DNA of 64,000 nt from an uncultured Helicobacteraceae bacterium (GTDB lineage: Bacteria; Campylobacterota; Campylobacteria; Campylobacterales; Helicobacteraceae). The DNA is taken from the NCBI GenBank assembly GCA_947176375.1, contig CAMWQM010000001.1, positions 1-64,000 on the forward strand. Direction: 5' to 3'. A program made the translations under genes and the position numbers. Shown piece after piece: positions 1-64,000 of the stretch (the stretch's first letter is position 1; each line of letters begins with the position of its first letter). The notes beneath the pieces are model-generated. The model saw only the letters and a program-made list of their open reading frames with translations. It searched no databases and was not told the DNA's origin.

Positions 1-71
1 TGGATTATGGGGTAAAAAAATTTTTGGAAGAAAACGATATGGAGTATAAGATTATTCCTTATTTTGCGTAA
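1..71 (+). CDS. 3' end of an unidentified gene (partial)
   Basis: The window opens inside a plus-strand reading frame that runs from position 3 to a TAA at 69–71 and gives about 22 residues ending MEYKIIPYFA. The start lies outside the window. The tail is too short for a family to be named. About 90 bases separate it from mod, enough for a promoter; a TAAAAT hexamer at 126–131 could be the -10 box. Confidence 0.45.
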   Translation, partial: DYGVKKFLEENDMEYKIIPYFA

Positions 72-164
72 AACTTGCACTCAAATTCAAAAAACAATCC
101 AATAAGAAATTAAGCCCAATCTCGCTAAAATACAGCAAAGTAAAGGCATAAGGGAGTGTTGCGT

Positions 165-2954
165 ATGGATTACAAAAAGGCATTTTACAGCAAGCTAGAG
201 GATTGTTATTTGGGTGTGAAAATCAAGGATTTTCATCAAGAGAATATTGCTAAAAGTGGCTTTAGCAATCTACTTAAAATCAAAGAGCAATACTTTAATC
301 ATATCAAAGCCTATTTGGATTCACAAATTGAGGGAGAGCTACAATCCCACGATATTTATAACAAGCTTTTTACTTTCTTTGATAGCTATCTCAATGAGAG
401 TGGCACGCCATTTTTTAACGATACTCCCGCCTATAAAAACATCTATGCCAAAGTGTATAGTAACTCCAAAGACACAAGCCTATTCTACAAAACACAAAAT
501 CTCTATTATGTGAAATCCGACACACTCTACCAAAGCCTCACTTTAAGCGATGAGCAAAGCTATGAAGTCGTATTTGATGCGAGTGAATATAAGCAAAATG
601 CCGATAATACTAAAAACAAAATTATTTTTAAATTTGTAAATGTTGAAATAAATGATGAGGACAAAGCACAGATTCTTATCAAGGTAAGCAACCAAAAAGA
701 CTTATTCCCAAATCTCAATAATGTCTTCAAGCAAAATTCTAATGAGTTTAGCGAGGAGTTTTTAAGGGATTTAAAGCAAAATGAAATCCTTAAAAGTTCT
801 AAAGTCAAAATCAATGAGGAGGAATTGAAAAAAATCTTTAGAAGCTACAAAAAACAAGCTGAAATAGACTTCTTTATCCACAAAAATGCGACTGCCTTTT
901 TAAAAGAGCAGTTTGATTTGTGGATGTTTGGCTATCTTTATAAAGAAAGTGCAATTCAAGAATGGAATAGAGAGATTATCGCACATTTGCAACGCATTAA
1001 AAATATCGCCTATGAAGTGATTAAGCTTATAGGGGATTTTGAAAATGAGCTAAAGGCAGTGTGGCTAAAGCCCAAATTTGCAAAAAAGACAGAGTATGTT
1101 TTTAGTATTGATAAGCTTAATCCAAATCTTATGGATTCCATAATAAACGACAAAGGCTTTAAATCCCAAATCAAAGAATGGCAAGAATTAAATCTCGTTG
1201 ATGAGGATTTTAACAAAGAGGATTTATTGAGTAATGACAAATACCGCTATCTCCCCCTTGATACAAAGCACTTTACCAAAGAGACAAAATATAAGATTCT
1301 AAGTAGTTTTGAAAATTTAGAATCACTGCTGAATGGTGAGCTTATAAAAGCTGATAACTTCCAAGCTCTAAATACCCTAATGCCAAAATATCAAGGTAAG
1401 GTAGATTTAATCTATATTGACCCACCTTATAATACAGGGAGTGATGGCTTTATCTATGCGGATAATTTCAATCACACTTCGTGGCTAAGTATGATAAACA
1501 ATCGCTTAGAACTTTCAAAAGAACTTTTAAACGATAAAGGAAGTATATTTATAAGCATTGATGATAAGGAGCAAGCGAGATTAAAGCTTGTATGTGATGA
1601 GGTGTTTGGGGAGGAGAATTTTGTTAGTAATATATCTTGGAGGCAATTTCATTCAGTAAAAAATGATGCTATTAATTTTTCAAAAAACATTGAATATATT
1701 TTATGCTATACAAAAAATATATTAGATTTTTCGCTTAATAATGAAAGTTTTGAAAAACTAGATTCTTATAAATTAAACGATAATGACGGCAAAGGTTTTT
1801 ACAAACTTGACCCTGTTTGGGCTAAAAGTGGAACAAATGCTAGACCATATATATTTAAAAATGGAAAAGAATGGTGTCCACCTAGCGGAACTTTTTGGCG
1901 TTATTCATTGGATACATTACAAAATATGGAAAAAGAAAATGAAATTATTTTTAATGGTAAAAATCCTATGGCAAAGCGTTATTTAAATAGGGTTGAGCAG
2001 GGCAGAAAATCATCTACATATTGGGATGGTAATGAGGTTGGTTTTACTCTTAGTGGAGATTCAGAAATAAAAACTTTATTTGATGGTAATAAGGTTTTCA
2101 ATAATCCAAAACCCGAAAAACTTTTAAAGCGCATTTGTGAAATTGCTACAAAGGCAGATTCTAAGGCGGAAGTATTTGAGATGAGAAATTGCGGTTTTCA
2201 AGACAAAGGCGAAGGGAGTTTAGTAAGCCTAAATGACCAAGACTTTGGCGTAGAATCCGCGATTTATCGCTCAAAGACAACGCCTATTGTACTTGACTTT
2301 TTTGCGGGAAGTGGCACAACCTTAGCAGTAGCACAAAAACTCGGGCGCAAATGGCTAGGTATAGAAATGGGAGAGCATTTTTATAATGTGGTGATTCCTC
2401 GTCTTAAAAAAGTCCTTGCAGGATTCCAAAGCGGAATCTCTAAAGAATGCGCTTATCAAGGTGGTGGAGCATTTCGCTACTATGAATTAGAATCTTATGA
2501 AGAGGCTTTGAGCCATTGTGAATATGTGCTAAAAGATTCTCAAGCGTCATTGCGAGGGAGCAAGGCGGACGAAGCAATCCATAATACTAGGCTTTCAGGT
2601 AACTCTAAAATTATAGATTGCCACGAGGCTAACGCCTCTCGCAATGACAATGAAATCTACAAAGGCAAAGATTATGCTAAGGCTGAAGCAATACTAGATT
2701 ATCGTAAATCCCGCAAACTCATTGATAAACTTAGTAAGGGCGAGAGTGTGTGCCTTGATATGCACACAGAGTATAGAGAGGAGTTTGATATTTTTCAGTC
2801 TATGGCAAATCTAATGGGGTGGAAAATTAAGCAATTATTTTTAGATTCCAAAGGCATAGAATCTTGCGAGTTTGATAATGGCGAGATTCTTAACTTGGAT
2901 TCTATTGATTTGGCAAAATACCCAAAACTGAAAAATTTAATATGGTGGGAGTAG
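165..2954 (+). CDS. mod: Type III restriction-modification system, Mod adenine methyltransferase subunit
   Basis: This is the site-specific DNA adenine methyltransferase and specificity subunit of a Type III R-M system; it methylates one strand of an asymmetric site and partners with Res (5527–8373). The catalytic DPPY motif is at residues 419–422 and the SAM-binding FAGSGTT at 713–719, the order of beta-class Mod enzymes. The AT-rich stretch between them should hold the target recognition domain. A frame from GTG at 156 is possible, but ATG at 165 has AGGGAG (151–156) at good spacing, giving 929 aa. An in-frame palindromic element adds about 34 residues near residue 794. Unlike typical mod–res pairs, four genes separate the subunits; the next starts three bases after this stop. 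The family is certain; the target sequence cannot be read from the protein. Confidence 0.95.
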   Translation: MDYKKAFYSKLEDCYLGVKIKDFHQENIAKSGFSNLLKIKEQYFNHIKAYLDSQIEGELQSHDIYNKLFTFFDSYLNESGTPFFNDTPAYKNIYAKVYSNSKDTSLFYKTQNLYYVKSDTLYQSLTLSDEQSYEVVFDASEYKQNADNTKNKIIFKFVNVEINDEDKAQILIKVSNQKDLFPNLNNVFKQNSNEFSEEFLRDLKQNEILKSSKVKINEEELKKIFRSYKKQAEIDFFIHKNATAFLKEQFDLWMFGYLYKESAIQEWNREIIAHLQRIKNIAYEVIKLIGDFENELKAVWLKPKFAKKTEYVFSIDKLNPNLMDSIINDKGFKSQIKEWQELNLVDEDFNKEDLLSNDKYRYLPLDTKHFTKETKYKILSSFENLESLLNGELIKADNFQALNTLMPKYQGKVDLIYIDPPYNTGSDGFIYADNFNHTSWLSMINNRLELSKELLNDKGSIFISIDDKEQARLKLVCDEVFGEENFVSNISWRQFHSVKNDAINFSKNIEYILCYTKNILDFSLNNESFEKLDSYKLNDNDGKGFYKLDPVWAKSGTNARPYIFKNGKEWCPPSGTFWRYSLDTLQNMEKENEIIFNGKNPMAKRYLNRVEQGRKSSTYWDGNEVGFTLSGDSEIKTLFDGNKVFNNPKPEKLLKRICEIATKADSKAEVFEMRNCGFQDKGEGSLVSLNDQDFGVESAIYRSKTTPIVLDFFAGSGTTLAVAQKLGRKWLGIEMGEHFYNVVIPRLKKVLAGFQSGISKECAYQGGGAFRYYELESYEEALSHCEYVLKDSQASLRGSKADEAIHNTRLSGNSKIIDCHEANASRNDNEIYKGKDYAKAEAILDYRKSRKLIDKLSKGESVCLDMHTEYREEFDIFQSMANLMGWKIKQLFLDSKGIESCEFDNGEILNLDSIDLAKYPKLKNLIWWE
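2546..2648. repeat. Palindromic GTCATTGCGAG-type element inserted in frame within mod
   Basis: A 103-bp block is bounded by a perfect 11-bp inverted repeat, GTCATTGCGAG at 2546–2556 and CTCGCAATGAC at 2638–2648. An inner GCAATC/GATTGC pair continues the dyad. It is more GC-rich than the surrounding gene. It keeps the mod frame open and encodes about 34 extra residues after the FAGSGTT motif. The ends match the general form of dispersed palindromic repeats known in many bacteria, and the in-gene placement recalls Rickettsia palindromic elements. I see no second copy in this window. Confidence 0.8.
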
Positions 2955-2957
2955 GGA

Positions 2958-3470
2958 ATGAGTGAAAATGAAATTTTAGAAAATATCAAAAAAGAAGTTA
3001 AAAGAATTATAGAAGATTTTGAATATTCGGCTAAAGGGCATTTTGAGAGTGCAAAATATTGGAGATATGGGAATTATGTTCTAATGGTAGCCTCTATCAT
3101 TTCTGTTTGTGCAAGTTTAGTTTTTGTATGTGATGATTCGGATAAATTTTGGAGTGGTTTTGTTGCTATTGTGTCAGGATTTATTACAATGTTGCTTGTT
3201 TTTTTGAATCCTCAAAAGAAATACTCATCTCATCAAAATAGCGGAAATAAATATCTTGCTCTTAGAAACAAGGCAAGAATATTTTTAGAAATAGAATCTA
3301 AGAATATAAGCCTAGAACAACAAATAAAATCTTTGAAAAAGTTGGATTCTAAAAGAAATGAAATAAATAAGCATTCTTTGCCTATTGCTTCAATGGGATA
3401 TGAAAGTGCAAAAAAGCAGATTGAAATAGATAAAAATACACAATATCAAGTGGATAAGGATCAAGAATGA
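2958..3470 (+). CDS. SLATT-domain two-transmembrane protein, likely CBASS effector
   Basis: This 170-aa protein has a basic/acidic N-terminal helix, two predicted membrane segments (about residues 39–57 and 64–84) and a long cytoplasmic helical tail. That is the SLATT architecture (SMODS and SLOG-associating 2TM effector). Such proteins are thought to open pores or disrupt the membrane when a nucleotide second messenger is made, killing or arresting phage-infected cells. It starts three bases after the mod stop, and its end overlaps the next gene, a CD-NTase, by 4 bp. This arrangement is what supports the effector call. No enzyme motif is visible. The SLATT subfamily cannot be assigned without a profile search. 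The local DNA looks AT-richer than res. Confidence 0.82.
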   Translation: MSENEILENIKKEVKRIIEDFEYSAKGHFESAKYWRYGNYVLMVASIISVCASLVFVCDDSDKFWSGFVAIVSGFITMLLVFLNPQKKYSSHQNSGNKYLALRNKARIFLEIESKNISLEQQIKSLKKLDSKRNEINKHSLPIASMGYESAKKQIEIDKNTQYQVDKDQE

Positions 3471-4255
3471 GCGTGAATAGCTATTTGAATGATTTGGCTG
3501 TAAGGGCAATTGTAAGGGATAATGAGAAAAATAAAATTCAAGTTTCAGTAAAGGCTATTAAAGAAAGGTTAGAACAGCATTTTAGTAGCGAAGTAGATAA
3601 AGTTTTTATTTTTGGTTCTTACAAAAGAGGGACAATTATACCAAGGCAATTTGATGATAATTCTGATGTTGATATAATGGTTATTTTTGGAAAAATATTT
3701 GGAGGATTTTATCGTTTAGAGCCTAGAAATAATTATCCAAAAAAGCCACAGACCTACTTGCAAAAATTAAGGGATTTTATAGAGTTAAGATACCCAAACT
3801 CTATTTGTAAGCAAAGTTTTCCAGTCGTAGTTTTAGAACTCAATCATATTAAATTTGATTTAGTTCCAGCTATTATTGATGATTTTGGAGATTATAAAAT
3901 TCCAAATAAACAAGGTTGGTATCAAACGCAGATTTTAGATTGGATTACAACTAATCCAAATGATTTAGATGGGGCATTAGTAAATGATCAAACGCTAAGG
4001 CGATTAGTAAGGGTAGCTAAAATATGGAATGTGAAACAAGGGCGTATTTATGATTCTTATGAATTGGAAAAATGGATAGTGCAAAAAAGCTTTTATGGAG
4101 ATTTGAGTGAGCATTTTTATAATTTTTGCAATTTACTGCCTATTAATTATGATTTATCTCAAGAAAAGAAAAATCAAATTCAAAGATTAAAAGACTTAGC
4201 AAGAAAAGCCAAATATAGTGATGATGAAAGTTGCATTAGAGGTTTATTTGAATGA
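3467..4255 (+). CDS. SMODS / CD-NTase family nucleotidyltransferase (CBASS cyclase)
   Basis: This 262-aa protein is a Pol-beta-fold nucleotidyltransferase of the SMODS group. Visible catalytic features are the FGS turn (residues 49–51), the metal-binding pair in NSDVDIMV (D67, D69) and a third acidic residue in IKFDLVPAI (D131). Enzymes of this family make cyclic di- or trinucleotides after phage infection and switch on a neighbouring effector. Here the only candidate effector is the SLATT protein, whose last codons overlap this start (ATGA). No Cap2/Cap3-type genes follow, so the layout is that of a minimal Type I CBASS. The stop overlaps the truncated rhuM start by 4 bp. The nucleotide product and clade cannot be told from sequence. 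Catalytic residues are intact, so I infer an active enzyme. Confidence 0.88.
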   Translation: MSVNSYLNDLAVRAIVRDNEKNKIQVSVKAIKERLEQHFSSEVDKVFIFGSYKRGTIIPRQFDDNSDVDIMVIFGKIFGGFYRLEPRNNYPKKPQTYLQKLRDFIELRYPNSICKQSFPVVVLELNHIKFDLVPAIIDDFGDYKIPNKQGWYQTQILDWITTNPNDLDGALVNDQTLRRLVRVAKIWNVKQGRIYDSYELEKWIVQKSFYGDLSEHFYNFCNLLPINYDLSQEKKNQIQRLKDLARKAKYSDDESCIRGLFE

Positions 4256-4527
4256 GTTTAGAATCTATGCCAAACCTCCTCCTCTACACCACACAAGATA
4301 AAAAAGTCAAGGTTGAACTCTATGAGCTTGGTGAGAGTGTATTTTTAGCCCAAGATGCTATGGCAAAACTTTTTGCATTTGCAAGATTACATCTAAAGAA
4401 ACTTCGTTTTGACACCTCAAAACAAAATATAAGTTTGCATATAAGAAATATCCTGCAAGAGGATTCAGTATGTAAGGAATACTTACATACTGCCAAAGAT
4501 GGCAAATCATACAAAGGCACACAATGA
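4252..4527 (+). CDS. Truncated RhuM-like protein (N-terminal domain only)
   Basis: This 91-aa product resembles the start of RhuM (virulence RhuM family) proteins: an LLLYTTQDKKVKVELYE-type strand, the helix-turn-helix-like SKQNISLHIRNI segment and the KEYLHTAKDGKSY stretch. RhuM proteins are usually over 300 aa, so the C-terminal two thirds are missing. A run of about 13 residues after MAKLFA has no counterpart in the neighbouring full copy, which suggests local damage. It overlaps the CD-NTase stop and the next rhuM start by 4 bp each, so it is probably translated by coupling. It is either a degraded duplicate or a DNA-binding domain kept on its own. Its function is unknown. Confidence 0.6.
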   Translation: MSLESMPNLLLYTTQDKKVKVELYELGESVFLAQDAMAKLFAFARLHLKKLRFDTSKQNISLHIRNILQEDSVCKEYLHTAKDGKSYKGTQ

Positions 4528-5534
4528 AACAAGATAAGCAAACAAATCCAATCATTATCTATCAAGATAGTGCAAATAATCCCGCCATTAACATAAGATT
4601 AGAAAATGAAACCTTATGGCTTACGCAAAGGCAGATTGCCGAGCTTTTTGGGGTAGATAAATCAACAATTTCTAAGCATATCAAAAATATTTTTGAGGAG
4701 GGAGAATTAATACCAAACTCAACTATTGCAATTTTTGCAATAGTTCAAAGTGAGGGTAACAGGGAAGTTTCAAGGGATTTAGAACATTACAACCTTGATA
4801 TGATTATCTCTGTGGGCTATCGTGTCAATTCCAAAAGAGCCACGCAGTTTCGTCAATGGGCAAATAGAATCTTAAAAGAATATCTCATTAAGGGCTTTGT
4901 GCTTGATGATGAGAGGTTAAAGGGGCAAAAACAAGATTATTTTGATGAGCTTTTAGAGCGACTTAGAGATATTCGCTCTAGTGAAGCAAGAATGCACGCC
5001 CAAGTGTTAAAGATTTTTAGCACTGCCATAGATTACGATAAAGATTCTTCGCAAGTCCAAGAGCTTTTTAAAACTATTCAAAACAAACTGCATTATTCCG
5101 CACACGGACGGACAGCGAGTGAGATTGTCTTTCAAAGGGCAGATTCTGATAAAATTAATATGGGGCTTACAAATTTTAAGGGCAAAATGCCTACCAAAAA
5201 AGAAAGCGAGATTGCTAAAAATTATTTAAATCAAGAGGAATTAGAGGCATTAAATAGAATCGTTACAGCGTATTTTGAATTTGCAGAGCTTAGTGCGCTC
5301 AATCGTGAGCAAAAAAGTATGCAAGAGCATTTAGAAAAACTCAATGAGTTTTTAAAATTTAGTGGGCGGAAAGTGTTGCAAGGTGCGGGGAAAATCTCTC
5401 ATCAAAAAGCCCTAGAAAAGGCACATAAAGAATACAATCTTTACAAACAAAAAACAAAAGAAGAAATAGAAATCGCCTATGAGGAATTTAATGCAAAAAC
5501 AAAAGCCTTGAGAAAAGGAAAAGCAAATGAGTAA
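4524..5534 (+). CDS. rhuM: RhuM family protein
   Basis: This 336-aa full-length RhuM family protein has an N-terminal DNA-binding-like region (WLTQRQIAELFGVDKSTISKHIKNIF is a helix-turn-helix-like segment), the conserved HYNLDMIISVGYRVNS core and a charged, helical C-terminal half rich in K/E. RhuM was named from a Salmonella pathogenicity island gene, but members are common inside restriction-modification loci; the biochemical role is not established. Here it lies between the CBASS-like pair and res, overlapping the preceding truncated copy by 4 bp and res by 8 bp. It is therefore part of one translationally coupled operon. An accessory or regulatory role in the R-M locus is inference from position. 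Confidence 0.85.
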   Translation: MKQDKQTNPIIIYQDSANNPAINIRLENETLWLTQRQIAELFGVDKSTISKHIKNIFEEGELIPNSTIAIFAIVQSEGNREVSRDLEHYNLDMIISVGYRVNSKRATQFRQWANRILKEYLIKGFVLDDERLKGQKQDYFDELLERLRDIRSSEARMHAQVLKIFSTAIDYDKDSSQVQELFKTIQNKLHYSAHGRTASEIVFQRADSDKINMGLTNFKGKMPTKKESEIAKNYLNQEELEALNRIVTAYFEFAELSALNREQKSMQEHLEKLNEFLKFSGRKVLQGAGKISHQKALEKAHKEYNLYKQKTKEEIEIAYEEFNAKTKALRKGKANE

Positions 5535-8373
5535 AACAAAATCCGCACAAAAAGCAACTTTAGAGAAAAAATTGATTCTTAAAGAAATCCTTGCGCCAAA
5601 GATTCAAAACTTTGAATCCCTTTTTGCCTCCCTTGAATTTGATAGCTTTTCTCATAGCATTTCTTTGCAAGAATATCAAATCGCAGCCCTTAAAAGCGCG
5701 ATTGCTGCTTTAAGCCTCTATACACAAAGCCCCGATTCTCTTTACCAAAGTTACTTAGAGTGTGGATTAGAGGACATAACAAAAGAGCAAATCAACACAG
5801 CAAGTTTTTGGATGGCAACGGGGAGCGGCAAAAGTATCGTGATGATAAAGCTAATTGCCCTTTTGCACGATTTGTTTGGACTGAAAAGTTGCCAAAGCAA
5901 ACCCATAATGTTGCTTGTGCCAAATGATAAGATTTTAGAGCAGTTTAAGGCACATATCAAAGAATATAACGCATATCAGAGCAAAACGATTACATTAAAA
6001 GATTTAAAAGACTATGAAAGCGTGAATTATAGCACTTCACTCTTTGATGAGAATATTGTCTTTATTGGACGCAGTGATTTACTTGATACGAGTGAAAATG
6101 TCGGCAAGGATTCTAAGGCGAAGCGATTAAATTATAAGAACTTTTTAAGAGATGAGGGTTGGATTGTGCTTCTTGATGAGGCGCATAAGGGCGATAGTAA
6201 AGATTCTGTGCGCAAAGGCTATATAAGAGAGCTTGCAGAGGGTAATGGCGAATCTAACAAGGGCTTTATTTTTAATTTCTCCGCAACCTTTAGTGATAAT
6301 TTTGATTTGCAAACTTGTGCGTTTAATTATAATTTAGAACGATTTAATCTTCAAGGCTATGGCAAAAATATCGCGGTGTTGGATTCTGATTTAAAAGCCT
6401 TTAGGGATAAAGAAAAAAATGAGGAGCAAATCGTAAAAATCTTAGAGAGTTTTATACTCTTTTGTGCGATAAAAAAGCATAGAGAAAACATAATGCAAGA
6501 GTTTAGCAAGAACTTAAAACTTGCCTATCATCAACCGCTGATTATTGCTGTTGCGGATAAAGTCAATACGCAAGATGCGGGGATAAAGCTTTACTTTGAG
6601 GCGATTTTGCAGATTTTAAAAGAGGATAGAGATATTATGCCTTTAGCACAAAATCTCTATGAGAAACTCTCACAAAACCAAAACTTGTATTTTGATAAAA
6701 ATCTAAGCTTAGATGAGGAATTTTTAGGGATTATTCAAACAATGGATTCTAAGACTTTAAGAAAAGAAATTTTTTATGCCAAAGAAGCTTCTATGATTGA
6801 AGCGTGTAGGATAAAGGGCAATACCAAAGAGATTGTTTTTAAATCCAAAAATGCCAAAGATCCATTTTTGCTTTTAAATATTGGAAGCATTAGAGAGTGG
6901 GAGAAGCAATATCTAAGTAACTTGGGCATTGAGAGTGGAGAAGATATTACCAATGGATATTTTCAAGATATTAATCATAGCGACTCGCCCATACAAATTA
7001 TGATGGGAAGCAAAGTCTTTAGTGAGGGCTGGGATAGCAACCGCGTGAATATGATTAGCTTTATTAACATAGGCAGTAAAAATGCTAAAAAATATGTTTT
7101 GCAAACCATTGGACGAGGTGTGAGGATAGAACCTTTCAAGGGAGTGAGAAAAAGGCTTGAAAAATGTGATGTGTTAGACTATCACCAAAAAGAGAGTCTG
7201 TGTAAGGGAAGTTTGGGTATCGAAACACTCTTTATTATGGCAAGCCAAAAAGAAGCGATTAAGGGGATTTTAGGGGGGATTGAAGAATTTATTCAAAATC
7301 ACCCCCTAAATGGCTTTAAAAGAAACAAAACCTTTCAACCTCTCCTTGTGCCAAAATATAGAGATTCTGGAGAAATGCAGAGAATCTACCATATCTCCCA
7401 AAGCGACTTTAATGCCATCCAAGATTATATAGAATCCTTTGATGTAGATGTTTTGTTATTGCAGACAAATCTTAAAGCGAGGGACTTAGGATATTCTACG
7501 CTTAGGAAAATACAGGAAAAAATGAATGATAAAACACAAGAAGATTCTATTAAAATTATCGGAGATACCAAGCAGCTTGAGGCGAAAAATGTCTTAAGGA
7601 CTTTGGATACTTTCTTTCATTCTGCACAACAAAAATTTGATAGATTTGAAAGCTTACAAGATGAAATTTGCCATTTTGAAAAGTTTAGTTCCACGCTTGA
7701 TTCTATTATTGTAGAGGAAATTAATAAAAAGATTAGAGAGCTTGTAACAGCAAGAAATGCAGAAACGAGAGAGGATTTAGAATCTAAGGGAGTACCAAAA
7801 GAATACATAGAGACAATCTTGCAAGCACAACAGAATGAAAAAAGAGCCGAAGTCTATGGATATGTTTTAGATTCTAGTTTGCAAGAGCATTATTATAGCC
7901 CCTTAGTGATTGATAACAACAATGATAGCAGAATTGTTTATGCTATTAGAGAGCCAAGTGAAATAGAATTTTTGCAAGATTTACAAAAATATTTGCAAGA
8001 AAATAATAACGCATTAAAGCAATATGAATGGTGCTTTAGCAAGATTGTAGAAAATGTAGATTCTATTTACATTCCTTATTTTGATTCACAAAATCAAGCG
8101 TATAGGAAGTTTTATCCTGATTTTATCTTTTGGCTAAGGCATAAGCAAAGCGGGGCATATAAAATCTTTTTTATCGACCCAAAAGGATTGGGGCTTGAGG
8201 CAAATGCGCGCTATAAGCTGCGTGGCTTTAAAGATATTTTTGAGAAAAATTCGCTTTATTTTGATAATCTCCCTATTGAAGTATTTTTATTTTATTATAA
8301 TAAACAAAATTACCCTATTTCAAATATGCAAAATCATATCAAATCTACTATTGCAGAGATATTTTGCTTTTAA
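5527..8373 (+). CDS. res: Type III restriction enzyme, Res subunit (helicase/endonuclease)
   Basis: This is the ATP-dependent translocase and endonuclease of the Type III system; it works only in complex with Mod. It is 948 aa. Superfamily 2 helicase motifs are visible: Walker A ATGSGKS at 97–103, the DEAH box at 217–220, an SAT motif (FSATFSD), and the motif VI region QTIGRGVRIEP. The C-terminal part has a PD-(D/E)XK-like layout (YPDFIFWL … FFIDPKG), expected for the nuclease. It overlaps rhuM by 8 bp and closes the operon. The reading frame is intact, so cleavage activity is plausible if the interposed genes do not break subunit stoichiometry. A shadow frame around 8195–8558 is not a gene. 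Confidence 0.95.
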   Translation: MSKTKSAQKATLEKKLILKEILAPKIQNFESLFASLEFDSFSHSISLQEYQIAALKSAIAALSLYTQSPDSLYQSYLECGLEDITKEQINTASFWMATGSGKSIVMIKLIALLHDLFGLKSCQSKPIMLLVPNDKILEQFKAHIKEYNAYQSKTITLKDLKDYESVNYSTSLFDENIVFIGRSDLLDTSENVGKDSKAKRLNYKNFLRDEGWIVLLDEAHKGDSKDSVRKGYIRELAEGNGESNKGFIFNFSATFSDNFDLQTCAFNYNLERFNLQGYGKNIAVLDSDLKAFRDKEKNEEQIVKILESFILFCAIKKHRENIMQEFSKNLKLAYHQPLIIAVADKVNTQDAGIKLYFEAILQILKEDRDIMPLAQNLYEKLSQNQNLYFDKNLSLDEEFLGIIQTMDSKTLRKEIFYAKEASMIEACRIKGNTKEIVFKSKNAKDPFLLLNIGSIREWEKQYLSNLGIESGEDITNGYFQDINHSDSPIQIMMGSKVFSEGWDSNRVNMISFINIGSKNAKKYVLQTIGRGVRIEPFKGVRKRLEKCDVLDYHQKESLCKGSLGIETLFIMASQKEAIKGILGGIEEFIQNHPLNGFKRNKTFQPLLVPKYRDSGEMQRIYHISQSDFNAIQDYIESFDVDVLLLQTNLKARDLGYSTLRKIQEKMNDKTQEDSIKIIGDTKQLEAKNVLRTLDTFFHSAQQKFDRFESLQDEICHFEKFSSTLDSIIVEEINKKIRELVTARNAETREDLESKGVPKEYIETILQAQQNEKRAEVYGYVLDSSLQEHYYSPLVIDNNNDSRIVYAIREPSEIEFLQDLQKYLQENNNALKQYEWCFSKIVENVDSIYIPYFDSQNQAYRKFYPDFIFWLRHKQSGAYKIFFIDPKGLGLEANARYKLRGFKDIFEKNSLYFDNLPIEVFLFYYNKQNYPISNMQNHIKSTIAEIFCF

Positions 8374-8440
8374 GGTTTTTTAAAAGGTGGGTAAATAAGC
8401 TAGAACTTCAAAAAGCTATAAGAGGAAGTATAGAAGAAGC

Positions 8441-8466
8441 ATTTAAAAAACCTGTAAAAAGGTTTT
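8441..8466 (-). terminator. Rho-independent terminator for the minus-strand oxidoreductase
   Basis: Read on the minus strand, AAAACC (8466–8461), an 8-nt loop and GGTTTT (8452–8447) form a hairpin whose 3' arm runs into a T tract. It begins 9 nt after the stop at 8475. It may also end the res transcript on the other strand. Confidence 0.5.
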
Positions 8467-8474
8467 ACAAAAAC

Positions 8475-9158
8475 TTAACTTATAAGCCCTATTCTTTGCT
8501 TGTTGTAAGTATTATTACTTGCAAGTTTAATAAGTGCCATAGCATAGTCTTTATATGAGATTATGCTTTCTCCTTGTTTATTTGTTTGAAATTCTTCACC
8601 TATAATTTGATAACTATTAGTTTTCTTTGCATTATAATCAAATATTGCTGCTGGTGATACATATAGCCAATTAATTTCATTTTGTGTGCACAAATATTCT
8701 AATGCCTCTGCACTAGCTTTAGCTAGTGGCAAGTATTCTTTAGGAAAGTCTGGTGTATCCATTAGTCGTATTTTATACTCTTTATCCATATACAAGCTTC
8801 CCGCACCTCCTACTACTATGAATTTTGCTTCATTTCCTTTTAAAATGCTACATAAATATTTAATATGTTTTGTGTGTAGGCTTAAATCTTGCCACTCTCC
8901 AAAAGCATCAATAATTACATTAAAATTTGTTAAATCACTAGCTTTTAGGTTAAAAATATCTTTATTTACTATTTTAAAATTTTGTAATATAGAATCTAAA
9001 TTATTAGATTCTATACCCTCTTCTTCTAAATTTTGTTTCAAATTTGAAGTATCAAAATTATAACGAACAAAAGCACTTACATTTATACCTTGAAGTAGAG
9101 ATTCCTTAACTAGAAGTCTCCCAATTTTTCCATTTGCTGCTAATATTGCTATTTTCAT
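8475..9158 (-). CDS. NAD(P)-binding atypical SDR / NmrA-like oxidoreductase
   Basis: This 227-aa protein begins with a Rossmann fold, MKIAILAANGKIGRLLVKES, an atypical GxxGxxG-type dinucleotide-binding loop. Downstream VVGGAGSLY and the C-terminal WLYVSPAAIFD segment are typical of the NmrA/YwnB-type NAD(P)H-binding group. The substrate is unknown; relatives include NAD(P)H-dependent flavin or quinone-stress reductases. It is divergent from an HxlR-type regulator (9327–9668) with 168 bp between them. This arrangement is standard for a redox or electrophile-responsive regulator controlling a neighbouring reductase. Control by that regulator is inference. Confidence 0.8.
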   Translation of the reverse strand: MKIAILAANGKIGRLLVKESLLQGINVSAFVRYNFDTSNLKQNLEEEGIESNNLDSILQNFKIVNKDIFNLKASDLTNFNVIIDAFGEWQDLSLHTKHIKYLCSILKGNEAKFIVVGGAGSLYMDKEYKIRLMDTPDFPKEYLPLAKASAEALEYLCTQNEINWLYVSPAAIFDYNAKKTNSYQIIGEEFQTNKQGESIISYKDYAMALIKLASNNTYNKQRIGLIS

Positions 9159-9255
9159 TTTATTCCTTATTATTTATTTACTCAAATTCTTATTTGAATG
9201 TTAGGAAGTATAATAAACTTAGTATAAAAAATTAAGTAGAAACTTTTTTATCATA

Positions 9256-9297
9256 TAGTATCAATTTATATACTAATGTGATAAATAGTATAGTATA
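9256..9297. promoter_or_regulatory. Candidate HxlR operator between divergent genes
   Basis: TAGTAT (9256–9261) and ATACTA (9270–9275) form a dyad with an 8-bp spacer. TATACTA (9269–9275) pairs again with TAGTATA (9286–9292), and TAGTATA recurs at 9291–9297. Overlapping TAGTAT half-sites between an HxlR gene and its divergent target fit the usual HxlR/YodB operator layout. Confidence 0.45.
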
Positions 9298-9326
9298 ATT
9301 TAAAAAATTATTATTAGGTTTGTAAA

Positions 9327-9668
9327 ATGAATCCACTACTTTCTCCCTGTCCTATTGAGACAACTTTAAATTTAATTGGCAATAAATGGAAAATAATCAT
9401 TATTAGAGATTTGCTAAACGGGACAAAAAGATTTGGAGAACTTAAAAAATCTATAAGTTCTACTAAGAATCAAAGTATTTCTCAAAAGGTTTTAACACAA
9501 AATTTAAGAGAACTTGAGGAAGTAAATATTATCTCAAGGAAAATTTATGCAGAGGTTCCACCTCGTGTTGAATATAGCCTTACACCCTTAGGAAAGAGTT
9601 TTAATATAGTATTAAAAAGTCTTGAAATTTGGGGAGAGGAATATCAAAAACTTTGTAATAATCATTGA
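9327..9668 (+). CDS. HxlR-family winged-helix transcriptional regulator
   Basis: This 113-aa DNA-binding protein of the HxlR/MarR-like group has PIETTLNLIGNKWKIIII (first helices), SQKVLTQNLRELEE (recognition helix) and VPPRVEYSLTPLG (wing). A cysteine in the N-terminal SPCP motif (C8) sits where redox-sensing HxlR members such as YodB and HypR carry their sensor cysteine. It probably represses itself and the divergent oxidoreductase at 8475–9158. The shared intergenic region holds repeated TAGTAT half-sites. It converges with the ruvX relic that follows. The family is confident; the signal sensed is inference. Confidence 0.88.
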   Translation: MNPLLSPCPIETTLNLIGNKWKIIIIRDLLNGTKRFGELKKSISSTKNQSISQKVLTQNLRELEEVNIISRKIYAEVPPRVEYSLTPLGKSFNIVLKSLEIWGEEYQKLCNNH

Positions 9669-9680
9669 ATTTAAATTATA

Positions 9681-10043
9681 TTAATCATTCAAATATCTCT
9701 CTAAAATTATCATAGCAGATAGACTATCTAATGTGCCATTTTTGCGAAGTTTTTTGCTATTATTTCTGCCTTGTATGCGAATTTCTGCTTCTTTTGAACT
9801 TAATGTTTCATCTATAAATACTATCTCTCCACTAAATTTTGCTTGAATAATAAAATCATCTAAAATAGCCCTTATTTCATCCTTTACCAAGCCAATTAGT
9901 AAAGTTTCAATGTTTTTTCTCTATTATCATTCTTAGTTTATTTGAAGCACTAGAATCATTAATTATTCTAGGAAGTGGAAGTATTATCCCATTGTATTAC
10001 ACGCAACTCCAATTCTCTTTAAACCAAAATCAATAGCTAGCAT
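9681..10043 (-). pseudogene. ruvX: ruvX/yqgF (Holliday junction resolvase-like), two frameshifts
   Basis: On the minus strand the start gives MLAIDFGLKRIGVACNTMG, the RuvX/YqgF N-terminus with its catalytic-type Asp. A missing base then shifts the frame before the expected IILPLPRIIN. An extra A in an A-run before the TLLIGLVKDEIR segment shifts it back. The last 69 residues (9681–9890) stay open and include FIDETLSSKEAE and DSLSAMIILERYL, typical RuvX C-terminal motifs. RuvX acts in pre-16S rRNA processing and is usually retained, so its loss would be notable. Sequencing error in homopolymers is the main alternative. It follows the dprA relic with a 7-bp overlap, as in an intact dprA–ruvX operon. 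Confidence 0.78.
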
Positions 10044-10255
10044 TTTGTCATAATAATATTTTCTTCACGAATTAATAGTCCTCTAAATTCATACTCTAAA
10101 ATTTTATTTTCCAAATTTGTCTAATGCTACCTCAAAGCTAGGAGCTCCTTTACAAAAATCTAGAATTTCATCATTATTACTTTTTATATTATTTATAAAT
10201 TCATCAATATTATATATTGCTTTTGCCTTGTTTGGGAATTGTAAAAAAATATTGA
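10037..10255 (-). pseudogene. dprA: 3' remnant of dprA (natural transformation)
   Basis: A minus-strand frame contains DEILDFCKGAPSFEVALDKFG and then, after one extra A in an A-run, NKILEYEFRGLLIREENII before a TAG at 10037–10039. The second part resembles the C-terminal winged-helix tail of DprA. The position directly upstream of and overlapping ruvX matches the Helicobacter dprA–ruvX order. The Rossmann/RecA-loading core of DprA is absent: about position 10255 the homology stops against a plus-strand gene fragment, which looks like a rearrangement junction. DprA loads RecA on incoming single-stranded DNA, so this copy cannot support transformation. The identification rests on a short segment plus gene order. 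Confidence 0.55.
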
Positions 10256-10439
10256 TAATGTTTTTTATCACTATGCTCAAGAAAGTGTAGATTACAAAAT
10301 TTGGCAGAGTGATGCAAATATCAAAGATGCAATGAAAAAATCACAAGTTCCAGCCTTTAAATTTCTAGCCTCAAAAATTGGGCTATATTCTATGCAAAAT
10401 GCACTAAATAAGCTTGAATTTGGAAATAAAAATAAGTAA
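10245..10439 (+). pseudogene. 3' fragment of an unidentified plus-strand gene
   Basis: An open frame from about 10245 to the TAA at 10437–10439 encodes a tail of about 64 residues (including FYHYAQESVDYKIWQSDAN and VPAFKFLASKIGLYSMQNAL) with no start codon and no upstream continuation. It looks like the end of a polysaccharide-related or glycosyltransferase-like gene, but no family is certain. It abuts the dprA remnant, so this is probably where foreign or rearranged DNA joined the dprA gene. Confidence 0.35.
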
Positions 10440-10486
10440 AATTTTCATTTAATTTAATTCATCACTAATTTACAAAAAAAAGTATT

Positions 10487-12041
10487 ATGAAAAGTTTTAA
10501 TAAGAACACAAAATGCAAAAAGGTAGGCATTGTAGTGGCAATCTATAATGTCTCGACATATTTAAAAGAATGTTTAGATTCTATTATAAATCAAAGCTAT
10601 AAAAATTTTGAGGTAGTTTTGGTAAATGACGGCAGTAGCGATAACTCCCTTGAAATTGCAAAGAAATATGTGGCTAAAGATTCTCGCTTTATCTTGATTG
10701 ATAAACAAAATGGTGGATTATCAAGTGCCAGAAATGTAGGGATCGAATACTTTAATGGTAGCTATTTTTTGAAACAAAAAAAATTTGAAGAAATGCAATC
10801 TTTTCAAAATATAAATAATGCAAATTCATCTAATAAATATTGGGATAGCACGATAGAATCAGAATCTAGCGCAAATCTTGAATCATTTTATATTACAAAT
10901 GAAAATCCATATAACATATATGAGATCATAATAAATAGGGGGGGGTAGCAATTCTTACAACTCTAGCAATATATCGCAAAATAGCATAAATTTCATAGCT
11001 AATACACAAAACAAAAAAAACACAAAGCAAATAACCACACAAAAAGATTTAGTATTTTTCACATTAATATCAAAACCCGCTGAACAAGAACCCATAAAAC
11101 AACAAATGGAATCTAGCACAAAAAATTTAGATAATGACAAATTATCATATAAATTGATTGATGATAAATCTCCATATCCTAGAGCTATTGATTATATTAT
11201 ATTTTTAGATTCTGATGATTATTGGCATAAAGATTGTCTAAAAAACTGCGTAGAAAATATGTTTGAAAGCAGTGCAGATGTGCTTTGCTTTGATTATTTT
11301 ATCGTATTTGAAGGCGAATCTTTTAATATAGGCACTTGGAATGAAGCTTATGGTTACACCAAAAACTGCACAATTTCCGCAAAACAATTTCTAGAGAAAA
11401 GTATAGAAAAAAACATATTATCATTTAGTTTTGCGTGGCGAGGAATGATTGATTTTTCTTATCTAAAGTCATTGCAATTACTATTTCCTAATGGAATTAT
11501 ATATGAAGATATATTTTTTGGGAGTGCATTATTTATGAGTGCCAAAAAAATCTACGTTGATACCACAAAGCTCTATTTTTACAGAGTTAGAAGCAATAGC
11601 ATAACTGGCTTTTACAATAAAAGCACAATCTCACCATATTTATACCCGCTTTATAAGCAATTTAATGATGAAACAAAATGTCGACAATATATTATTAGTA
11701 TTAGCCATTGTGTAACCTTGCTTAATTTAATTGATTTTATTTCTACAAAATCAAGTGATAAAGACATTAATAAGCTTGTCTTGGAGGCTTTCTTTCCAAA
11801 TGCAATTAAACAATTCACACAAATAATATCACACAAAACTGACCCGCTAAAATTTAGACAAAAGCTACCTCTCCTCTTAAAATATAAAAAATATTTTAAC
11901 AGACTAACAATGAGAGAAAAAATAGCAATCTCATACCCACGATTTTATAAAATAGTGGCAATCTTACATAGAATCTATAAAGCACAAAAAAATATTGAAA
12001 GAAAAATAAGAAAAAAGTTAAGAGGAAAACAATTAGTGTAA
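10487..12041 (+). CDS. Phase-variable GT2 family glycosyltransferase, OFF at G8
   Basis: Two open segments form one gene. The first (10487–10948) has the GT2 N-terminus: VGIVVAIYNVSTYLKECL, VLVNDGSSDNS and GGLSSARNVG. It stops just after a G8 tract (10938–10945). The second frame is open from the tract to 12041 and resumes with DYIIFLDSDDYW, which holds the DxD metal-binding motif, then the C-terminal GT2 part. Frame arithmetic shows that G7 or G10 would join them into about 517 aa; G8 is OFF and yields a truncated 153-aa protein without the DxD motif. A long N/S/Q-rich linker carries the tract. GT2 enzymes of this kind add sugars to LPS or other surface glycans. The C-terminus is basic. Confidence 0.85.
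10938..10945 (+). repeat. G8 contingency tract in the GT2 glycosyltransferase
   Basis: Eight consecutive G residues are followed directly by TAG in the upstream frame. Slipped-strand mispairing here would switch the gene. The downstream frame is entered with seven or ten Gs. Confidence 0.9.
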
Positions 12042-12198
12042 AAATGGATTCTATTTTTTGATTTCTTTAAGTGGCTAATTTTTTCGGCTACAATATTTGA
12101 TCCTACAAACTTAGAATCCAATAAAAAGTTATAAAGCTTTGTATGATAATCAAAATAATCTAATATTTAATGGCAAATTGAATCCATCCATATAAAAA

Positions 12199-12227
12199 TG
12201 TAGAAGTAAAAATATTTTTCTTCTACA
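12199..12227 (-). terminator. Hairpin terminator between convergent genes
   Basis: TGTAGAAG and CTTCTACA flank an A/T core, making a near-perfect 29-bp dyad. It lies 27 nt after the stop of the minus-strand gene at 12254 and is followed on that strand by a T-rich run. A minus-strand coding relic (about 12050–12165) lies beyond it. Confidence 0.5.
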
Positions 12228-12253
12228 TAAACTAGCAATTTGATTTTATCAAT

Positions 12254-12889
12254 TTAAGCTTTCATATTAGTATAGATTTTCCTAAAGCTATTAAATTCCT
12301 GTGTTACATCTCTATTTCCATAGAATTTGATTGAAATAGCATTTTGATTGATAATATCTGGCATAGAAATCTCAACCAATCCATAAATATTGACATTAAG
12401 ATTCATATTAGAAAGTCGCACATAGTCGGCAAAAACTTCGCCAATTAGGATAATATCACTCTTTTTTTGCGTATTAAAATCATTGATTACAAAAGTTTGA
12501 ATATTTGTACATTTAAGAATATTTAGATAGTTTTTGATAGCTTTAAGCGTAGAATTTGCAATAAAGTTAGAATCTATATTAACACCAAACATAAGGTTTT
12601 TATCACCATTAAGCTCAATTTCTAGCTCTCTATCATCATTTATATATTCAGCAAAAAGTGCAAGAAACTCATCCAACCTGGCACTTAAAACCTCTACATC
12701 ATTTTTTAGTTTCTGCTCCATCTCCCGCTCTGTTTGTAGTAATCCTTTTAGAGACAATATGGAATCTTCTAAATCTTTGATATAACTATCTTTATTAGAA
12801 ATTTGCTCTTTTAGCTCAATATTTTCACGATTGAGGCTCTTATTCACTTCTCTTAAATCATTTGTAATATTTGATAAATAGCTATCCAT
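12254..12889 (-). CDS. Hypothetical protein with N-terminal coiled coil
   Basis: This 211-aa protein has no signal peptide or membrane segment. Residues about 10–75 are a heptad-like, E/K/L-rich coiled coil (for example NKSLNRENIELKEQISN). The rest is a mixed alpha/beta domain containing NLMFGVNIDSNFIANS and VNIYGLVEISMPDII. I do not recognise the family. It is divergent from aspA, with about 170 bp between them that includes a 24-bp palindrome. The start at 12889 is the first ATG of the frame. The long open frame in low-complexity AT-rich DNA and the followed terminator suggest a real gene. Confidence 0.65.
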   Translation of the reverse strand: MDSYLSNITNDLREVNKSLNRENIELKEQISNKDSYIKDLEDSILSLKGLLQTEREMEQKLKNDVEVLSARLDEFLALFAEYINDDRELEIELNGDKNLMFGVNIDSNFIANSTLKAIKNYLNILKCTNIQTFVINDFNTQKKSDIILIGEVFADYVRLSNMNLNVNIYGLVEISMPDIINQNAISIKFYGNRDVTQEFNSFRKIYTNMKA

Positions 12890-13004
12890 AATGTTAAAGA
12901 TTCCACTCCCTAAATTTAGAATTACATTAGCTTAAGGCTTTTTATGCAAATTTTAAATCGGTAATAGAATAGTATGTTAAAATTTATTATTTTAAGTGAT
13001 AATT

Positions 13005-13028
13005 AAATAATATAGTACTATATTATTT
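13005..13028. promoter_or_regulatory. 24-bp perfect palindrome upstream of aspA
   Basis: The two 12-bp halves, AAATAATATAGT and ACTATATTATTT, are exact reverse complements with no spacer. The site ends 28 bp before the aspA ATG, in the promoter or 5' leader region. It has no T tract and is upstream of a gene, so an operator is more likely than a terminator. The regulator is unknown. Confidence 0.5.
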
Positions 13029-13056
13029 TGTTCAATAAAAATATCAAGGAGACAAA

Positions 13057-14463
13057 ATGGGAAAAAGAATTGAACATGATTTTATAGGTGAGTTAGAAAT
13101 AGCTGATGATGTGTATTACGGAGTGCAAACTTTTAGAGCAGTTGAAAACTTTGATATATCACACGATAGATTAAAGAATTTTCCACGATTTGTCCGATCT
13201 CTAGCAAGAGTTAAAAAAGCAGCAGCTATGGCTAACTTTGAATTAGGGCTTTTGGATAAAGAAAAAGAAGAGGCAATAATCCAAGCTTGTGATAAAATCC
13301 TAGAGGGAGGGTATTATGACCAGTTTGTTGTAGATATGATTCAAGGAGGTGCTGGAACAAGCACAAATATGAATGCAAACGAAGTCATTGCAAATATAGG
13401 ATTAGAAATTATGGGACATAAAAAAGGTGAGTATCAATATCTCCACCCAAATGACCATGTAAATCTTTCTCAAAGCACAAATGATGCGTATCCAACAGCA
13501 TTAAGAATGGCATTACATGATTATCTAAGTGACTTAGCAAAAGCAATGGAACATCTAAAAAAATCTTATGAGAAAAAAGCAGAAGAATTTAAAAATGTGC
13601 TTAAAATGGGAAGAACACAACTTCAAGACGCAGTGCCAATGACTTTAGGGAGAGAGTTCCAAACTTTCGCAGTAATGATGGGAGAAGATATTCAAAGAGT
13701 GTTAGAAGCCAGAAAACTAGTGCTTGAAATAAACCTAGGTGGAACAGCAATAGGAACAGGTATAAACTCTCACCCAGATTATCCAAAAGTCGTAGAAAGA
13801 AAGTTAAGAGAAGTTAGCGGATATGAATATGTAGTAGCAGAAGACTTAATAGAAGCTACACAAGATACAGGTGCTTACGTGCAAATTAGCGGAGTTTTAA
13901 AAAGAGTAGCAAGCAAACTTTCAAAAGTTTGTAATGACTTAAGACTTCTTAGTTCTGGTCCAACTTGTGGATTAAATGAGATTAATCTCCCTAAAATGCA
14001 ACCTGGAAGCTCTATAATGCCTGGAAAAGTAAATCCTGTAATTCCAGAAGTGGTAAATCAAGTGTGCTTCTCTGTAATCGGCTCTGATGTAACTGTTACA
14101 TTTGCGTGCGAAGCAGGACAATTACAACTAAATGTATTTGAGCCAGTAGTAGCATACAATCTATTTAACTCTATTGTAATGCTTGAGAAAGCTATGAAAA
14201 CACTAGCTGATAAATGTATAAATGGAATCACTGCAAATGAAAAAGTTTGCTCTGATTTTGTATATAACTCTATTGGTATTGTTACAGCGCTAAATCCATA
14301 CATTGGATATGAAAATTCTGCAAGCATTGCAAAAGAAGCATTAAAAACAGGCAAAAAAGTGTATGATTTGGCACTAGAGAGAGGGCTTTTGAGCAAAGAA
14401 GAGCTAGATAAGATTCTAACTCCAGAAAATATGCTAAATCCGCATATGACAGCTAAAAAATAG
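13057..14463 (+). CDS. aspA: Aspartate ammonia-lyase
   Basis: Deaminates L-aspartate to fumarate and ammonia in the cytoplasm, supplying fumarate for anaerobic respiration. This 468-aa protein belongs to the fumarase/aspartase superfamily. It has the HPNDHVNLSQSTNDAYPTA segment and the signature loop GSSIMPGKVNP near residues 317–327, which carries the catalytic serine. GGAGTSTNMNANEV is the first conserved region. A clear AAGGAG precedes the ATG. The next gene, 24 bp downstream, is a C4-dicarboxylate carrier, giving the classic aspA–dcu pairing in which imported aspartate is exchanged for succinate. A perfect palindrome lies just upstream and may control the unit. Confidence 0.96.
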   Translation: MGKRIEHDFIGELEIADDVYYGVQTFRAVENFDISHDRLKNFPRFVRSLARVKKAAAMANFELGLLDKEKEEAIIQACDKILEGGYYDQFVVDMIQGGAGTSTNMNANEVIANIGLEIMGHKKGEYQYLHPNDHVNLSQSTNDAYPTALRMALHDYLSDLAKAMEHLKKSYEKKAEEFKNVLKMGRTQLQDAVPMTLGREFQTFAVMMGEDIQRVLEARKLVLEINLGGTAIGTGINSHPDYPKVVERKLREVSGYEYVVAEDLIEATQDTGAYVQISGVLKRVASKLSKVCNDLRLLSSGPTCGLNEINLPKMQPGSSIMPGKVNPVIPEVVNQVCFSVIGSDVTVTFACEAGQLQLNVFEPVVAYNLFNSIVMLEKAMKTLADKCINGITANEKVCSDFVYNSIGIVTALNPYIGYENSASIAKEALKTGKKVYDLALERGLLSKEELDKILTPENMLNPHMTAKK

Positions 14464-14486
14464 CTAAATAAAGAGGTAATAATAAA

Positions 14487-15833
14487 ATGAGTATAATGTT
14501 AATTTTACAAATTATCGTTCTACTTGGAGCGATATTTGTTGGTATTAGATTAGGTGGTATTGGTATAGGCTATGCTGGAGGGCTTGGTGTTGTAATACTT
14601 GGACTTTGTCTTGGTATGAAGCCCGGAAACATTCCTTGGGATGTTATTTTAATTATTATGTCTGTTATTGCAGCAATTTCTGCAATGCAACTTGCTGGAG
14701 GGCTTGATTATTTAGTTCAAATCGCAGAGAAGATCTTGCGATCAAATCCAAAGTATATCAATTTCCTTGCTCCAACTGTTACTTATTTCTTAACAATTCT
14801 AGCAGGGACAGGCCATACAGCGTTTTCTATGATACCTGTTATTGTTGAAGTGGCAAAAGAGCAAAATATTAAACCTTCTGCCCCGCTCTCCATTGCCGTT
14901 GTTGCAAGTCAGATTGCAATTACTGCAAGTCCTGTTAGTGCAGCAGTTGTATATATGACAGGCGTATTAGAGCCACTTGGATGGAGTTATCCGCTATTAT
15001 TAGCAATCTGGATTCCAACTACATTCATAGGCTGTATGCTAACTGCATTGATTATGACTTTAGTGCTAAATTTGGATTTAAGTAAAGACCCTGTTTATCA
15101 AGATAGGCTTGCAAAAGGTTTAGTAAAGGCTTCAGCTGGAATCCAAAATAAAGAGCTTAAAAAAGGTGCAAAACTTTCTGTTTTAATATTCTTAATTGGC
15201 GTTATTTTAGTCGTTTTATATGCTACTGCGATTTCAAAAATCGGTGGAAAGCCAGTATTGATTGAAAATGTAATAGTTCCTAGAGACGCTGCTATTATGA
15301 GCTTTATGCTTGGTGTTGCTACATTTATCACAATTTTCTGCAAAATTGAGACAGGTAAAATTGTAGAATCTAGCGTATTTAAAAGCGGTATGGTAGCTTG
15401 TGTGTGCGTTCTTGGTGTGGCTTGGTTAGGAAATACTTTTGTTGGTGGATATACAAAAGAAATTGGTGATTTATCAGCAGAATTAGTTACTAAGATTCCA
15501 GCACTTCTAGCAGTAGCATTCTTCCTTGCTAGTACACTTCTTTATTCTCAAGCAGCTACTGCAAAGGCAATTACTCCTGTGGTTGTAGCAGCACTTGGAA
15601 TAACTGCGGCTAATCCAGGAGATTCATATATGTTAGTTGCGTCATTTGCAGCTGTTTCAGCACTTTTTGTGCTTCCTACTTATCCTACACTACTTGGTGC
15701 AGTTCAAATGGATGATACAGGTTCTACTCGTATTGGTAAATGGGTTTTCAACCACGCATTTTTAATTCCAGGTTTTCTGGCTATTGGATTATCTGTTGGA
15801 CTAGGATTCTTGGTAGCACCATTCTTTGGGTAA
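14487..15833 (+). CDS. dcuA: Anaerobic C4-dicarboxylate transporter (DcuA/DcuB family)
   Basis: This 448-aa inner-membrane carrier has about ten hydrophobic segments. It exchanges aspartate, fumarate or malate for succinate under oxygen limitation. Conserved stretches include VTYFLTILAGTGHTAFSMIP, SQIAITASPVSAAV and the C-terminal VLPTYPTLLGAVQMDDTGST, all diagnostic of the Dcu family. It is 24 bp after aspA and 13 bp before a TauE-like gene, so the three are probably co-transcribed. DcuA versus DcuB cannot be settled with confidence, but pairing with aspA favours DcuA. Confidence 0.93.
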   Translation: MSIMLILQIIVLLGAIFVGIRLGGIGIGYAGGLGVVILGLCLGMKPGNIPWDVILIIMSVIAAISAMQLAGGLDYLVQIAEKILRSNPKYINFLAPTVTYFLTILAGTGHTAFSMIPVIVEVAKEQNIKPSAPLSIAVVASQIAITASPVSAAVVYMTGVLEPLGWSYPLLLAIWIPTTFIGCMLTALIMTLVLNLDLSKDPVYQDRLAKGLVKASAGIQNKELKKGAKLSVLIFLIGVILVVLYATAISKIGGKPVLIENVIVPRDAAIMSFMLGVATFITIFCKIETGKIVESSVFKSGMVACVCVLGVAWLGNTFVGGYTKEIGDLSAELVTKIPALLAVAFFLASTLLYSQAATAKAITPVVVAALGITAANPGDSYMLVASFAAVSALFVLPTYPTLLGAVQMDDTGSTRIGKWVFNHAFLIPGFLAIGLSVGLGFLVAPFFG

Positions 15834-15846
15834 TTTATAGGCGATT

Positions 15847-16644
15847 ATGGAAATAGAAATTGGGGCTAATATATTAGTTATATTGGCTCTAGTTGCGTTT
15901 ATTGCAGGATTTGTAGATTCTATTGCTGGAGGTGGTGGGATAATTACAATCCCCGCACTGCTTCTAGCTGGAATCCCACCTCACTACGCACTTGGTACAA
16001 ACAAACTTCAAAGCTCATTTGGAAGTTTCTCTGCGACTATACACTTTTACAAAAAAGGTTTTATAAACTTAAACGAAAATATTGTATTTATTGTTAGCGT
16101 ATTTATATTTTCTGCGTTAGGAACGATTTTAATTCAGTTTTGGGATGCAAACTTGCTATCAAAATTTATTCCATTTTTGTTAATTATTTTTTCAATTTAT
16201 TTTCTATTCTCGCCAAAAATTACAGAAGAGAGCAAAAAAGCAAGGGTTGGAAAAATAGCTTTAGTCCTTATATTAGGAGGAATTGGCTTTTATGATGGAT
16301 TTTTTGGACCAGGCACTGGCTCGTTTTTTATGTTTGCATTAATTATGCTTGGAGGATTTGGAATAAAACAATCACTAGCACAAGCAAAGCTTTATAATTT
16401 CACTACAAATATTGCTTCAGTCATATTTTTTGCAGTGGGAGGATATATCATTTGGAGCATTGGGTTTGCTATGGCAGTGGGACAATTTATCGGAGCGTAT
16501 TTTGGCTCAAAAATGGCACTAAAATATGGCATAAAAATCATAAAACCGCTTGTTGTAATAGTCTCGATATTAGCAAGCATTAACATACTTTCAAAAGAAT
16601 ATTTTGGAAAAATTATAATTGAGTTTATTGTTTCTATGTTTTAG
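15847..16644 (+). CDS. TauE/SafE family anion exporter
   Basis: This 265-aa polytopic membrane protein has two TauE/SafE half-repeats. The first has GFVDSIAGGGGIITIPALL and LGTNKLQSSFGSFSA; the second has GFYDGFFGPGTGSFFMFA and LAQAKLYNFTTNIASV. Family members export sulfite, sulfoacetate or related organosulfonates; the substrate here is unknown. It follows dcuA by 13 bp and is likely transcribed with aspA–dcuA, which might hint at an organic-acid substrate, but that is inference. No obvious terminator follows. Confidence 0.85.
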   Translation: MEIEIGANILVILALVAFIAGFVDSIAGGGGIITIPALLLAGIPPHYALGTNKLQSSFGSFSATIHFYKKGFINLNENIVFIVSVFIFSALGTILIQFWDANLLSKFIPFLLIIFSIYFLFSPKITEESKKARVGKIALVLILGGIGFYDGFFGPGTGSFFMFALIMLGGFGIKQSLAQAKLYNFTTNIASVIFFAVGGYIIWSIGFAMAVGQFIGAYFGSKMALKYGIKIIKPLVVIVSILASINILSKEYFGKIIIEFIVSMF

Positions 16645-16878
16645 ATTTGTAATTTTTTGCTTTATTTAAAAACGCTTCTAACCTTTTTATATTTATATAA
16701 ATCTTATACTAATTTTTGGTAATTTTAGCTATAAATAATTTAGATTCTAAAGTAACTTGCCTAAAACTAAATTATTGGATTCTTTAGCAAATTCTTAATT
16801 TAATTATTGTGCTATTTTGACAATTTTTACACTCGAATCTTAAAAATGCTATTTAATAATGCTTTGTAATTTTGGAAT

Positions 16879-17180
16879 CTATTTTCCACTTTCTATACTA
16901 AAATCTGTATAATCTCTGGCCATTATATTCAAATAAACCTCACCATAATAAGATTTAAAAGCCTCATAAATTGCCTCACACTCATCTTTGCCACCTGCTT
17001 TTATATCGCCAAAACTTTCTTTTACATCGTAAAAATAGCCCTATTTGTCAAGTTCATAGGCTTTTATATTATAGCTTTATAGATGAAAATCTTCTTAATA
17101 ATAGATACATCATAGTATTGCAAAACAAAGATATATTTTGAGTTTTTAACTTCTACACATCATTCTAAAACTTTCTTCAT
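16879..17180 (-). pseudogene. Decayed gene of unknown function
   Basis: Read from an ATG at 17180 with a GGGAGA ribosome-binding site just upstream, the frame gives MKKVLE, then TGA, then VEVKNSKYIFVLQYYDVSII, further stops, and after a shift YDVKESFGDIKAGGKDECEA through SYYGEVYLNIMARDYTDF to a TAG at 16879–16881. Both in-frame stops and a frameshift are present, so this is not a single base-calling error. The family is not recognised. Confidence 0.5.
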
Positions 17181-17191
17181 TGTATTCTCCC

Positions 17192-17360
17192 TCACCAAAG
17201 GCTGCCTATATTACCATTATCTAGTCTTATCATCTCTAGATTCAACCCCCCCATTATAATATCCTATGCAAGTAGCACTATCCTTGTTATAAATTATATG
17301 AAAATAAATATCATGAATATCATAATAGAAGCTAAAATCACACTCAAAAAGAAAAACAAA
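17192..17360 (-). pseudogene. Fragment upstream of the decayed gene, with a G7 run
   Basis: A minus-strand frame without a start encodes CDFSFYYDIHDIYFHIIYNK and then GYYNGGLNLEMIRLDNGNIG to a TGA at 17192–17194. A seven-base C run (17246–17252; G on the coding strand) codes the NGG part. It ends a few bases before the ribosome-binding site of the next relic, as in a former operon. The function is unknown. Confidence 0.4.
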
Positions 17361-17732
17361 ATAAAGCAAAGATTTTAGGGAAAGTTTAGAAAGTTTCCTT
17401 TATTTGACTTTACAAAATTTACTTTTTGTTTTTCTCTTATGATTTGCTTTTAGTTATAGCATAAAATAGACTTTTTTAAATCTACACTGCCAATTTTAAA
17501 CTTTAAAATAATCATTAAAAGCAAATTTAGCATTATTGATAAAAACATTTCTAAACCCACACCCTTAAAGATTCTATAACATTCATTAGGATTCCACAAA
17601 ATTTATCATTATTAAAATAACTTTATTTTTTAATTTATTAGTGAATTTTAGATTTTATAAATGAATTTTTAGTAAGGTTATGATAATCTTTTGCCTAAAT
17701 CAAAATCTTTAAATCAATCTTTGGAGAAATTA

Positions 17733-17972
17733 ATGTTTGATAAAATAAATGCTATAACAAAGGACTTAGAAGATATAGAACAAGAAGTTAAAATATTACT
17801 TAATATGCACAAGATTAGTTTTTTAGATTATATTATGATTAAACGTGGTAGTATGGATTATCCAGAGCATTTAGAGATGTGGAAAATAGAACAAATTGAT
17901 AATGAAATCGAAAAATTAAAATCAAAGATTGATGAGCTAAATAAAGTGAGGAAGGAATATCTGGTTTTTTAA
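17733..17972 (+). CDS. Small conserved-looking hypothetical protein upstream of pyrD
   Basis: This 79-aa, strongly helical, charged protein begins MFDKINAITKDLEDIEQEVK and ends with a coiled-coil-like EIEKLKSKIDELNKVRKEYL. The frame is open from a TTG at 17691, but GGAG at 17723–17726 sits six bases before the ATG at 17733, so I chose that start. It lies 12 bp before pyrD and is probably co-transcribed. No catalytic motif or membrane segment is visible and the family is not recognised. Confidence 0.65.
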   Translation: MFDKINAITKDLEDIEQEVKILLNMHKISFLDYIMIKRGSMDYPEHLEMWKIEQIDNEIEKLKSKIDELNKVRKEYLVF

Positions 17973-17984
17973 AGAGGTTGTATT

Positions 17985-19037
17985 ATGTATGATAAATTAA
18001 AAAAATATATCTTTAAATTTGACCCTGAAAATATGCATTTAGCAGTGGAAAAAATGCTTATGCTAGCGCAAATTACGCCTATGGTACTAGAAAGCATAGC
18101 AAAAAGATTCTGCATTACTGATGAGAGGCTAAAGCAAAATATTTTAGGGCTTGATTTTTATAATCCTGTCGGGCTTGGGGCAGGATTTGATAAAAATGCA
18201 ACTATGACAAAAGGACTTTCTTCATTTGGCTTTGGCTATATAGAATTAGGAACTATAACTCCAAAGCCTCAGGATGGGAATCCAAAACCTAGAATCTTTA
18301 GATTCTCAAATGAAAAAAGTATTCAAAATGCAATGGGATTCAACAATGATGGAGCGAAAAAAGTAGCCCAAAGAGTGGCAAGAATCTATCCATTTATTAT
18401 TCCACTTGGAATAAATATTGGTAAAAATAAAATAACGGAACAAGAAAAAGCAATTTTTGATTACAAAAAATTAATCGGTAGCTTCAAAGAACTAGGAGAT
18501 TATTTTGCAATCAATCTCTCCTCGCCAAACACACCAAATCTTAGAGATTTACAAAATGAAGAGTTTGTAAGAGAGCTTTTTACTCAACTAAAGAAACAGA
18601 CAAATAAGCCAATATTCCTTAAAATTTCTCCCGATATGGAAATAGATTATATGCTTAAAGTTTGTGAATGTGCTATTAAGAATGGTGCGGATGGAATTAT
18701 TGCTACAAATACTACAACAAACTATACTTTATTAAAAGATGCAAAAGATTTTGGTGGTATTAGTGGTGAAGCGCTAAAAAATCGCTCTAGAGAGGTTTTT
18801 ACAATTTTAAGCGAACATTTTTTTAACAAAACTATATTAATTTCAATAGGTGGCATTAGCGACGGAAATGAAGCATATGAGAGAATAAAGCTAGGTGCGA
18901 GTTTAGTGCAAATTTATACTGGAATGATATTTGAAGGACCATCAATTTGCAAAAATATTAATGAAGTGATATTAGAGAGACTAGAGGAAGATGGATTTAA
19001 ACATATAAGTGAAGCTCTAGGTAAAGGCTTACACTAA
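17985..19037 (+). CDS. pyrD: Dihydroorotate dehydrogenase (quinone), class 2
   Basis: Oxidises dihydroorotate to orotate in pyrimidine synthesis, passing electrons to membrane quinones. It is 350 aa. FMN and substrate motifs are clear: NPVGLGAGFDKN, NAMGFNNDGA, LGINIGKNK, INLSSPNTPNLRDLQ (with the catalytic-type serine at 179/180) and IATNTTTNY. The N-terminal helical extension (residues 1–40) is the membrane-contact domain of class 2 enzymes and distinguishes it from soluble class 1. It begins a run of genes (M16 peptidase, dapA, SDR, pgsA) that matches the H. pylori order. Confidence 0.96.
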   Translation: MYDKLKKYIFKFDPENMHLAVEKMLMLAQITPMVLESIAKRFCITDERLKQNILGLDFYNPVGLGAGFDKNATMTKGLSSFGFGYIELGTITPKPQDGNPKPRIFRFSNEKSIQNAMGFNNDGAKKVAQRVARIYPFIIPLGINIGKNKITEQEKAIFDYKKLIGSFKELGDYFAINLSSPNTPNLRDLQNEEFVRELFTQLKKQTNKPIFLKISPDMEIDYMLKVCECAIKNGADGIIATNTTTNYTLLKDAKDFGGISGEALKNRSREVFTILSEHFFNKTILISIGGISDGNEAYERIKLGASLVQIYTGMIFEGPSICKNINEVILERLEEDGFKHISEALGKGLH

Positions 19038-19064
19038 AAAATAAATGAGATTTTAAGGATTAAT

Positions 19065-20372
19065 ATGAATAAAATTAAAATTATAATATTTGGAGTGATT
19101 TTTATGAGTAACTATGTATTTGGAAGTGCGCTGTATAAATATGAAACTATTAAGCTAGAAAATGAGCTTGAAGTAGTCGCAATCCCTATGAATAATAATA
19201 GCAAAGTAGTTGATATAAATATTTTTTACAAGGTTGGAAGTAGAAATGAGATTCTAGGAAAAAGTGGAATAGCACATATGCTAGAACATCTTAATTTCAA
19301 AAGCACAAAAAATCTAAAGGCAGGCGAATTTGATAATATTGTAAAAAGATTCGGGGGAAATACAAATGCCTCTACAAGCTTTGATTACACAAGATATTTT
19401 GTCAAATCAAATAAAGACAATCTCCCTAAAACACTAGAATTATTCGCAGAAATGATGAGCAATCTTTCACTCAAAGATAGTGAGTTTCAAACTGAGCGAG
19501 ATGTAGTTAGCGAAGAGCGACTTTGGAGGACAGATAATAATCCTATGGGCTATCTTTATTTTAGGCTCTTTAATACAGCATACATTTATCATCCATATCA
19601 TTGGACGCCAATAGGATTTATGGACGATATAAAATCGTGGAATATCAAAGATATAAGAGAATTTTACAAGACTTATTATCAGCCAAAAAATGCTATTATC
19701 GTGGTAGCTGGAGACATCACACCTAATGAAGTTTTTAATAATGTGAAAAAATATTTTAGCTCTATAAAAAATACAAAGGAGATTCCACCTATTCACACAA
19801 TAGAACCAAAACAAGATGGTAAAAGATTTATTGATATAAAAAAAGAAAATCAAGAAGTAGAGTTATATGCACTAGCTTATAAGATTCCAAATTTTGAGCA
19901 TAAAGACCAAATAGCACTAGGTGTTTTAAGCTATATTTTAAGCAATGGCAAAAGTTCGATCTTAGTTGAGAATCTAGTAAATAAACAGAATCTCGCTCAA
20001 AGCGTCTATGCTTACAATATGGATTTAAAAGATGAGGGATTATTCATAGTTATGGCATCTGGTAATAAAAATGTAAAATCACAAGATTTGGAATCTAGCA
20101 TTTTAGAGCAGTTAGAAAATGTCAAAAAAGGCAATATCAATGAAAATGATTTAGCAAAAGCAAAAATAAACATAAAAGCAGACTTTATCTATGGACTTCA
20201 AAATAGCTCATCTGTTGCCTCACTTTATGGAGGCTACTTTGCAAGGGGAAATATAAATCCATTATTGGAATATGAATATAATTTTGATAAAATAACGAAA
20301 AATGATATTATAAAGGTTGCAAATAAGTATTTTAAGAATGAGACTTCAACCACAATTTTTTTAAGGAAATAA
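19065..20372 (+). CDS. M16 family zinc peptidase
   Basis: This 435-aa zinc metallopeptidase is related to the mitochondrial processing peptidase and to PqqL. An N-terminal hydrophobic segment (residues 4–20, ending VFGSA) looks like a signal peptide, placing it in the periplasm. The inverted zinc motif HMLEH is at residues 71–75, with a downstream glutamate at about 150 in VVSEERLW as third ligand. Two M16 domains of about 200 residues follow. The substrate is unknown. It is the counterpart of the protease found between pyrD and dapA in H. pylori and Campylobacter, 27 bp after pyrD and 40 bp before dapA. Confidence 0.9.
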   Translation: MNKIKIIIFGVIFMSNYVFGSALYKYETIKLENELEVVAIPMNNNSKVVDINIFYKVGSRNEILGKSGIAHMLEHLNFKSTKNLKAGEFDNIVKRFGGNTNASTSFDYTRYFVKSNKDNLPKTLELFAEMMSNLSLKDSEFQTERDVVSEERLWRTDNNPMGYLYFRLFNTAYIYHPYHWTPIGFMDDIKSWNIKDIREFYKTYYQPKNAIIVVAGDITPNEVFNNVKKYFSSIKNTKEIPPIHTIEPKQDGKRFIDIKKENQEVELYALAYKIPNFEHKDQIALGVLSYILSNGKSSILVENLVNKQNLAQSVYAYNMDLKDEGLFIVMASGNKNVKSQDLESSILEQLENVKKGNINENDLAKAKINIKADFIYGLQNSSSVASLYGGYFARGNINPLLEYEYNFDKITKNDIIKVANKYFKNETSTTIFLRK

Positions 20373-20412
20373 TTTAATAAATGAAAAAGCATACATTTAA
20401 AGAAGTGGCAAA

Positions 20413-21300
20413 ATGAAAGAAATAATTGGTGCTATGAGTGCATTAATCACACCATTTAAAAATGATAATATTGATTTTGTAAGTTATGAGAGAATTATAA
20501 AGCGACAAATTAAATACAAAATGGATGCTTGTGTCCCTATTGGTACAACAGGAGAATCTACTACTTTAAGCCATAAAGAACATATGGATTGCATTAAAGT
20601 GGCAGTTGATGTATGTAAAAATACAGGTACAAAGGTTTTAGCAGGAGCAGGAAGTAATTCTACAAGGGAGGCAATAGAGTTAGCACAATTTGCACAGAAT
20701 TCTGGGGCTGATGGTATTTTATGTGTAGCACCATATTATAATAAGCCAACACAAGAAGGCTTATATCAGCATTTTATATCAGTAGCAAATTCTATTGATA
20801 TACCTGTTCTACTTTATAATATACCTTCTCGCACAGGAGTTAGTATAGAAGTTAACACTATGAAAAGGCTAAATGAAACAAATAAAAATATATATGGTGT
20901 TAAAGAAGCTAGCGGAGATATTGAAAAAGTAGTTGAGATAAAGTCAAAAATTAAAGATTTCAAAGTTTTAAGTGGAGAAGATTCTATTAACCAGCCGATT
21001 TTATCAAGCGGAGGTAGTGGAGTAATATCTGTAACAGGAAACTTATTGCCAGATAGAATTGTAAATTTAGTAAAATATGCAAATGAAAATAAACATATTG
21101 AATGTTTAAGAGAAAACATAGAACTTTTTGAAATCAATAAGGCTTTATTTTGTGAGACTAACCCAATACCTATTAAGACAGCAATGTTTTTATGTGGGTT
21201 GATTGATAGCTTAGAATTTAGGCTTCCACTTAGCCCTATGAAGAAGGAGAATATAGCTTTTCTTGAAAATATACTAAAAAAATATGAGGTGAAAGAATGA
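20413..21300 (+). CDS. dapA: 4-hydroxy-tetrahydrodipicolinate synthase
   Basis: Condenses pyruvate with aspartate semialdehyde, the first committed step to lysine and meso-diaminopimelate. It is 295 aa with an (alpha/beta)8 fold. Active-site residues are in place: the TT pair T45–T46 in [10 protein letters not shown]135 in [11 protein letters not shown]140, and the Schiff-base lysine K164 in YGVKEASGD. It overlaps the next gene by 4 bp (ATGA), showing translational coupling with the enoyl reductase-like SDR. Confidence 0.96.
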
Positions 21301-22094
21301 ATTTAAGCAATACAAGAGAATATATGAAAGGTAAAACACTAGTTATTAGTGGTGCTACTAGAGGGATAGGAAAGGCAATTTTGTATAAATTTGCACAAAA
21401 TGGTGTGAATATTGCTTTTACTTATAATAAAAATGAGGAAGAAGCTAATAAAATAATTGCAGATGTAGAGAGTAAATATCAAATCAAAGCTAAAGCATAT
21501 CCTTTAAATGTCCTTGAATTAGAACAATATATTGAGCTTTTTAAAAAAATTGATGAAGATTTTAGTGGTATTAACTTTTTTATATCAAATGCAATTATTT
21601 ATGGTAAAAGTGTTGCAGGTGGATTTGCACCATTTATGAGATTGAAGCCAAAAGGATTGAACAATATTTATACAGCAACTGTTTTAGCATTTGTGGTGGG
21701 AGCTCAAGAAGCAGCAAAAAGAATGAAAGAAAATGGTGGTGGAACAATAATAAGCTTAAGCTCAACAGGGAATTTAGTATATATGCCAAACTATGCAGGA
21801 CATGGGAATTCTAAGAATGCTGTTGAGACAATGGTAAAATATGCTGCACAAGAATTAGGTGAATTTAAGATTCGTGTTAATGCAGTTAGTGGTGGTCCTA
21901 TTGATACAGATGCATTGAGAGCATTCCCTGATTATGACATCGTAAAACAAAAGGTAGAAGAGCAATCTCCTCTAAATAGAATGGGGACACCAGAAGATTT
22001 AGCAGGTGCAGCATTTTTCTTATGTGATGAAACACAAAGTTCTTGGATTACAGGACAAACAATAGTAATTGATGGTGGAACTACATTTAAATGA
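21297..22094 (+). CDS. fabL: SDR enoyl-ACP reductase of the FabL type
   Basis: This 265-aa short-chain dehydrogenase has the cofactor loop [10 protein letters not shown] (residues 18–27), as in FabL, not the GGxxxx-SI form of FabI. In place of the ordinary SDR YxxxK it has Y166 then six residues then K173 (YAGHGNSK), with an extra Y162, which is the enoyl-ACP reductase signature. This supports NAD(P)H-dependent reduction of trans-2-enoyl-ACP in fatty acid elongation. Homologues at this locus in H. pylori are often labelled 7-alpha-hydroxysteroid dehydrogenase; the active-site spacing argues against that here. It overlaps dapA and pgsA by 4 bp each. Confidence 0.8.
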
Positions 22095-22738
22095 TAAATG
22101 CAGATTCTAAACTAGATTCGCAGCCCAAAATAAATTTGATGCTAGATTCCAACACAGAATCTAAATTAGTTTCTAGCCACGCAAATATTAGTATGTTTGT
22201 AAAAAGTCTCCCGAATATCCTAACTATATTTAGAATCTTTCTTACGATACTTATGCTAATAGTTATCATCTATGGGAATGACTTGAAGCCCAAATGGGTA
22301 GATTTCTCTTGGATTAATTATCTTGCTTGTTTGATTTTTTGCATAGCCAGTTTAACTGATTTTTTTGATGGATATATTGCAAGACATTATAATGTGAAAA
22401 CAAAATTTGGAGAGGTATTCGACCCATTAGCTGATAAAATGCTAATTTTAGGTGCATTTATAGGGCTTTTGGTATTACAGAGGGCGAATCCGTGGGCTAT
22501 ATTTTTAATTTTAAGTAGAGAATTTTTTATAACAGGATTAAGGGTAATGGCTGCAAGTGATGGCAAAAATATCGCTGCAAGTAACCTTGGGAAGTATAAG
22601 ACAGGATTTCAAATTACTGCTATTGCGTTTTTATTAGCAGATTTATTCCCTGGTGGCACGACTTTACTTTGGTGTGCAATGGCAATAACTCTATATTCAG
22701 GCTACGACTATACAAGAGATTATTACAGAGCAAAATAG
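22091..22738 (+). CDS. pgsA: CDP-diacylglycerol–glycerol-3-phosphate 3-phosphatidyltransferase
   Basis: Makes phosphatidylglycerophosphate, the precursor of phosphatidylglycerol, in the inner membrane. It is 215 aa with several membrane segments. The CDP-alcohol phosphatidyltransferase motif is complete: D90, D93-G94, A97-R98, G107, D111 and D115. The first 34 residues form an extra S/D/K/N-rich extension whose DNA carries three GATTC/GAATC sites; M35 (MFVKSLPN) is where relatives normally begin, so the true start may be 22193. I keep 22091 because it overlaps the fabL stop, though neither start has a strong ribosome-binding site. Confidence 0.9.
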   Translation: MINADSKLDSQPKINLMLDSNTESKLVSSHANISMFVKSLPNILTIFRIFLTILMLIVIIYGNDLKPKWVDFSWINYLACLIFCIASLTDFFDGYIARHYNVKTKFGEVFDPLADKMLILGAFIGLLVLQRANPWAIFLILSREFFITGLRVMAASDGKNIAASNLGKYKTGFQITAIAFLLADLFPGGTTLLWCAMAITLYSGYDYTRDYYRAK

Positions 22739-22758
22739 AAGCAAAACAAGGCAGAAAT

Positions 22759-23826
22759 ATGTGGTTAATCATCTCACTTTTAGTTTTATCATTTTTAATT
22801 TTTTTTCATGAACTAGGACATTTTTTAATAGCGAGATTATTTGGTGTTAGGGTTGAGGTTTTTAGCATAGGTTTTGGTAAAAAACTTATAAGAAAAACAA
22901 TAGGCAACACAGAATATGCTATATCAGCAATTCCTCTTGGTGGCTATGTTAAAATGAAAGGGCAGGATGATTTAAACCCAATTTTAAAAAATAGTGATGA
23001 TGATAGTTTTAATACAAAAGCCCCTTGGAAAAAAATATGTATTTTATTTGCTGGAAGCGGAGCAAATATTTTATTAGCATTTTTGCTTTACATTATTATT
23101 GGGCTAATTGGGATAAATTCAGTCCTTCCTATCATTGGTGAAACATTAGAAAATTCGCCTGCTAGAAATGCTGGACTAATTGCTGGAGATAAAATAATAA
23201 AAATAGATTCAAAAGATATAAAAACTTGGAAAAATATAGTAGAAAAAATTAGCCAAAAACAAAACTCTATAAATATAAAATATGAGCGAAATGGAAATAT
23301 TTTTCAAACTACAATAACACCAGAGATTAAAGATAGTAAAAATATCTTTGGAGAGGATGTAAAACAAAGCTTTATAGGTATAAAAGCAAGTGGTGAAGTA
23401 GGAATTGTAAAATATAGTTTTAGCGAGATAATCCCTTTTGCATTTAATGAGACGCTTTATGCTGGAAAATTAATTCTCCTTGGAGTTCAAAAGCTAATCA
23501 CAGGAATCCTCCCAACAAGTGAGCTAGGAGGACCTATCGCAATAGTGCAGATAATCTCATCTGCCACAGATAGCGGAATGGTTGCGCTATTTGGTATAAC
23601 TGCATTAATCTCAATAAATCTTGGAATCCTAAACCTCTTTCCCATTCCAGCACTTGATGGAGGACACATCATCTTTAGCTTGTATGAGTGGATTACCAAA
23701 AAAGCATTAGATGAAAATATTATTTATAAACTGACACTCTTTGGCTGGGCACTACTTTTAGCTCTAATGGCACTTGGAATCTATAATGATATAAGTAGGA
23801 TTACGACTAAAACTCCGCTTCCATAA
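22759..23826 (+). CDS. rseP: RseP-type site-2 zinc metalloprotease
   Basis: This 355-aa intramembrane protease of the M50B group cleaves membrane-anchored proteins after a first site-1 cut. The zinc motif HELGH is at residues 17–21 in the first membrane helix. A PDZ domain follows (LENSPARNAGLIAGDKI), and the C-terminal FPIPALDGGHIIF helix supplies the third zinc ligand. The frame is open further upstream, but ATG at 22759 with AAGG about eight bases before it gives the normal N-terminus. It lies 20 bp after pgsA. Substrates cannot be inferred. Confidence 0.93.
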   Translation: MWLIISLLVLSFLIFFHELGHFLIARLFGVRVEVFSIGFGKKLIRKTIGNTEYAISAIPLGGYVKMKGQDDLNPILKNSDDDSFNTKAPWKKICILFAGSGANILLAFLLYIIIGLIGINSVLPIIGETLENSPARNAGLIAGDKIIKIDSKDIKTWKNIVEKISQKQNSINIKYERNGNIFQTTITPEIKDSKNIFGEDVKQSFIGIKASGEVGIVKYSFSEIIPFAFNETLYAGKLILLGVQKLITGILPTSELGGPIAIVQIISSATDSGMVALFGITALISINLGILNLFPIPALDGGHIIFSLYEWITKKALDENIIYKLTLFGWALLLALMALGIYNDISRITTKTPLP

Positions 23827-23845
23827 GCGTATAAATGGAGGAAAA

Positions 23846-24541
23846 ATGATAGATAAGAATTTGCAAGAAAAATTGAGAGCAAATCTAACTAAACTAATTG
23901 AAGAAATTGAGATTGAACGCTTAAAATACTCACCTCATCAAATTATCAAGCTAGTTGCAGTTTCAAAATACGCCTCAATAAATGAGATTATAGCTCTGTA
24001 TAATGTTGGACAAAGGGCTTTTGGTGAAAATAAAGTGCAAGATTTAAAACAAAAAATTGAGCTTTCAAATACATTACCATTGGAGTGGCATTTTATAGGA
24101 ACTTTGCAAGAAAATAAAATAAATCATCTTTTAAGTTTAAATCCATCACTTTTTCAAGCACTAGATTCTATAAAAATTGCAAATGCCTTGCAATCAAGAT
24201 TAAAAAGAGAAAATAAAACACTAAACTGCCTTTTGCAAGTAAATATATCAAATGAAACAAGTAAAAGTGGTTTTAGCGTGGAATCTGCCTTACAATCATA
24301 CGAAACCATAATGCAAACTTGCCCAAATATTAAGCTACAAGGTATTATGAGCATAGCAAGCAATACAAAAGATACAAAGACGATAGAATCTGATTTTAGA
24401 AAGGCAAAAGATATTTTTGATAAATTAAATAGCCTTGGAGCTAGAATTCTATCCTGTGGAATGAGTGATGATTATAAAATTGCAATTAGCAATGGTGCAA
24501 ATATGTTAAGAATTGGTTCTAAAATTTTTAATATTTGTTAA
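23846..24541 (+). CDS. yggS: YggS/PROSC family PLP homeostasis protein
   Basis: This 231-aa single-domain protein has the fold of bacterial alanine racemase's N-terminal barrel. It binds pyridoxal 5'-phosphate through K41 in LVAVSKYAS and helps buffer free PLP; no enzymatic reaction is known. Other family motifs are AFGENKVQDLKQK, WHFIGTLQENK, LLQVNISNETSKSGF and LSCGMSDDYKIAI, the last with phosphate-binding residues. It sits 19 bp after rseP with GGAGG upstream. The next gene, htrA, has its own 67-bp leader. Confidence 0.93.
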   Translation: MIDKNLQEKLRANLTKLIEEIEIERLKYSPHQIIKLVAVSKYASINEIIALYNVGQRAFGENKVQDLKQKIELSNTLPLEWHFIGTLQENKINHLLSLNPSLFQALDSIKIANALQSRLKRENKTLNCLLQVNISNETSKSGFSVESALQSYETIMQTCPNIKLQGIMSIASNTKDTKTIESDFRKAKDIFDKLNSLGARILSCGMSDDYKIAISNGANMLRIGSKIFNIC

Positions 24542-24608
24542 AATTACATTGATAATTTAAAATATTAATTCTATATTATCAATACAATGATTTTTTAAGG
24601 AGAAAATA

Positions 24609-26033
24609 ATGAAAATTTTATATTTTTTAATAATTCCATTTTTAGTATTCGCATTTAATTTCGAGGAATTACCAAATGTTTCAAATAGAGAAATTCCAAC
24701 ACAATCACAAAATACTATCAAATCATATAATAGTGCAATTAGTGAGGTGAAAAAAAGTGTAGTTAATATCTCTACACAGAAAAAAGTATCTAACAATATG
24801 ACAAATCATCCTATGTTTAGCGATCCATTTTTTCAGCAATTTTTTGGAGATTTATACCAAAATATGCCAAAAGATAGAGTTGAACGTTCGCTTGGGAGTG
24901 GAGTGATAATCTCAAAAGATGGTTATATTGTTACAAATAACCATGTGATTGATGGAGCAGATAAGATTCTAGTCTCACTTCATAATAATACAAAAAAAGA
25001 ATATGAAGCAAAAATCATTGGTAAAGACCCACGAAGCGATTTAGCAGTGATTAAAATAAATCAAAATAATCTTCCTTACGCAAAGCTAGGGAATAGCAAT
25101 GATTTAATGGTAGGCGATGTTGTGTTTGCGATTGGAAATCCTTTTGGTGTGGGTGAAAGCGTGACACAAGGTATTATCTCTGCTTTAAATAAAAGAGATG
25201 TTGGAATAAATGATTATGAAAACTTTATTCAAACAGATGCAAGTATTAATCCTGGGAATTCTGGTGGTGCTTTAGTAGATAGCAGAGGAGCATTGATTGG
25301 TATAAATACAGCTATATTATCACGCACTGGTGGAAATCACGGCATAGGATTCGCAATACCTTCAGATATGGTAAAAAAAATTACTACCACATTAATTGAA
25401 AAAGGAAGTATTGAGCGAGGATTTTTAGGAGTTGGGATTCAAGATGTTAGTGACAATTTATCAAATCTCTACAATGGAAAAAGTGGTGCTGTGATAGTAA
25501 GCCTAGATAAAGATTCTGCAGCAGCAAAAGCTGGAATCAAAGTGTGGGATTTAATTACAGCAGTAAATAATAAGCCGATTAATTCTGCTTCCGATTTAAA
25601 GAATATCATAGGTTCTTTTAGTCCAAATGAAGTTGTAGATATCACATACATAAGGAATAAAAAAGAATATAACACAAAAGTGAAACTAGATAAATCTAAA
25701 AATGATATAGAAACTAGTAGCAATAATCCTTCAAATAATAGTAACCAAAAAGGCTCTAATAGCACTGGCTTAAGCGTAGAAAATCTAACAAATCAGATTC
25801 GACAAATGTATAGAATACCTAGCAATTTTAATGGTGTAATAGTAAGTGAAGTGGTAGATAACAGCAAAGCTTCCAAAGCTGGATTTGAAAAAGGAGATAT
25901 AATCTCTCAAATAGAGGATATTACAATAAACAATGTAGCAGATTTTAATAATGCAATGAATAAATATAAAAACAAACCAAAGAGAATCTTAGTCTATCAA
26001 AGCACAGGCTCAAGGACTATTGTGCTAGATTAA
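24609..26033 (+). CDS. htrA: Periplasmic serine protease DegP/HtrA
   Basis: This 474-aa periplasmic or secreted chaperone-protease degrades misfolded envelope proteins; in H. pylori and Campylobacter the secreted form cleaves E-cadherin. A signal peptide covers about residues 1–16. The catalytic triad is H112 (TNNHVID), D144 (RSDLAV) and S218 (NPGNSGGAL). Two PDZ domains follow, around residues 265–355 and 385–470, separated by an N/S-rich linker. AGGAG precedes the ATG. Gene order after the pyrD block matches H. pylori. A long perfect palindrome lies 60 bp after the stop. Confidence 0.95.
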   Translation: MKILYFLIIPFLVFAFNFEELPNVSNREIPTQSQNTIKSYNSAISEVKKSVVNISTQKKVSNNMTNHPMFSDPFFQQFFGDLYQNMPKDRVERSLGSGVIISKDGYIVTNNHVIDGADKILVSLHNNTKKEYEAKIIGKDPRSDLAVIKINQNNLPYAKLGNSNDLMVGDVVFAIGNPFGVGESVTQGIISALNKRDVGINDYENFIQTDASINPGNSGGALVDSRGALIGINTAILSRTGGNHGIGFAIPSDMVKKITTTLIEKGSIERGFLGVGIQDVSDNLSNLYNGKSGAVIVSLDKDSAAAKAGIKVWDLITAVNNKPINSASDLKNIIGSFSPNEVVDITYIRNKKEYNTKVKLDKSKNDIETSSNNPSNNSNQKGSNSTGLSVENLTNQIRQMYRIPSNFNGVIVSEVVDNSKASKAGFEKGDIISQIEDITINNVADFNNAMNKYKNKPKRILVYQSTGSRTIVLD

Positions 26034-26092
26034 GAATCATAAATAGCTTTTAAATTAACTCTACAATTTTAAAATTGAATGATGATTATAAA

Positions 26093-26122
26093 ATCCCAAA
26101 TTAAGAGCTCTTAATTTGGGAT
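26093..26122. terminator. 30-bp perfect palindrome downstream of htrA
   Basis: Two exact 15-bp reverse-complement halves meet at GAGCTC with no spacer. It begins 60 bp after the htrA stop and is the likely end of that transcript, though the following sequence is not a pure T run. A 10-bp inverted repeat (AATCTAGCTT 26140–26149, AAGCTAGATT 26169–26178) follows and includes a T8 stretch in its loop. Confidence 0.45.
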
Positions 26123-26178
26123 AGTTATAAAAAGTTTAGAATCTAGCTTTTTTTTAAATATTAAACTGAAGCTAGATT

Positions 26179-27022
26179 AAAGGATCTTGATATTGATTCA
26201 AATCCTTTTTCCTCTACTTATCTAGATAAAATAATTTATAAAATATGAGGGCAAATTATTTTGCAGTTATTATGAAATATTTTTATATAAACCTAATTAA
26301 AAATCCATATTTAAAACTTTACTTTGATACTAAAATATTTCTATGCGACATTCTAATAATATAAATTCAACACTTATTAAAATGGGGAAGCAAGTCTATT
26401 AAAATTCCAATCTTAAACTTAATAAATACAAATACTTTAAATAACTTTAATAAACCTGCTGCATATATAGAAATTAAAATTATCATTTTAAAGCAAATTT
26501 TATGATTAATCTAAACTTATCAATAGCAAATTTATAGAGTATTTTTCTTTATTAAAGATAATTTTATTTTCAAATAATATTGGGGGGGGATAGAATTATT
26601 GTCATATGTTTATATAGCCATTTACATTTATTAGCCAAAAATTAAAATCTAAATAAATTACTTTAGAAATAGCTTTTTAATATTTCTACCATTTACTCTC
26701 ACAAAAAATACTATTAAGAGCTTACAAAAAAATACATTGCTAGAAATTTTAGAAATTTATACTTATATCAAATAAATAAAAATCGCTAACTATAAATAAA
26801 ATCTAGTCCAATCAATATTTTAAAATTAAAAAATATATATTTATCATAAAATGAAAATTATGGCACTTAAATTTTTGTAAATTTATTCCAATAATCTCAT
26901 TTTTTAAGCTTAAAGTAACTCTTTTGATTATATTAATAATCTTAAGTTAAGATTCTAAATTTGGATTATTAAAATAAGTTGTGGCTAAATATTTTTAGCT
27001 AAATTCTTTAGAATCTAAATGA
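26179..27022. other. Gene-free AT-rich stretch with an orphan G8 tract
   Basis: No intact gene is visible on either strand. A run of eight Gs lies at 26582–26589. On the minus strand an ATG shortly before it (MTIILS…) would read through into about 25 further codons if the run had seven or ten bases, but nothing recognisable is encoded. This is probably the relic of a phase-variable gene. Confidence 0.5.
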
Positions 27023-27043
27023 ATTCCACATTCAAAGTGGAAT
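27023..27043 (-). terminator. Terminator hairpin of the por operon
   Basis: ATTCCAC (27023–27029) and GTGGAAT (27037–27043) form a 7-bp stem with a 7-nt loop, about 32 nt after the porB stop. The minus-strand sequence that follows is T-rich but broken, so this is moderate support. Confidence 0.45.
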
Positions 27044-27074
27044 CTAAAACTATATTCTATTGTGTGTAAAGATT

Positions 27075-28019
27075 TTAAACCCTAGCTTCCTCTTTTCTTT
27101 GCAAATATTCCCATCTTTTATCCACATCTTTTTGGAATTGCTCTATTATATGCTCATTTTCTTTTTTGAAAAGATGTTTAAATCTCCCTTGTGCAGCCAA
27201 ATAATCACGCACAGGAATTACATTTTTAGGGCGATATGTGATATTGAGCTCCACTCCATTTACTATCTCAAACAATGGGAACACAAGCGAATCTACTGCT
27301 AAATCACTCACATCGATAGTCTTATTTGAATCAAACTTCCATTCTGTCGTGCAAGCACTCATAGCATTGATAAAAGTAGGTCCTTCTATGTCTATCGCTT
27401 TTTTGATTTTTTTATTCATATCTTTCCATTTATTAGGTGCTACTTGAGCCACATAAGGCGCTCCATGTGCCGCCATAATAAGTAAAATATCTTTCTTTTT
27501 TTCTTTTTTACCATAGCTTACATTTCCAGCAGGTGAAGTAGAAGTTGATGAGCCAAGCGGGGTTGAACCACTTCTTTGACCTCCTGTATTTGCATAAACC
27601 TCATTATCAAGACAAATATAAGTTATATCATGCCCTCTTTCAAAACAGCCACTAATCCACTGAAATCCAATATCATAAGTAGAACCATCGCCACCAAATG
27701 CTACAAATCTAGGCTTTTGTCCTGTATATCTGCCTTTTTTGGCTAAAGCTTTATACATTGCTTCTGCTCCTGCTATTGCAGTTGAGCTATTCTCAAATCC
27801 TATATGAATCCAGGGCACATCCCAAGAAGTATATGGATAAACTGCGGTTGATACCTCTAGGCAACCTGTTGAAGTTCCAAGTAAAATAGGAGCATCTGAA
27901 GCATTTAAAACCTCTCTAACAATTATTCCATGCGCACAGCCTGGACAAAGTAAATGCGAACCTTCAAATCTTTCTGCTGCTGTTGAAAACTGCTTTAAAT
28001 TCTTAATTTCTCTTGTCAT
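27075..28019 (-). CDS. porB: Pyruvate:ferredoxin oxidoreductase, beta subunit
   Basis: This is the thiamine-pyrophosphate-binding subunit of POR, which turns pyruvate and CoA into acetyl-CoA and CO2 with reduction of ferredoxin or flavodoxin. It is 314 aa. Visible motifs are CPGCAHGIIVREVL near the N-terminus, CLEVSTAVYPYTSW, the TPP/Mg motif FGGDGSTYDIGFQW and the conserved CLDNEVYANTGGQRSGSTP. Cysteines at CPGC and in SACTTEW fit the cluster ligands of beta subunits. It is the last gene of porCDAB, 9 bp after porA. This replaces pyruvate dehydrogenase in these organisms. Confidence 0.95.
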   Translation of the reverse strand: MTREIKNLKQFSTAAERFEGSHLLCPGCAHGIIVREVLNASDAPILLGTSTGCLEVSTAVYPYTSWDVPWIHIGFENSSTAIAGAEAMYKALAKKGRYTGQKPRFVAFGGDGSTYDIGFQWISGCFERGHDITYICLDNEVYANTGGQRSGSTPLGSSTSTSPAGNVSYGKKEKKKDILLIMAAHGAPYVAQVAPNKWKDMNKKIKKAIDIEGPTFINAMSACTTEWKFDSNKTIDVSDLAVDSLVFPLFEIVNGVELNITYRPKNVIPVRDYLAAQGRFKHLFKKENEHIIEQFQKDVDKRWEYLQRKEEARV

Positions 28020-28028
28020 TTTTTCCTC

Positions 28029-29252
28029 CTAATTAAAACCTATTTCTTTACCGCGAAGACCAATAAATTGCTGTGTGGGGTGCGTTAGCTTACCTGCTTT
28101 AGCATTGCTATCTAGCTGTTTATAAATATGCTCTAAATTTGCTTGTGTTAAATCTCTACCACCTAAACCATAAATATAGTTTGACAGAACAGGATGTTTT
28201 GTGCCTTCTAACTGATATATACACGCTGCTACTTCATTAAATAGCATTCCCATAGCACCAGCTGGAAGACTTCTATCAAGTGTAGCAATGGCTTTAGCAT
28301 TTTTAAGTGCTTCTCCTAGCTCTTTGTAAGGAAATGGGCGCAAAGTTCTAATAGAAACAACACCTGTTTTTAACCCCTGCTCTCTTATTTTTTTACTTGC
28401 TACTCTTGCAGATTCTACACTTGTGCCAAGTGCTACTATTATTAAATCTGCATCTTGCGCATCATAAGATTCTACGATATTGTATTTTCTCCCTGTTAAC
28501 TTAGCAAAATCACTAAATACTTCTTCAATCACAGATTTAGAATTCATAATTGCATTATGAAGCTGTGCTTTATGCTCAAAATGCCAATCTTCCTCTGTCT
28601 GTGATCCGTAAGTTACTGGTTTACTAAAATTTAGCATTGCATTATATTCTTTGTAATCACCTATAAATTTATAAGCCTCATCATCGTCTAATGGCATTAC
28701 ATTCTGTGCAGTGTGTGAGCAAATAAAGCCATCTTGATTGACAATAACAGGAATCCTAACTCTCAAATCCTCAGCAATCTTAAAGCCCATTAGATTAAAA
28801 TCATAAGCCTCTTGTGGATTGTAAGTACATAGGCTAATCCAGCCTGTATCTCTACTTAAATACATATCAGAGTGGTCCCCATTTACATTAAGTGGTGAAG
28901 CTAAAGCACGATTGACTAGATTTAGCAGTATTGGTAGTCTCATTCCAGAAGCTTGATACAAAACCTCTACCATTAAAGCGAAACCTTGAGAGCTTGTAGC
29001 TGTCGCTACGCGTCCTCCAGCAGCAGAAGCACCTACACAGCCACTCATAGCAGCGTGTTCAGATTCTACCATTACAAATTCACCATCTACATAACCATTT
29101 GCCACAAAGCTACCATAATTTTGCACAATAGGAGTTGAAGGAGTAATAGGATATGCTGCTACGACATCAATTTGTGCTTGTCTCATTGCTTGACTTGCTG
29201 CCATATTTCCGTCCCAAACCTCTATTTTGTGTAATTCCATTTTTAATGCCAT
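28029..29252 (-). CDS. porA: Pyruvate:ferredoxin oxidoreductase, alpha subunit
   Basis: This 407-aa subunit carries the pyrimidine-binding part of the TPP site and the domain II/III region. Characteristic stretches are AYPITPSTPIVQNYG, VESEHAAMSGCVGASAAGGR, TATSSQGFALMVEVLYQAS and DREVP-like SLDRSLPAGAMG. It forms the heterotetramer with PorB, PorC and PorD in the cytoplasm. It starts 10 bp after porD. The AAGGAG-type site is clear in front of the start. Confidence 0.95.
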   Translation of the reverse strand: MALKMELHKIEVWDGNMAASQAMRQAQIDVVAAYPITPSTPIVQNYGSFVANGYVDGEFVMVESEHAAMSGCVGASAAGGRVATATSSQGFALMVEVLYQASGMRLPILLNLVNRALASPLNVNGDHSDMYLSRDTGWISLCTYNPQEAYDFNLMGFKIAEDLRVRIPVIVNQDGFICSHTAQNVMPLDDDEAYKFIGDYKEYNAMLNFSKPVTYGSQTEEDWHFEHKAQLHNAIMNSKSVIEEVFSDFAKLTGRKYNIVESYDAQDADLIIVALGTSVESARVASKKIREQGLKTGVVSIRTLRPFPYKELGEALKNAKAIATLDRSLPAGAMGMLFNEVAACIYQLEGTKHPVLSNYIYGLGGRDLTQANLEHIYKQLDSNAKAGKLTHPTQQFIGLRGKEIGFN

Positions 29253-29262
29253 AACTTTCTCC

Positions 29263-29661
29263 TTACTTATTCTTTTCTTCTTTTTTTGGCCAAGATTTTA
29301 ATATTTCATCATTATCTTCATAATCACTATACATAAGCAATGACTTTGGATTCGTAGGGCATACGCTAGAGCATAAGCCACAACCTTTGCAATGCACATA
29401 GTCAATCCCACTCATCTTTTCATTTCTAGCTAGAATCGAACTATCAGGGCAATATACCCAACAATTAAAGCAATTTATACAATGCTCTGCATTAAATACA
29501 GGCTTATCAACTCGCCAATGAGCAACACTAGCTACATAAGAACTATTTTTTGTATAATCCCTATTCTCCTGATGTTTATCTAAAATATCTTTATTAGCGG
29601 AACCTTCTAGTGGAAATAACACAGAGCCTATTTCAAATTCATTCCAACCTTTATAATCCAT
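29263..29661 (-). CDS. porD: Pyruvate:ferredoxin oxidoreductase, delta subunit (2[4Fe-4S])
   Basis: This 132-aa electron-transfer subunit has two ferredoxin-type cysteine motifs: CINCFNCWVYCPD and CKGCGLCSSVCPTNP. It passes electrons from the TPP centre to the outside acceptor. It is longer than a plain ferredoxin because of an N-terminal extension of about 60 residues, normal for Helicobacter PorD. It sits 17 bp after porC and 10 bp before porA. Confidence 0.95.
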   Translation of the reverse strand: MDYKGWNEFEIGSVLFPLEGSANKDILDKHQENRDYTKNSSYVASVAHWRVDKPVFNAEHCINCFNCWVYCPDSSILARNEKMSGIDYVHCKGCGLCSSVCPTNPKSLLMYSDYEDNDEILKSWPKKEEKNK

Positions 29662-29678
29662 ATTTTCTCCTTATAGGT

Positions 29679-30239
29679 TTAATTTACTTCATCATAAGCG
29701 CGTTTAATTGCTAACATATTTTGGTCTATGACTTTTTGTGATAATTTCTTACCTAACACTTTCTTAAAAGATTCTAAGAAAAAGTCTAGCTCAAGAATCC
29801 CAGAAATCTTTATAAATGCACCAAGCATAGGTGCATTTGGAATAGGTCTTCCTAAAGTCTCTTGAGAGATTCTAATGCAATCTAGGACAAAAACTTGTTT
29901 GCCTTTTAGCTCTGGCTTTTTCTCTAACAGCTCTTCTTTGCTAAAATGCGTTGTTATAATATATTTTGTCTCTTTTTTCTCAAATTCACAAATATTTGTA
30001 ATGAAAGTTAGCCCAGGGTCAATTACCAGAACATAATCTGGGCTCATAAACTTCTCGTGATTTAGTATATCATTATCATCAATTCTATTATACGCAGTCA
30101 TTGCAGCACCTCTTTTAGCAGAGCCATAAAATGCAAATGCTTGCACTTTTTTGCCTGTTTGAGATACCACATCAGCCAAACCTTTTGCTCCTGTTACAGC
30201 CCCCTGTCCTGCACGGCTATGCCACCTAATCTCTAGCAT
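29679..30239 (-). CDS. porC: Pyruvate:ferredoxin oxidoreductase, gamma subunit
   Basis: This 186-aa subunit is the CoA-binding-side gamma domain. It starts MLEIRWHSRAGQGAVTGAKG, the typical gamma-subunit glycine-rich opening, and includes AFYGSAKRGAAMTAYNRI and NAPMLGAFIKISG. It is the first gene of the operon. Upstream are a TATAAA-like -10 element and two copies of an 11-bp direct repeat, so the operon promoter is likely here. Often called porG in H. pylori annotation. Confidence 0.93.
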   Translation of the reverse strand: MLEIRWHSRAGQGAVTGAKGLADVVSQTGKKVQAFAFYGSAKRGAAMTAYNRIDDNDILNHEKFMSPDYVLVIDPGLTFITNICEFEKKETKYIITTHFSKEELLEKKPELKGKQVFVLDCIRISQETLGRPIPNAPMLGAFIKISGILELDFFLESFKKVLGKKLSQKVIDQNMLAIKRAYDEVN

Positions 30240-30252
30240 TTATCACTCCCAT

Positions 30253-30289
30253 TATTGTAAAATTTTATAATGAGCATCTATTGTAAAAT
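30253..30289 (-). promoter_or_regulatory. Promoter region of porCDAB with paired direct repeats
   Basis: TATTGTAAAAT occurs at 30253–30263 and again at 30279–30289, a 26-bp period, 14 bp upstream of the porC start. Between them, on the minus strand, ATTATAAAAT gives a -10-like box. Phased direct repeats over a promoter suggest a regulator site. Confidence 0.35.
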
Positions 30290-31562
30290 ATAAGCACTTA
30301 AAAAATAATAATGATGTGAATTTAAGTTAACTTAAATTTTCTAAAATGCACAATTTGGAATCTTATAAAATCTAGAATCTTAGACAAATCTTGTGCCATA
30401 GTCCCCGCATTTATTGACAAAATATCAAAGTAATGTAGATAATTTTAATACGGAATATATGAAGTTTTATGTGGGAGGGCATAGCTTTTTTAAGTACACA
30501 AGCCAAACATAATGATAGAAATTTTTAAATATAATTATTCAGTTCCTGTCCTCTCTAAACCACATCTAATCTCTCACATTAGAATCTTCATAGGTGAATA
30601 AGATTATTTCTGCTTGTGGCAAGTGTTTTCTTATACTTTCTAGGTATTTTGGAGTATTTACTTTGTCAATTGCACTTTGTGATTATTGATATATTTTTAG
30701 ATTCTATCACTCATCTACTCCTAATTTTGACACAAACTTTAATAAATAAAAACTATAAATTATTTTACTCGCTAGTCTTACTACTTTTTTAGATTCTATC
30801 ACTTGCCTTATTATTTTTATTTGGAATCTATTATCAACTCTATTCCTATTTAGAATTACTATTTTCAAAATACTTATCATTATTTACTCTAATATATTCC
30901 GCTACAACATTTTGAGTGCCATATTCAAAACATTTAAAGTTTGTTATTTCATTATGTTCCATTACGGTAATATCACCTTTTTATACTCGTTTACATTTAT
31001 TTTACACTATATTCTGTGATAATCGTTATTTATGGAGAACCTATTTTTAGATAACTTCCTCTTCTCTAACCATTTAAACTAAATCATTTTTATCAATCAA
31101 AACATAGCCATATTTTAAGGCTTTCATTAAGCACTACAACACCGCCATCTAACCAATAGCCCTAAAAATTTTCAATCACAAACTTTATTTGCTTTATCAA
31201 AAGATTGCCATTTAAAATCAATAGCTCATTATCATTATTTAATAATCAATAAAAAAATAAAGAGGTGCAAATATTTTTCACTTTGTTTCTCCTTGCACTT
31301 CTATTACACTACATTTAGGACAAAGATTTTTTAGGATATCTTTAGTTGATATTTTCTTGCCACTCTTTTTTGGTTCTACGATATTTATTTATCTCTTTTT
31401 TTGGAGGTTTAGACATAATCAAGCCTTTTAAAATATTTATTATTCTTGTAATTTTTTATGACAGCCTTTTTAAACAACTATTTTTAAAAATTACCATTTA
31501 AATTTTAAAATTTTTATTCTAGTTTGATAAAATTGCCAAATATTTTAAATAAGGTTTTTTTA
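30290..31562. other. 1.3 kb of decayed coding fragments
   Basis: No intact gene is present. On the plus strand, a frame near 30430–30510 reads YQSNVDNFNTEYMKFYVGGH. On the minus strand, about 30560–30690 reads VNTPKYLESIRKHLPQAEII then LFTYEDSNVRD before a TAG. Around 31040–31240 (minus) are NNDNELLILNGNLLIKQIKF and GYWLDGGVVVLNESL pieces separated by stops. Families are not recognisable. Confidence 0.5.
31278..31416 (-). pseudogene. Small decayed hypothetical gene
   Basis: From an ATG at 31416 with GGCTTGAT upstream, the frame reads MSKPPKKEINKYR. A shift leads to KKSGKKISTKDILKNLCPKC and ends EVQGETK at a TGA (31278–31280). The CPKC pair suggests a former zinc-binding small protein. One frameshift breaks it. 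Confidence 0.4.
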
Positions 31563-32444
31563 ATGCTCTCACATCCATTTTCACACACGCCGATATATGA
31601 GGATTCTAACATTCTTATTCTAGGATCTTTTCCTTCAATAATCTCAAGGGAAAGAGGCTTTTACTATGCAAATACTAGAAATAGATTCTGGAATCTTGTG
31701 AGAGAGATCTTTAGACTAGATTCTAAAATAGTGGAATCTAAAAATATAAAAAATCTGCCCTGTGCATCTCAAAATAGCCGCAAATCAAAGGCTTTAAAAA
31801 AGAATCTTAATGATTCTAAAAATATGGATATATGTTTAAATAATTTTAACAACCAACTTTCTACTACGCAAGCAAAACTATCATTTCTTAAGACTAATCA
31901 TATCGTTCTTTGGGATATAGCAAAAGAATGTGAGATTAAAAACTCTGATGATTCCACGCTTAAAGCGCTATCTTTTAATGATATTATTTCATTGCTAAAA
32001 AGCTCAAACATTAGCACAATTGTACTAAATGGCACTAAAGCTACAAATTTATTCATCAAATATTTAAAATCATATAAAATTGAAATCAAGCTTATAAATA
32101 CAGATTCTAGCCCATATCAAAATATCTATTTTACTAATTTTAAGTCGAATGCAAAGTTAGATTCCACACTTACATTTATGGAATCTAAAATTAAAGCCAA
32201 AATAGAGGCAGAATCTATAATATTAGAATCTAAACTTGCAAAATCATCGCATTTTAAAAATTTGAATTCTAAAACTTCATATTCTAAATCCTCGCACTGC
32301 AAAGTTTTTACACCCTCGCCAAAATTAACAAAAATATTAAAAAGAGAAATTAAAATTCTATCTTTTCCATCGACAAGCCCTGCAAATGCTACATTTAGCT
32401 TTGAGAGACTGCTAAAGTGCTGGAGAATTCTCAAAGATATTTAA
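31563..32444 (+). CDS. DNA-deoxyinosine (hypoxanthine) glycosylase, UDG superfamily, with expanded inserts
   Basis: Removes deaminated adenine (hypoxanthine) from DNA. The N-terminus, HPFSHTPIYEDSNILILGSF then PSIISRERGFYYANTRNRFW, and the C-terminal SFPSTSPANATFS followed by a WR motif match the hypoxanthine-DNA glycosylase branch of the uracil-DNA glycosylase fold. Typical members have 160–190 aa; this one has 293. The extra length is two S/K/N-rich inserts, about residues 65–105 and 205–255. Thirteen GATTC/GAATC sites lie between 31602 and 32230, mostly in or near these inserts. The frame is open from a TTG at 31524, but ATG at 31563 follows AAGG at good spacing. It appears intact. Confidence 0.75.
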   Translation: MLSHPFSHTPIYEDSNILILGSFPSIISRERGFYYANTRNRFWNLVREIFRLDSKIVESKNIKNLPCASQNSRKSKALKKNLNDSKNMDICLNNFNNQLSTTQAKLSFLKTNHIVLWDIAKECEIKNSDDSTLKALSFNDIISLLKSSNISTIVLNGTKATNLFIKYLKSYKIEIKLINTDSSPYQNIYFTNFKSNAKLDSTLTFMESKIKAKIEAESIILESKLAKSSHFKNLNSKTSYSKSSHCKVFTPSPKLTKILKREIKILSFPSTSPANATFSFERLLKCWRILKDI

Positions 32445-32741
32445 GCAATAAAGATTTTAAAAATATAAATATTGATTAAAGTAATTTCAAAAGAATGACA
32501 AAAAATCAAGCTTAAAAAACATAAAATCTTACATACAGATGGATTTTAAAAACTCAACAAACAGGATCAAAATTACTAAAATTATTTAATCTTATTTTTA
32601 AAATCTTATAATTAGTAAAATTCTTTAAAAATTATAAATTTAGCAAATTAGCATAAATTCTAAATAAAACAATTTTAGATGTTAAGCCCCATATTAGCAT
32701 TAATAAATAGATTCTTACTTTGAACTTATAAGTTTTCATAG

Positions 32742-33843
32742 CTATTTATTTTTTGCTTTTCTAAACATTGAAAAGTCTATATATAGCTTAAGATTTAATA
32801 TTCTTATTCTAAAAATTCCTCTCTTTTTTGCAAACTCAAATATCGGAGCAAAAGGAATGATGGTCTTAAATTTCACATACAAATCCCCGCCTTTGTATTT
32901 ATCAAACATTTCTTTATATTTATAGATGGAATCTACCCATTGGCTAAAATAATTTGTCTGTGCTAAAATTATACACCATTCTTGCCATTTGATAATATTA
33001 AAGTCTTTCCATGGCTTTTTTACTCCTGCGTAATGCACTTGGATTGGGTAATTTAGTGCATATTCTATATCTTCCTTGCTCCACGAGGCATTGTTTTTTT
33101 TCTCATCAATATCAAAGTTACTCCAAAAATATGTGCTAACCATACCATTTTTACTAAGCTTTTTTATATGTGGATAGCACACCATATTAATAACATCTTG
33201 TTCTGGCTGCAAAAGCCTATCTATATTATTTTCACAATATTCTAAAAATTTAGATTCTATGTTATCCTGTCTCATTTTTGCTAGATTATATATCAAAAAT
33301 CCCCCACCGATAGTGTTAATCTTATCTCTCTCCTCTTTGTTCCATTTTAGCTCATATGTTTTAGCAAATTTTCTTAAAGGACAATTACTATTTAGCACTG
33401 GAGCATCATAGCCACCTATATAGTTGCCACCCCCCCCCATTTTCAAACTTATCAAACTCCACTGATATATCGCCTTGCCATAGGACATCTACATCGGTTA
33501 CTATCATTTTGTCATATTGCGGAAAGCTGGAGGCAACGCTTAGCTTATAAAACATATCTTTAGAAAAATGTGCTCTACTTTTCAATTTCTCCCATAAATC
33601 ATCATAAAATCCTCCTTTGTTTATAAATTCCAAACTGGCATTAGGGAAAATAGCGATAGTTTGCTTTAATTTTTCTTGTGAATCTTTACTAATATTATCG
33701 CTATGCAGGACATAAAGCTTGTAGAAATAATTTTTATTAGCATACTTTAGCATAGAGTAGAATGATACAGCGGCTGGCAAGCAGTAATTTTCATCAAAGC
33801 AATGCATAATAGGGATAATAGGAAGATTAGAGATGTTTTGCAT
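32742..33843 (-). CDS. Phase-variable GT8 family glycosyltransferase, OFF at G9
   Basis: Two overlapping minus-strand frames make one gene. The 5' part (from ATG 33843) has IPIMHCFDENYCLPAAVSFY and the GT8 metal motif MIVTDVDVLWQGD. It runs into a nine-base G tract on the coding strand (33430–33438) and stops shortly after. The 3' part continues with GGYDAPVLN, INTIGGGFLIYNLAKMR, QDVINMVCY and HYAGVKKPW, the conserved GT8 C-terminal motifs. Eight or eleven bases would fuse them into about 366 aa. GT8 enzymes of the LgtC/RfaJ type add galactose or glucose to LPS. ATG 33843 has GGAG eight bases before it, so the longer upstream extension is not used. In the present state the enzyme is truncated after the DxD motif. 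Confidence 0.85.
33430..33438 (-). repeat. C9/G9 contingency tract in the GT8 glycosyltransferase
   Basis: Nine consecutive Cs on the plus strand (Gs in the gene) at the junction of the two reading frames. The 3' frame requires eight or eleven. Confidence 0.9.
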
Positions 33844-34532
33844 TAGATTGGCTCCATTTGGGTAAATTAAAACACGATTATAGCATATAGCAATACAAAC
33901 TATGCAAAAATTTAAAACAACAAAATTAAATAACAAAATCCTAAAATTGTGGAATCTAAATACTAAAATTTGTTTTATTGGTGACTAATAGTAGGTAGAT
34001 TTTTATGTGATTATGCCCAAGCTCTTGATTAATGATAAGTTTGTTATTTATAGTTAAAATTATTAATAGAATTAATAATTAAATATTATTTAGTATAAAG
34101 AGTAAGACTTAAGCTACAAAAACCCACTTGACTAATTTTAAACTTGATTTCCAACCAAAAAGATTGAATTTAGATATAATTTTGCCAAAGGCTTTCTACT
34201 ATATTTTCATAGTAAATCTTAATTTATTTGAACTTGCCCCAGTCTTGCGATGGCATAAACTATAACAGAACCCAAAAAATTATAATCTTTAAACCTCACA
34301 AAACAATAGAGAAATAAGTTTGAATTATTTTTGACAGATAGACAAAATTATTACACAAATTTTGCAATCCAAACATTAAAGATTTATTAAAAGTAAAATA
34401 TTATGACAGATAAAAAAGAGGTTTTAAGCTTTGTAATTAATTTTTGCAGAGATAATTCTATTTACTAAAAATAAATACAAAATCAGTAAATTAAAACTTA
34501 TTAAAAATTAAGAAATATGTTTGAAGAATATA
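33844..34532. other. Gene-free AT-rich region
   Basis: About 690 bp between the GT8 gene and tRNA-Ser. A short minus-strand relic at about 34208–34262 reads GSVIVYAIARLGQVQIN before a TAA, resembling the tail of a membrane protein. No complete gene or RNA is seen. Confidence 0.5.
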
Positions 34533-34623
34533 TGGCGGACAGGGAGGGATTCGAACCCTCGGTAATCTTGCGACTACGCATCCTTAGCAGGGATGTGGTT
34601 TAAGCCAACTCACCCACCGGTCC
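34533..34623 (-). tRNA. tRNA-Ser (anticodon GCU)
   Basis: The 91-nt minus-strand sequence folds as a class II tRNA with a long variable arm. The anticodon stem CATCC/GGATG encloses CTGCTAA, anticodon GCT, reading AGC/AGU. The T arm is GAGGG TTCGAAT CCCTC. CCA is encoded (34533–34535). The acceptor stem, GGACCGG against CCTGTCC, has one C–U mismatch at pair 5–68. The discriminator is G, as expected for serine. Confidence 0.93.
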
Positions 34624-34809
34624 AAAATTTATTTCAAAATAGTAAATAAAAGCGTTATTCTATCAAAAAAAAATCAAATCACATAATTTTTTGTAAAAAA
34701 TATACATTTTAGTAATATAAATATAATACTTTTATAATATCTTTTTGGTATTTATTAAAGTATTTTTTACTATTATTTAGCATTATTTTACAAAATAAAG
34801 GTGGTGAAA

Positions 34810-35808
34810 ATGGATTTTATAAATGATATAAAGAATAGAGCAAAACAGAATCTAAAAACGATAGTTTTACCAGAAACTAGCGATATTCGCACTATTGAAG
34901 CAGCAGCAAAGATTTTGCAAGAGGGATTTGCCAAACTCATACTTCTAGGAGACAAAGATAAAATATTAGGAAATAATGCAAGTTTAGATAAAGCAAAAAT
35001 TATTAATCCAAAAGAAAGTGATTTGATTGAAAAATATATTGATATGTTTATGGAACTACGCTCACATAAAGGTATGACAAAAGAAAAAGCGAGAGATTTA
35101 TTGCTAAATGACACTCTTTATTTTGGAGTAGCATTAGTAAAAGATAAAGAGGCTGATGGAATGGTAGCAGGAGCTATAAACTCCACTGCGAATGTCCTAC
35201 GCGCCGCATTGCAAATTGTAGGAACTGCAAAAGATACAAAACTAGTTTCTAGTATTTTCTTTATGGTGGTGCCAGAGACTCCTTTTGGATTCCAATATAA
35301 AGGAAGTGGGATCTTTGCTTTTAGCGATTGTGCATTAGTGCAAGAACCAAACTGCAATGAATTAGCACAAATTGCAATTTCAAGCGCAAAAACTTTCACG
35401 CAAATAACAGGAGAGGAGGCAAAAGTCGCATTATTAAGCCATTCAACTCGTGCTAGTGCCAAGCATTGCAAAATCGATAAAGTTTGCTCTGCACTAGATG
35501 TGGTAAAAGAGCTAAATCCGAATCTGCAAATAGATGGAGAATTACAGCTTGATGCAGCAATTGTGCCAAGTGTGGGTAAATCAAAAGCACCAGATTCTAG
35601 CATTGCAGGAAATGCAAATGTGCTAATTTTTCCAGATATTGACGCAGGAAATATAGGATATAAATTAGTACAAAGATTGGCTAAAGCAGAGGCTTATGGA
35701 CCGCTTACTCAAGGTATGGCACAGCCTATTAATGATCTAAGCAGAGGTTGCAATAGTGATGATATAGTGGGAACCGTTGCCATTACAGCTTTACAAGCAA
35801 ATAATTAA
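34810..35808 (+). CDS. pta: Phosphate acetyltransferase
   Basis: Interconverts acetyl-CoA and acetyl phosphate; together with AckA it makes ATP from POR-derived acetyl-CoA or activates acetate. It is a short, single-domain form of 332 aa (class I catalytic domain only). It has KTIVLPETSDIRTIEAAAKI, GAINSTANVLRAALQIVG, FGFQYKGSGIFAFSDCALV and SHSTRASAKH. Two upstream GTG codons (34801, 34804) are in frame, but AAGG at 34798–34801 suits ATG 34810. A TATAAT box lies about 80 bp upstream. ackA follows after 15 bp. Confidence 0.95.
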   Translation: MDFINDIKNRAKQNLKTIVLPETSDIRTIEAAAKILQEGFAKLILLGDKDKILGNNASLDKAKIINPKESDLIEKYIDMFMELRSHKGMTKEKARDLLLNDTLYFGVALVKDKEADGMVAGAINSTANVLRAALQIVGTAKDTKLVSSIFFMVVPETPFGFQYKGSGIFAFSDCALVQEPNCNELAQIAISSAKTFTQITGEEAKVALLSHSTRASAKHCKIDKVCSALDVVKELNPNLQIDGELQLDAAIVPSVGKSKAPDSSIAGNANVLIFPDIDAGNIGYKLVQRLAKAEAYGPLTQGMAQPINDLSRGCNSDDIVGTVAITALQANN

Positions 35809-35823
35809 AATAAAGGAGATAAA

Positions 35824-37023
35824 ATGGATATATTAGTAATAAATTGTGGGAGTTCATCACTAAAATATCAATTAATAAATATAACTACAAAAGAAATCCT
35901 AGCATCTGGAATATGTGATAGAATAAACCTTGATGGCAGTATTTTAAAATATAAATCAAAAGATAAAAAAATAGAGCAAAATTTGCCTATGCCAGATCAT
36001 AAAAGTGCGATAGGTTATGTATTTGACGCATTAACTAATAAAGAATATGGTGCAATATCTTCACTAAATGAAATCAAAGCAATAGGGCATAGAATAGTGC
36101 ATGGTGGAGAGCATTTTGTAACTTCTACTTTGGTAAATGATGATGTAATTGAAAAAATAAGAGATTATAGTGATCTAGCACCACTTCACAATCCAGCTCA
36201 TGTGATAGGACTAGAGGCTTGCAGGTATTTAATGCCATACACTCCTATGGTTGTGGTATTTGATACTGCATTTCACCAAACTATCGAGCCAAAAGCTTAT
36301 TTGTATGCCTTACCTTATGAATGGTATGAGAAATATAAGATTAGAAAATATGGATTCCACGGCACAAGCCACAGCTATGTAAGCAAGAGAACGGCTGAAT
36401 ATTTAGGACTTGATATAAATAACTCTAAAATTATCACTTGTCATTTAGGAAATGGCTCGTCAATTTGTGCGGTAAAAAATGGCAAAAGTATAGATACGAG
36501 TATGGGACTATCTCCGCTTGAGGGCATTGCAATGGGAACTAGAAGCGGTGATTTAGACCCAGCAGTGTTGCAATATATTGCAAAAAAGGAGAATATAAAC
36601 ATTGATGAAATTTTAAACATTTTGAATAAAAAAAGCGGGGTGCTTGGAATCTCAAAGCTATCAAGCGACTTTAGAGATTTGCTTAAGGCTGAGGGTGAGG
36701 GAAATGAATTAGCAAAACTAGCTAGGAGAGTTTTTGCATATCGAGTAGCAAAATATATTGGCTCTTATATGGCTGCGATGAATGGTGTAGATGCGGTGGC
36801 ATTTTGTGCAGGAGTTGGTGAGAATGCTGTATATATAAGAGGAATGATAGTCGAACATCTCGGCTTCCTAGGAGTTAGATTAGATGAAAATATAAATGTC
36901 AATACAATAGGCACAGAAGCTGTTATCTCAACCCCAGATTCCAAAGTAAAAGTTTGTGTCATTCCAACGAATGAAGAACTAGTAATCGCACAAGATACTT
37001 ACAATATAGTTTCAAAATTGTAG
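35824..37023 (+). CDS. ackA: Acetate kinase
   Basis: Transfers phosphate between acetyl phosphate and ADP. It is 399 aa with the ASKHA fold. N-terminal INCGSSSLKYQL binds phosphate; HRIVHGGEHF, DTAFHQTI, KYGFHGTSHSYVSKR, HLGNGSSICAV and MGTRSGDLDPAVLQY are the conserved acetate kinase blocks. A strong AAAGGAGAT precedes the ATG. It forms a two-gene operon with pta, and a hairpin 37 bp after the stop ends it. Confidence 0.97.
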   Translation: MDILVINCGSSSLKYQLINITTKEILASGICDRINLDGSILKYKSKDKKIEQNLPMPDHKSAIGYVFDALTNKEYGAISSLNEIKAIGHRIVHGGEHFVTSTLVNDDVIEKIRDYSDLAPLHNPAHVIGLEACRYLMPYTPMVVVFDTAFHQTIEPKAYLYALPYEWYEKYKIRKYGFHGTSHSYVSKRTAEYLGLDINNSKIITCHLGNGSSICAVKNGKSIDTSMGLSPLEGIAMGTRSGDLDPAVLQYIAKKENINIDEILNILNKKSGVLGISKLSSDFRDLLKAEGEGNELAKLARRVFAYRVAKYIGSYMAAMNGVDAVAFCAGVGENAVYIRGMIVEHLGFLGVRLDENINVNTIGTEAVISTPDSKVKVCVIPTNEELVIAQDTYNIVSKL

Positions 37024-37059
37024 AATAATCTCTAAAATGCAAGGTATGGCAAAATAGCA

Positions 37060-37093
37060 TAGCATTAATTAGATATCTTTTTAATTAATGCTA
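37060..37093 (+). terminator. Terminator of pta–ackA
   Basis: TAGCATTAATTA (37060–37071) and TAATTAATGCTA (37082–37093) form a perfect 12-bp stem with a 10-nt loop. The following bases are only partly T-rich (AAAGTTTATA). Confidence 0.55.
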
Positions 37094-37527
37094 AAAGTTT
37101 ATACGAATTAAAAATAAAAGAATGATGTTAAGTTTGATAGAATCTTTGGAAGTATAAATAATAAATTATTAAAATGATAAATTCTAAGTTTAGTTGTATA
37201 GAGTTTGTAAAAATTAAAATATGGAATATAGTTTTTAGGATTAGAGTAATTTTATCACCATTTTTTATATTTTATATCTTAATGTATTTATTAAATTTGT
37301 TTAAGGATTATTTTAGCCTGTAAGAAAAATATTTTGGGTTAAATGTATTTTAAAAATTAAATTTTATCAAAGCCTTATTTGCATAAAACAAATTATATTT
37401 AGCAAACATCTTTGTATCAATCAATAAAGCAATTACAATTTTTTAAGTTCTAAAATACGCCTAGCCAAACTTTAGGCTTTTAAAACTATGCTCAATTTAT
37501 TTTAACTATTGCCTATGTTTTGCTTGA
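37094..37527. other. Gene-free AT-rich region
   Basis: About 430 bp between the ackA terminator and the convergent motE gene. I see no gene, RNA or strong repeat in it. Confidence 0.5.
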
Positions 37528-38058
37528 TTATTCCTCAATTTCAAATGGAGGTCCCTTTTTTAGCACTTCTGTTAGTTTGGCAGCTTTTTGCGAATCCATT
37601 TTAGATAGAATCTTGCCTATATCTTTAGAATCCATTGAGAATAATATCTCTGCTGCCTGATTTAGCGGCATATTGTCTATAATAGCACCAGCTTTAGAAT
37701 CTTTCATTTTAGAGTAAGTTTGCGAAATTTTCTCATTCTTTTTATTATCAATTTGTGCTAATATCTCTTCATTTTTTTTGATTAACTCTCTAATTTCTTC
37801 TTCTTTATTTTTTGCTTCCTTTAGCAAAGATTCCACCTTTTGCTCTTGGATTTTTAATTCATCTAATCTTTTATTATTAAGATTCTGCTGTTGGCTATAA
37901 AGTGAGCTTATAATCCTCTTTTGCTCCTCAATCTCAGCTAATTCATTTTGTATTTCCTCTTTACGAAGCTCAAAAATTTTATTGCAATTTATCACAGCAC
38001 TCTGCTCTGCACTAGTCACACCAAATGCAACCAAACCAAAAATAATTAATCTTAACAA
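37528..38058 (-). CDS. motE: MotE-like periplasmic flagellar chaperone
   Basis: This 176-aa exported protein has a signal peptide over residues 1–17 (MLRLIIFGLVAFGVTSA), a long coiled coil (about residues 30–115, rich in E/K/Q) and a C-terminal MgtE-N-like helical domain containing AGAIIDNMPLNQAAEILFSM and DIGKILSKMDSQKAAKLTEV. In H. pylori the matching protein, next to the FliJ-like gene and purA, is MotE, which helps MotC form the disc around the motor. The same three-gene order is present here: purA, fliJ-like, motE, with a 9-bp gap to the FliJ-like gene. Confidence 0.85.
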   Translation of the reverse strand: MLRLIIFGLVAFGVTSAEQSAVINCNKIFELRKEEIQNELAEIEEQKRIISSLYSQQQNLNNKRLDELKIQEQKVESLLKEAKNKEEEIRELIKKNEEILAQIDNKKNEKISQTYSKMKDSKAGAIIDNMPLNQAAEILFSMDSKDIGKILSKMDSQKAAKLTEVLKKGPPFEIEE

Positions 38059-38067
38059 AAAATCTCC

Positions 38068-39773
<1,706 letters not shown>

Positions 39774-39996
39774 TTAAATATTGCAAAAATAGGGTGATAT
39801 AAAATTTAATCTAACTTTGATTTATCGCATTGTTTAAACTAGCTCTACATTATTATGAGCATATATTCTAGTGATTTTTAGCCACATTAGAATCTAAAGC
39901 TAAATACAAAGTCTAGCTTATCATAAATTTTAGTATCTAATTTAATAGATTTTTTAAAAAAATAAAATATCATTTCAATTTTTGAGTGAGGGAAAA

Positions 39997-41617
39997 ATGG
40001 CAAAGCAAAAATCAAATAAATCAAAAGAAGCAAAATCTTTGCAAACAAAGCAAAACATTACACATAAAAGTGGTAAAGATTTTGCACTCTCTAAAAATGT
40101 ATCACTAGATTCTATACATTCTAGTAATTTGGCAGAATCTACTTTCCAATCCACAAATCAAAGCTTACTACAAAAAAATCTTTGTTTAAATCACTCATAC
40201 AAAATAAATAAAACTATTCCCATAGATAAACTAATTGATAGAATCTTGCAAGGTGATAGCTTAAAGTTATTAAAACAGATTCCAGATTCTAGCATTGATT
40301 TAATATTTGCTGACCCACCTTATTTTATGCAGGTTAGCGGAGTGTTAAAGCGACCAGAGGGATGTGATTTTAGCGGTTGTGATGATACGTGGGATAGCTT
40401 TAGGGATAATGAGGATTATAATGCCTTTAGCAAGACGTGGCTAAAGGAGTGCTTTAGGATTCTAAAACCAAATGGTAGCATTTGGGTGATAGGCTCTATG
40501 CAGTGTATTTATAGTATTGGTGGGCTTATGCAAGAGCTTGGCTTTTGGTTTATCAATGATGTAGTTTGGCAAAAGAGCAATCCAATGCCAAATTTTCACG
40601 GAACAAGGCTAAATAACTCACATGAAACACTTATATGGGCGACAAAGAGTAAAAAATCAAAATATACTTTTAATTACAAGACTGCAAAAGAGCTAAATAA
40701 CGAGATAGTAGGCTTTAAGGACGGAGAGAGGCGACAGCTAAGCAGTGTATGGCAGCTTCCTGTTTGCAATGGAAATGAGAGACTAAAAGATAGTATCGGT
40801 GATAAAATCCATAGCACGCAGAAGCCAGAATCCTTGCTATATAGGATAATTGCCATTAGCTCTAAAATGGGAGATTATTGTGCTAGACCCATTTGGTGGG
40901 ACGATGACCACAGCGGCAATGGCAAAGAAACTAGGCAGGCACTACATTATGCTAGAGAGAGGAAAAATACATAAAAGCAGGGCAAAAGAGGCTAGAGCTT
41001 GTTAGCTTTAAAGATTCACCTATTGCTAGGGCAGAGTTTGACACAAAGCCTCTCAAAGTAACTTTAAGCGAGATGATAGAAAATGGATTTTTAAGAGAAA
41101 ATGAAGTTTTTTATCTAAAAGAATTTATTAGAAATTTTAATGTGGAATTTAGCATTGCACATTCTAGCACTGCAAAATACATAAATCCAAATAATAAAGA
41201 TTCTAAAAATGTAAAACCTAGCTCCAAAAATAACTCATTAACCACAAAAATGGAATCTAAAAAGACAAAAAAATCCCTAAAGATTCTAAAATAGAATCTA
41301 AAAATCAAAAAGAAAACAAACCAATATCAAATTTAAATACCAAAGATTTACAAGATTTAAAATATTTTGTATCGCAAGATTTTGAAAACCCAAAACTCAC
41401 AAAAGATGGCAAACTTCTCTATCAAAATCAAAAATATGATATACATAGCCTTGCAGCTTTGCTAAAACAGACAAATGCAACAAATACAAAGCAAGCAAAC
41501 ACAGAGCGGATAAAAACAAAAAGACTAAATGGCTTTAAATATTGGTGTGTTTTAAAAGAGGACAAATTTGTCTTGTTAGATACGATTAGAGAGGAATTTA
41601 GACAAATAAAGATATAA
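39997..41617 (+). pseudogene. HinfI/CcrM-like (GANTC-type) adenine DNA methyltransferase, three frameshifts
   Basis: The 5' frame carries DLIFADPPYFMQ, SIWVIGSMQCIYSIGG, KSNPMPNFHGTRLNNSHETL and HSTQKPESLLYRII, the order and motifs of beta-class CcrM/HinfI enzymes. One extra T near 40876 breaks the frame; one base later in phase, IVLDPFGGTMTTAAMAKKLG supplies the SAM-binding motif. An extra G near 40961 shifts it again, then YIKAGQKRLELVSFKDSP follows. A lost A in the A7 run 41267–41273 causes a third shift, after which a RAMA-like C-terminus runs to TAA 41615–41617. ATG 39997 has GAGGG upstream. The N-terminus has a 70-residue S/K/N-rich extension. GANTC specificity is inferred from family resemblance. 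Confidence 0.82.
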
Positions 41618-42142
41618 AAATAAAAGCTACAAACAAGGCAAAATGATTTAAAATTTAGCAGATTTTGCAAAGCTTATTATTATCAAATGAAACTAATTTT
41701 TCATATTTTGACCTTTAAAACAAGTTATGAGAGTGAATCTAAAATATAGATCCTAATAATTTGGATAATTTGATTTTTAAAAAGTTAGTAGATTCTAAAA
41801 ATTACAAAAAACTAAATGAATAGTAAAATGGAGCAAATCTAAAAAACAAGAGAAACTAAAACTTGGAATACAATAAGCTCTAAAATAAATTATTCAAAAA
41901 TTATTATCTGATTTAGTAATAAAACAATATTCTCTTAATAATCTAAATAATTTTTCTAAAAATCTGTCTTTACAAACAACCTTAATTGAATCTAGCTTTA
42001 AAAATCATATTTAAAATATTTGATTAATCTTGCGAATCTAAAAGATAAAATTTTGTATATCTCGCTTCAAAATCTATCTAAAAATTTTAAAAGGATTTGA
42101 GAGGACATCAATTATCTATAAAGATTCACAATTTATTTTAAA
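41618..42142. other. Gene-free AT-rich region
   Basis: About 525 bp between the methyltransferase relic and a small secreted protein on the other strand. It contains GATTC/GAATC sites but no recognisable gene, RNA or long repeat. Confidence 0.5.
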
Positions 42143-42511
42143 TTAATAAGCACTATTTGAGACGCATTTTAGCTCTATTTCTTCAGCTATATATGCTGGA
42201 GCGCCACTTTTTCCTGCATCAGCTGTGGCATATTCTCCTGCTACATTTAACATATTTGCAAATACTTCCGCCTCAACAAATGAATTTAATTTTAAATCTA
42301 CAAATTTTCCTCTTACATCTGTGCCGAAGATTCCGCAGTCATCGAGTGTAATTTCAGTTTGCGGAAGCACTTGAATTAAAGTTCCATTTATACTAATTGT
42401 CTTCTTGTCATTATCTATGCTTGTTATAAGTCCTTTTAACTCAATTCCATCTGCAAAGGCAACTCCACTAGACAATAAAATAGTCCATAAAATCGCAATC
42501 TTTTTCATCAT
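42143..42511 (-). CDS. Small exported protein, DUF5666-like
   Basis: This 122-aa protein has a clear signal peptide (residues 1–20, KKIAILWTILLSSGVAFA). The mature part has an OB-like pattern, ELKGLITSIDNDKKTISING then TLIQVLPQTEITLDDCGIFG, with two later cysteines. This resembles DUF5666-type periplasmic proteins, where short beta barrels carry a 'G-I-D-x-x-x-x-I-x-I' repeat. No function is known. It is followed on the upstream side by yqeY in the same direction with a 33-bp gap. The ATG has AAGGAG upstream. Confidence 0.6.
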   Translation of the reverse strand: MMKKIAILWTILLSSGVAFADGIELKGLITSIDNDKKTISINGTLIQVLPQTEITLDDCGIFGTDVRGKFVDLKLNSFVEAEVFANMLNVAGEYATADAGKSGAPAYIAEEIELKCVSNSAY

Positions 42512-42544
42512 TTCTCCTTAAAAATTAATATAGATTAAATTATA

Positions 42545-42991
42545 TCATAAACTATTTAGTAAATCTTTTGCAATTTTGCTAATCCTAGCTCCATCAGCCA
42601 CTTCATAAAGGCTTTTTGCCTCACTCATAACCTTGCCTAAATCTTTTGGCTCTTTTGCCCCGACTTTTGCAATTATCTCTTTGATTTTAGATACTAACTC
42701 ACTATCACATAATTGCTTTGGCAAATATTCTAAAATAATTTTTAGCTCCGCCTCTTCCTTTGCCACTAAATCCTCTCTATTTGCATTTTTATAAGCCTGG
42801 ATTGAATCTAACCTCTGTTTCTTTGCATTTAGCAAGATTTTTGTAGCCTCTTTATCATTAATTTCAATTCTTTTATCAACCTCAATCTGCTTGAAAGCAG
42901 AGTTTAGTAATCTTATGGTATCCCTTTTAAAGCTGTCGTTTTGCTTCATTGCCTCTTTTAAATCATTCATTAATCTTTCTTTTATAGTCAT
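42545..42991 (-). CDS. yqeY: YqeY / GatB-like domain protein
   Basis: This 148-aa protein has the YqeY fold, the same helical domain that forms the tail of GatB and of some glutaminyl-tRNA synthetases, where it contacts tRNA. Motifs are MNDLKEAMKQNDSFKRDTIR, ATKILLNAKKQRLDSI and AELKIILEYLPKQL. The cellular role of stand-alone YqeY is not settled. It is divergent from flgH. The start has AAGGAG at good spacing. Confidence 0.9.
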   Translation of the reverse strand: MTIKERLMNDLKEAMKQNDSFKRDTIRLLNSAFKQIEVDKRIEINDKEATKILLNAKKQRLDSIQAYKNANREDLVAKEEAELKIILEYLPKQLCDSELVSKIKEIIAKVGAKEPKDLGKVMSEAKSLYEVADGARISKIAKDLLNSL

Positions 42992-43063
42992 TTTTGCTCC
43001 TTAAATATTATGGAATAAACTTTGCTTTGAGAGATAAAATTGTATCAAAATGTGAGATTTAAA

Positions 43064-43759
43064 ATGAGAAAAATATTTATTTTATCATTATTATTGCTGA
43101 ATATTTATGCTGACCCAATAATGGACTTTAGCCCGCCTAAATATGTAGAGGAACTGCCAGAAAAAGATTTTGTCGAGGAGTTTCCAAAACTAGGCTCACT
43201 TTTTGGGCAGGGTGAGCGTCCTATGTTTGCAGATAGAAGGGCAATGAGAGTGAATGATATTTTATTAGTTAAAGTGAATGAAAGATCAACTGCAACTTTT
43301 AGTATTCAAAAAACCTATAATGGTGCGGAGGAAGGCACACTAAACGCACCTAGTGTGAATTATAATGGGACAGATGAAGAAATCGCCACAAATATAGAAG
43401 AATTTAGAAATGCAAGTGCATTTAATATGAATCTAGCTAATAAAGAGACGAATTTTAATGGTGGAGGTTCGCAAAATAGAAACGAGAGCGTGGAGTTTGA
43501 GCTATCAGCTAGAGTGATAAAAGTGCTAAATAATGGAAATTACTATATTGAAGGCACAAGGCAAATTATGGTAGATGGCGAAAAAAAGATTATGCTTCTT
43601 AGTGGAGTTATCCGTCCCTATGATATTTCAAGCGACAATACAATAGAATCTAAATTCATATCAGAACTTAAGCTTAACTACACAAGTGAAGGTGATATAA
43701 GCAATAAAAGACATAAAAAGTGGGGTAGTGCAGAGCTTGAACAAGCCTATCCATTTTAG
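43064..43759 (+). CDS. flgH: Flagellar L-ring protein FlgH
   Basis: Forms the outer-membrane ring through which the flagellar rod turns. About 231 aa. FlgH motifs are MDFSPPKYVEE, GSLFGQGERPMFADRRAMRV, NDILLVKVNERSTA and the C-terminal VIRPYDISSDNTI. A hydrophobic leader is present, but the protein contains no cysteine, so the lipobox found in most FlgH proteins is absent. The frame is open back to a TTG at 43040, which has GAGAG at suitable spacing; ATG 43064 starts directly at the leader. It leads into pseF 21 bp downstream, linking ring assembly to flagellin glycosylation. Confidence 0.9.
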   Translation: MRKIFILSLLLLNIYADPIMDFSPPKYVEELPEKDFVEEFPKLGSLFGQGERPMFADRRAMRVNDILLVKVNERSTATFSIQKTYNGAEEGTLNAPSVNYNGTDEEIATNIEEFRNASAFNMNLANKETNFNGGGSQNRNESVEFELSARVIKVLNNGNYYIEGTRQIMVDGEKKIMLLSGVIRPYDISSDNTIESKFISELKLNYTSEGDISNKRHKKWGSAELEQAYPF

Positions 43760-43780
43760 AATCTAAAAAGTGGAATCTAA

Positions 43781-44455
43781 ATGAATATCGCAATAATCCC
43801 CGCTAGAGGTGGAAGCAAACGCATAAAAAATAAAAATATCAAGGATTTTTATGGAAAGCCAATAATCGCCTATGCGATAGAATTAGCGCTAGATTCAAAT
43901 CTTTTTGATAAAGTGGTTGTTAGCACCGATAGTATTGAAATCCAAAGTATTGCAAAAAATTTTAAAGCAGAATGTAATTCTTTGCGTCCTAGTGAGTTAA
44001 GCGATGATTTTAGCACGACTTTAGATGTGATTAGTTATGAGGTTAGAAATCTGGCTTTAAAAAATGATGATATAGTTTGCTGTATTTATCCCACTACACC
44101 ACTTTTAAAATCAAATTTTTTAAAAATGGGATTAGGGGCAATAGAAAGCGGGAAATACTGCTTTAGCGCTTGTAAATTTAGCTCGAATCCTTTGCGTGGA
44201 TTTTATATCAAAAATGATGAAATTTTCTTGCTAGATGAGGCTTATAGAGATTCTAGAAGTCAGGATTTAGAAGTGTTTTACTACGATGCAGGGCAGTTTT
44301 ACATTGGATATGTAAAGGAATTTTTGGATAAAAAGCCGATTTTTAGCAAAAATTCAAAGCCTATAATTCTGCCTCAAATAAATGTAGTAGATATTAATAC
44401 CCCAGAAGATTGGGAGATTGCGGAGATAAAATACAAAATACTATGCAAGCAGTAA
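43781..44455 (+). CDS. pseF: Pseudaminic acid cytidylyltransferase
   Basis: Activates pseudaminic acid with CTP, the last soluble step before glycosylation of flagellin. It is 224 aa. It opens with IAIIPARGGSKRIKNKNI, the CMP-sugar synthetase nucleotide loop, and has VVVSTDSIEIQSIAK and CCIYPTTPLLKS. Its C-terminal DINTPEDWEIAE is typical of PseF. In H. pylori PseF and PseG are one fused protein; here they are separate genes that overlap by 13 bp. Confidence 0.93.
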   Translation: MNIAIIPARGGSKRIKNKNIKDFYGKPIIAYAIELALDSNLFDKVVVSTDSIEIQSIAKNFKAECNSLRPSELSDDFSTTLDVISYEVRNLALKNDDIVCCIYPTTPLLKSNFLKMGLGAIESGKYCFSACKFSSNPLRGFYIKNDEIFLLDEAYRDSRSQDLEVFYYDAGQFYIGYVKEFLDKKPIFSKNSKPIILPQINVVDINTPEDWEIAEIKYKILCKQ

Positions 44456-45387
44456 TTTTAACAGAAGCGGGAAATCACTTTGGACTAGGGCATTTAAGCA
44501 GATGTGTGGCTTTAAAAAAGCATTTATTAAAAGCTAATTTTTATGTAGAGCTTTATAATAGAGGGGATTTTGAGAGTAGTGAAGCTAGTCATTTTGATTG
44601 GCTAGATGAGATAAATAGGACAATACTAGATAAAAAATTAGAATCTAAACCACTTTTGATAATAGATTCTTATTATGCAAACTTTGAGTTTTGCAAAGCT
44701 ATGGTAGAAAAATCCAAAGTATGCGTGTTTTTTGATGATTTTAGCAGAATGATTTATCCGCAAGACTCAATCATACTAAATGGTGCGCTAAATGCAAATA
44801 AATATTACATTGATATTAAAAATGAAAAGTTTGTAGGTATCGAATATGGACTACTTAGAGATGAATTTTTAGAGCGTAGTGAAAAAAAGATAAATAAAGA
44901 TATTGTTAGGGTTTTAATCACGCTTGGGGGTAATGACTATGCTAATAATACGCAAAAAGTGCTAGAAATTATTGAGAAAGAATGCGTATATGCGATGATT
45001 GATGTTATTATAGCGCATAATCACAAGCCTTTACAATATGGCTTTAACACTACTATTCACACGGATTTAGACACTAAAGCGTTAAAGAAACTAATGCTTG
45101 AGTGTGATTTGGCAATTAGTGGCGGTGGTGTAACAATGGTTGAACTTCAATCTACACTTACACCAACAATAGCACTAAATCTCGCTCCAAATCAAAGTTA
45201 TCAGCTCTATGAATGGCAGAAAATCGGGCTTCGGGTTGCGAAGGATAGTGCTCAAGTTAAGGGTTTGATAAAGGGTTTGAAAAAATTTAAAGATAGAAAT
45301 AAAGTGTATAATAATCTCTCAAAAATTGAAATAGGAAGCAAGATTCCTCAATTTGTGGAGTTTCTTAAAGAGAAATATCAAAGCTAA
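44443..45387 (+). CDS. pseG: UDP-2,4-diacetamido-trideoxy-altropyranose hydrolase
   Basis: Removes UDP from the altro-sugar intermediate in pseudaminic acid synthesis. It is 314 aa and has a GT-B-like hydrolase fold. It starts MQAVILTEAGNHFGLGHLSR, where the histidine in GLGH is catalytic. VLITLGGNDYANNT and AISGGGVTMVELQ (UDP-binding) follow. The frame is open from TTG 44410, but ATG 44443 gives the normal family N-terminus and overlaps the pseF end by 13 bp, indicating translational coupling. A 16-bp palindrome built of two GANTC sites follows at 45419–45434. Confidence 0.92.
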   Translation: MQAVILTEAGNHFGLGHLSRCVALKKHLLKANFYVELYNRGDFESSEASHFDWLDEINRTILDKKLESKPLLIIDSYYANFEFCKAMVEKSKVCVFFDDFSRMIYPQDSIILNGALNANKYYIDIKNEKFVGIEYGLLRDEFLERSEKKINKDIVRVLITLGGNDYANNTQKVLEIIEKECVYAMIDVIIAHNHKPLQYGFNTTIHTDLDTKALKKLMLECDLAISGGGVTMVELQSTLTPTIALNLAPNQSYQLYEWQKIGLRVAKDSAQVKGLIKGLKKFKDRNKVYNNLSKIEIGSKIPQFVEFLKEKYQS

Positions 45388-46596
45388 AATATTATAGATT
45401 CTTATGATATTGAGCTTAGAATCTAATTAGATTCCAGATTGCAAAATATTTTATAAATAAACAAAATGGATGATTATTAAAATCAATTTTTATATTAAAT
45501 TTTGGATTTTAAAAATTATAAATGCAAATAAAAGGGAGAAATATTAGTTTAAAATTTAAAATATTAGCTTTTAGTAAAATCTTAATTGCAACATTTGTGA
45601 CTTTTGGATTCGGTGGTATGGAGTGCAAAATTATTGAGATTCTAGTCAATCACATTTTATAAGCAAATTCCAGCAAATTAGAATCCAAATCTAAAAATCA
45701 TAAATATTTCCCATAAAATAGAACTAGCAAAATAATAGGTATGAGCTTTTTATTTTCAGAAACTGAAATTTGCTTTGGGTTAAAATATTTAATGCAAAAA
45801 CACTGCGAAATTACAGAAGCGATTTTAGTGTACATAATAGATAGCTGGGATATAAGCAAAGTTGAAAAATGGGCAGTATGTTTACTAATATAGAAACTTC
45901 AATCAAAATATTAATTCGTTGAATGCAGGGAAGTCAAAGATATTGGCTATATATTTTCTAATTCATATCTTTAAATAAGAACTGAAATTTGTAGAACATC
46001 GCTAATGTGAGGAATATAAATTCTATTCGTTTCTCGCATTTAGTTGTGTGAGAGGATAAAAAGAGCTTAAAAATGAAAGATATATTTAGAGCATCTGTAA
46101 TGTAATCAAATCAACCAAATGTATAAAGATAAAAGTTAAATATTTAGTGGGATTTAAATTTACAAATAAAGCCATAAATAGGGTTTCAAAAACAAATAAG
46201 GCACAAGGCAAACCTATGAAACTATTTTTGGTTTAGCACAAAAAATAAAATTTATAATCTATCTTAATAAAACATAGCATTTATATTGGTTTTAGCGGAA
46301 TCTACAAAATAGATTCTAGCGTTATTAATATTTTAGTTTCTAAAGTTTTTGTGGGTAAGAAGCTGATAAAACTAAAACTCTTATAAGTAGAATGGCAATA
46401 ACAAAATATATAAATTTCAAGCTTTAGTGATTATAATAAAAATCTAAAATACAGCATCAAAATCAAGAATCTTAATTTATAAAACCTAAAACTTATAGCA
46501 ATTAATAGCAATATATTTTAAACTATATTATATTGTTTAAAGCCCAGTTGAGTGCTTTAAACATACTATAAACTTTACAGATTCTAGCAATTAGTC
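45388..46596. other. 1.2 kb region without a confident gene
   Basis: Two short plus-strand frames stand out: 45522–45662 (46 aa, with a hydrophobic LIATFVTFGFGG stretch) and 45741–45893 (50 aa, containing FGLKYLMQKHCEITEAILVY). Neither has a clear ribosome-binding site or a recognisable family. The second looks like a gene remnant. The rest is AT-rich with scattered GATTC/GAATC sites. Confidence 0.45.
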
Positions 46597-47691
46597 TTAT
46601 TTCTCCAAAGTCGCCATATCTATTACATAGCGGAATTTTGCCTTACCAGTGGTAAGATTAGTGTAAGCCTCATCAATTTGGTTTACACTAATTATTTCAG
46701 TCTCAGGATAAATCTTATGCTTCAAAGAAAAGTCTAGCATTTCTTGGGTTTCCTTGATACCACCGATAATCGAGCCATAGACTTTTTTCTGTGCATTCCA
46801 TATAAAGCCACTTGCCCCAATTTTTGGATCAACTTCTGTTGGTGGCAAGCCCACTATTGCCATTTCTCCACCTACTCTTAAGAGTTTTAAATAGTCTGTA
46901 ATCTCATAAGGTGTGGGAATGGTAGAGATTATAAAGTCAAATCTCTCTTCTATAGCTTTAGAATCTGTGCTATCGTATAGCTTTTTAACGCCTAAAGCAA
47001 GTGCTTCTTTTTCTTTATTTTTATTTCTTGCAAAGACGCTTACTTCTGCTCCCATTTGGAGTGCATATTTTACTGCCATTACGCCTAGTCCGCCAAATCC
47101 AGCCACTGCGACTTTTCTTCCAGATCCTACTTTGCTAAATTTAATTGGTGAATAGGTCGTAATCCCAGCACAAAGAAGTGGTGCTACTTTATCAAGTGGT
47201 GCGTCTTTTGGGACATTCACAGCAAAGTTTTCGCTCACAACAATATTGTTTGAATACCCGCCATAGGTTGGCTCATCATTATGAAAATAATCTTTGCAAT
47301 CATAAGTCGCTACCATTCCTTTTTCGCAATACTGCTCGTTGCTTCTTTTACAAGGCTCACATTCACCGCAAGAATTCACCATACATCCAACTCCTGCATA
47401 ATCGCCAACTTTAAATTTACTCACTTTTGAGCCTACTGCTACGACTTTTCCTGCTATTTCGTGTCCAGGCACCATAGGGTAGATTCCCTTATGCCACTCA
47501 CTTTTTGCTGAATGTATATCGCTATGGCAGATTCCAGCAAATAAAATCTCAATTACTATATCATTTTCTCCCATTGCGTGGCGAGAGAATATAAATTTTT
47601 CAAATTTAGAATCTTTATCTTTGACGCAATAGCCCACTGCACTTACTCTTTTCCCTTCTTTTGCCTCATTTAGATTGTTTTCTAATAGCAT
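46597..47691 (-). CDS. Zinc-dependent NAD(P) alcohol dehydrogenase (CAD/YahK-like)
   Basis: This 364-aa medium-chain dehydrogenase has catalytic zinc ligands in GICHSD and GHEIAGKVV, and a structural zinc lobe in CGECEPCKRSNEQYC. The Rossmann loop is AGFGGLGVMAVKYALQMGAE. The overall layout, including YDCKDYFHNDEPTYGGYSN, is that of the cinnamyl alcohol dehydrogenase branch, which reduces aldehydes with NADPH; H. pylori has a similar enzyme. The real substrate is unknown. It stands alone, with AAGGAG before the start. Confidence 0.92.
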   Translation of the reverse strand: MLLENNLNEAKEGKRVSAVGYCVKDKDSKFEKFIFSRHAMGENDIVIEILFAGICHSDIHSAKSEWHKGIYPMVPGHEIAGKVVAVGSKVSKFKVGDYAGVGCMVNSCGECEPCKRSNEQYCEKGMVATYDCKDYFHNDEPTYGGYSNNIVVSENFAVNVPKDAPLDKVAPLLCAGITTYSPIKFSKVGSGRKVAVAGFGGLGVMAVKYALQMGAEVSVFARNKNKEKEALALGVKKLYDSTDSKAIEERFDFIISTIPTPYEITDYLKLLRVGGEMAIVGLPPTEVDPKIGASGFIWNAQKKVYGSIIGGIKETQEMLDFSLKHKIYPETEIISVNQIDEAYTNLTTGKAKFRYVIDMATLEK

Positions 47692-47923
47692 ATTATCTCC
47701 TTTTAATTTTGTATTTTGGCAATTTTAGATTCTTGAGAATCTAAAATTATAATTATACAGCCTTACACTAAATGTTTGTCAAGATGATTTATAAATTTTA
47801 GTTTTTAGGTATAAGGACATATGCATAGGGTGTGATAATTAAGATTTGAAAATATGAAATTATGTTTGATTTATCGTTTTAATTTAGCAAACTTACAAAT
47901 TTATGAAAATAGCTTGTTATAGT

Positions 47924-49255
47924 TTATTCTGCATTATCCTCTGTATTTTCATTTAGTATTTTTACTTTTATTTTTTTAATTCGTATTCCGTCAATCTCTA
48001 GCACCTCAAAGACAAAATCCCCACTTATCACGCTATCACCTACCACAGGCTCTTTACCTAGTAAATTAAACACATACCCACCTATAGTTACTTGCTCTAC
48101 ATCTTCTTCCACTTCAAATTTAAGAGCCTCGCTAACGCTATCAATATCAAGCATTCCATCAATCTCATAAGTGTTATCATCAATTTTTACTATATCATCA
48201 TTCTTTTTATCGTGCTCATCGCTAATATCACCCATAATCTCCTCGATTATATCTTCCATTGTAAGAAGTCCAGCAGTCCCGCCATACTCATCTACAACTA
48301 GAGCTGTGTGGATTTGCTTCTTATTCATTTTCATCAAAATACTTGATATTGAAGTCGTTTCTGGGGCGATTATAAGCTCACGCACGATAGAGGAAAAATC
48401 TTTTTTATTCTTAAGTATAGAATCTTGGAGCAAATCCCTAATATGTATCATTCCTAGAACATTATCTTTGCCTTCTTTACAATATGGGTATCTAGTGTGA
48501 TTTGTTTGCTTTACTATCTGCATATTTTCCTCAAAGCTATTTTCGGCAAATAGGCATACTATATCCTTTCGTGGGGTCATCACTTCCTTTGCAGTTGTAT
48601 CACTAAAATCAACTGCATTTTTTAGAATCTCACTTTCAATAGAATCCAAATACCCACCCTTTAAACTCTCACCTATAATTATCTTAATTTCTTCGTCAGA
48701 GTGAGCGTTTTCATTATCACTTGTAGGCTCTATCCCAATTCTTCGCAAGAAAAATCCAGAAACTATTTCAAAAGCTTTAATTAGTGGAAAAAATAAATTT
48801 CTAAAAATATATAGCGGTCTTGCTACAAATAGAGTGGATTGCTCTGCTTTCGCAATCGCAATGGATTTTGGCACAAGCTCACCAAAAACAATATGTAAAA
48901 ATGTGATTAATGCAAAGGCAATCGCAATGCTAATGGTGTGAAGTAAAATTATATTTCCATCAAAAAATGGTGCAAAAAGTTTATCCAAAAGTCTTGCAAT
49001 CGCAGGTTCACCAATCCAACCTAAAGCAAGCGATGACAATGTAATTCCAAGCTGTGTAGCGCTCAAATAAGTATCTAGTGATTTTGTGATTTTTAATGCT
49101 AGTTTTGCATTGCCCTTATTTTTTTTTGCTAATTCCTCTAATTTAGAGCGTCTAACCTTAACTATTGCAAACTCTGATAATACGAAAAACCCATTCAACC
49201 CAACAAACACAAATGCTAATATAATCATTAGCAACTGACTCGTCGAACTATCCAA
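47924..49255 (-). CDS. CNNM/CorC (HlyC-like) family membrane protein
   Basis: This 443-aa protein has three parts: an N-terminal DUF21 (CNNM) membrane domain with about four segments (residues 1–180, including SATQLGITLSSLALGWIGEP), a CBS-domain pair (about 200–330, with VMTPRKDIVCL and HTALVVDEYGGTAGLLTMED), and a C-terminal CorC_HlyC domain. Members are linked to magnesium or cobalt efflux and were once called hemolysins without good evidence. It is a single-gene unit with a 230-bp gap to the dehydrogenase. Ion specificity is unknown. Confidence 0.92.
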   Translation of the reverse strand: MDSSTSQLLMIILAFVFVGLNGFFVLSEFAIVKVRRSKLEELAKKNKGNAKLALKITKSLDTYLSATQLGITLSSLALGWIGEPAIARLLDKLFAPFFDGNIILLHTISIAIAFALITFLHIVFGELVPKSIAIAKAEQSTLFVARPLYIFRNLFFPLIKAFEIVSGFFLRRIGIEPTSDNENAHSDEEIKIIIGESLKGGYLDSIESEILKNAVDFSDTTAKEVMTPRKDIVCLFAENSFEENMQIVKQTNHTRYPYCKEGKDNVLGMIHIRDLLQDSILKNKKDFSSIVRELIIAPETTSISSILMKMNKKQIHTALVVDEYGGTAGLLTMEDIIEEIMGDISDEHDKKNDDIVKIDDNTYEIDGMLDIDSVSEALKFEVEEDVEQVTIGGYVFNLLGKEPVVGDSVISGDFVFEVLEIDGIRIKKIKVKILNENTEDNAE

Positions 49256-49869
49256 AACATTCCTTTAAGATATAAATATAAAGCTTTAATTATAGCCTAA
49301 AAAACAATAATTAACACATAAATTAAAAAGATTCTATAAAGAGCTGGGATTTAGGAGTTGTAGATTCTAAATTATTTGAAATAAATAAGAAAGTGTAGTT
49401 AAAAATCTTCTTGCAAAAAATTATAAAACTTTATACAAAATTGAATGAAAATTGTGGAATCCAAAAAATATAAATCTAACATCTCTAAATTTTAGCTTTA
49501 TGGCAACATAATAGATTTTTTATAAACATAATAATATGCCAAACAAATACTAATTTAAAACAATAAATAAACCAAACTAGCTAGTTTAATATGATTAATA
49601 AACTCTAGTAAATTTATTTTTAAGCTGTGGCTTGAAAACATCTTTAGCAAAGATTTGTTATAAAACCTAGCAAAAATCATTTTTTAATGTGGAATCTAAT
49701 ACACTAATATTGAAAGCTAGAATCTAAAAATCCTAAAAAATTTAATTTTTAGATTATTAAAAGTTTAATATTTAGCAATCAAAAAATATTTATAAAATTA
49801 TTCTAAAATAAAACAAAGTAAAAAATAACTTTAATAGCAAAATCTCTCTTCTCTAACCAAATAATTAAA
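49256..49869. other. Gene-free AT-rich region
   Basis: About 610 bp upstream of the CNNM/CorC gene. Apart from a likely promoter for that gene and scattered GATTC/GAATC sites, I see no gene or structured repeat. Confidence 0.45.
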
Positions 49870-50607
49870 TTAATTGATAGCATTTTTGCATCTTCTTTGG
49901 ATTGATTTATTTGGGAATTGATTTATCTTGCGAAGCACCTCGCTGTCAATTTCTTCTATTTTTTCCTCTACTTCATCTTTTACACATTTCACACATACTG
50001 ATACATCATCTAAATAATCCATAAGCTAATTTTTATAATATTCAAAATCACTTTGCAAACTAAGACCAACACTATTTAAGCAAAATGGACTTGAAGATGT
50101 AAAGCAAAGAGTTGGCAAAAAGAAGTAGAAATGTGGATTTTATAATCTTTGTTCTAAATCATATTTAATAATATCACAACTTTCTTTATCCCAATATACA
50201 GGCTTTCATCATATAATCTAAATCTATAATAATTTATATACAAAGCAAGAGTAACAAAAGTGCAATATAATTTATTGAAACCATTCACAAGCTTTTTTAA
50301 AATATTTTTGCTTTATTCAAATCCTTTTTAACTACTTCTCCTGCCATATATTAATCCGACTTCACCACAAAATGATTTATCGTGGAAATAACTACTATTA
50401 CAACTTTGCAATAATACAAGGAAGAGCTTTTTATGATTTTTAGATATTCCTCTCTTAAAATAAAAATCACCTAAAGCCTTGCAAAATAATAACATTCTTT
50501 TGTTTTCTTTACACTACACATTTTTTCATAATCTTGTTTTAGCTTATTAAATTTACATTGTTGACTATTTACTACATTACCATTTTCGCTAAAATTTTCA
50601 CAAAATT
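49870..50607 (-). pseudogene. Decayed Sel1-repeat (Hcp-like cysteine-rich) protein gene
   Basis: Minus-strand fragments in order: NSQQCKFNKLKQDYEKMCSV and KKTKECYYFARL, then GDFYFKRGISKNHKKAL in a second frame, CGEVGLIYG, and KAKIYFKKACEW. The spacing of G-Y-G and A-x-x-x-Y/F-K-K-A-C matches Sel1-like repeats of Helicobacter cysteine-rich (Hcp) proteins. A further frame (50199 to 49870) reads VYWDKESCDIIKYDLEQRL, TAA, then FCLNSVGLSLQSDFEYYKN, TAG, then MDYLDDVSVCVKCVKDEVEE to a TAA at 49870–49872. Several stops and shifts show real decay. It may be two adjacent relics. Confidence 0.5.
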
Positions 50608-51262
50608 ATGCGTTTTATTTTGCACAAGCCAAGGAGCCTCCATATTTTATTATAATTGATTGAAATTCTTTTCCTTAATTTTTGTGTTTTTGAGTATGTT
50701 CTAAATAAAAATTCTCCTTGTAATATTATCTTTTTAATTATTGTAATAAAATCTCCCAAATATTAAATCAAAATTAGCATTCTATCTCATATCATTAAAG
50801 TTAGCTTAAAAATTAAGCCAAATGTGAGAAAAAATTAGGAAACTGAATTTATTTTAAAATGATTAGAAAGTTAAAAAGTGGAATCTAGCTTATTAAAAAC
50901 CCTAAAAGCTAAATTTTAGAGAAAAAACATATTTAAATATTTTAAACTTAAAGCGATAGATTTTAGCAAAGTAGCCATTCTCAAAAACACAAAAATTAAG
51001 AAAAAGAATTAAAAGCAATATAATAAAAATATCATAATAATGGAATCTCTAAATAAAAATTCTAAAAGATTTCTTAATAACACTTTGCAAAATAAACTTT
51101 ATACAATCAAATCCCAGCTTTTAAAAACAAAGCTATTAAGATATATTATCCACAAAGTAAAATAGGCAAAATGCTAGTTTTGCAAAAACTTTGCAAAAGT
51201 AAAATATTTTAAATATTCACCCTAAAGCAAAATCTTTATAAAGGAATTTATTTCAAAAATAT
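50608..51262. other. Gene-free AT-rich region
   Basis: About 650 bp between the Sel1-like relic and the flavoprotein operon end. I see only AT-rich DNA with poly-A/T stretches and a few GATTC/GAATC sites. Confidence 0.45.
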
Positions 51263-52222
51263 CTAAATTCTCTTATTTATCTCTGTAACTATATCAAAGC
51301 CATTATTTAGCGCTGAAGCAATACTTCCACCAGATTTAAAGAGCAAATCCCCTGCTACAAAGATATTCTTAACAGAGCTTTCACATTCTTTACTAACTAT
51401 TGGGATTCCCACTTCATCTAACTCTAAATTACATTTTTTAAGAAAATCTATCGGTGCTACCCCACCGATTGCATACACTATCTTTTCAAAAACTTCGCTA
51501 CTCCCATCGGTGAAATTCACCTTTGGCAAACCATTTTCCACCTCAAGACTTTCTATATCAATGCCTAGCTTTGTCTTTAGCTTTTTATCCTCTATACTTT
51601 TATTTAACATTTCTCGATTTGCATCATTAATCCTGCTGAACTCACTTCTGCGGTAGTTTAGTGTAGCATCATTTTTTTCTGCCAAAAAGTAGGCATATTC
51701 CACAGCAGAGTTTCCGCCACCCACAATCAGGACTTTTTCATTTTGGTTGATTGAATTTGCATTGAAAAATACTCTATTGCGAATTTCTAGCGGAATGGGA
51801 TATGAAGGCTTATTTGGCACACCCATTTTACCAATAGAAATAACAACGAATCTAGCCTTTACCTCAATATTGTCAGTTGTCCGCAAAATAAAAATATTAT
51901 CTTGTTTTGCTATGCTATCAATCTCTGTTTTAAATCGCACATCAATATTATTTGTTGCTAGAATCTTATCAAACAAATCTAGTGTGCTTTCCTTTGTGCC
52001 ATCCATAAAATAAATATTTCCATTTAAATCAATCTTTTGTCCCTTGTAGTCCTTATCCACGCGTTTATTATCTTTGTAGAATTTTCTAATTGTTGTGGAA
52101 TGATTTTCTCCTTTTTCAAAAAGGATGATATCATCGATTCCAAGTATCACACTCTCAACAGCAGCAGCAATTCCTCCAGGTCCGCCACCGACTATTGCAA
52201 TATTATAAGTTTTATTATTCAT
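51263..52222 (-). CDS. FAD/NAD(P)-dependent oxidoreductase, thioredoxin reductase-like
   Basis: This 319-aa two-dinucleotide-domain flavoprotein has the FAD loop IAIVGGGPGGIAAAVES at the N-terminus, the NAD(P)H loop VLIVGGGNSAVEYAYFLA in the middle, and IFVAGDLLFKSGGSIASALN as the C-terminal FAD motif. It lacks the redox-active CxxC of true thioredoxin reductases, so it is more likely a ferredoxin or flavodoxin NAD(P)+ reductase or a YpdA-like enzyme. Its start overlaps the ccoS stop by 4 bp. Given POR in this genome, a role linking flavodoxin to NADP is attractive but unproven. Confidence 0.82.
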   Translation of the reverse strand: MNNKTYNIAIVGGGPGGIAAAVESVILGIDDIILFEKGENHSTTIRKFYKDNKRVDKDYKGQKIDLNGNIYFMDGTKESTLDLFDKILATNNIDVRFKTEIDSIAKQDNIFILRTTDNIEVKARFVVISIGKMGVPNKPSYPIPLEIRNRVFFNANSINQNEKVLIVGGGNSAVEYAYFLAEKNDATLNYRRSEFSRINDANREMLNKSIEDKKLKTKLGIDIESLEVENGLPKVNFTDGSSEVFEKIVYAIGGVAPIDFLKKCNLELDEVGIPIVSKECESSVKNIFVAGDLLFKSGGSIASALNNGFDIVTEINKRI

Positions 52223-52416
52223 TTTTTCTCCTTAAATTTTAATTCTTTATTATATGCCTCATTTAGCTCGTCGATACCGTCCATTAGCAACCCTTGCGTG
52301 AATTTCTTTTCATCATCAAATTGTCCGCTTTTAAGTCCCCAAATAAATGCGATTAGCCCAAGCAAGCCTATTAGAATAGAAACTCCAAGCATTACAGCTA
52401 TCATTCCGCTATTCAT
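52219..52416 (-). CDS. ccoS: cbb3-type cytochrome oxidase assembly protein CcoS
   Basis: This 65-aa protein has one N-terminal membrane helix (MIAVMLGVSILIGLLGLIAF) followed by the conserved IWGLKSGQFDDEKKF motif. The GQFDD sequence is diagnostic of CcoS/FixS, needed for cofactor insertion into cbb3 oxidase, the only terminal oxidase of Helicobacter. It overlaps alaS by 4 bp at its start and the flavoprotein gene by 4 bp at its end. No other cco gene is in the window. Confidence 0.88.
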   Translation of the reverse strand: MNSGMIAVMLGVSILIGLLGLIAFIWGLKSGQFDDEKKFTQGLLMDGIDELNEAYNKELKFKEKK

Positions 52417-54989
52417 TCTGTTTCCTTAATGTTTGAAATCGCATAATGTCTAGCTTTACTTAAAGATTCTCCTATTTTATTAGGGTATTTTCCACCAGCT
52501 GTGGCAAAATCATCTCTTCCACCGCCACCTCCACCAATAACCTTGCAAACCTCTTTAATCCATGCATTTGCCTTTAGATTATTAGCACCTTTTACTCCAC
52601 AGCTTATACTTATCTTACCATTATCATTTGTAAGCAATAAAATCGCAATATTACTATTTTCATTTTTTACTTCATCGATCATTAGCTTTATGTTTAAAGT
52701 AGGCGATACCTCAGCAATAATTAGCTTAATATTACCTATCAGTTCAAAATTTAGATTCTTTAGCCCATCTCCACTATCAGTCTTGTTTTTTAGCTCTTTT
52801 AATTTAGAGATTTGCTCTTTTAATTTAGAGATTCCACTTATTATGTCACTTGATTTTAGCATCTCCTTTACCTGTGCATTTAGAGAGATATTTTCTTTGG
52901 CAAATTTATATGCTGCTTTCCCACAGACTGCCTCAATCCTCCTTACACCACTTGAGATTCCACTTTCTTTTGTGATATAAAAAGAACCAATATTTGAAGT
53001 ATTCTCAATATGAATCCCACCACAAAGCTCAATACTCTTCTCTCCAAAGCTAATAACTCTAACAATATCCCCATATTTCTCGCCAAAAAGCATCATTGCA
53101 CCCTTTTGTTTAGCCTCATTTATAGGTAAAAATTCTATTTTAGCAGGGATAGAGCTAGTTATCATTTCATTTACAAGATTTTCTATTTTATCAATCTCAT
53201 CTTTACTAATAGCTTTTGGGTGGGTAATATCAAATCTAAGTCTGTTTGGCTCTACTAGGCTTCCAGCCTGTGAGATATGCTCTCCTAGAATCTTTCTTAA
53301 AGCAGCGTGAAGCAAATGTGTAGCACTATGATGCTTTGCAATCTCAACTCTCTCTTTATCCACAATAACTTCGACTTCATCGCCGACTTTTAGAGGTTTT
53401 CTCGTGCTTACTTCACTTATATTTAGCCCAAAATATTTTTTCGTATAGATTATATCTGCAACTTTTTTACCATTTGAATAAATCTCGCCTTTATCTCCTA
53501 TAGATCCTCCACCCTCCGCATAAAGCGGTGTAGTATCAAAAAACACATAGCCATCACCATCAATTTTTTCCACCCTTTTATAATTAATATTAAGCAGGGC
53601 TAGAATCTTGCTTTTTGAGCAGTTATTTTCATAACCACTAAATTTATTTTCCCCAAATTCCTCTATAATGCTGGCAAAATCTCCCTCTTTTAGCTCACCA
53701 ACGCTACCTTTCCACGAACTTTTTGCTCTCTGTTTTTGCTCCTCCATACATTTATTAAAAGCTCTCAAATCTACATCAATATTCTTATCTTTTAGCATAT
53801 CCTGGGTCAAGTCAAGTGGGAATCCATAAGTATCATAAAGCTTAAAAGCCACTTCACCACTAAAACTTCCTTTTGTATTGTTTAGCTCTCTTTTAAATAT
53901 TTCCATTCCAGATTCTATTGTAGAGAGGAATCTCTCCTCTTCAAATCTGCACTGCTCCATTATATAATCTTTTTTATCACCTAAATAAGTGTAGTGATAA
54001 GATAGTGTATCGCACACAGTGCCAACAATCTTATATAAAAAAGCCTCTCGTAAACCTAGTAAATATCCGTGCCTCATAGCTCTACGCAAGATTCGTCTTA
54101 AGACATATCCTCTACCCTCTTTATCAAAATTCACACCTTGAGCTAAAAGAAACGCTACGCTTCTGCTATGGTCAGCAATCACGCGATGAGAGGCTTTAAA
54201 CTCATCATTATATGGCTTATTTGTAATTTTTACGCATTCATTAATTAATGGCATAAAAAGGCTGGTATCAAAGTTATTTTGTTTTCCCTCCATTAGAGCT
54301 ATAACCCGCTCTAACCCCATTCCTGTATCAATGCTAGGCTTTGGCAGTGGCTTAAGATTACCATCTTTATCTCTTTCATACTGCATAAAAACTAGATTCC
54401 AAATCTCTAAAAACCTATCACCTTCACCGCCAAAATAATCCTCACTTCCGCTAAAATACTCCTCGCCTTGGTCTATATAAACTTCACTGCAAGGTCCGCA
54501 AGGTCCTGTATCACCCATTTGCCAAAAATTATCTTTATCGCCCATTCTTTTGATTTTTTCTTTTGGCAAATATTTACACCATATCTCAAAAGCTTCATCA
54601 TCACTAGTATGCACACTTACATAGATTTTCTCTTTTGGAAATTTAAGCTCATTTGTTACAAATTCCCACGCATACTTTATAGCATCCTCTTTGAAATAAT
54701 CACCAAATGAAAAGTTGCCAAGCATTTCAAAAAGTGTGTGATGACGCGCTGTGTAGCCGACATTTTCTAAATCATTGTGTTTACCTCCTGCCCTAATACA
54801 AAGTTGTGAGGAAGTAGCTCTTTTATTGTCTGGAGCTGGAATCTTACCTGTAAAAATATCTTTAAACTGCACCATTCCTGCATTTGTAAAAAGCAAACTA
54901 GCATCATTTGGCACAAGTGGCATACTATCATAGACTTTATGTCCCTTATCGCTAAAATATTTTAAAAATTTTTCTCGAACATCAATCAT
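52413..54989 (-). CDS. alaS: Alanyl-tRNA synthetase
   Basis: Charges tRNA-Ala and edits mischarged serine and glycine. It is 858 aa, normal for AlaRS. N-terminal class II motifs: LLFTNAGMVQFKDIFTG and RHHTLFEMLGNFSFGDYFK, with TGPCGPCSE. Editing domain zinc ligands lie in HHSATHLLHAALR (near residue 550) and in LCGGIHIENTSNIG (near residue 650). The C-terminal DHHA1 domain has the glycine loop IGGGGGGRDDFATAGG. It is the first gene of alaS–ccoS–flavoprotein. Confidence 0.97.
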   Translation of the reverse strand: MIDVREKFLKYFSDKGHKVYDSMPLVPNDASLLFTNAGMVQFKDIFTGKIPAPDNKRATSSQLCIRAGGKHNDLENVGYTARHHTLFEMLGNFSFGDYFKEDAIKYAWEFVTNELKFPKEKIYVSVHTSDDEAFEIWCKYLPKEKIKRMGDKDNFWQMGDTGPCGPCSEVYIDQGEEYFSGSEDYFGGEGDRFLEIWNLVFMQYERDKDGNLKPLPKPSIDTGMGLERVIALMEGKQNNFDTSLFMPLINECVKITNKPYNDEFKASHRVIADHSRSVAFLLAQGVNFDKEGRGYVLRRILRRAMRHGYLLGLREAFLYKIVGTVCDTLSYHYTYLGDKKDYIMEQCRFEEERFLSTIESGMEIFKRELNNTKGSFSGEVAFKLYDTYGFPLDLTQDMLKDKNIDVDLRAFNKCMEEQKQRAKSSWKGSVGELKEGDFASIIEEFGENKFSGYENNCSKSKILALLNINYKRVEKIDGDGYVFFDTTPLYAEGGGSIGDKGEIYSNGKKVADIIYTKKYFGLNISEVSTRKPLKVGDEVEVIVDKERVEIAKHHSATHLLHAALRKILGEHISQAGSLVEPNRLRFDITHPKAISKDEIDKIENLVNEMITSSIPAKIEFLPINEAKQKGAMMLFGEKYGDIVRVISFGEKSIELCGGIHIENTSNIGSFYITKESGISSGVRRIEAVCGKAAYKFAKENISLNAQVKEMLKSSDIISGISKLKEQISKLKELKNKTDSGDGLKNLNFELIGNIKLIIAEVSPTLNIKLMIDEVKNENSNIAILLLTNDNGKISISCGVKGANNLKANAWIKEVCKVIGGGGGGRDDFATAGGKYPNKIGESLSKARHYAISNIKETE

Positions 54990-55078
54990 AATCTTTCTTT
55001 GTAAATTAGGTTTTAAAAAGTCTAAATTCTATAACAAAGCACTTAAAAAAATAATAAAATATCATATTATGATTTTAT

Positions 55079-55276
55079 GATAAGCAAATTAAAAATAAAA
55101 ATACAATCACTGCTATGGTTGCTCTGCTTATTTTTAATGCCTATCCGCACGATTGCATTTCTATGCAAGGAGATGAGGGCTTTGTGTATCCAAATGTCAA
55201 TCAAGCTACTTGCACAGAGTGCGAAGCTTGTGAGATTATCTGCCTGACATTGCCATTTATAAACTTCGCTACATAA
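55079..55276 (+). pseudogene. Relic of a 2[4Fe-4S] protein (F420 hydrogenase-beta / polysaccharide type)
   Basis: On the plus strand, KYNHCYGCSAYF ends at a TAA; after a frameshift, NAYPHDCISMQGDEGFVYPN and then CTECEACEIIC continue to a TAA at 55274–55276. The order CxGCxA, C, DxEGFxYPxV, CxxCxxCxxxC is the N-terminal ferredoxin domain of the coenzyme F420 hydrogenase/dehydrogenase beta-subunit family, often found in polysaccharide gene clusters. The rest of such a protein (about 350 aa) is absent. A minus-strand frame across the same DNA is a shadow. Confidence 0.6.
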
Positions 55277-55527
55277 TGAAGTGAAGGAAAAATCTACTTT
55301 TTCTTTTGATGTAAGCCTTTTAGATTCTAATACAAAACTCACACAATCTTTTTCTAATATATATATTAGAAACTATTAAAGCTTTCATATTTAAAAAATT
55401 AGTTGGCTATTTGATTTTCCAGCAACTTTTAATTTTAAAGTATAATATTTTAATCCCTTTAAGGCTAAAATTAACCCACAATTAGCTTTAAAATCTAAAA
55501 GCAAATATAACAACATAAGGAAAGCAA

Positions 55528-56205
55528 ATGGAATATTTTAACACATATAAAAGCCCACTAGGCACTATATATCTTTTAAGTGATGAAGAAAGTCTCACAG
55601 GGCTTTATTTTCAAAGTCAAATTAAAGAGCAAAGCCTCTTAAATGAACAATTTATAGAATCTAATTCTTATAAAAATTCAAATAATAAAGTGATAATCAA
55701 ACCTCATATTTCTAAAAATTTTACAAATCAAACCTCACAAAATACCACTAAAAAAGTTTTACAAAATCAAGTAAAAGAAAAAATCCAAAACGATAGCACC
55801 ATAGAAGCTATGCACAATAGAAACAATGTTAAAGCACTGCAAAATTTCTCTATTTTTGAAAACACAAAAATGTGGCTAGATATATATTTTGATAATCAAA
55901 TCCCACCTTTTACACCACCGCTTAAAGCTACAGGCTCTTCTTTTGCATTAAGCGTATGGGAAATTTTACTAAAAATTCCTTATGGAAAAAGTAGCACCTA
56001 TGGAGCGATAGCAAAAATAATTGCCACACAAAGAGGTTTAAAAAAAATGTCAGCTCAAGCAGTGGGCGGAGCAGTAGGGGCAAATCCTATTGCTATTATC
56101 ATCCCTTGCCACAGGGTGATTGGCTCAAATGGCACTCTAACTGGCTATGCAGGAGGGCTAGATATAAAGAAAAAATTACTTGAAATTGAGGGCTTTAAAC
56201 TTTAA
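55528..56205 (+). CDS. ogt: Methylated-DNA–protein-cysteine methyltransferase with an inserted linker
   Basis: Repairs O6-alkylguanine by transferring the alkyl group to its own cysteine. The catalytic core is intact: PYGKSSTYGAIAKII, QAVGGAVGANP and IIPCHRVIGSNG, with the acceptor C194. It is 225 aa against about 160–175 for the family. The extra length is an N/Q/K/S-rich stretch at residues 41–100, between the N-terminal strand domain and the catalytic part. AAGG lies before the ATG. It is a single gene. The insert may be a disordered linker tolerated without loss of activity. Confidence 0.9.
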   Translation: MEYFNTYKSPLGTIYLLSDEESLTGLYFQSQIKEQSLLNEQFIESNSYKNSNNKVIIKPHISKNFTNQTSQNTTKKVLQNQVKEKIQNDSTIEAMHNRNNVKALQNFSIFENTKMWLDIYFDNQIPPFTPPLKATGSSFALSVWEILLKIPYGKSSTYGAIAKIIATQRGLKKMSAQAVGGAVGANPIAIIIPCHRVIGSNGTLTGYAGGLDIKKKLLEIEGFKL

Positions 56206-56537
56206 AATTTTAGTTAGTAAGATTCTGGCATTTCTATGAAAACCTTTAAATGATTTATATTAATAGATTACAAGAATCTAAAATACTCTAAACTCATATT
56301 TCAAAAGATAAATCAAATATCCAATTTTAACAAATTAATATCTTTATTAATACTTTTTGGAACTTTGAGAGGCTAAATTTTGGCATTAAAATAAAATCAA
56401 ATCTAAGCAACATTAATTTTTATATTTTAAATTTATAGGATTTAGCACCCTTAATAATTATGATAGCAATCTATAATTATTTATAGTCATATTCAATCAA
56501 TAGATATAAAGCTTTTTAGAATCTAGTTCATTAAATA
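56206..56537. other. Gene-free AT-rich region
   Basis: About 330 bp between convergent ogt and the DUF3343 gene. No gene or strong hairpin is visible. Confidence 0.5.
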
Positions 56538-56759
56538 TTAGTCCAAAAGTTTTATTTCACACTCAATATTTGCACTAGCTAGAGCTTCTTGCAAGAACTC
56601 TAAAATATTAGTTTCAAAATACACAGCAATCCCACAATCACTTGAAAACTCCCTAGGAGTTGGCACAAGCCTCACACTCACACCATCTAAACTCCCTAAG
56701 ATATCCTCACTCTCAAATGCACTTGCAGTCGTATATACCAGCACATAGCCCTTTATCAC
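56538..56759 (-). CDS. DUF3343 protein, putative selenium/sulfur carrier-like
   Basis: This 73-aa protein begins with GTG at 56759, six bases after AAAGGAAA. It has the DUF3343 pattern: GYVLVYTTASAFESEDIL, VRLVPTPREFSSDCGIAVYF with one cysteine in the DCG motif, and a helical tail. DUF3343 genes often lie beside yedE, yedF, selD and class V aminotransferases, and the cysteine is thought to carry selenium or sulfur. Here it lies 270 bp downstream of the cysteine desulfurase-like gene. Function is inferred from association only. Confidence 0.8.
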   Translation of the reverse strand: MIKGYVLVYTTASAFESEDILGSLDGVSVRLVPTPREFSSDCGIAVYFETNILEFLQEALASANIECEIKLLD

Positions 56760-56970
56760 AAATTTCCTTTTTATAAATAGATTCTCATTTTTAACATAAG
56801 AGATTTAAAAAAACCTTTCTCATAACTATAAGTTTATTTAGGCAAGTTCCTAATCTTAAAACTTAAAAATGATTTTTATTGGTTATGTTTTTTTGCTAAT
56901 TAAAAAGCTAAATATTACAACAACAAAAATAAAAGCTAAAGAAAACACTAAATATTATAGCAAAAGCCCA

Positions 56971-57010
56971 TAAAAGATATGTTAGCTTCAGCGTGAATTT
57001 ATATCTTTTA
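56971..57010 (-). promoter_or_regulatory. Stem-loop between csd and DUF3343
   Basis: TAAAAGATAT (56971–56980) and ATATCTTTTA (57001–57010) are exact inverted repeats. Inside, TTCA and TGAA form a second short stem with a three-base loop. The hairpin starts 22 nt after the csd stop on the minus strand, with TTTT further down. It could be a terminator, attenuator or other RNA element. Confidence 0.4.
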
Positions 57011-57031
57011 GTGGTTTTTATCTAATAAAGC

Positions 57032-58186
57032 CTATTTTCGTGCAATTTCTTTAAGTGCATAAATAGTATACTCTATCTCATCTTTGGTGTTGAAAATTCC
57101 ACTACTTATGCGAATACTTCCACCTTTAGCAAAAGAGCCAATCACTTTATGCGTAGCAGGAGAGCAGTGAAGCCCCACACGAACACAGATTCCAAAGTCC
57201 CTCTCAAGCCTAATTGCTACATTTGAGAGAGATTGATTTATAATATCAAACGACAAAACCCCACGACTTTGCCCTCTTACTTGATATATTTTTATATTAT
57301 TTTCGCCAGAAATTCCATAAATCAAATTTTCCCTTAAATTTGATTTATGTTTTTCAATTTCATTTATACCTTTTTTACTAATCCACTCTAAAGAAGCCTT
57401 AAGCCCAGCTATCCCATGCAGATTCATCGTCCCACTCTCAAATTTATCAGGCAAAGATTCTGGATGAATCTCCTCCTCACTCCTACTTCCTGTCCCACCG
57501 AAAACAAGTGGATTTAGAGATTCCACATCAAAATTAGAAGCCATAGCAAAACCACCCACACCCATAGGAGATAAAAGCCCCTTATGTCCGCTAAAAGCGA
57601 TAAAATCAACCTTGCTCATTACATCACTCATATCTACACAGCCCATACTTTGCGTAGCATCAAGTAAAATCTTTACATTATTTTGCCTTGCAATTTGGCT
57701 TAAAGATTCTAGTGGAGTGATTGCTCCAACTACATTATTAATATGCACACAAGCAAGCAGTTTCGCTCCTTTTAACATATCTTTTGCAACATTCAAATCA
57801 ACCTCACATAATGGAGAGCAAGGAATTTCCCTAATTTCTAAATTTAGCTTATCTTTTAAAGCATTTAATGGACGCTTAATTGCATTATGCTCCATTTGTG
57901 TGGTAACAACTACATCATTTTGCTTTAAAAAACCTTGCAAGATTGTATTGATTGCCATTGTTGCATTGAGCGTAAAAATTACTCTTTTGCTATCTTTTAG
58001 CCCTATTAGATTTGCTAAGAGCTTTCGACTTTGATACAAAATTCGACTTGAAGCAATAGATAGAGAATATGCGCTTCGTCCTGCACTAGCACCGATATTC
58101 TCCATAAAATAGCTAACCGCCTCTCTCACCACTGGAGCTTTTGGAAATGAAGTAGCAGCATTATCAAGATAAATTAACTTTTTCAA
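57032..58186 (-). CDS. Class V aminotransferase: cysteine desulfurase / selenocysteine lyase-like
   Basis: This 384-aa PLP enzyme starts KKLIYLDNAATSFPKAPVVR, the NifS/Csd opening. The PLP lysine is in FSGHKGLLSPMG, and the catalytic cysteine is in CVRVGLHCSPATHK. It should release sulfur or selenium from cysteine or selenocysteine as a persulfide or selenopersulfide. The start is TTG at 58186, preceded by GAGG, seven bases from the yedF stop. The subfamily is the one often encoded with yedE/yedF and DUF3343. Neighbours make selenium handling more likely than Fe–S assembly; whether it prefers selenium is not visible. Confidence 0.88.
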   Translation of the reverse strand: MKKLIYLDNAATSFPKAPVVREAVSYFMENIGASAGRSAYSLSIASSRILYQSRKLLANLIGLKDSKRVIFTLNATMAINTILQGFLKQNDVVVTTQMEHNAIKRPLNALKDKLNLEIREIPCSPLCEVDLNVAKDMLKGAKLLACVHINNVVGAITPLESLSQIARQNNVKILLDATQSMGCVDMSDVMSKVDFIAFSGHKGLLSPMGVGGFAMASNFDVESLNPLVFGGTGSRSEEEIHPESLPDKFESGTMNLHGIAGLKASLEWISKKGINEIEKHKSNLRENLIYGISGENNIKIYQVRGQSRGVLSFDIINQSLSNVAIRLERDFGICVRVGLHCSPATHKVIGSFAKGGSIRISSGIFNTKDEIEYTIYALKEIARK

Positions 58187-58192
58187 ACTGCC

Positions 58193-58408
58193 TCAATCAC
58201 CCTTGATTATATGATAAATCAAATCATTATTATTTTTTTCCTCACTCTTTATCTTATAGCCATAATGCTGTGTCATTCGCTTAATATTATCACTTGAAGC
58301 ACCACAACTACAAAGCACTTTTATTTCTCTCTCGCCTCTCTCACACAATGGCTTGAGGTTTAGCACAGGTTCAGGGCAAGATAACCCTCTAACATCTAAT
58401 TCTATCAC
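58193..58408 (-). CDS. yedF: TusA/SirA-family protein YedF
   Basis: This 71-aa protein starts at GTG 58408, four bases after the yedE stop, with AAGGAG inside the end of yedE. A longer frame upstream is yedE in another phase. The sequence IELDVRGLSCPEPVLNLKPL holds the TusA CPxP motif, whose cysteine carries persulfide. The C-terminal half is a short beta–alpha unit (CGASSDNIKRMTQHYGYKI). YedF members are linked by comparative genomics to selenium use; the C-terminal extension seen in many YedF proteins is missing, so it is a single-domain form. Confidence 0.85.
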   Translation of the reverse strand: MIELDVRGLSCPEPVLNLKPLCERGEREIKVLCSCGASSDNIKRMTQHYGYKIKSEEKNNNDLIYHIIKGD

Positions 58409-58412
58409 TCTA

Positions 58413-59474
58413 CTATATTCTCCTTTCTTTTGCAAAGATTCCAACCAATATACAAAAACCAATCCCAATAAACACAGCCCAAGGGGCATTTGCTCCGATT
58501 CCATTTGGAGAGCTTGCCAAAGCAAAATTATGCGCAAAAGCTGCCCCCACAAGAAGTCCAAATACAAATACTCCTGCATCGCCATCACCCTCACCTGAAA
58601 GCACGAGATGTCTTCCTGGACAGCCTCCTGCTAGAGTAAATGCAATCCCACTTAAAAGCATTCCAAGAAAATTCCAAATAGTATCATTATGTGCGATAGG
58701 CTGATTTGTAAAGCCAGGATTAAAATATCCTAAAACAACATTCATAATAAAAGCACTTATCACAAGAGCAATTACGCCTTGTAAAATATGAGAATCTTTT
58801 AAGATAACTACATCCCGCACTGCTGCAATCATACAGAAACGACTTTTTTGAAATAAAAATCCTAAAAATAATCCAACACCAAGAGAGATAAGAAATGGTG
58901 CGTGCATAGAGCCAGGACCTTTGGCGGAAAATTTGATAGGAGAATTCGAATCTAACAACCCCCAAATAAGCAACACAAAGATTAAAAGAACAAAAATAGG
59001 AAAAGTAAAACCTACAATTTTACTTGCAGGACGATTTCGTCCAAGTGAAAAGCCCCGTTTTAAAAAAAAGATTCCAATTGAAATTCCAACTATAAGCCCA
59101 AATATTCCTGCAATAGCACTAAAATCTCCCGCACTAAATCTAAGCCACATTCGCCATGGACAACCTAAAAATACCAATGCTCCAATCATCGCAAAAACTC
59201 CAAGCATAAAGCGAATTATCGGAGCAGAACCAGCTCTAGGACGAAACTCACCAAAAGCAAATGAAGCAATCAATGCTCCAAAAACTAAACCAATTATCTC
59301 TGGACGAATATACTGCACGATTGCTGCTTGATGAAGCCCAAGCCCTCCTGCAATATCACGCGTAAAACATGCGGCACATACGCCCATATTCCCCGGATTC
59401 CCAAAATACACCAAAATAGGTGCTAAGATTCCAAGTGCAATCCCTGCCAAAATAGGCAACTTTGCTAACCTCAT
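58413..59474 (-). CDS. yedE: YeeE/YedE family transporter, predicted selenium/sulfur carrier
   Basis: This 353-aa membrane protein has about nine to ten hydrophobic segments in two repeated halves. Conserved cysteine stretches are CAACFTRDIAGGLGLHQAA, LGCPWRMWLRFSAGD, KSRFCMIAAVRDVV and GGCPGRHLVLSGEGDGD. In the related TsuA the equivalent cysteines relay thiosulfate through the pore. YedE next to yedF and a class V aminotransferase is the arrangement predicted for selenium uptake. It is the first gene of the set, with a TATAAT promoter about 85 bp upstream. Confidence 0.88.
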   Translation of the reverse strand: MRLAKLPILAGIALGILAPILVYFGNPGNMGVCAACFTRDIAGGLGLHQAAIVQYIRPEIIGLVFGALIASFAFGEFRPRAGSAPIIRFMLGVFAMIGALVFLGCPWRMWLRFSAGDFSAIAGIFGLIVGISIGIFFLKRGFSLGRNRPASKIVGFTFPIFVLLIFVLLIWGLLDSNSPIKFSAKGPGSMHAPFLISLGVGLFLGFLFQKSRFCMIAAVRDVVILKDSHILQGVIALVISAFIMNVVLGYFNPGFTNQPIAHNDTIWNFLGMLLSGIAFTLAGGCPGRHLVLSGEGDGDAGVFVFGLLVGAAFAHNFALASSPNGIGANAPWAVFIGIGFCILVGIFAKERRI

Positions 59475-59541
59475 AATATTTTCCTTAAAAATGTTGTAAT
59501 TAACAGCAGATGAAGAGTTTGTAGAGCTGTTTGCTTGAACC

Positions 59542-59563
59542 TCAAGCTTGAATTGGAATTATA
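59542..59563 (-). promoter_or_regulatory. yedE promoter with overlapping palindrome
   Basis: On the minus strand TATAAT lies at 59563–59558. Immediately downstream, where transcription should start, is the palindrome TCAAGCTTGA (59542–59551), with a further GTTCAAGC half-site beside it (59533–59540). This suggests an operator controlling the selenium/sulfur genes. Confidence 0.35.
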
Positions 59564-59639
59564 ATATAATTTTTATGTTTTAATTTATAAATCTTGCATA
59601 CTTCAATTTGCTTTAAATTCAATGATAAGCATATAGATT

Positions 59640-61052
59640 TTATGATACATAGTTATATAGCAATAATTTTGGCTCTTTTGTAGCGATTAAATACACAATC
59701 TCATTAGCAGAAATTCCATTGTAATATAGTTATCAAGCTGTTTTGGTATATAGTTTTATCATTGTTTATAGTGAACAATCTGTGTATATGGCAAAATCAT
59801 ATACGCTATATCACCATAATAATTTACAAATTTTTGCACAGGATAAGATAGCACTCTATATTGCTACTATAAATCAAACTTATACTCGCCTCATCTCCTA
59901 ACTATATTCAAGAGATAGTAGCCAATATTTGCATTATAAAGTTTGCATATTCATCTTGCTTATTTAGCATTTCCATATATATTTGCAAAGCTAACAAGGG
60001 CATAACAAATAATGCAACAAAACGTGAGATAAAAAATAATAAATCCTTGAAATATGTTATGGTGAGTAGAATCCAAACCAATTATACAAAACAATGCGAT
60101 TAATACTCCAAAACCAATAAACACTCTAGGCTCATAAGAAGTAACTTACAAACCAAATACACACTAAAAGACAAACACAATAAAATGCGACAAAAGCCAA
60201 TATCAATGCAAATGATAAAGCAAAATTCCACCTAGATTTGACAATAAAGCTTAAAATAATGTGATTGCCACACAAATAAAAAGATAAAAATAAGGCATAG
60301 ATTTTAAGTCATTATATAAATATGAAAGATAATTTTTAGATTAAATAGATTCCACTAACAATAGAATCTAGCCAATAAGATGAGCTTGAAACATACAAAT
60401 CAAAAGGAATAACTATAAAAATTTTTATAACAAACTAGCTTCGATAAATGCAATAGCCACCAAATCAAAAAATACTAAACTCTCTCTTAAATTCTGCCTT
60501 TAGATAAAATATAAATATATGCAAAATAGACTCCAAACCCCAAATAGATGCTATTGCTAGCCTGATTAGTGCAGTGGCAAAGCGTTAAAGAAATTACAAT
60601 AATACTTAAAAATAACAACTCTCTTTTTTTAAACAAAAATGGAAAAATCACAAGAAATACATTACTAACCATAAAAGACGCATAAACCTTATATGAAAGA
60701 TTTTGAAAATATGGTCTCAAACCAAGGGAAATAGAAGCAATAACCCCTATAAAATCTATTATATTGCAAAACTTTTCTTAAATATCATTCCACTAATCAC
60801 TAAAATTGCAATAGCAATAAACTGCGTGAATGGCGAAATATCCACAAATTCTTTATGAAGGTCAATCAATCTAAATAAGAATATAATAAAGATTCTACTA
60901 AAATCATTCCAAGTTACATTGCAGAACTCTACATTTCTGTGCTAATCATCTATATAATAAGCATTTGCACAAACTAGCGCACACAAGGTGATAAAATAAA
61001 TCACACACCCAAAGATAAAAACTCTCTTAAAGTTGCTATCATAAAATTTCAC
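59640..61052 (-). pseudogene. Decayed GtrII-like O-antigen glucosyltransferase
   Basis: From a GTG at 61052, the minus strand reads FIFGCVIYFITLCALVCANA then YYIDD and a TAG. Further on are FSRIFIIFLFRLIDLHKEFV, DISPFTQFIAIAILVISGMI, IGVIASISLGLRPYFQNLSY (60720 region), ICYALVSFANIYGNAK and other pieces, separated by stops and shifts. The ANAYYIDD start, P(Y)FLENLSY-like core and FANIYGNA end match GtrII-type membrane glucosyltransferases that modify O-antigen. The open piece 60487–60720 is only part of it. Many lesions make this a dead gene. It follows gatB by 20 bp on the same strand. Confidence 0.6.
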
Positions 61053-61071
61053 TATTAATTTTGCAAATATT

Positions 61072-62499
61072 TTAGGAATCTAGCTTTTGTCTTAATAATT
61101 CATTTACTCTAGCAGGATTTGCACCTTTGGTGCTTTTCATAACTTGCCCCACAAAAAAGCCAAAAAGCTTGTCTTTACCACTTTTATACTCCGCTATTTT
61201 GTCGCTATTTGCTTGTAGAATAGAATCTATCGAAGAAATTATCGCACTATCATCATTTACTTGCTCTAATCCTAGCTCTTTGATTAGAGAATCTACATCG
61301 TTGCTTTGCCTCTCTAGCATCGTATCTAGCAAATCTTTAGCACTTTTTCCACTTATTTTATTTTCATCAATTCGCTTTACTAAAATAGCAAGTCCTTCAG
61401 GCGAGATTCCACAATTTTGAAGATTAATTTCGCCCCTTAACCTACCTAAAAGCTCATTAATTAGCCAAGTAGTGCTGTTTTTCACACTAGCTCCAAACTC
61501 TAACATAGATTCAAAGAAATTTGCCATTTCAAGTGAACTAGTAAGCACTTTTGCGCTATCACTCTTAATTTTTAGTTCATTTATATATCTATTTAGCTTC
61601 TCATCGGGTAGTTCTTTGATATTTATTCCCTCTTTCATTAACTCATCATCTATATGCACACTTAATAAATCAGGATCACTAAAATACCTATAATCTGCAC
61701 TCTCCTCCTTATCCCTCATACTTCTTGTGATACCTTTTTGTGTATCAAAAAGTCTAGTTTCTTGACAAATATCCTCACTATATTTTCCGCTCTCCCACGA
61801 ATCTATCTGCCTTTCAATCTCATAATCAATGGCTTTTTTGATGAATTTAAAACTATTTAAATTCTTGATTTCTACTCTAGTATAAAGTTTTGTATCTCCA
61901 AGTGGGCGGATAGAAACATTCGCATCACATCTAAAACTTCCTTCTTGCATATTTGCATCAGAAATCTCAATAAATCTAACAATAGAATGAAGTTTTTTTA
62001 AATACGCAATAGCCTCATCACTACTTCGCATATCAGGCTCACTCACTATTTCTAAAAGCGGAGTGCAAGCACGATTTAAATCAACTTTAGAATAAGAATC
62101 TTCGTGTATATTTTTCCCTGCATCTTCTTCTAAATGCGCTCTTGTGATATTTATCGTTTTATCTTTCCCATCAACTTCAATTATAAGCTTTCCATTTGCA
62201 ACTATTGGCTTTTCAAATTGACTTATTTGATAAGCTTTTGGTAAATCTGGGTAAAAATAATTTTTCCTAGCAAAGATAGAATCTTGATTGATAGTAGCAT
62301 CAACCGCGCTTCCAAAAGAAATAGCCTTTTTTACCGCCTCTTTATTTAGCACAGGCAAAGCACCTGGCAACCCCAAACAAGTAGGACAAACATTAATATT
62401 TGGCTCATCTCCAAAAGAAGTGGCGCAAGAGCAAAAGATTTTGGTTTTTGTATTTAATTGAACATGGACTTCAAGCCCTATTACTGCTTCAAAACTCAT
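61072..62499 (-). CDS. gatB: Asp-tRNA(Asn)/Glu-tRNA(Gln) amidotransferase subunit B
   Basis: Binds misacylated Glu-tRNA(Gln) or Asp-tRNA(Asn) and phosphorylates it for amide transfer by GatA in GatCAB. It is 475 aa. Conserved parts are [68 protein letters not shown] and the C-terminal YqeY-like tail domain. The two N-terminal cysteine pairs of the zinc site (CSC, CPTC) are present. Helicobacter lacks GlnRS and AsnRS of the usual kind, so this gene is essential. gatA and gatC are not in the window. Confidence 0.96.
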
Positions 62500-62788
62500 A
62501 TTAGCTACCTTTAGAAATATTGTTTAGAAAATGATTTTTGGATTCTTACAAATTAATCATTAATTTGCAAATATTTTTAGCATAATTCTTAAAAACTTCA
62601 AAACCCTAAATATTAAAAATTTAAGAGATCTAGCAGAATCTAAAAGTTTCTAATACTTTAGCTTCTAAAAAACCTACTCATCCACTTTTGCATAATGCAA
62701 AAGAAACTATGGATAGAACTACTTTACTTACAAAAACTAAAAAATAAATTTATCAACAAATATTTGAAATATCATAGTTTTTAGAGAT

Positions 62789-63265
62789 TTAAAATCGCTC
62801 TATTGCTACAACTCCACTTCTAACTATCTCTTTTGGCTTAAATTTCTTTAATGCCCCAACCAAACTATCAATCCTAGATGGCTTATCTGTGGCAACTACA
62901 ATTATATACTTTTCATTTGCATTTGCAATCTTGCCATTGTAGGCTCTAGATATCACTTCAATATCTGCTAGTGCCTCACTTATTGGAATCTTTATTAAGA
63001 TAGTTTCTTTCTCTAGCATATTATCGTCTTCTATTACGCTTAAAACTGGTATTAGCTTATTTAGCTGTTTTACAATCTGCTCTAGCACCTTCTCATCGCC
63101 ACTTGTAACAATCGTAATCTTTGATAAACTCTCATCTTGCATAGGTGCTACTGTGAGAGATTCTATATTATATCCTCTTCCTGCAAAAAGCCCTGAAATC
63201 CTAGCCAAAACGCTATGTTCATTTAAAACACTAACTGAAATAACTCGTCTCTTTTTCACAACCAC
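62789..63265 (-). CDS. ilvH: Acetolactate synthase small (regulatory) subunit
   Basis: This 158-aa regulatory subunit confers valine feedback inhibition on the large subunit and raises its activity. An N-terminal ACT domain is visible, with RRVISVSVLNEHSVLARISG and FAGRGYNIESLTVAP; the C-terminal domain includes VISRAYNGKIANANEKYIIV. It begins four bases after the large subunit gene ends, on the same strand. Branched-chain amino acid synthesis. Confidence 0.95.
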   Translation of the reverse strand: MVVKKRRVISVSVLNEHSVLARISGLFAGRGYNIESLTVAPMQDESLSKITIVTSGDEKVLEQIVKQLNKLIPVLSVIEDDNMLEKETILIKIPISEALADIEVISRAYNGKIANANEKYIIVVATDKPSRIDSLVGALKKFKPKEIVRSGVVAIERF

Positions 63266-63269
63266 ACTC

Positions 63270-64000
63270 CTAATTTAACATCATATTATAAATCGCTTCG
63301 CCACTTGGCACCATAGGGAAAACAGATTCCATTCTATCAATCTTAACATCAATTAAACATACTTTTTTAGACTTGATAGCACTATTTAACGCATTAATAA
63401 ATTCATCTTTATTTCTAACATTATAACCCTCGCCACCAAAAGATTGCGCTAGTTTGACAAAATCTGGCTGAGTCTTCAAATCCACGCTAGAGTATCGCTC
63501 CTCATAGAAAAAGGTCTGCCACTGCCTGACCATTCCTAAATAATTATTATTTAAAATGATATTTATAACTGCGATATTTTGCTCAACACAAGTCATAAGC
63601 TCTTGTATATTCATCATAATTGAGCCATCACCTGTGAAATTTATAGATAATAAATCCTGCTGTGCAATTTTAGCACCAATTGCCGCTGGAAGCCCAAAGC
63701 CCATAGTCCCTAATCCACCGCTTGTAATAAACTCTCTTTGCCTAGAAAATGGATAAAATTGTGCAACCCACATTTGATGCTGCCCTACATCTGTTGAAAT
63801 TATGGCTTTTCCTTTCACAATTTCCGCAGTCTTTTGAATAACCCATTGTGGCTTTAAAATATCTTTAGAATCTTCATATCTAAAAGTGTGCTTTGTCTTA
63901 TAAGATTCCACAATTTCAAGCCATTTTTTATTCTTATTCTTATCAAAGCCTGCTAGATTCTTGTTTAACTCTTCTAGCACATTTTTCAAATCCCCAACTA
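63270..64000 (-). CDS. ilvB: Acetolactate synthase large subunit (3' part; gene continues past the window)
   Basis: Makes 2-acetolactate or 2-aceto-2-hydroxybutyrate from pyruvate, using thiamine pyrophosphate, Mg and FAD. Only the C-terminal 243 residues or so are in the window. They include STDVGQHQMWVAQFYPFSRQ, the TPP motif FTGDGSIMMNIQELMTCVEQ to NNNYLGMVRQWQ, and a C-terminal FPMVPSGEAIYNMML. The frame is open to the window edge, so an internal Met near 63989 is not the start. It is followed by ilvH after four bases. Confidence 0.95.
   Translation of the reverse strand, partial: VGDLKNVLEELNKNLAGFDKNKNKKWLEIVESYKTKHTFRYEDSKDILKPQWVIQKTAEIVKGKAIISTDVGQHQMWVAQFYPFSRQREFITSGGLGTMGFGLPAAIGAKIAQQDLLSINFTGDGSIMMNIQELMTCVEQNIAVINIILNNNYLGMVRQWQTFFYEERYSSVDLKTQPDFVKLAQSFGGEGYNVRNKDEFINALNSAIKSKKVCLIDVKIDRMESVFPMVPSGEAIYNMMLN

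Follow-up and report, generated by a model that had tools for sequence, protein, structure and literature searches.

The stretch of DNA analysed here, a window of 64,000 nucleotides, carries a gene for a DNA-deoxyinosine/uracil-DNA glycosylase in which the pentamer GANTC reaches its highest density (Table 1). An exact recount returned 13 sites in the 629 bp of this cluster, the number counted by hand in the original prediction. For such a length, about 1.6 sites would be expected from dinucleotide shuffles of the window and 3.0 from the window's own mean density (Poisson P 1.7e-5); no other 629 bp of the window are as dense (P 0.013 after scanning). Seven of the 13 sites lie in two linker expansions of the protein (about aa 76-111 and 191-244) that are missing in family homologs, which align only at residues about 9-75, 112-190 and 245-306. 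The idea that one mobile repeat gave rise to such motif-rich inserts in genes was rejected after both inserts of the glycosylase had been compared by BLAST with 464 kb of the genome: the matches listed spanned 15-23 bp, roughly the motif and its flanks. The window also encodes an O6-methylguanine DNA methyltransferase whose two domains are joined by a long linker of low complexity that resembles the linker expansions of the glycosylase.

Table 1 Coordinates of the features recorded in the window
Feature	Position	Strand	Description
Whole window	1..64000	.	299 GAWTC and 7 GASTC, coding and intergenic
Probable defence island	156..8373		Type III methylase (N6_N4_Mtase) and ResIII helicase flanking three genes: SLATT_4 membrane protein, SMODS nucleotidyltransferase (CBASS-like), RhuM-family protein
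Split glycosyltransferase genes	10487..12041 and 32742..33936		Families 2 and 8, split over frames
DNA-deoxyinosine/uracil-DNA glycosylase gene	31524..32444	+	306 aa; TIGR04274 93.8 bits, PF03167
Site cluster	31602..32230	.	13 GAWTC; 11 are RGAWTCY, exceptions at 31812 and 31950
Full consensus palindrome TAGATTCTA	31717..31725	.	
Full consensus palindrome TAGAATCTA	32224..32232	.	
CcrM/M.HpyAIV-like (GANTC) methyltransferase gene	39982..41617 (end approximate)	+	NF050803 296.6 bits (aa 85-304); second half broken by frame changes, first open frame spanning 39982-40974, remainder in other frames
O6-methylguanine DNA methyltransferase gene	55528..56205		

Across the whole window, 306 GANTC sites were counted against 158.0 ± 11.7 expected from dinucleotide-preserving shuffles, a number reached in 0 of 100 shuffles. 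The excess originally ascribed to GANTC is thus real window-wide, but its N is wrong: GAATC and GATTC are enriched (299 observed versus 123 expected under an order-1 Markov model), whereas GACTC and GAGTC are depleted (7 versus 37, same model). This depletion is non-specific and common in unrelated loci as well, and we therefore used it solely to exclude GANTC as the word. The two contexts named beforehand, TAGATTCTA and GGAATCTA, were correct, and in the window GAATC is preceded by A or G in 82% of cases and followed by T or C in 92%.

We then took k-mer statistics from 464 kb of the genome that carries the window (G000) and counted patterns genome-wide. The signal is no local cluster, the outcome on which the original prediction would have foundered, as the best 9-mer, TAGAWTCTA, has 1,110 copies over the full 1.80 Mb versus 20 for the reversed control pattern. 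Similarly, AGATTCYA occurs 3,535 times versus 70 for its control and is split evenly between the two strands (1,766 + 1,769 versus 32 + 38), so that the strand bias that had been proposed as a check is absent. A strand bias of the Chi type was likewise rejected, AGATTCYA being equal on both strands genome-wide and in each 200-kb block of a second genome, G080. Under an order-2 Markov model, the top 8-mers of the 464 kb were AGATTCTA (598 versus 54), AGAATCTA (497 versus 54) and AGATTCCA (340 versus 30). AGATTC/AGAATC and their extensions rank at or near the top among 6- to 9-mers in every motif-rich genome sampled, but not in the motif-free genome G009.

The true motif is YRGAWTCYR, a palindrome with a sharp GAWTC core and graded flanks. 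Almost all core changes among the single-base variants of TAGAATCTA bring the count to 0.3-1.7x expectation (the exception is one at 2.7); at the outer positions Y, R, Y and R are tolerated with graded loss. The same holds in G030, a genome of about 2.7 Mb that carries 16,584 AGAWTCT sites, or one per 160 bp or so (the load in stretches L029-L035 is extreme), where the full word is 80x over-represented and its core variants stand at 0-1.9. One-mismatch forms are accordingly over-represented when the mismatch lies in the flanks and not when it lies in the core. The core being palindromic, asymmetry is confined to the flanks, which also differ between genera as dialects (G versus A at position -1, and the extended form TTATAGAATCTA in G030). 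Spacing varies between genomes: sites are placed near randomly in G000 (mean 268 bp, gap CV 1.03) and are clustered in G030, where RGAWTCY has a mean spacing of 134 bp and gaps of 7, 9, 15 and 18 bp are favoured. Close pairs (AGATTCTatAGAATCT) in the latter suggest that some copies spread via local duplication.

A codon-pair effect had been listed as one origin of the excess. In coding DNA of G000, RGAWTCY is 3.6x over synonymous-codon shuffles made within each gene, and all reading frames contribute (GGAATCT in frame 0, for example, 123 versus 12.9). Between genes the excess over Markov expectation is larger still, 8x in G000 and 15x in G030. The excess thus persists under synonymous shuffling, involves all three frames and is greater in intergenic DNA, which rules out a codon or peptide effect; the excess over both the synonymous shuffles and the intergenic Markov expectation indicates a signal at the level of DNA.

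By its proteins and named relatives, the organism belongs to the Campylobacterota and is closest to Helicobacter. To define the distribution of the word, we surveyed 121 genomes of the family, using the ratio of AGAWTCT to its reversed control. Ten of the 13 genera are enriched, with median ratios of 3.6 to 15 (8-15 in g1, g5, g8, g10, g11 and g13), and g2 and g9 are weak (about 2). In the remaining genus, g6, the motif is absent in all 34 genomes (ratio 0.25-1.4, median 0.7). This genus is apparently the gastric (stomach) lineage, as judged from G009, which consists of one contig of 1.5 Mb and has 39.5% GC over the parts that were read. For loci of named organisms, the ratio is 10.3x in Helicobacter sp. 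MIT 05-5294, 4.4x in H. marmotae and 0.5x in the gastric H. suis. Genomes from other families of the order lie mostly near background. A literature search for the forms of the word found no such iterated sequence described in Helicobacteraceae, and no experiment on DNA uptake in these species came to light; in a motif-discovery paper that covers H. hepaticus, only its Shine-Dalgarno pair is given (PMC5217627).

Maintenance of the word was assessed in one pair of close genomes, G068 and G080, which diverge by 2.4% over the 84 kb compared. Of 334 reverse-complement 5-mer pairs, GAATC/GATTC has changed least (loss 0.049 versus a median of 0.101; binomial P 2e-4), and turnover of RGAWTCY is 0.095 versus 0.189 ± 0.058 for permuted 7-mers. 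Positions 6-8 away from the motif diverge above average; a conserved word in permissive surroundings is also the pattern of the Neisseria DUS, whose conserved sites lie in permissive places (PMC2397512). Although sites are few, GAWTC outside the R..Y context appears equally conserved (10/230 versus 27/619, both directions counted), and the core GAWTC may therefore be the unit under maintenance. In a simple balance of mutation and drive, the 8-fold excess observed would entail loss at 0.29 of the neutral rate; the measured value, 0.45, is of the right order of magnitude.

In two mobile elements of G080 the motif is sparser. A prophage at about 795-847 kb of contig C1 (L164-L167) has genes for terminase, portal, major head protein, endolysin and primase; its terminase is 59-63% identical to those of related prophages from H. 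cinaedi, H. canis and H. equorum. The G080 prophage carries 1.77 RGAWTCY per kb versus 3.8-4.0 in its flanks, an enrichment of 4.2x versus 8.0-8.5x, and an island with a relaxase and TrbL in the same genome is also low (3.7x). Four recorded prophages, from H. cinaedi, H. canis, H. equorum and H. himalayensis, reach 2.6-5.7x, and an H. pylori phage 0.6x. Since prophages of other hosts are still enriched, the depletion of mobile DNA is only about twofold. The motif density of mobile DNA follows that of the host but trails it.

Taken together, these results show that the word is real, genome-wide, distinct from GANTC, not driven by codons, maintained, and family-wide with g6 as a clean exception. 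In most Helicobacteraceae, selection or molecular drive would act on the DNA itself to maintain it. The explanation that we favour, to which we give about an even chance, is that YRGAWTCYR is an iterated word for self-recognition, sustained by drive or selection, that works like a DNA uptake sequence or another mark of self-DNA. A sequence-specific DNA-binding protein would favour the entry or recombination of fragments carrying the word, and natural transformation would spread new copies and replace lost ones. An uptake signal, listed originally as an alternative, is the best-supported reading, if still an unproven one. Conservation, dialects, the lower density in the G080 prophage and island, and ComEC (PF03772) in 112 of 112 good genomes speak for it. 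Against it count the presence of ComEC in motif-free g6 as well, the enrichment that prophages of other hosts still show, the equal conservation of GAWTC outside the R..Y context, the close pairs in G030 and the palindromic form of the word.

The main reading of the original prediction, in which the excess is a by-product of CcrM/HinfI-type methylation of GANTC, now appears extremely improbable. A CcrM-like gene does lie in the window, and intact homologs of it occur in relatives, but the window copy is frame-broken and we judge that it is not the cause of the motif; the depletion of GASTC likewise does not fit. Outside g6, genomes with a strong homolog (E<=1e-70) have a higher median ratio (13.5 versus 5.4, P 0.002), a link that shared ancestry could produce. 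Comparing relatives with and without the methyltransferase showed that the enzyme is neither necessary nor sufficient: strong homologs occur in 19 of the 34 motif-free g6 genomes, and no GANTC methyltransferase homolog was found in G078 (23x), G014 (15.7x) and G024 (13.8x), which rank among the richest in the motif. The motif without the enzyme in these three genomes and the enzyme without the motif in g6 refute GANTC methylation as sole cause. In agreement with this, the same mark goes with very different counts in H. pylori, where GANTC is 99.6% methylated by hp1352 yet has just 5,570 motif positions (PMC3936762), and in H. typhlonius, where it is fully methylated at 20,546 positions (PMC4705304). 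A broader role for methylation, as proposed for the cyanobacterial HIP1, would have a methyltransferase and methyl-dependent repair recognise the sites and thereby create or keep them. The palindromic core, the tolerance of deviations at outer positions only, as in HIP1 (PMC4390886), and the full GANTC methylation of H. typhlonius speak for this explanation, which we nevertheless consider rather unlikely. C5 methyltransferases (PF00145), like GANTC methyltransferases, are missing in G014, G024 and G078; no D12 (PF02086) or N6_N4 (PF01555) methyltransferase common to the six motif-rich genomes compared (G000, G014, G024, G030, G078 and G080) was found; and Vsr occurs in only 1 of 121 family genomes. 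A C5-methyltransferase link, a shared D12 enzyme as cause and VSP-type repair were rejected on these respective grounds, which remove the simple HIP-type and VSP-type explanations, with a reservation as to the specificities of type I and IIG enzymes. Moreover, the methylome of H. typhlonius, with 5mC outside its scope, lists no RGAWTCY-specific mark besides GANTC (PMC4705304), and the sole methyltransferase-like protein shared by the motif-rich genomes has a degenerate catalytic motif.

Two further explanations dispense with methylation. The word could be the binding site of a nucleoid, Chi-like recombination or segregation protein that needs many chromosomal sites, in keeping with the near-random spacing in G000, the conservation, and the fact that prophages carry the word too. 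However, known Chi and segregation motifs are strand-biased, unlike AGATTCYA, and the density in G030 seems beyond such a need; we hold this role to be unlikely. Alternatively, the word might have no function and simply mutate slowly through a context-dependent mutation or repair bias, as the lower loss rate of GAWTC whatever its flanks would allow. Loss is reduced only about 2.2-fold, alone too little for an 8- to 80-fold excess, and the absence of the word from g6 and its twofold rarity in a resident prophage also argue against such a bias, which is very unlikely.

An iterated word that works in DNA uptake or retention would call for a protein that reads it, and one candidate emerged from the six motif-rich genomes. 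Each encodes, in single copy, an N6_Mtase-matching protein of 555-581 aa (about 565) that is 40-82% identical over its full length across the six, C-terminal half included. It is a fusion in which an HsdM-like domain (PF02384, 118-124 bits) precedes a single specificity-like domain, the latter matched by Specificity_I models, with a profile match to Esub1 8vsq at positions 406-556 (E 2e-5). The loci (L324, L325, L326, L327, L321 and L336) are conserved across genera in differing surroundings, and no restriction subunit was seen within 1 kb on either side of the gene. The fusion was not found in motif-free G009, where the sole counterparts are type I HsdM-like proteins at about 25-30%. Its motif I reads NPCYGxGS and its catalytic motif IV, NPPI or NPPL in all six proteins, is degenerate, active enzymes having NPP(F/Y/W). 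As a lead, a dimer of two such proteins, each contributing one recognition domain, would read a palindrome, and the fusion may be the reader of the word. Against this, half-sites of type I-like systems are usually further apart than in RGAWTCY, which makes the geometry tight, and the link to the motif is a correlation only (6/6 motif-rich versus 0/1 motif-free genomes). The full proposal, that an orphan HsdM/half-HsdS fusion that has lost catalysis reads a YRGAWTCYR code governing DNA uptake or retention in non-gastric helicobacters, and that the gastric lineage is without both, is an unlikely one. If true, the lack of reader and code would fit unselective DNA uptake by the gastric lineage.

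The word resembles the DUS of Neisseriaceae and the USS of Pasteurellaceae in its thousands of copies on both strands, in coding and non-coding DNA, in the conservation of copies amid permissive surroundings, in its genus-level dialects and in the presence of comEC. DUS and USS are rare in recently acquired DNA; here the density is halved in a single prophage and a single island of G080, but the four prophages of other hosts are still enriched. The word differs in being shorter, in its palindromic core, whose one-mismatch variants are not over-represented, and in its occurrence in a family from which we found no such sequence described. To our knowledge, none of the DUS or USS known so far is palindromic. 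As the word is a palindrome and its uptake role a proposed one, we do not claim membership of the DUS/USS. With HIP1 and the alternate HIPs of cyanobacteria it shares a palindromic form, genome-wide occurrence, similar or higher density and tolerant outer positions, but it is AT-rich and no cognate methyltransferase common to its carriers was found. As for CcrM and M.HpyAIV (hp1352), GAWTC lies inside GANTC and is hence methylated wherever the enzyme exists, yet the distribution of the enzyme does not track the motif and GASTC is depleted. RAATTY of Campylobacter jejuni, marked by methylation through CtsM, is a short, palindromic, degenerate word used for self-DNA discrimination in natural transformation. 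It comes from a bacterium of the same order and is likewise short and palindromic, but is not strongly over-represented (1.3x in the one Campylobacter locus counted, L059).

Few groups (Neisseriaceae, Pasteurellaceae and cyanobacteria) are known to carry iterated self-DNA words. The natural on/off contrast between sister genera, with no recognisable shared methylase, allows a direct test of what HIP-type palindromes do. In Helicobacter pylori, DNA uptake shows no sequence preference; the word could bear on this unselective uptake, its relatives being possibly selective. In these genomes, GANTC counts are no evidence for CcrM-type regulation.

Among other features of the window, GATC (58 versus 401), CATG (38 versus 278), GGCC (6 versus 124) and GTAC (28 versus 133) are strongly avoided, the usual mark of past restriction systems. 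The two split glycosyltransferase genes are possibly phase-variable or decayed surface-sugar genes.
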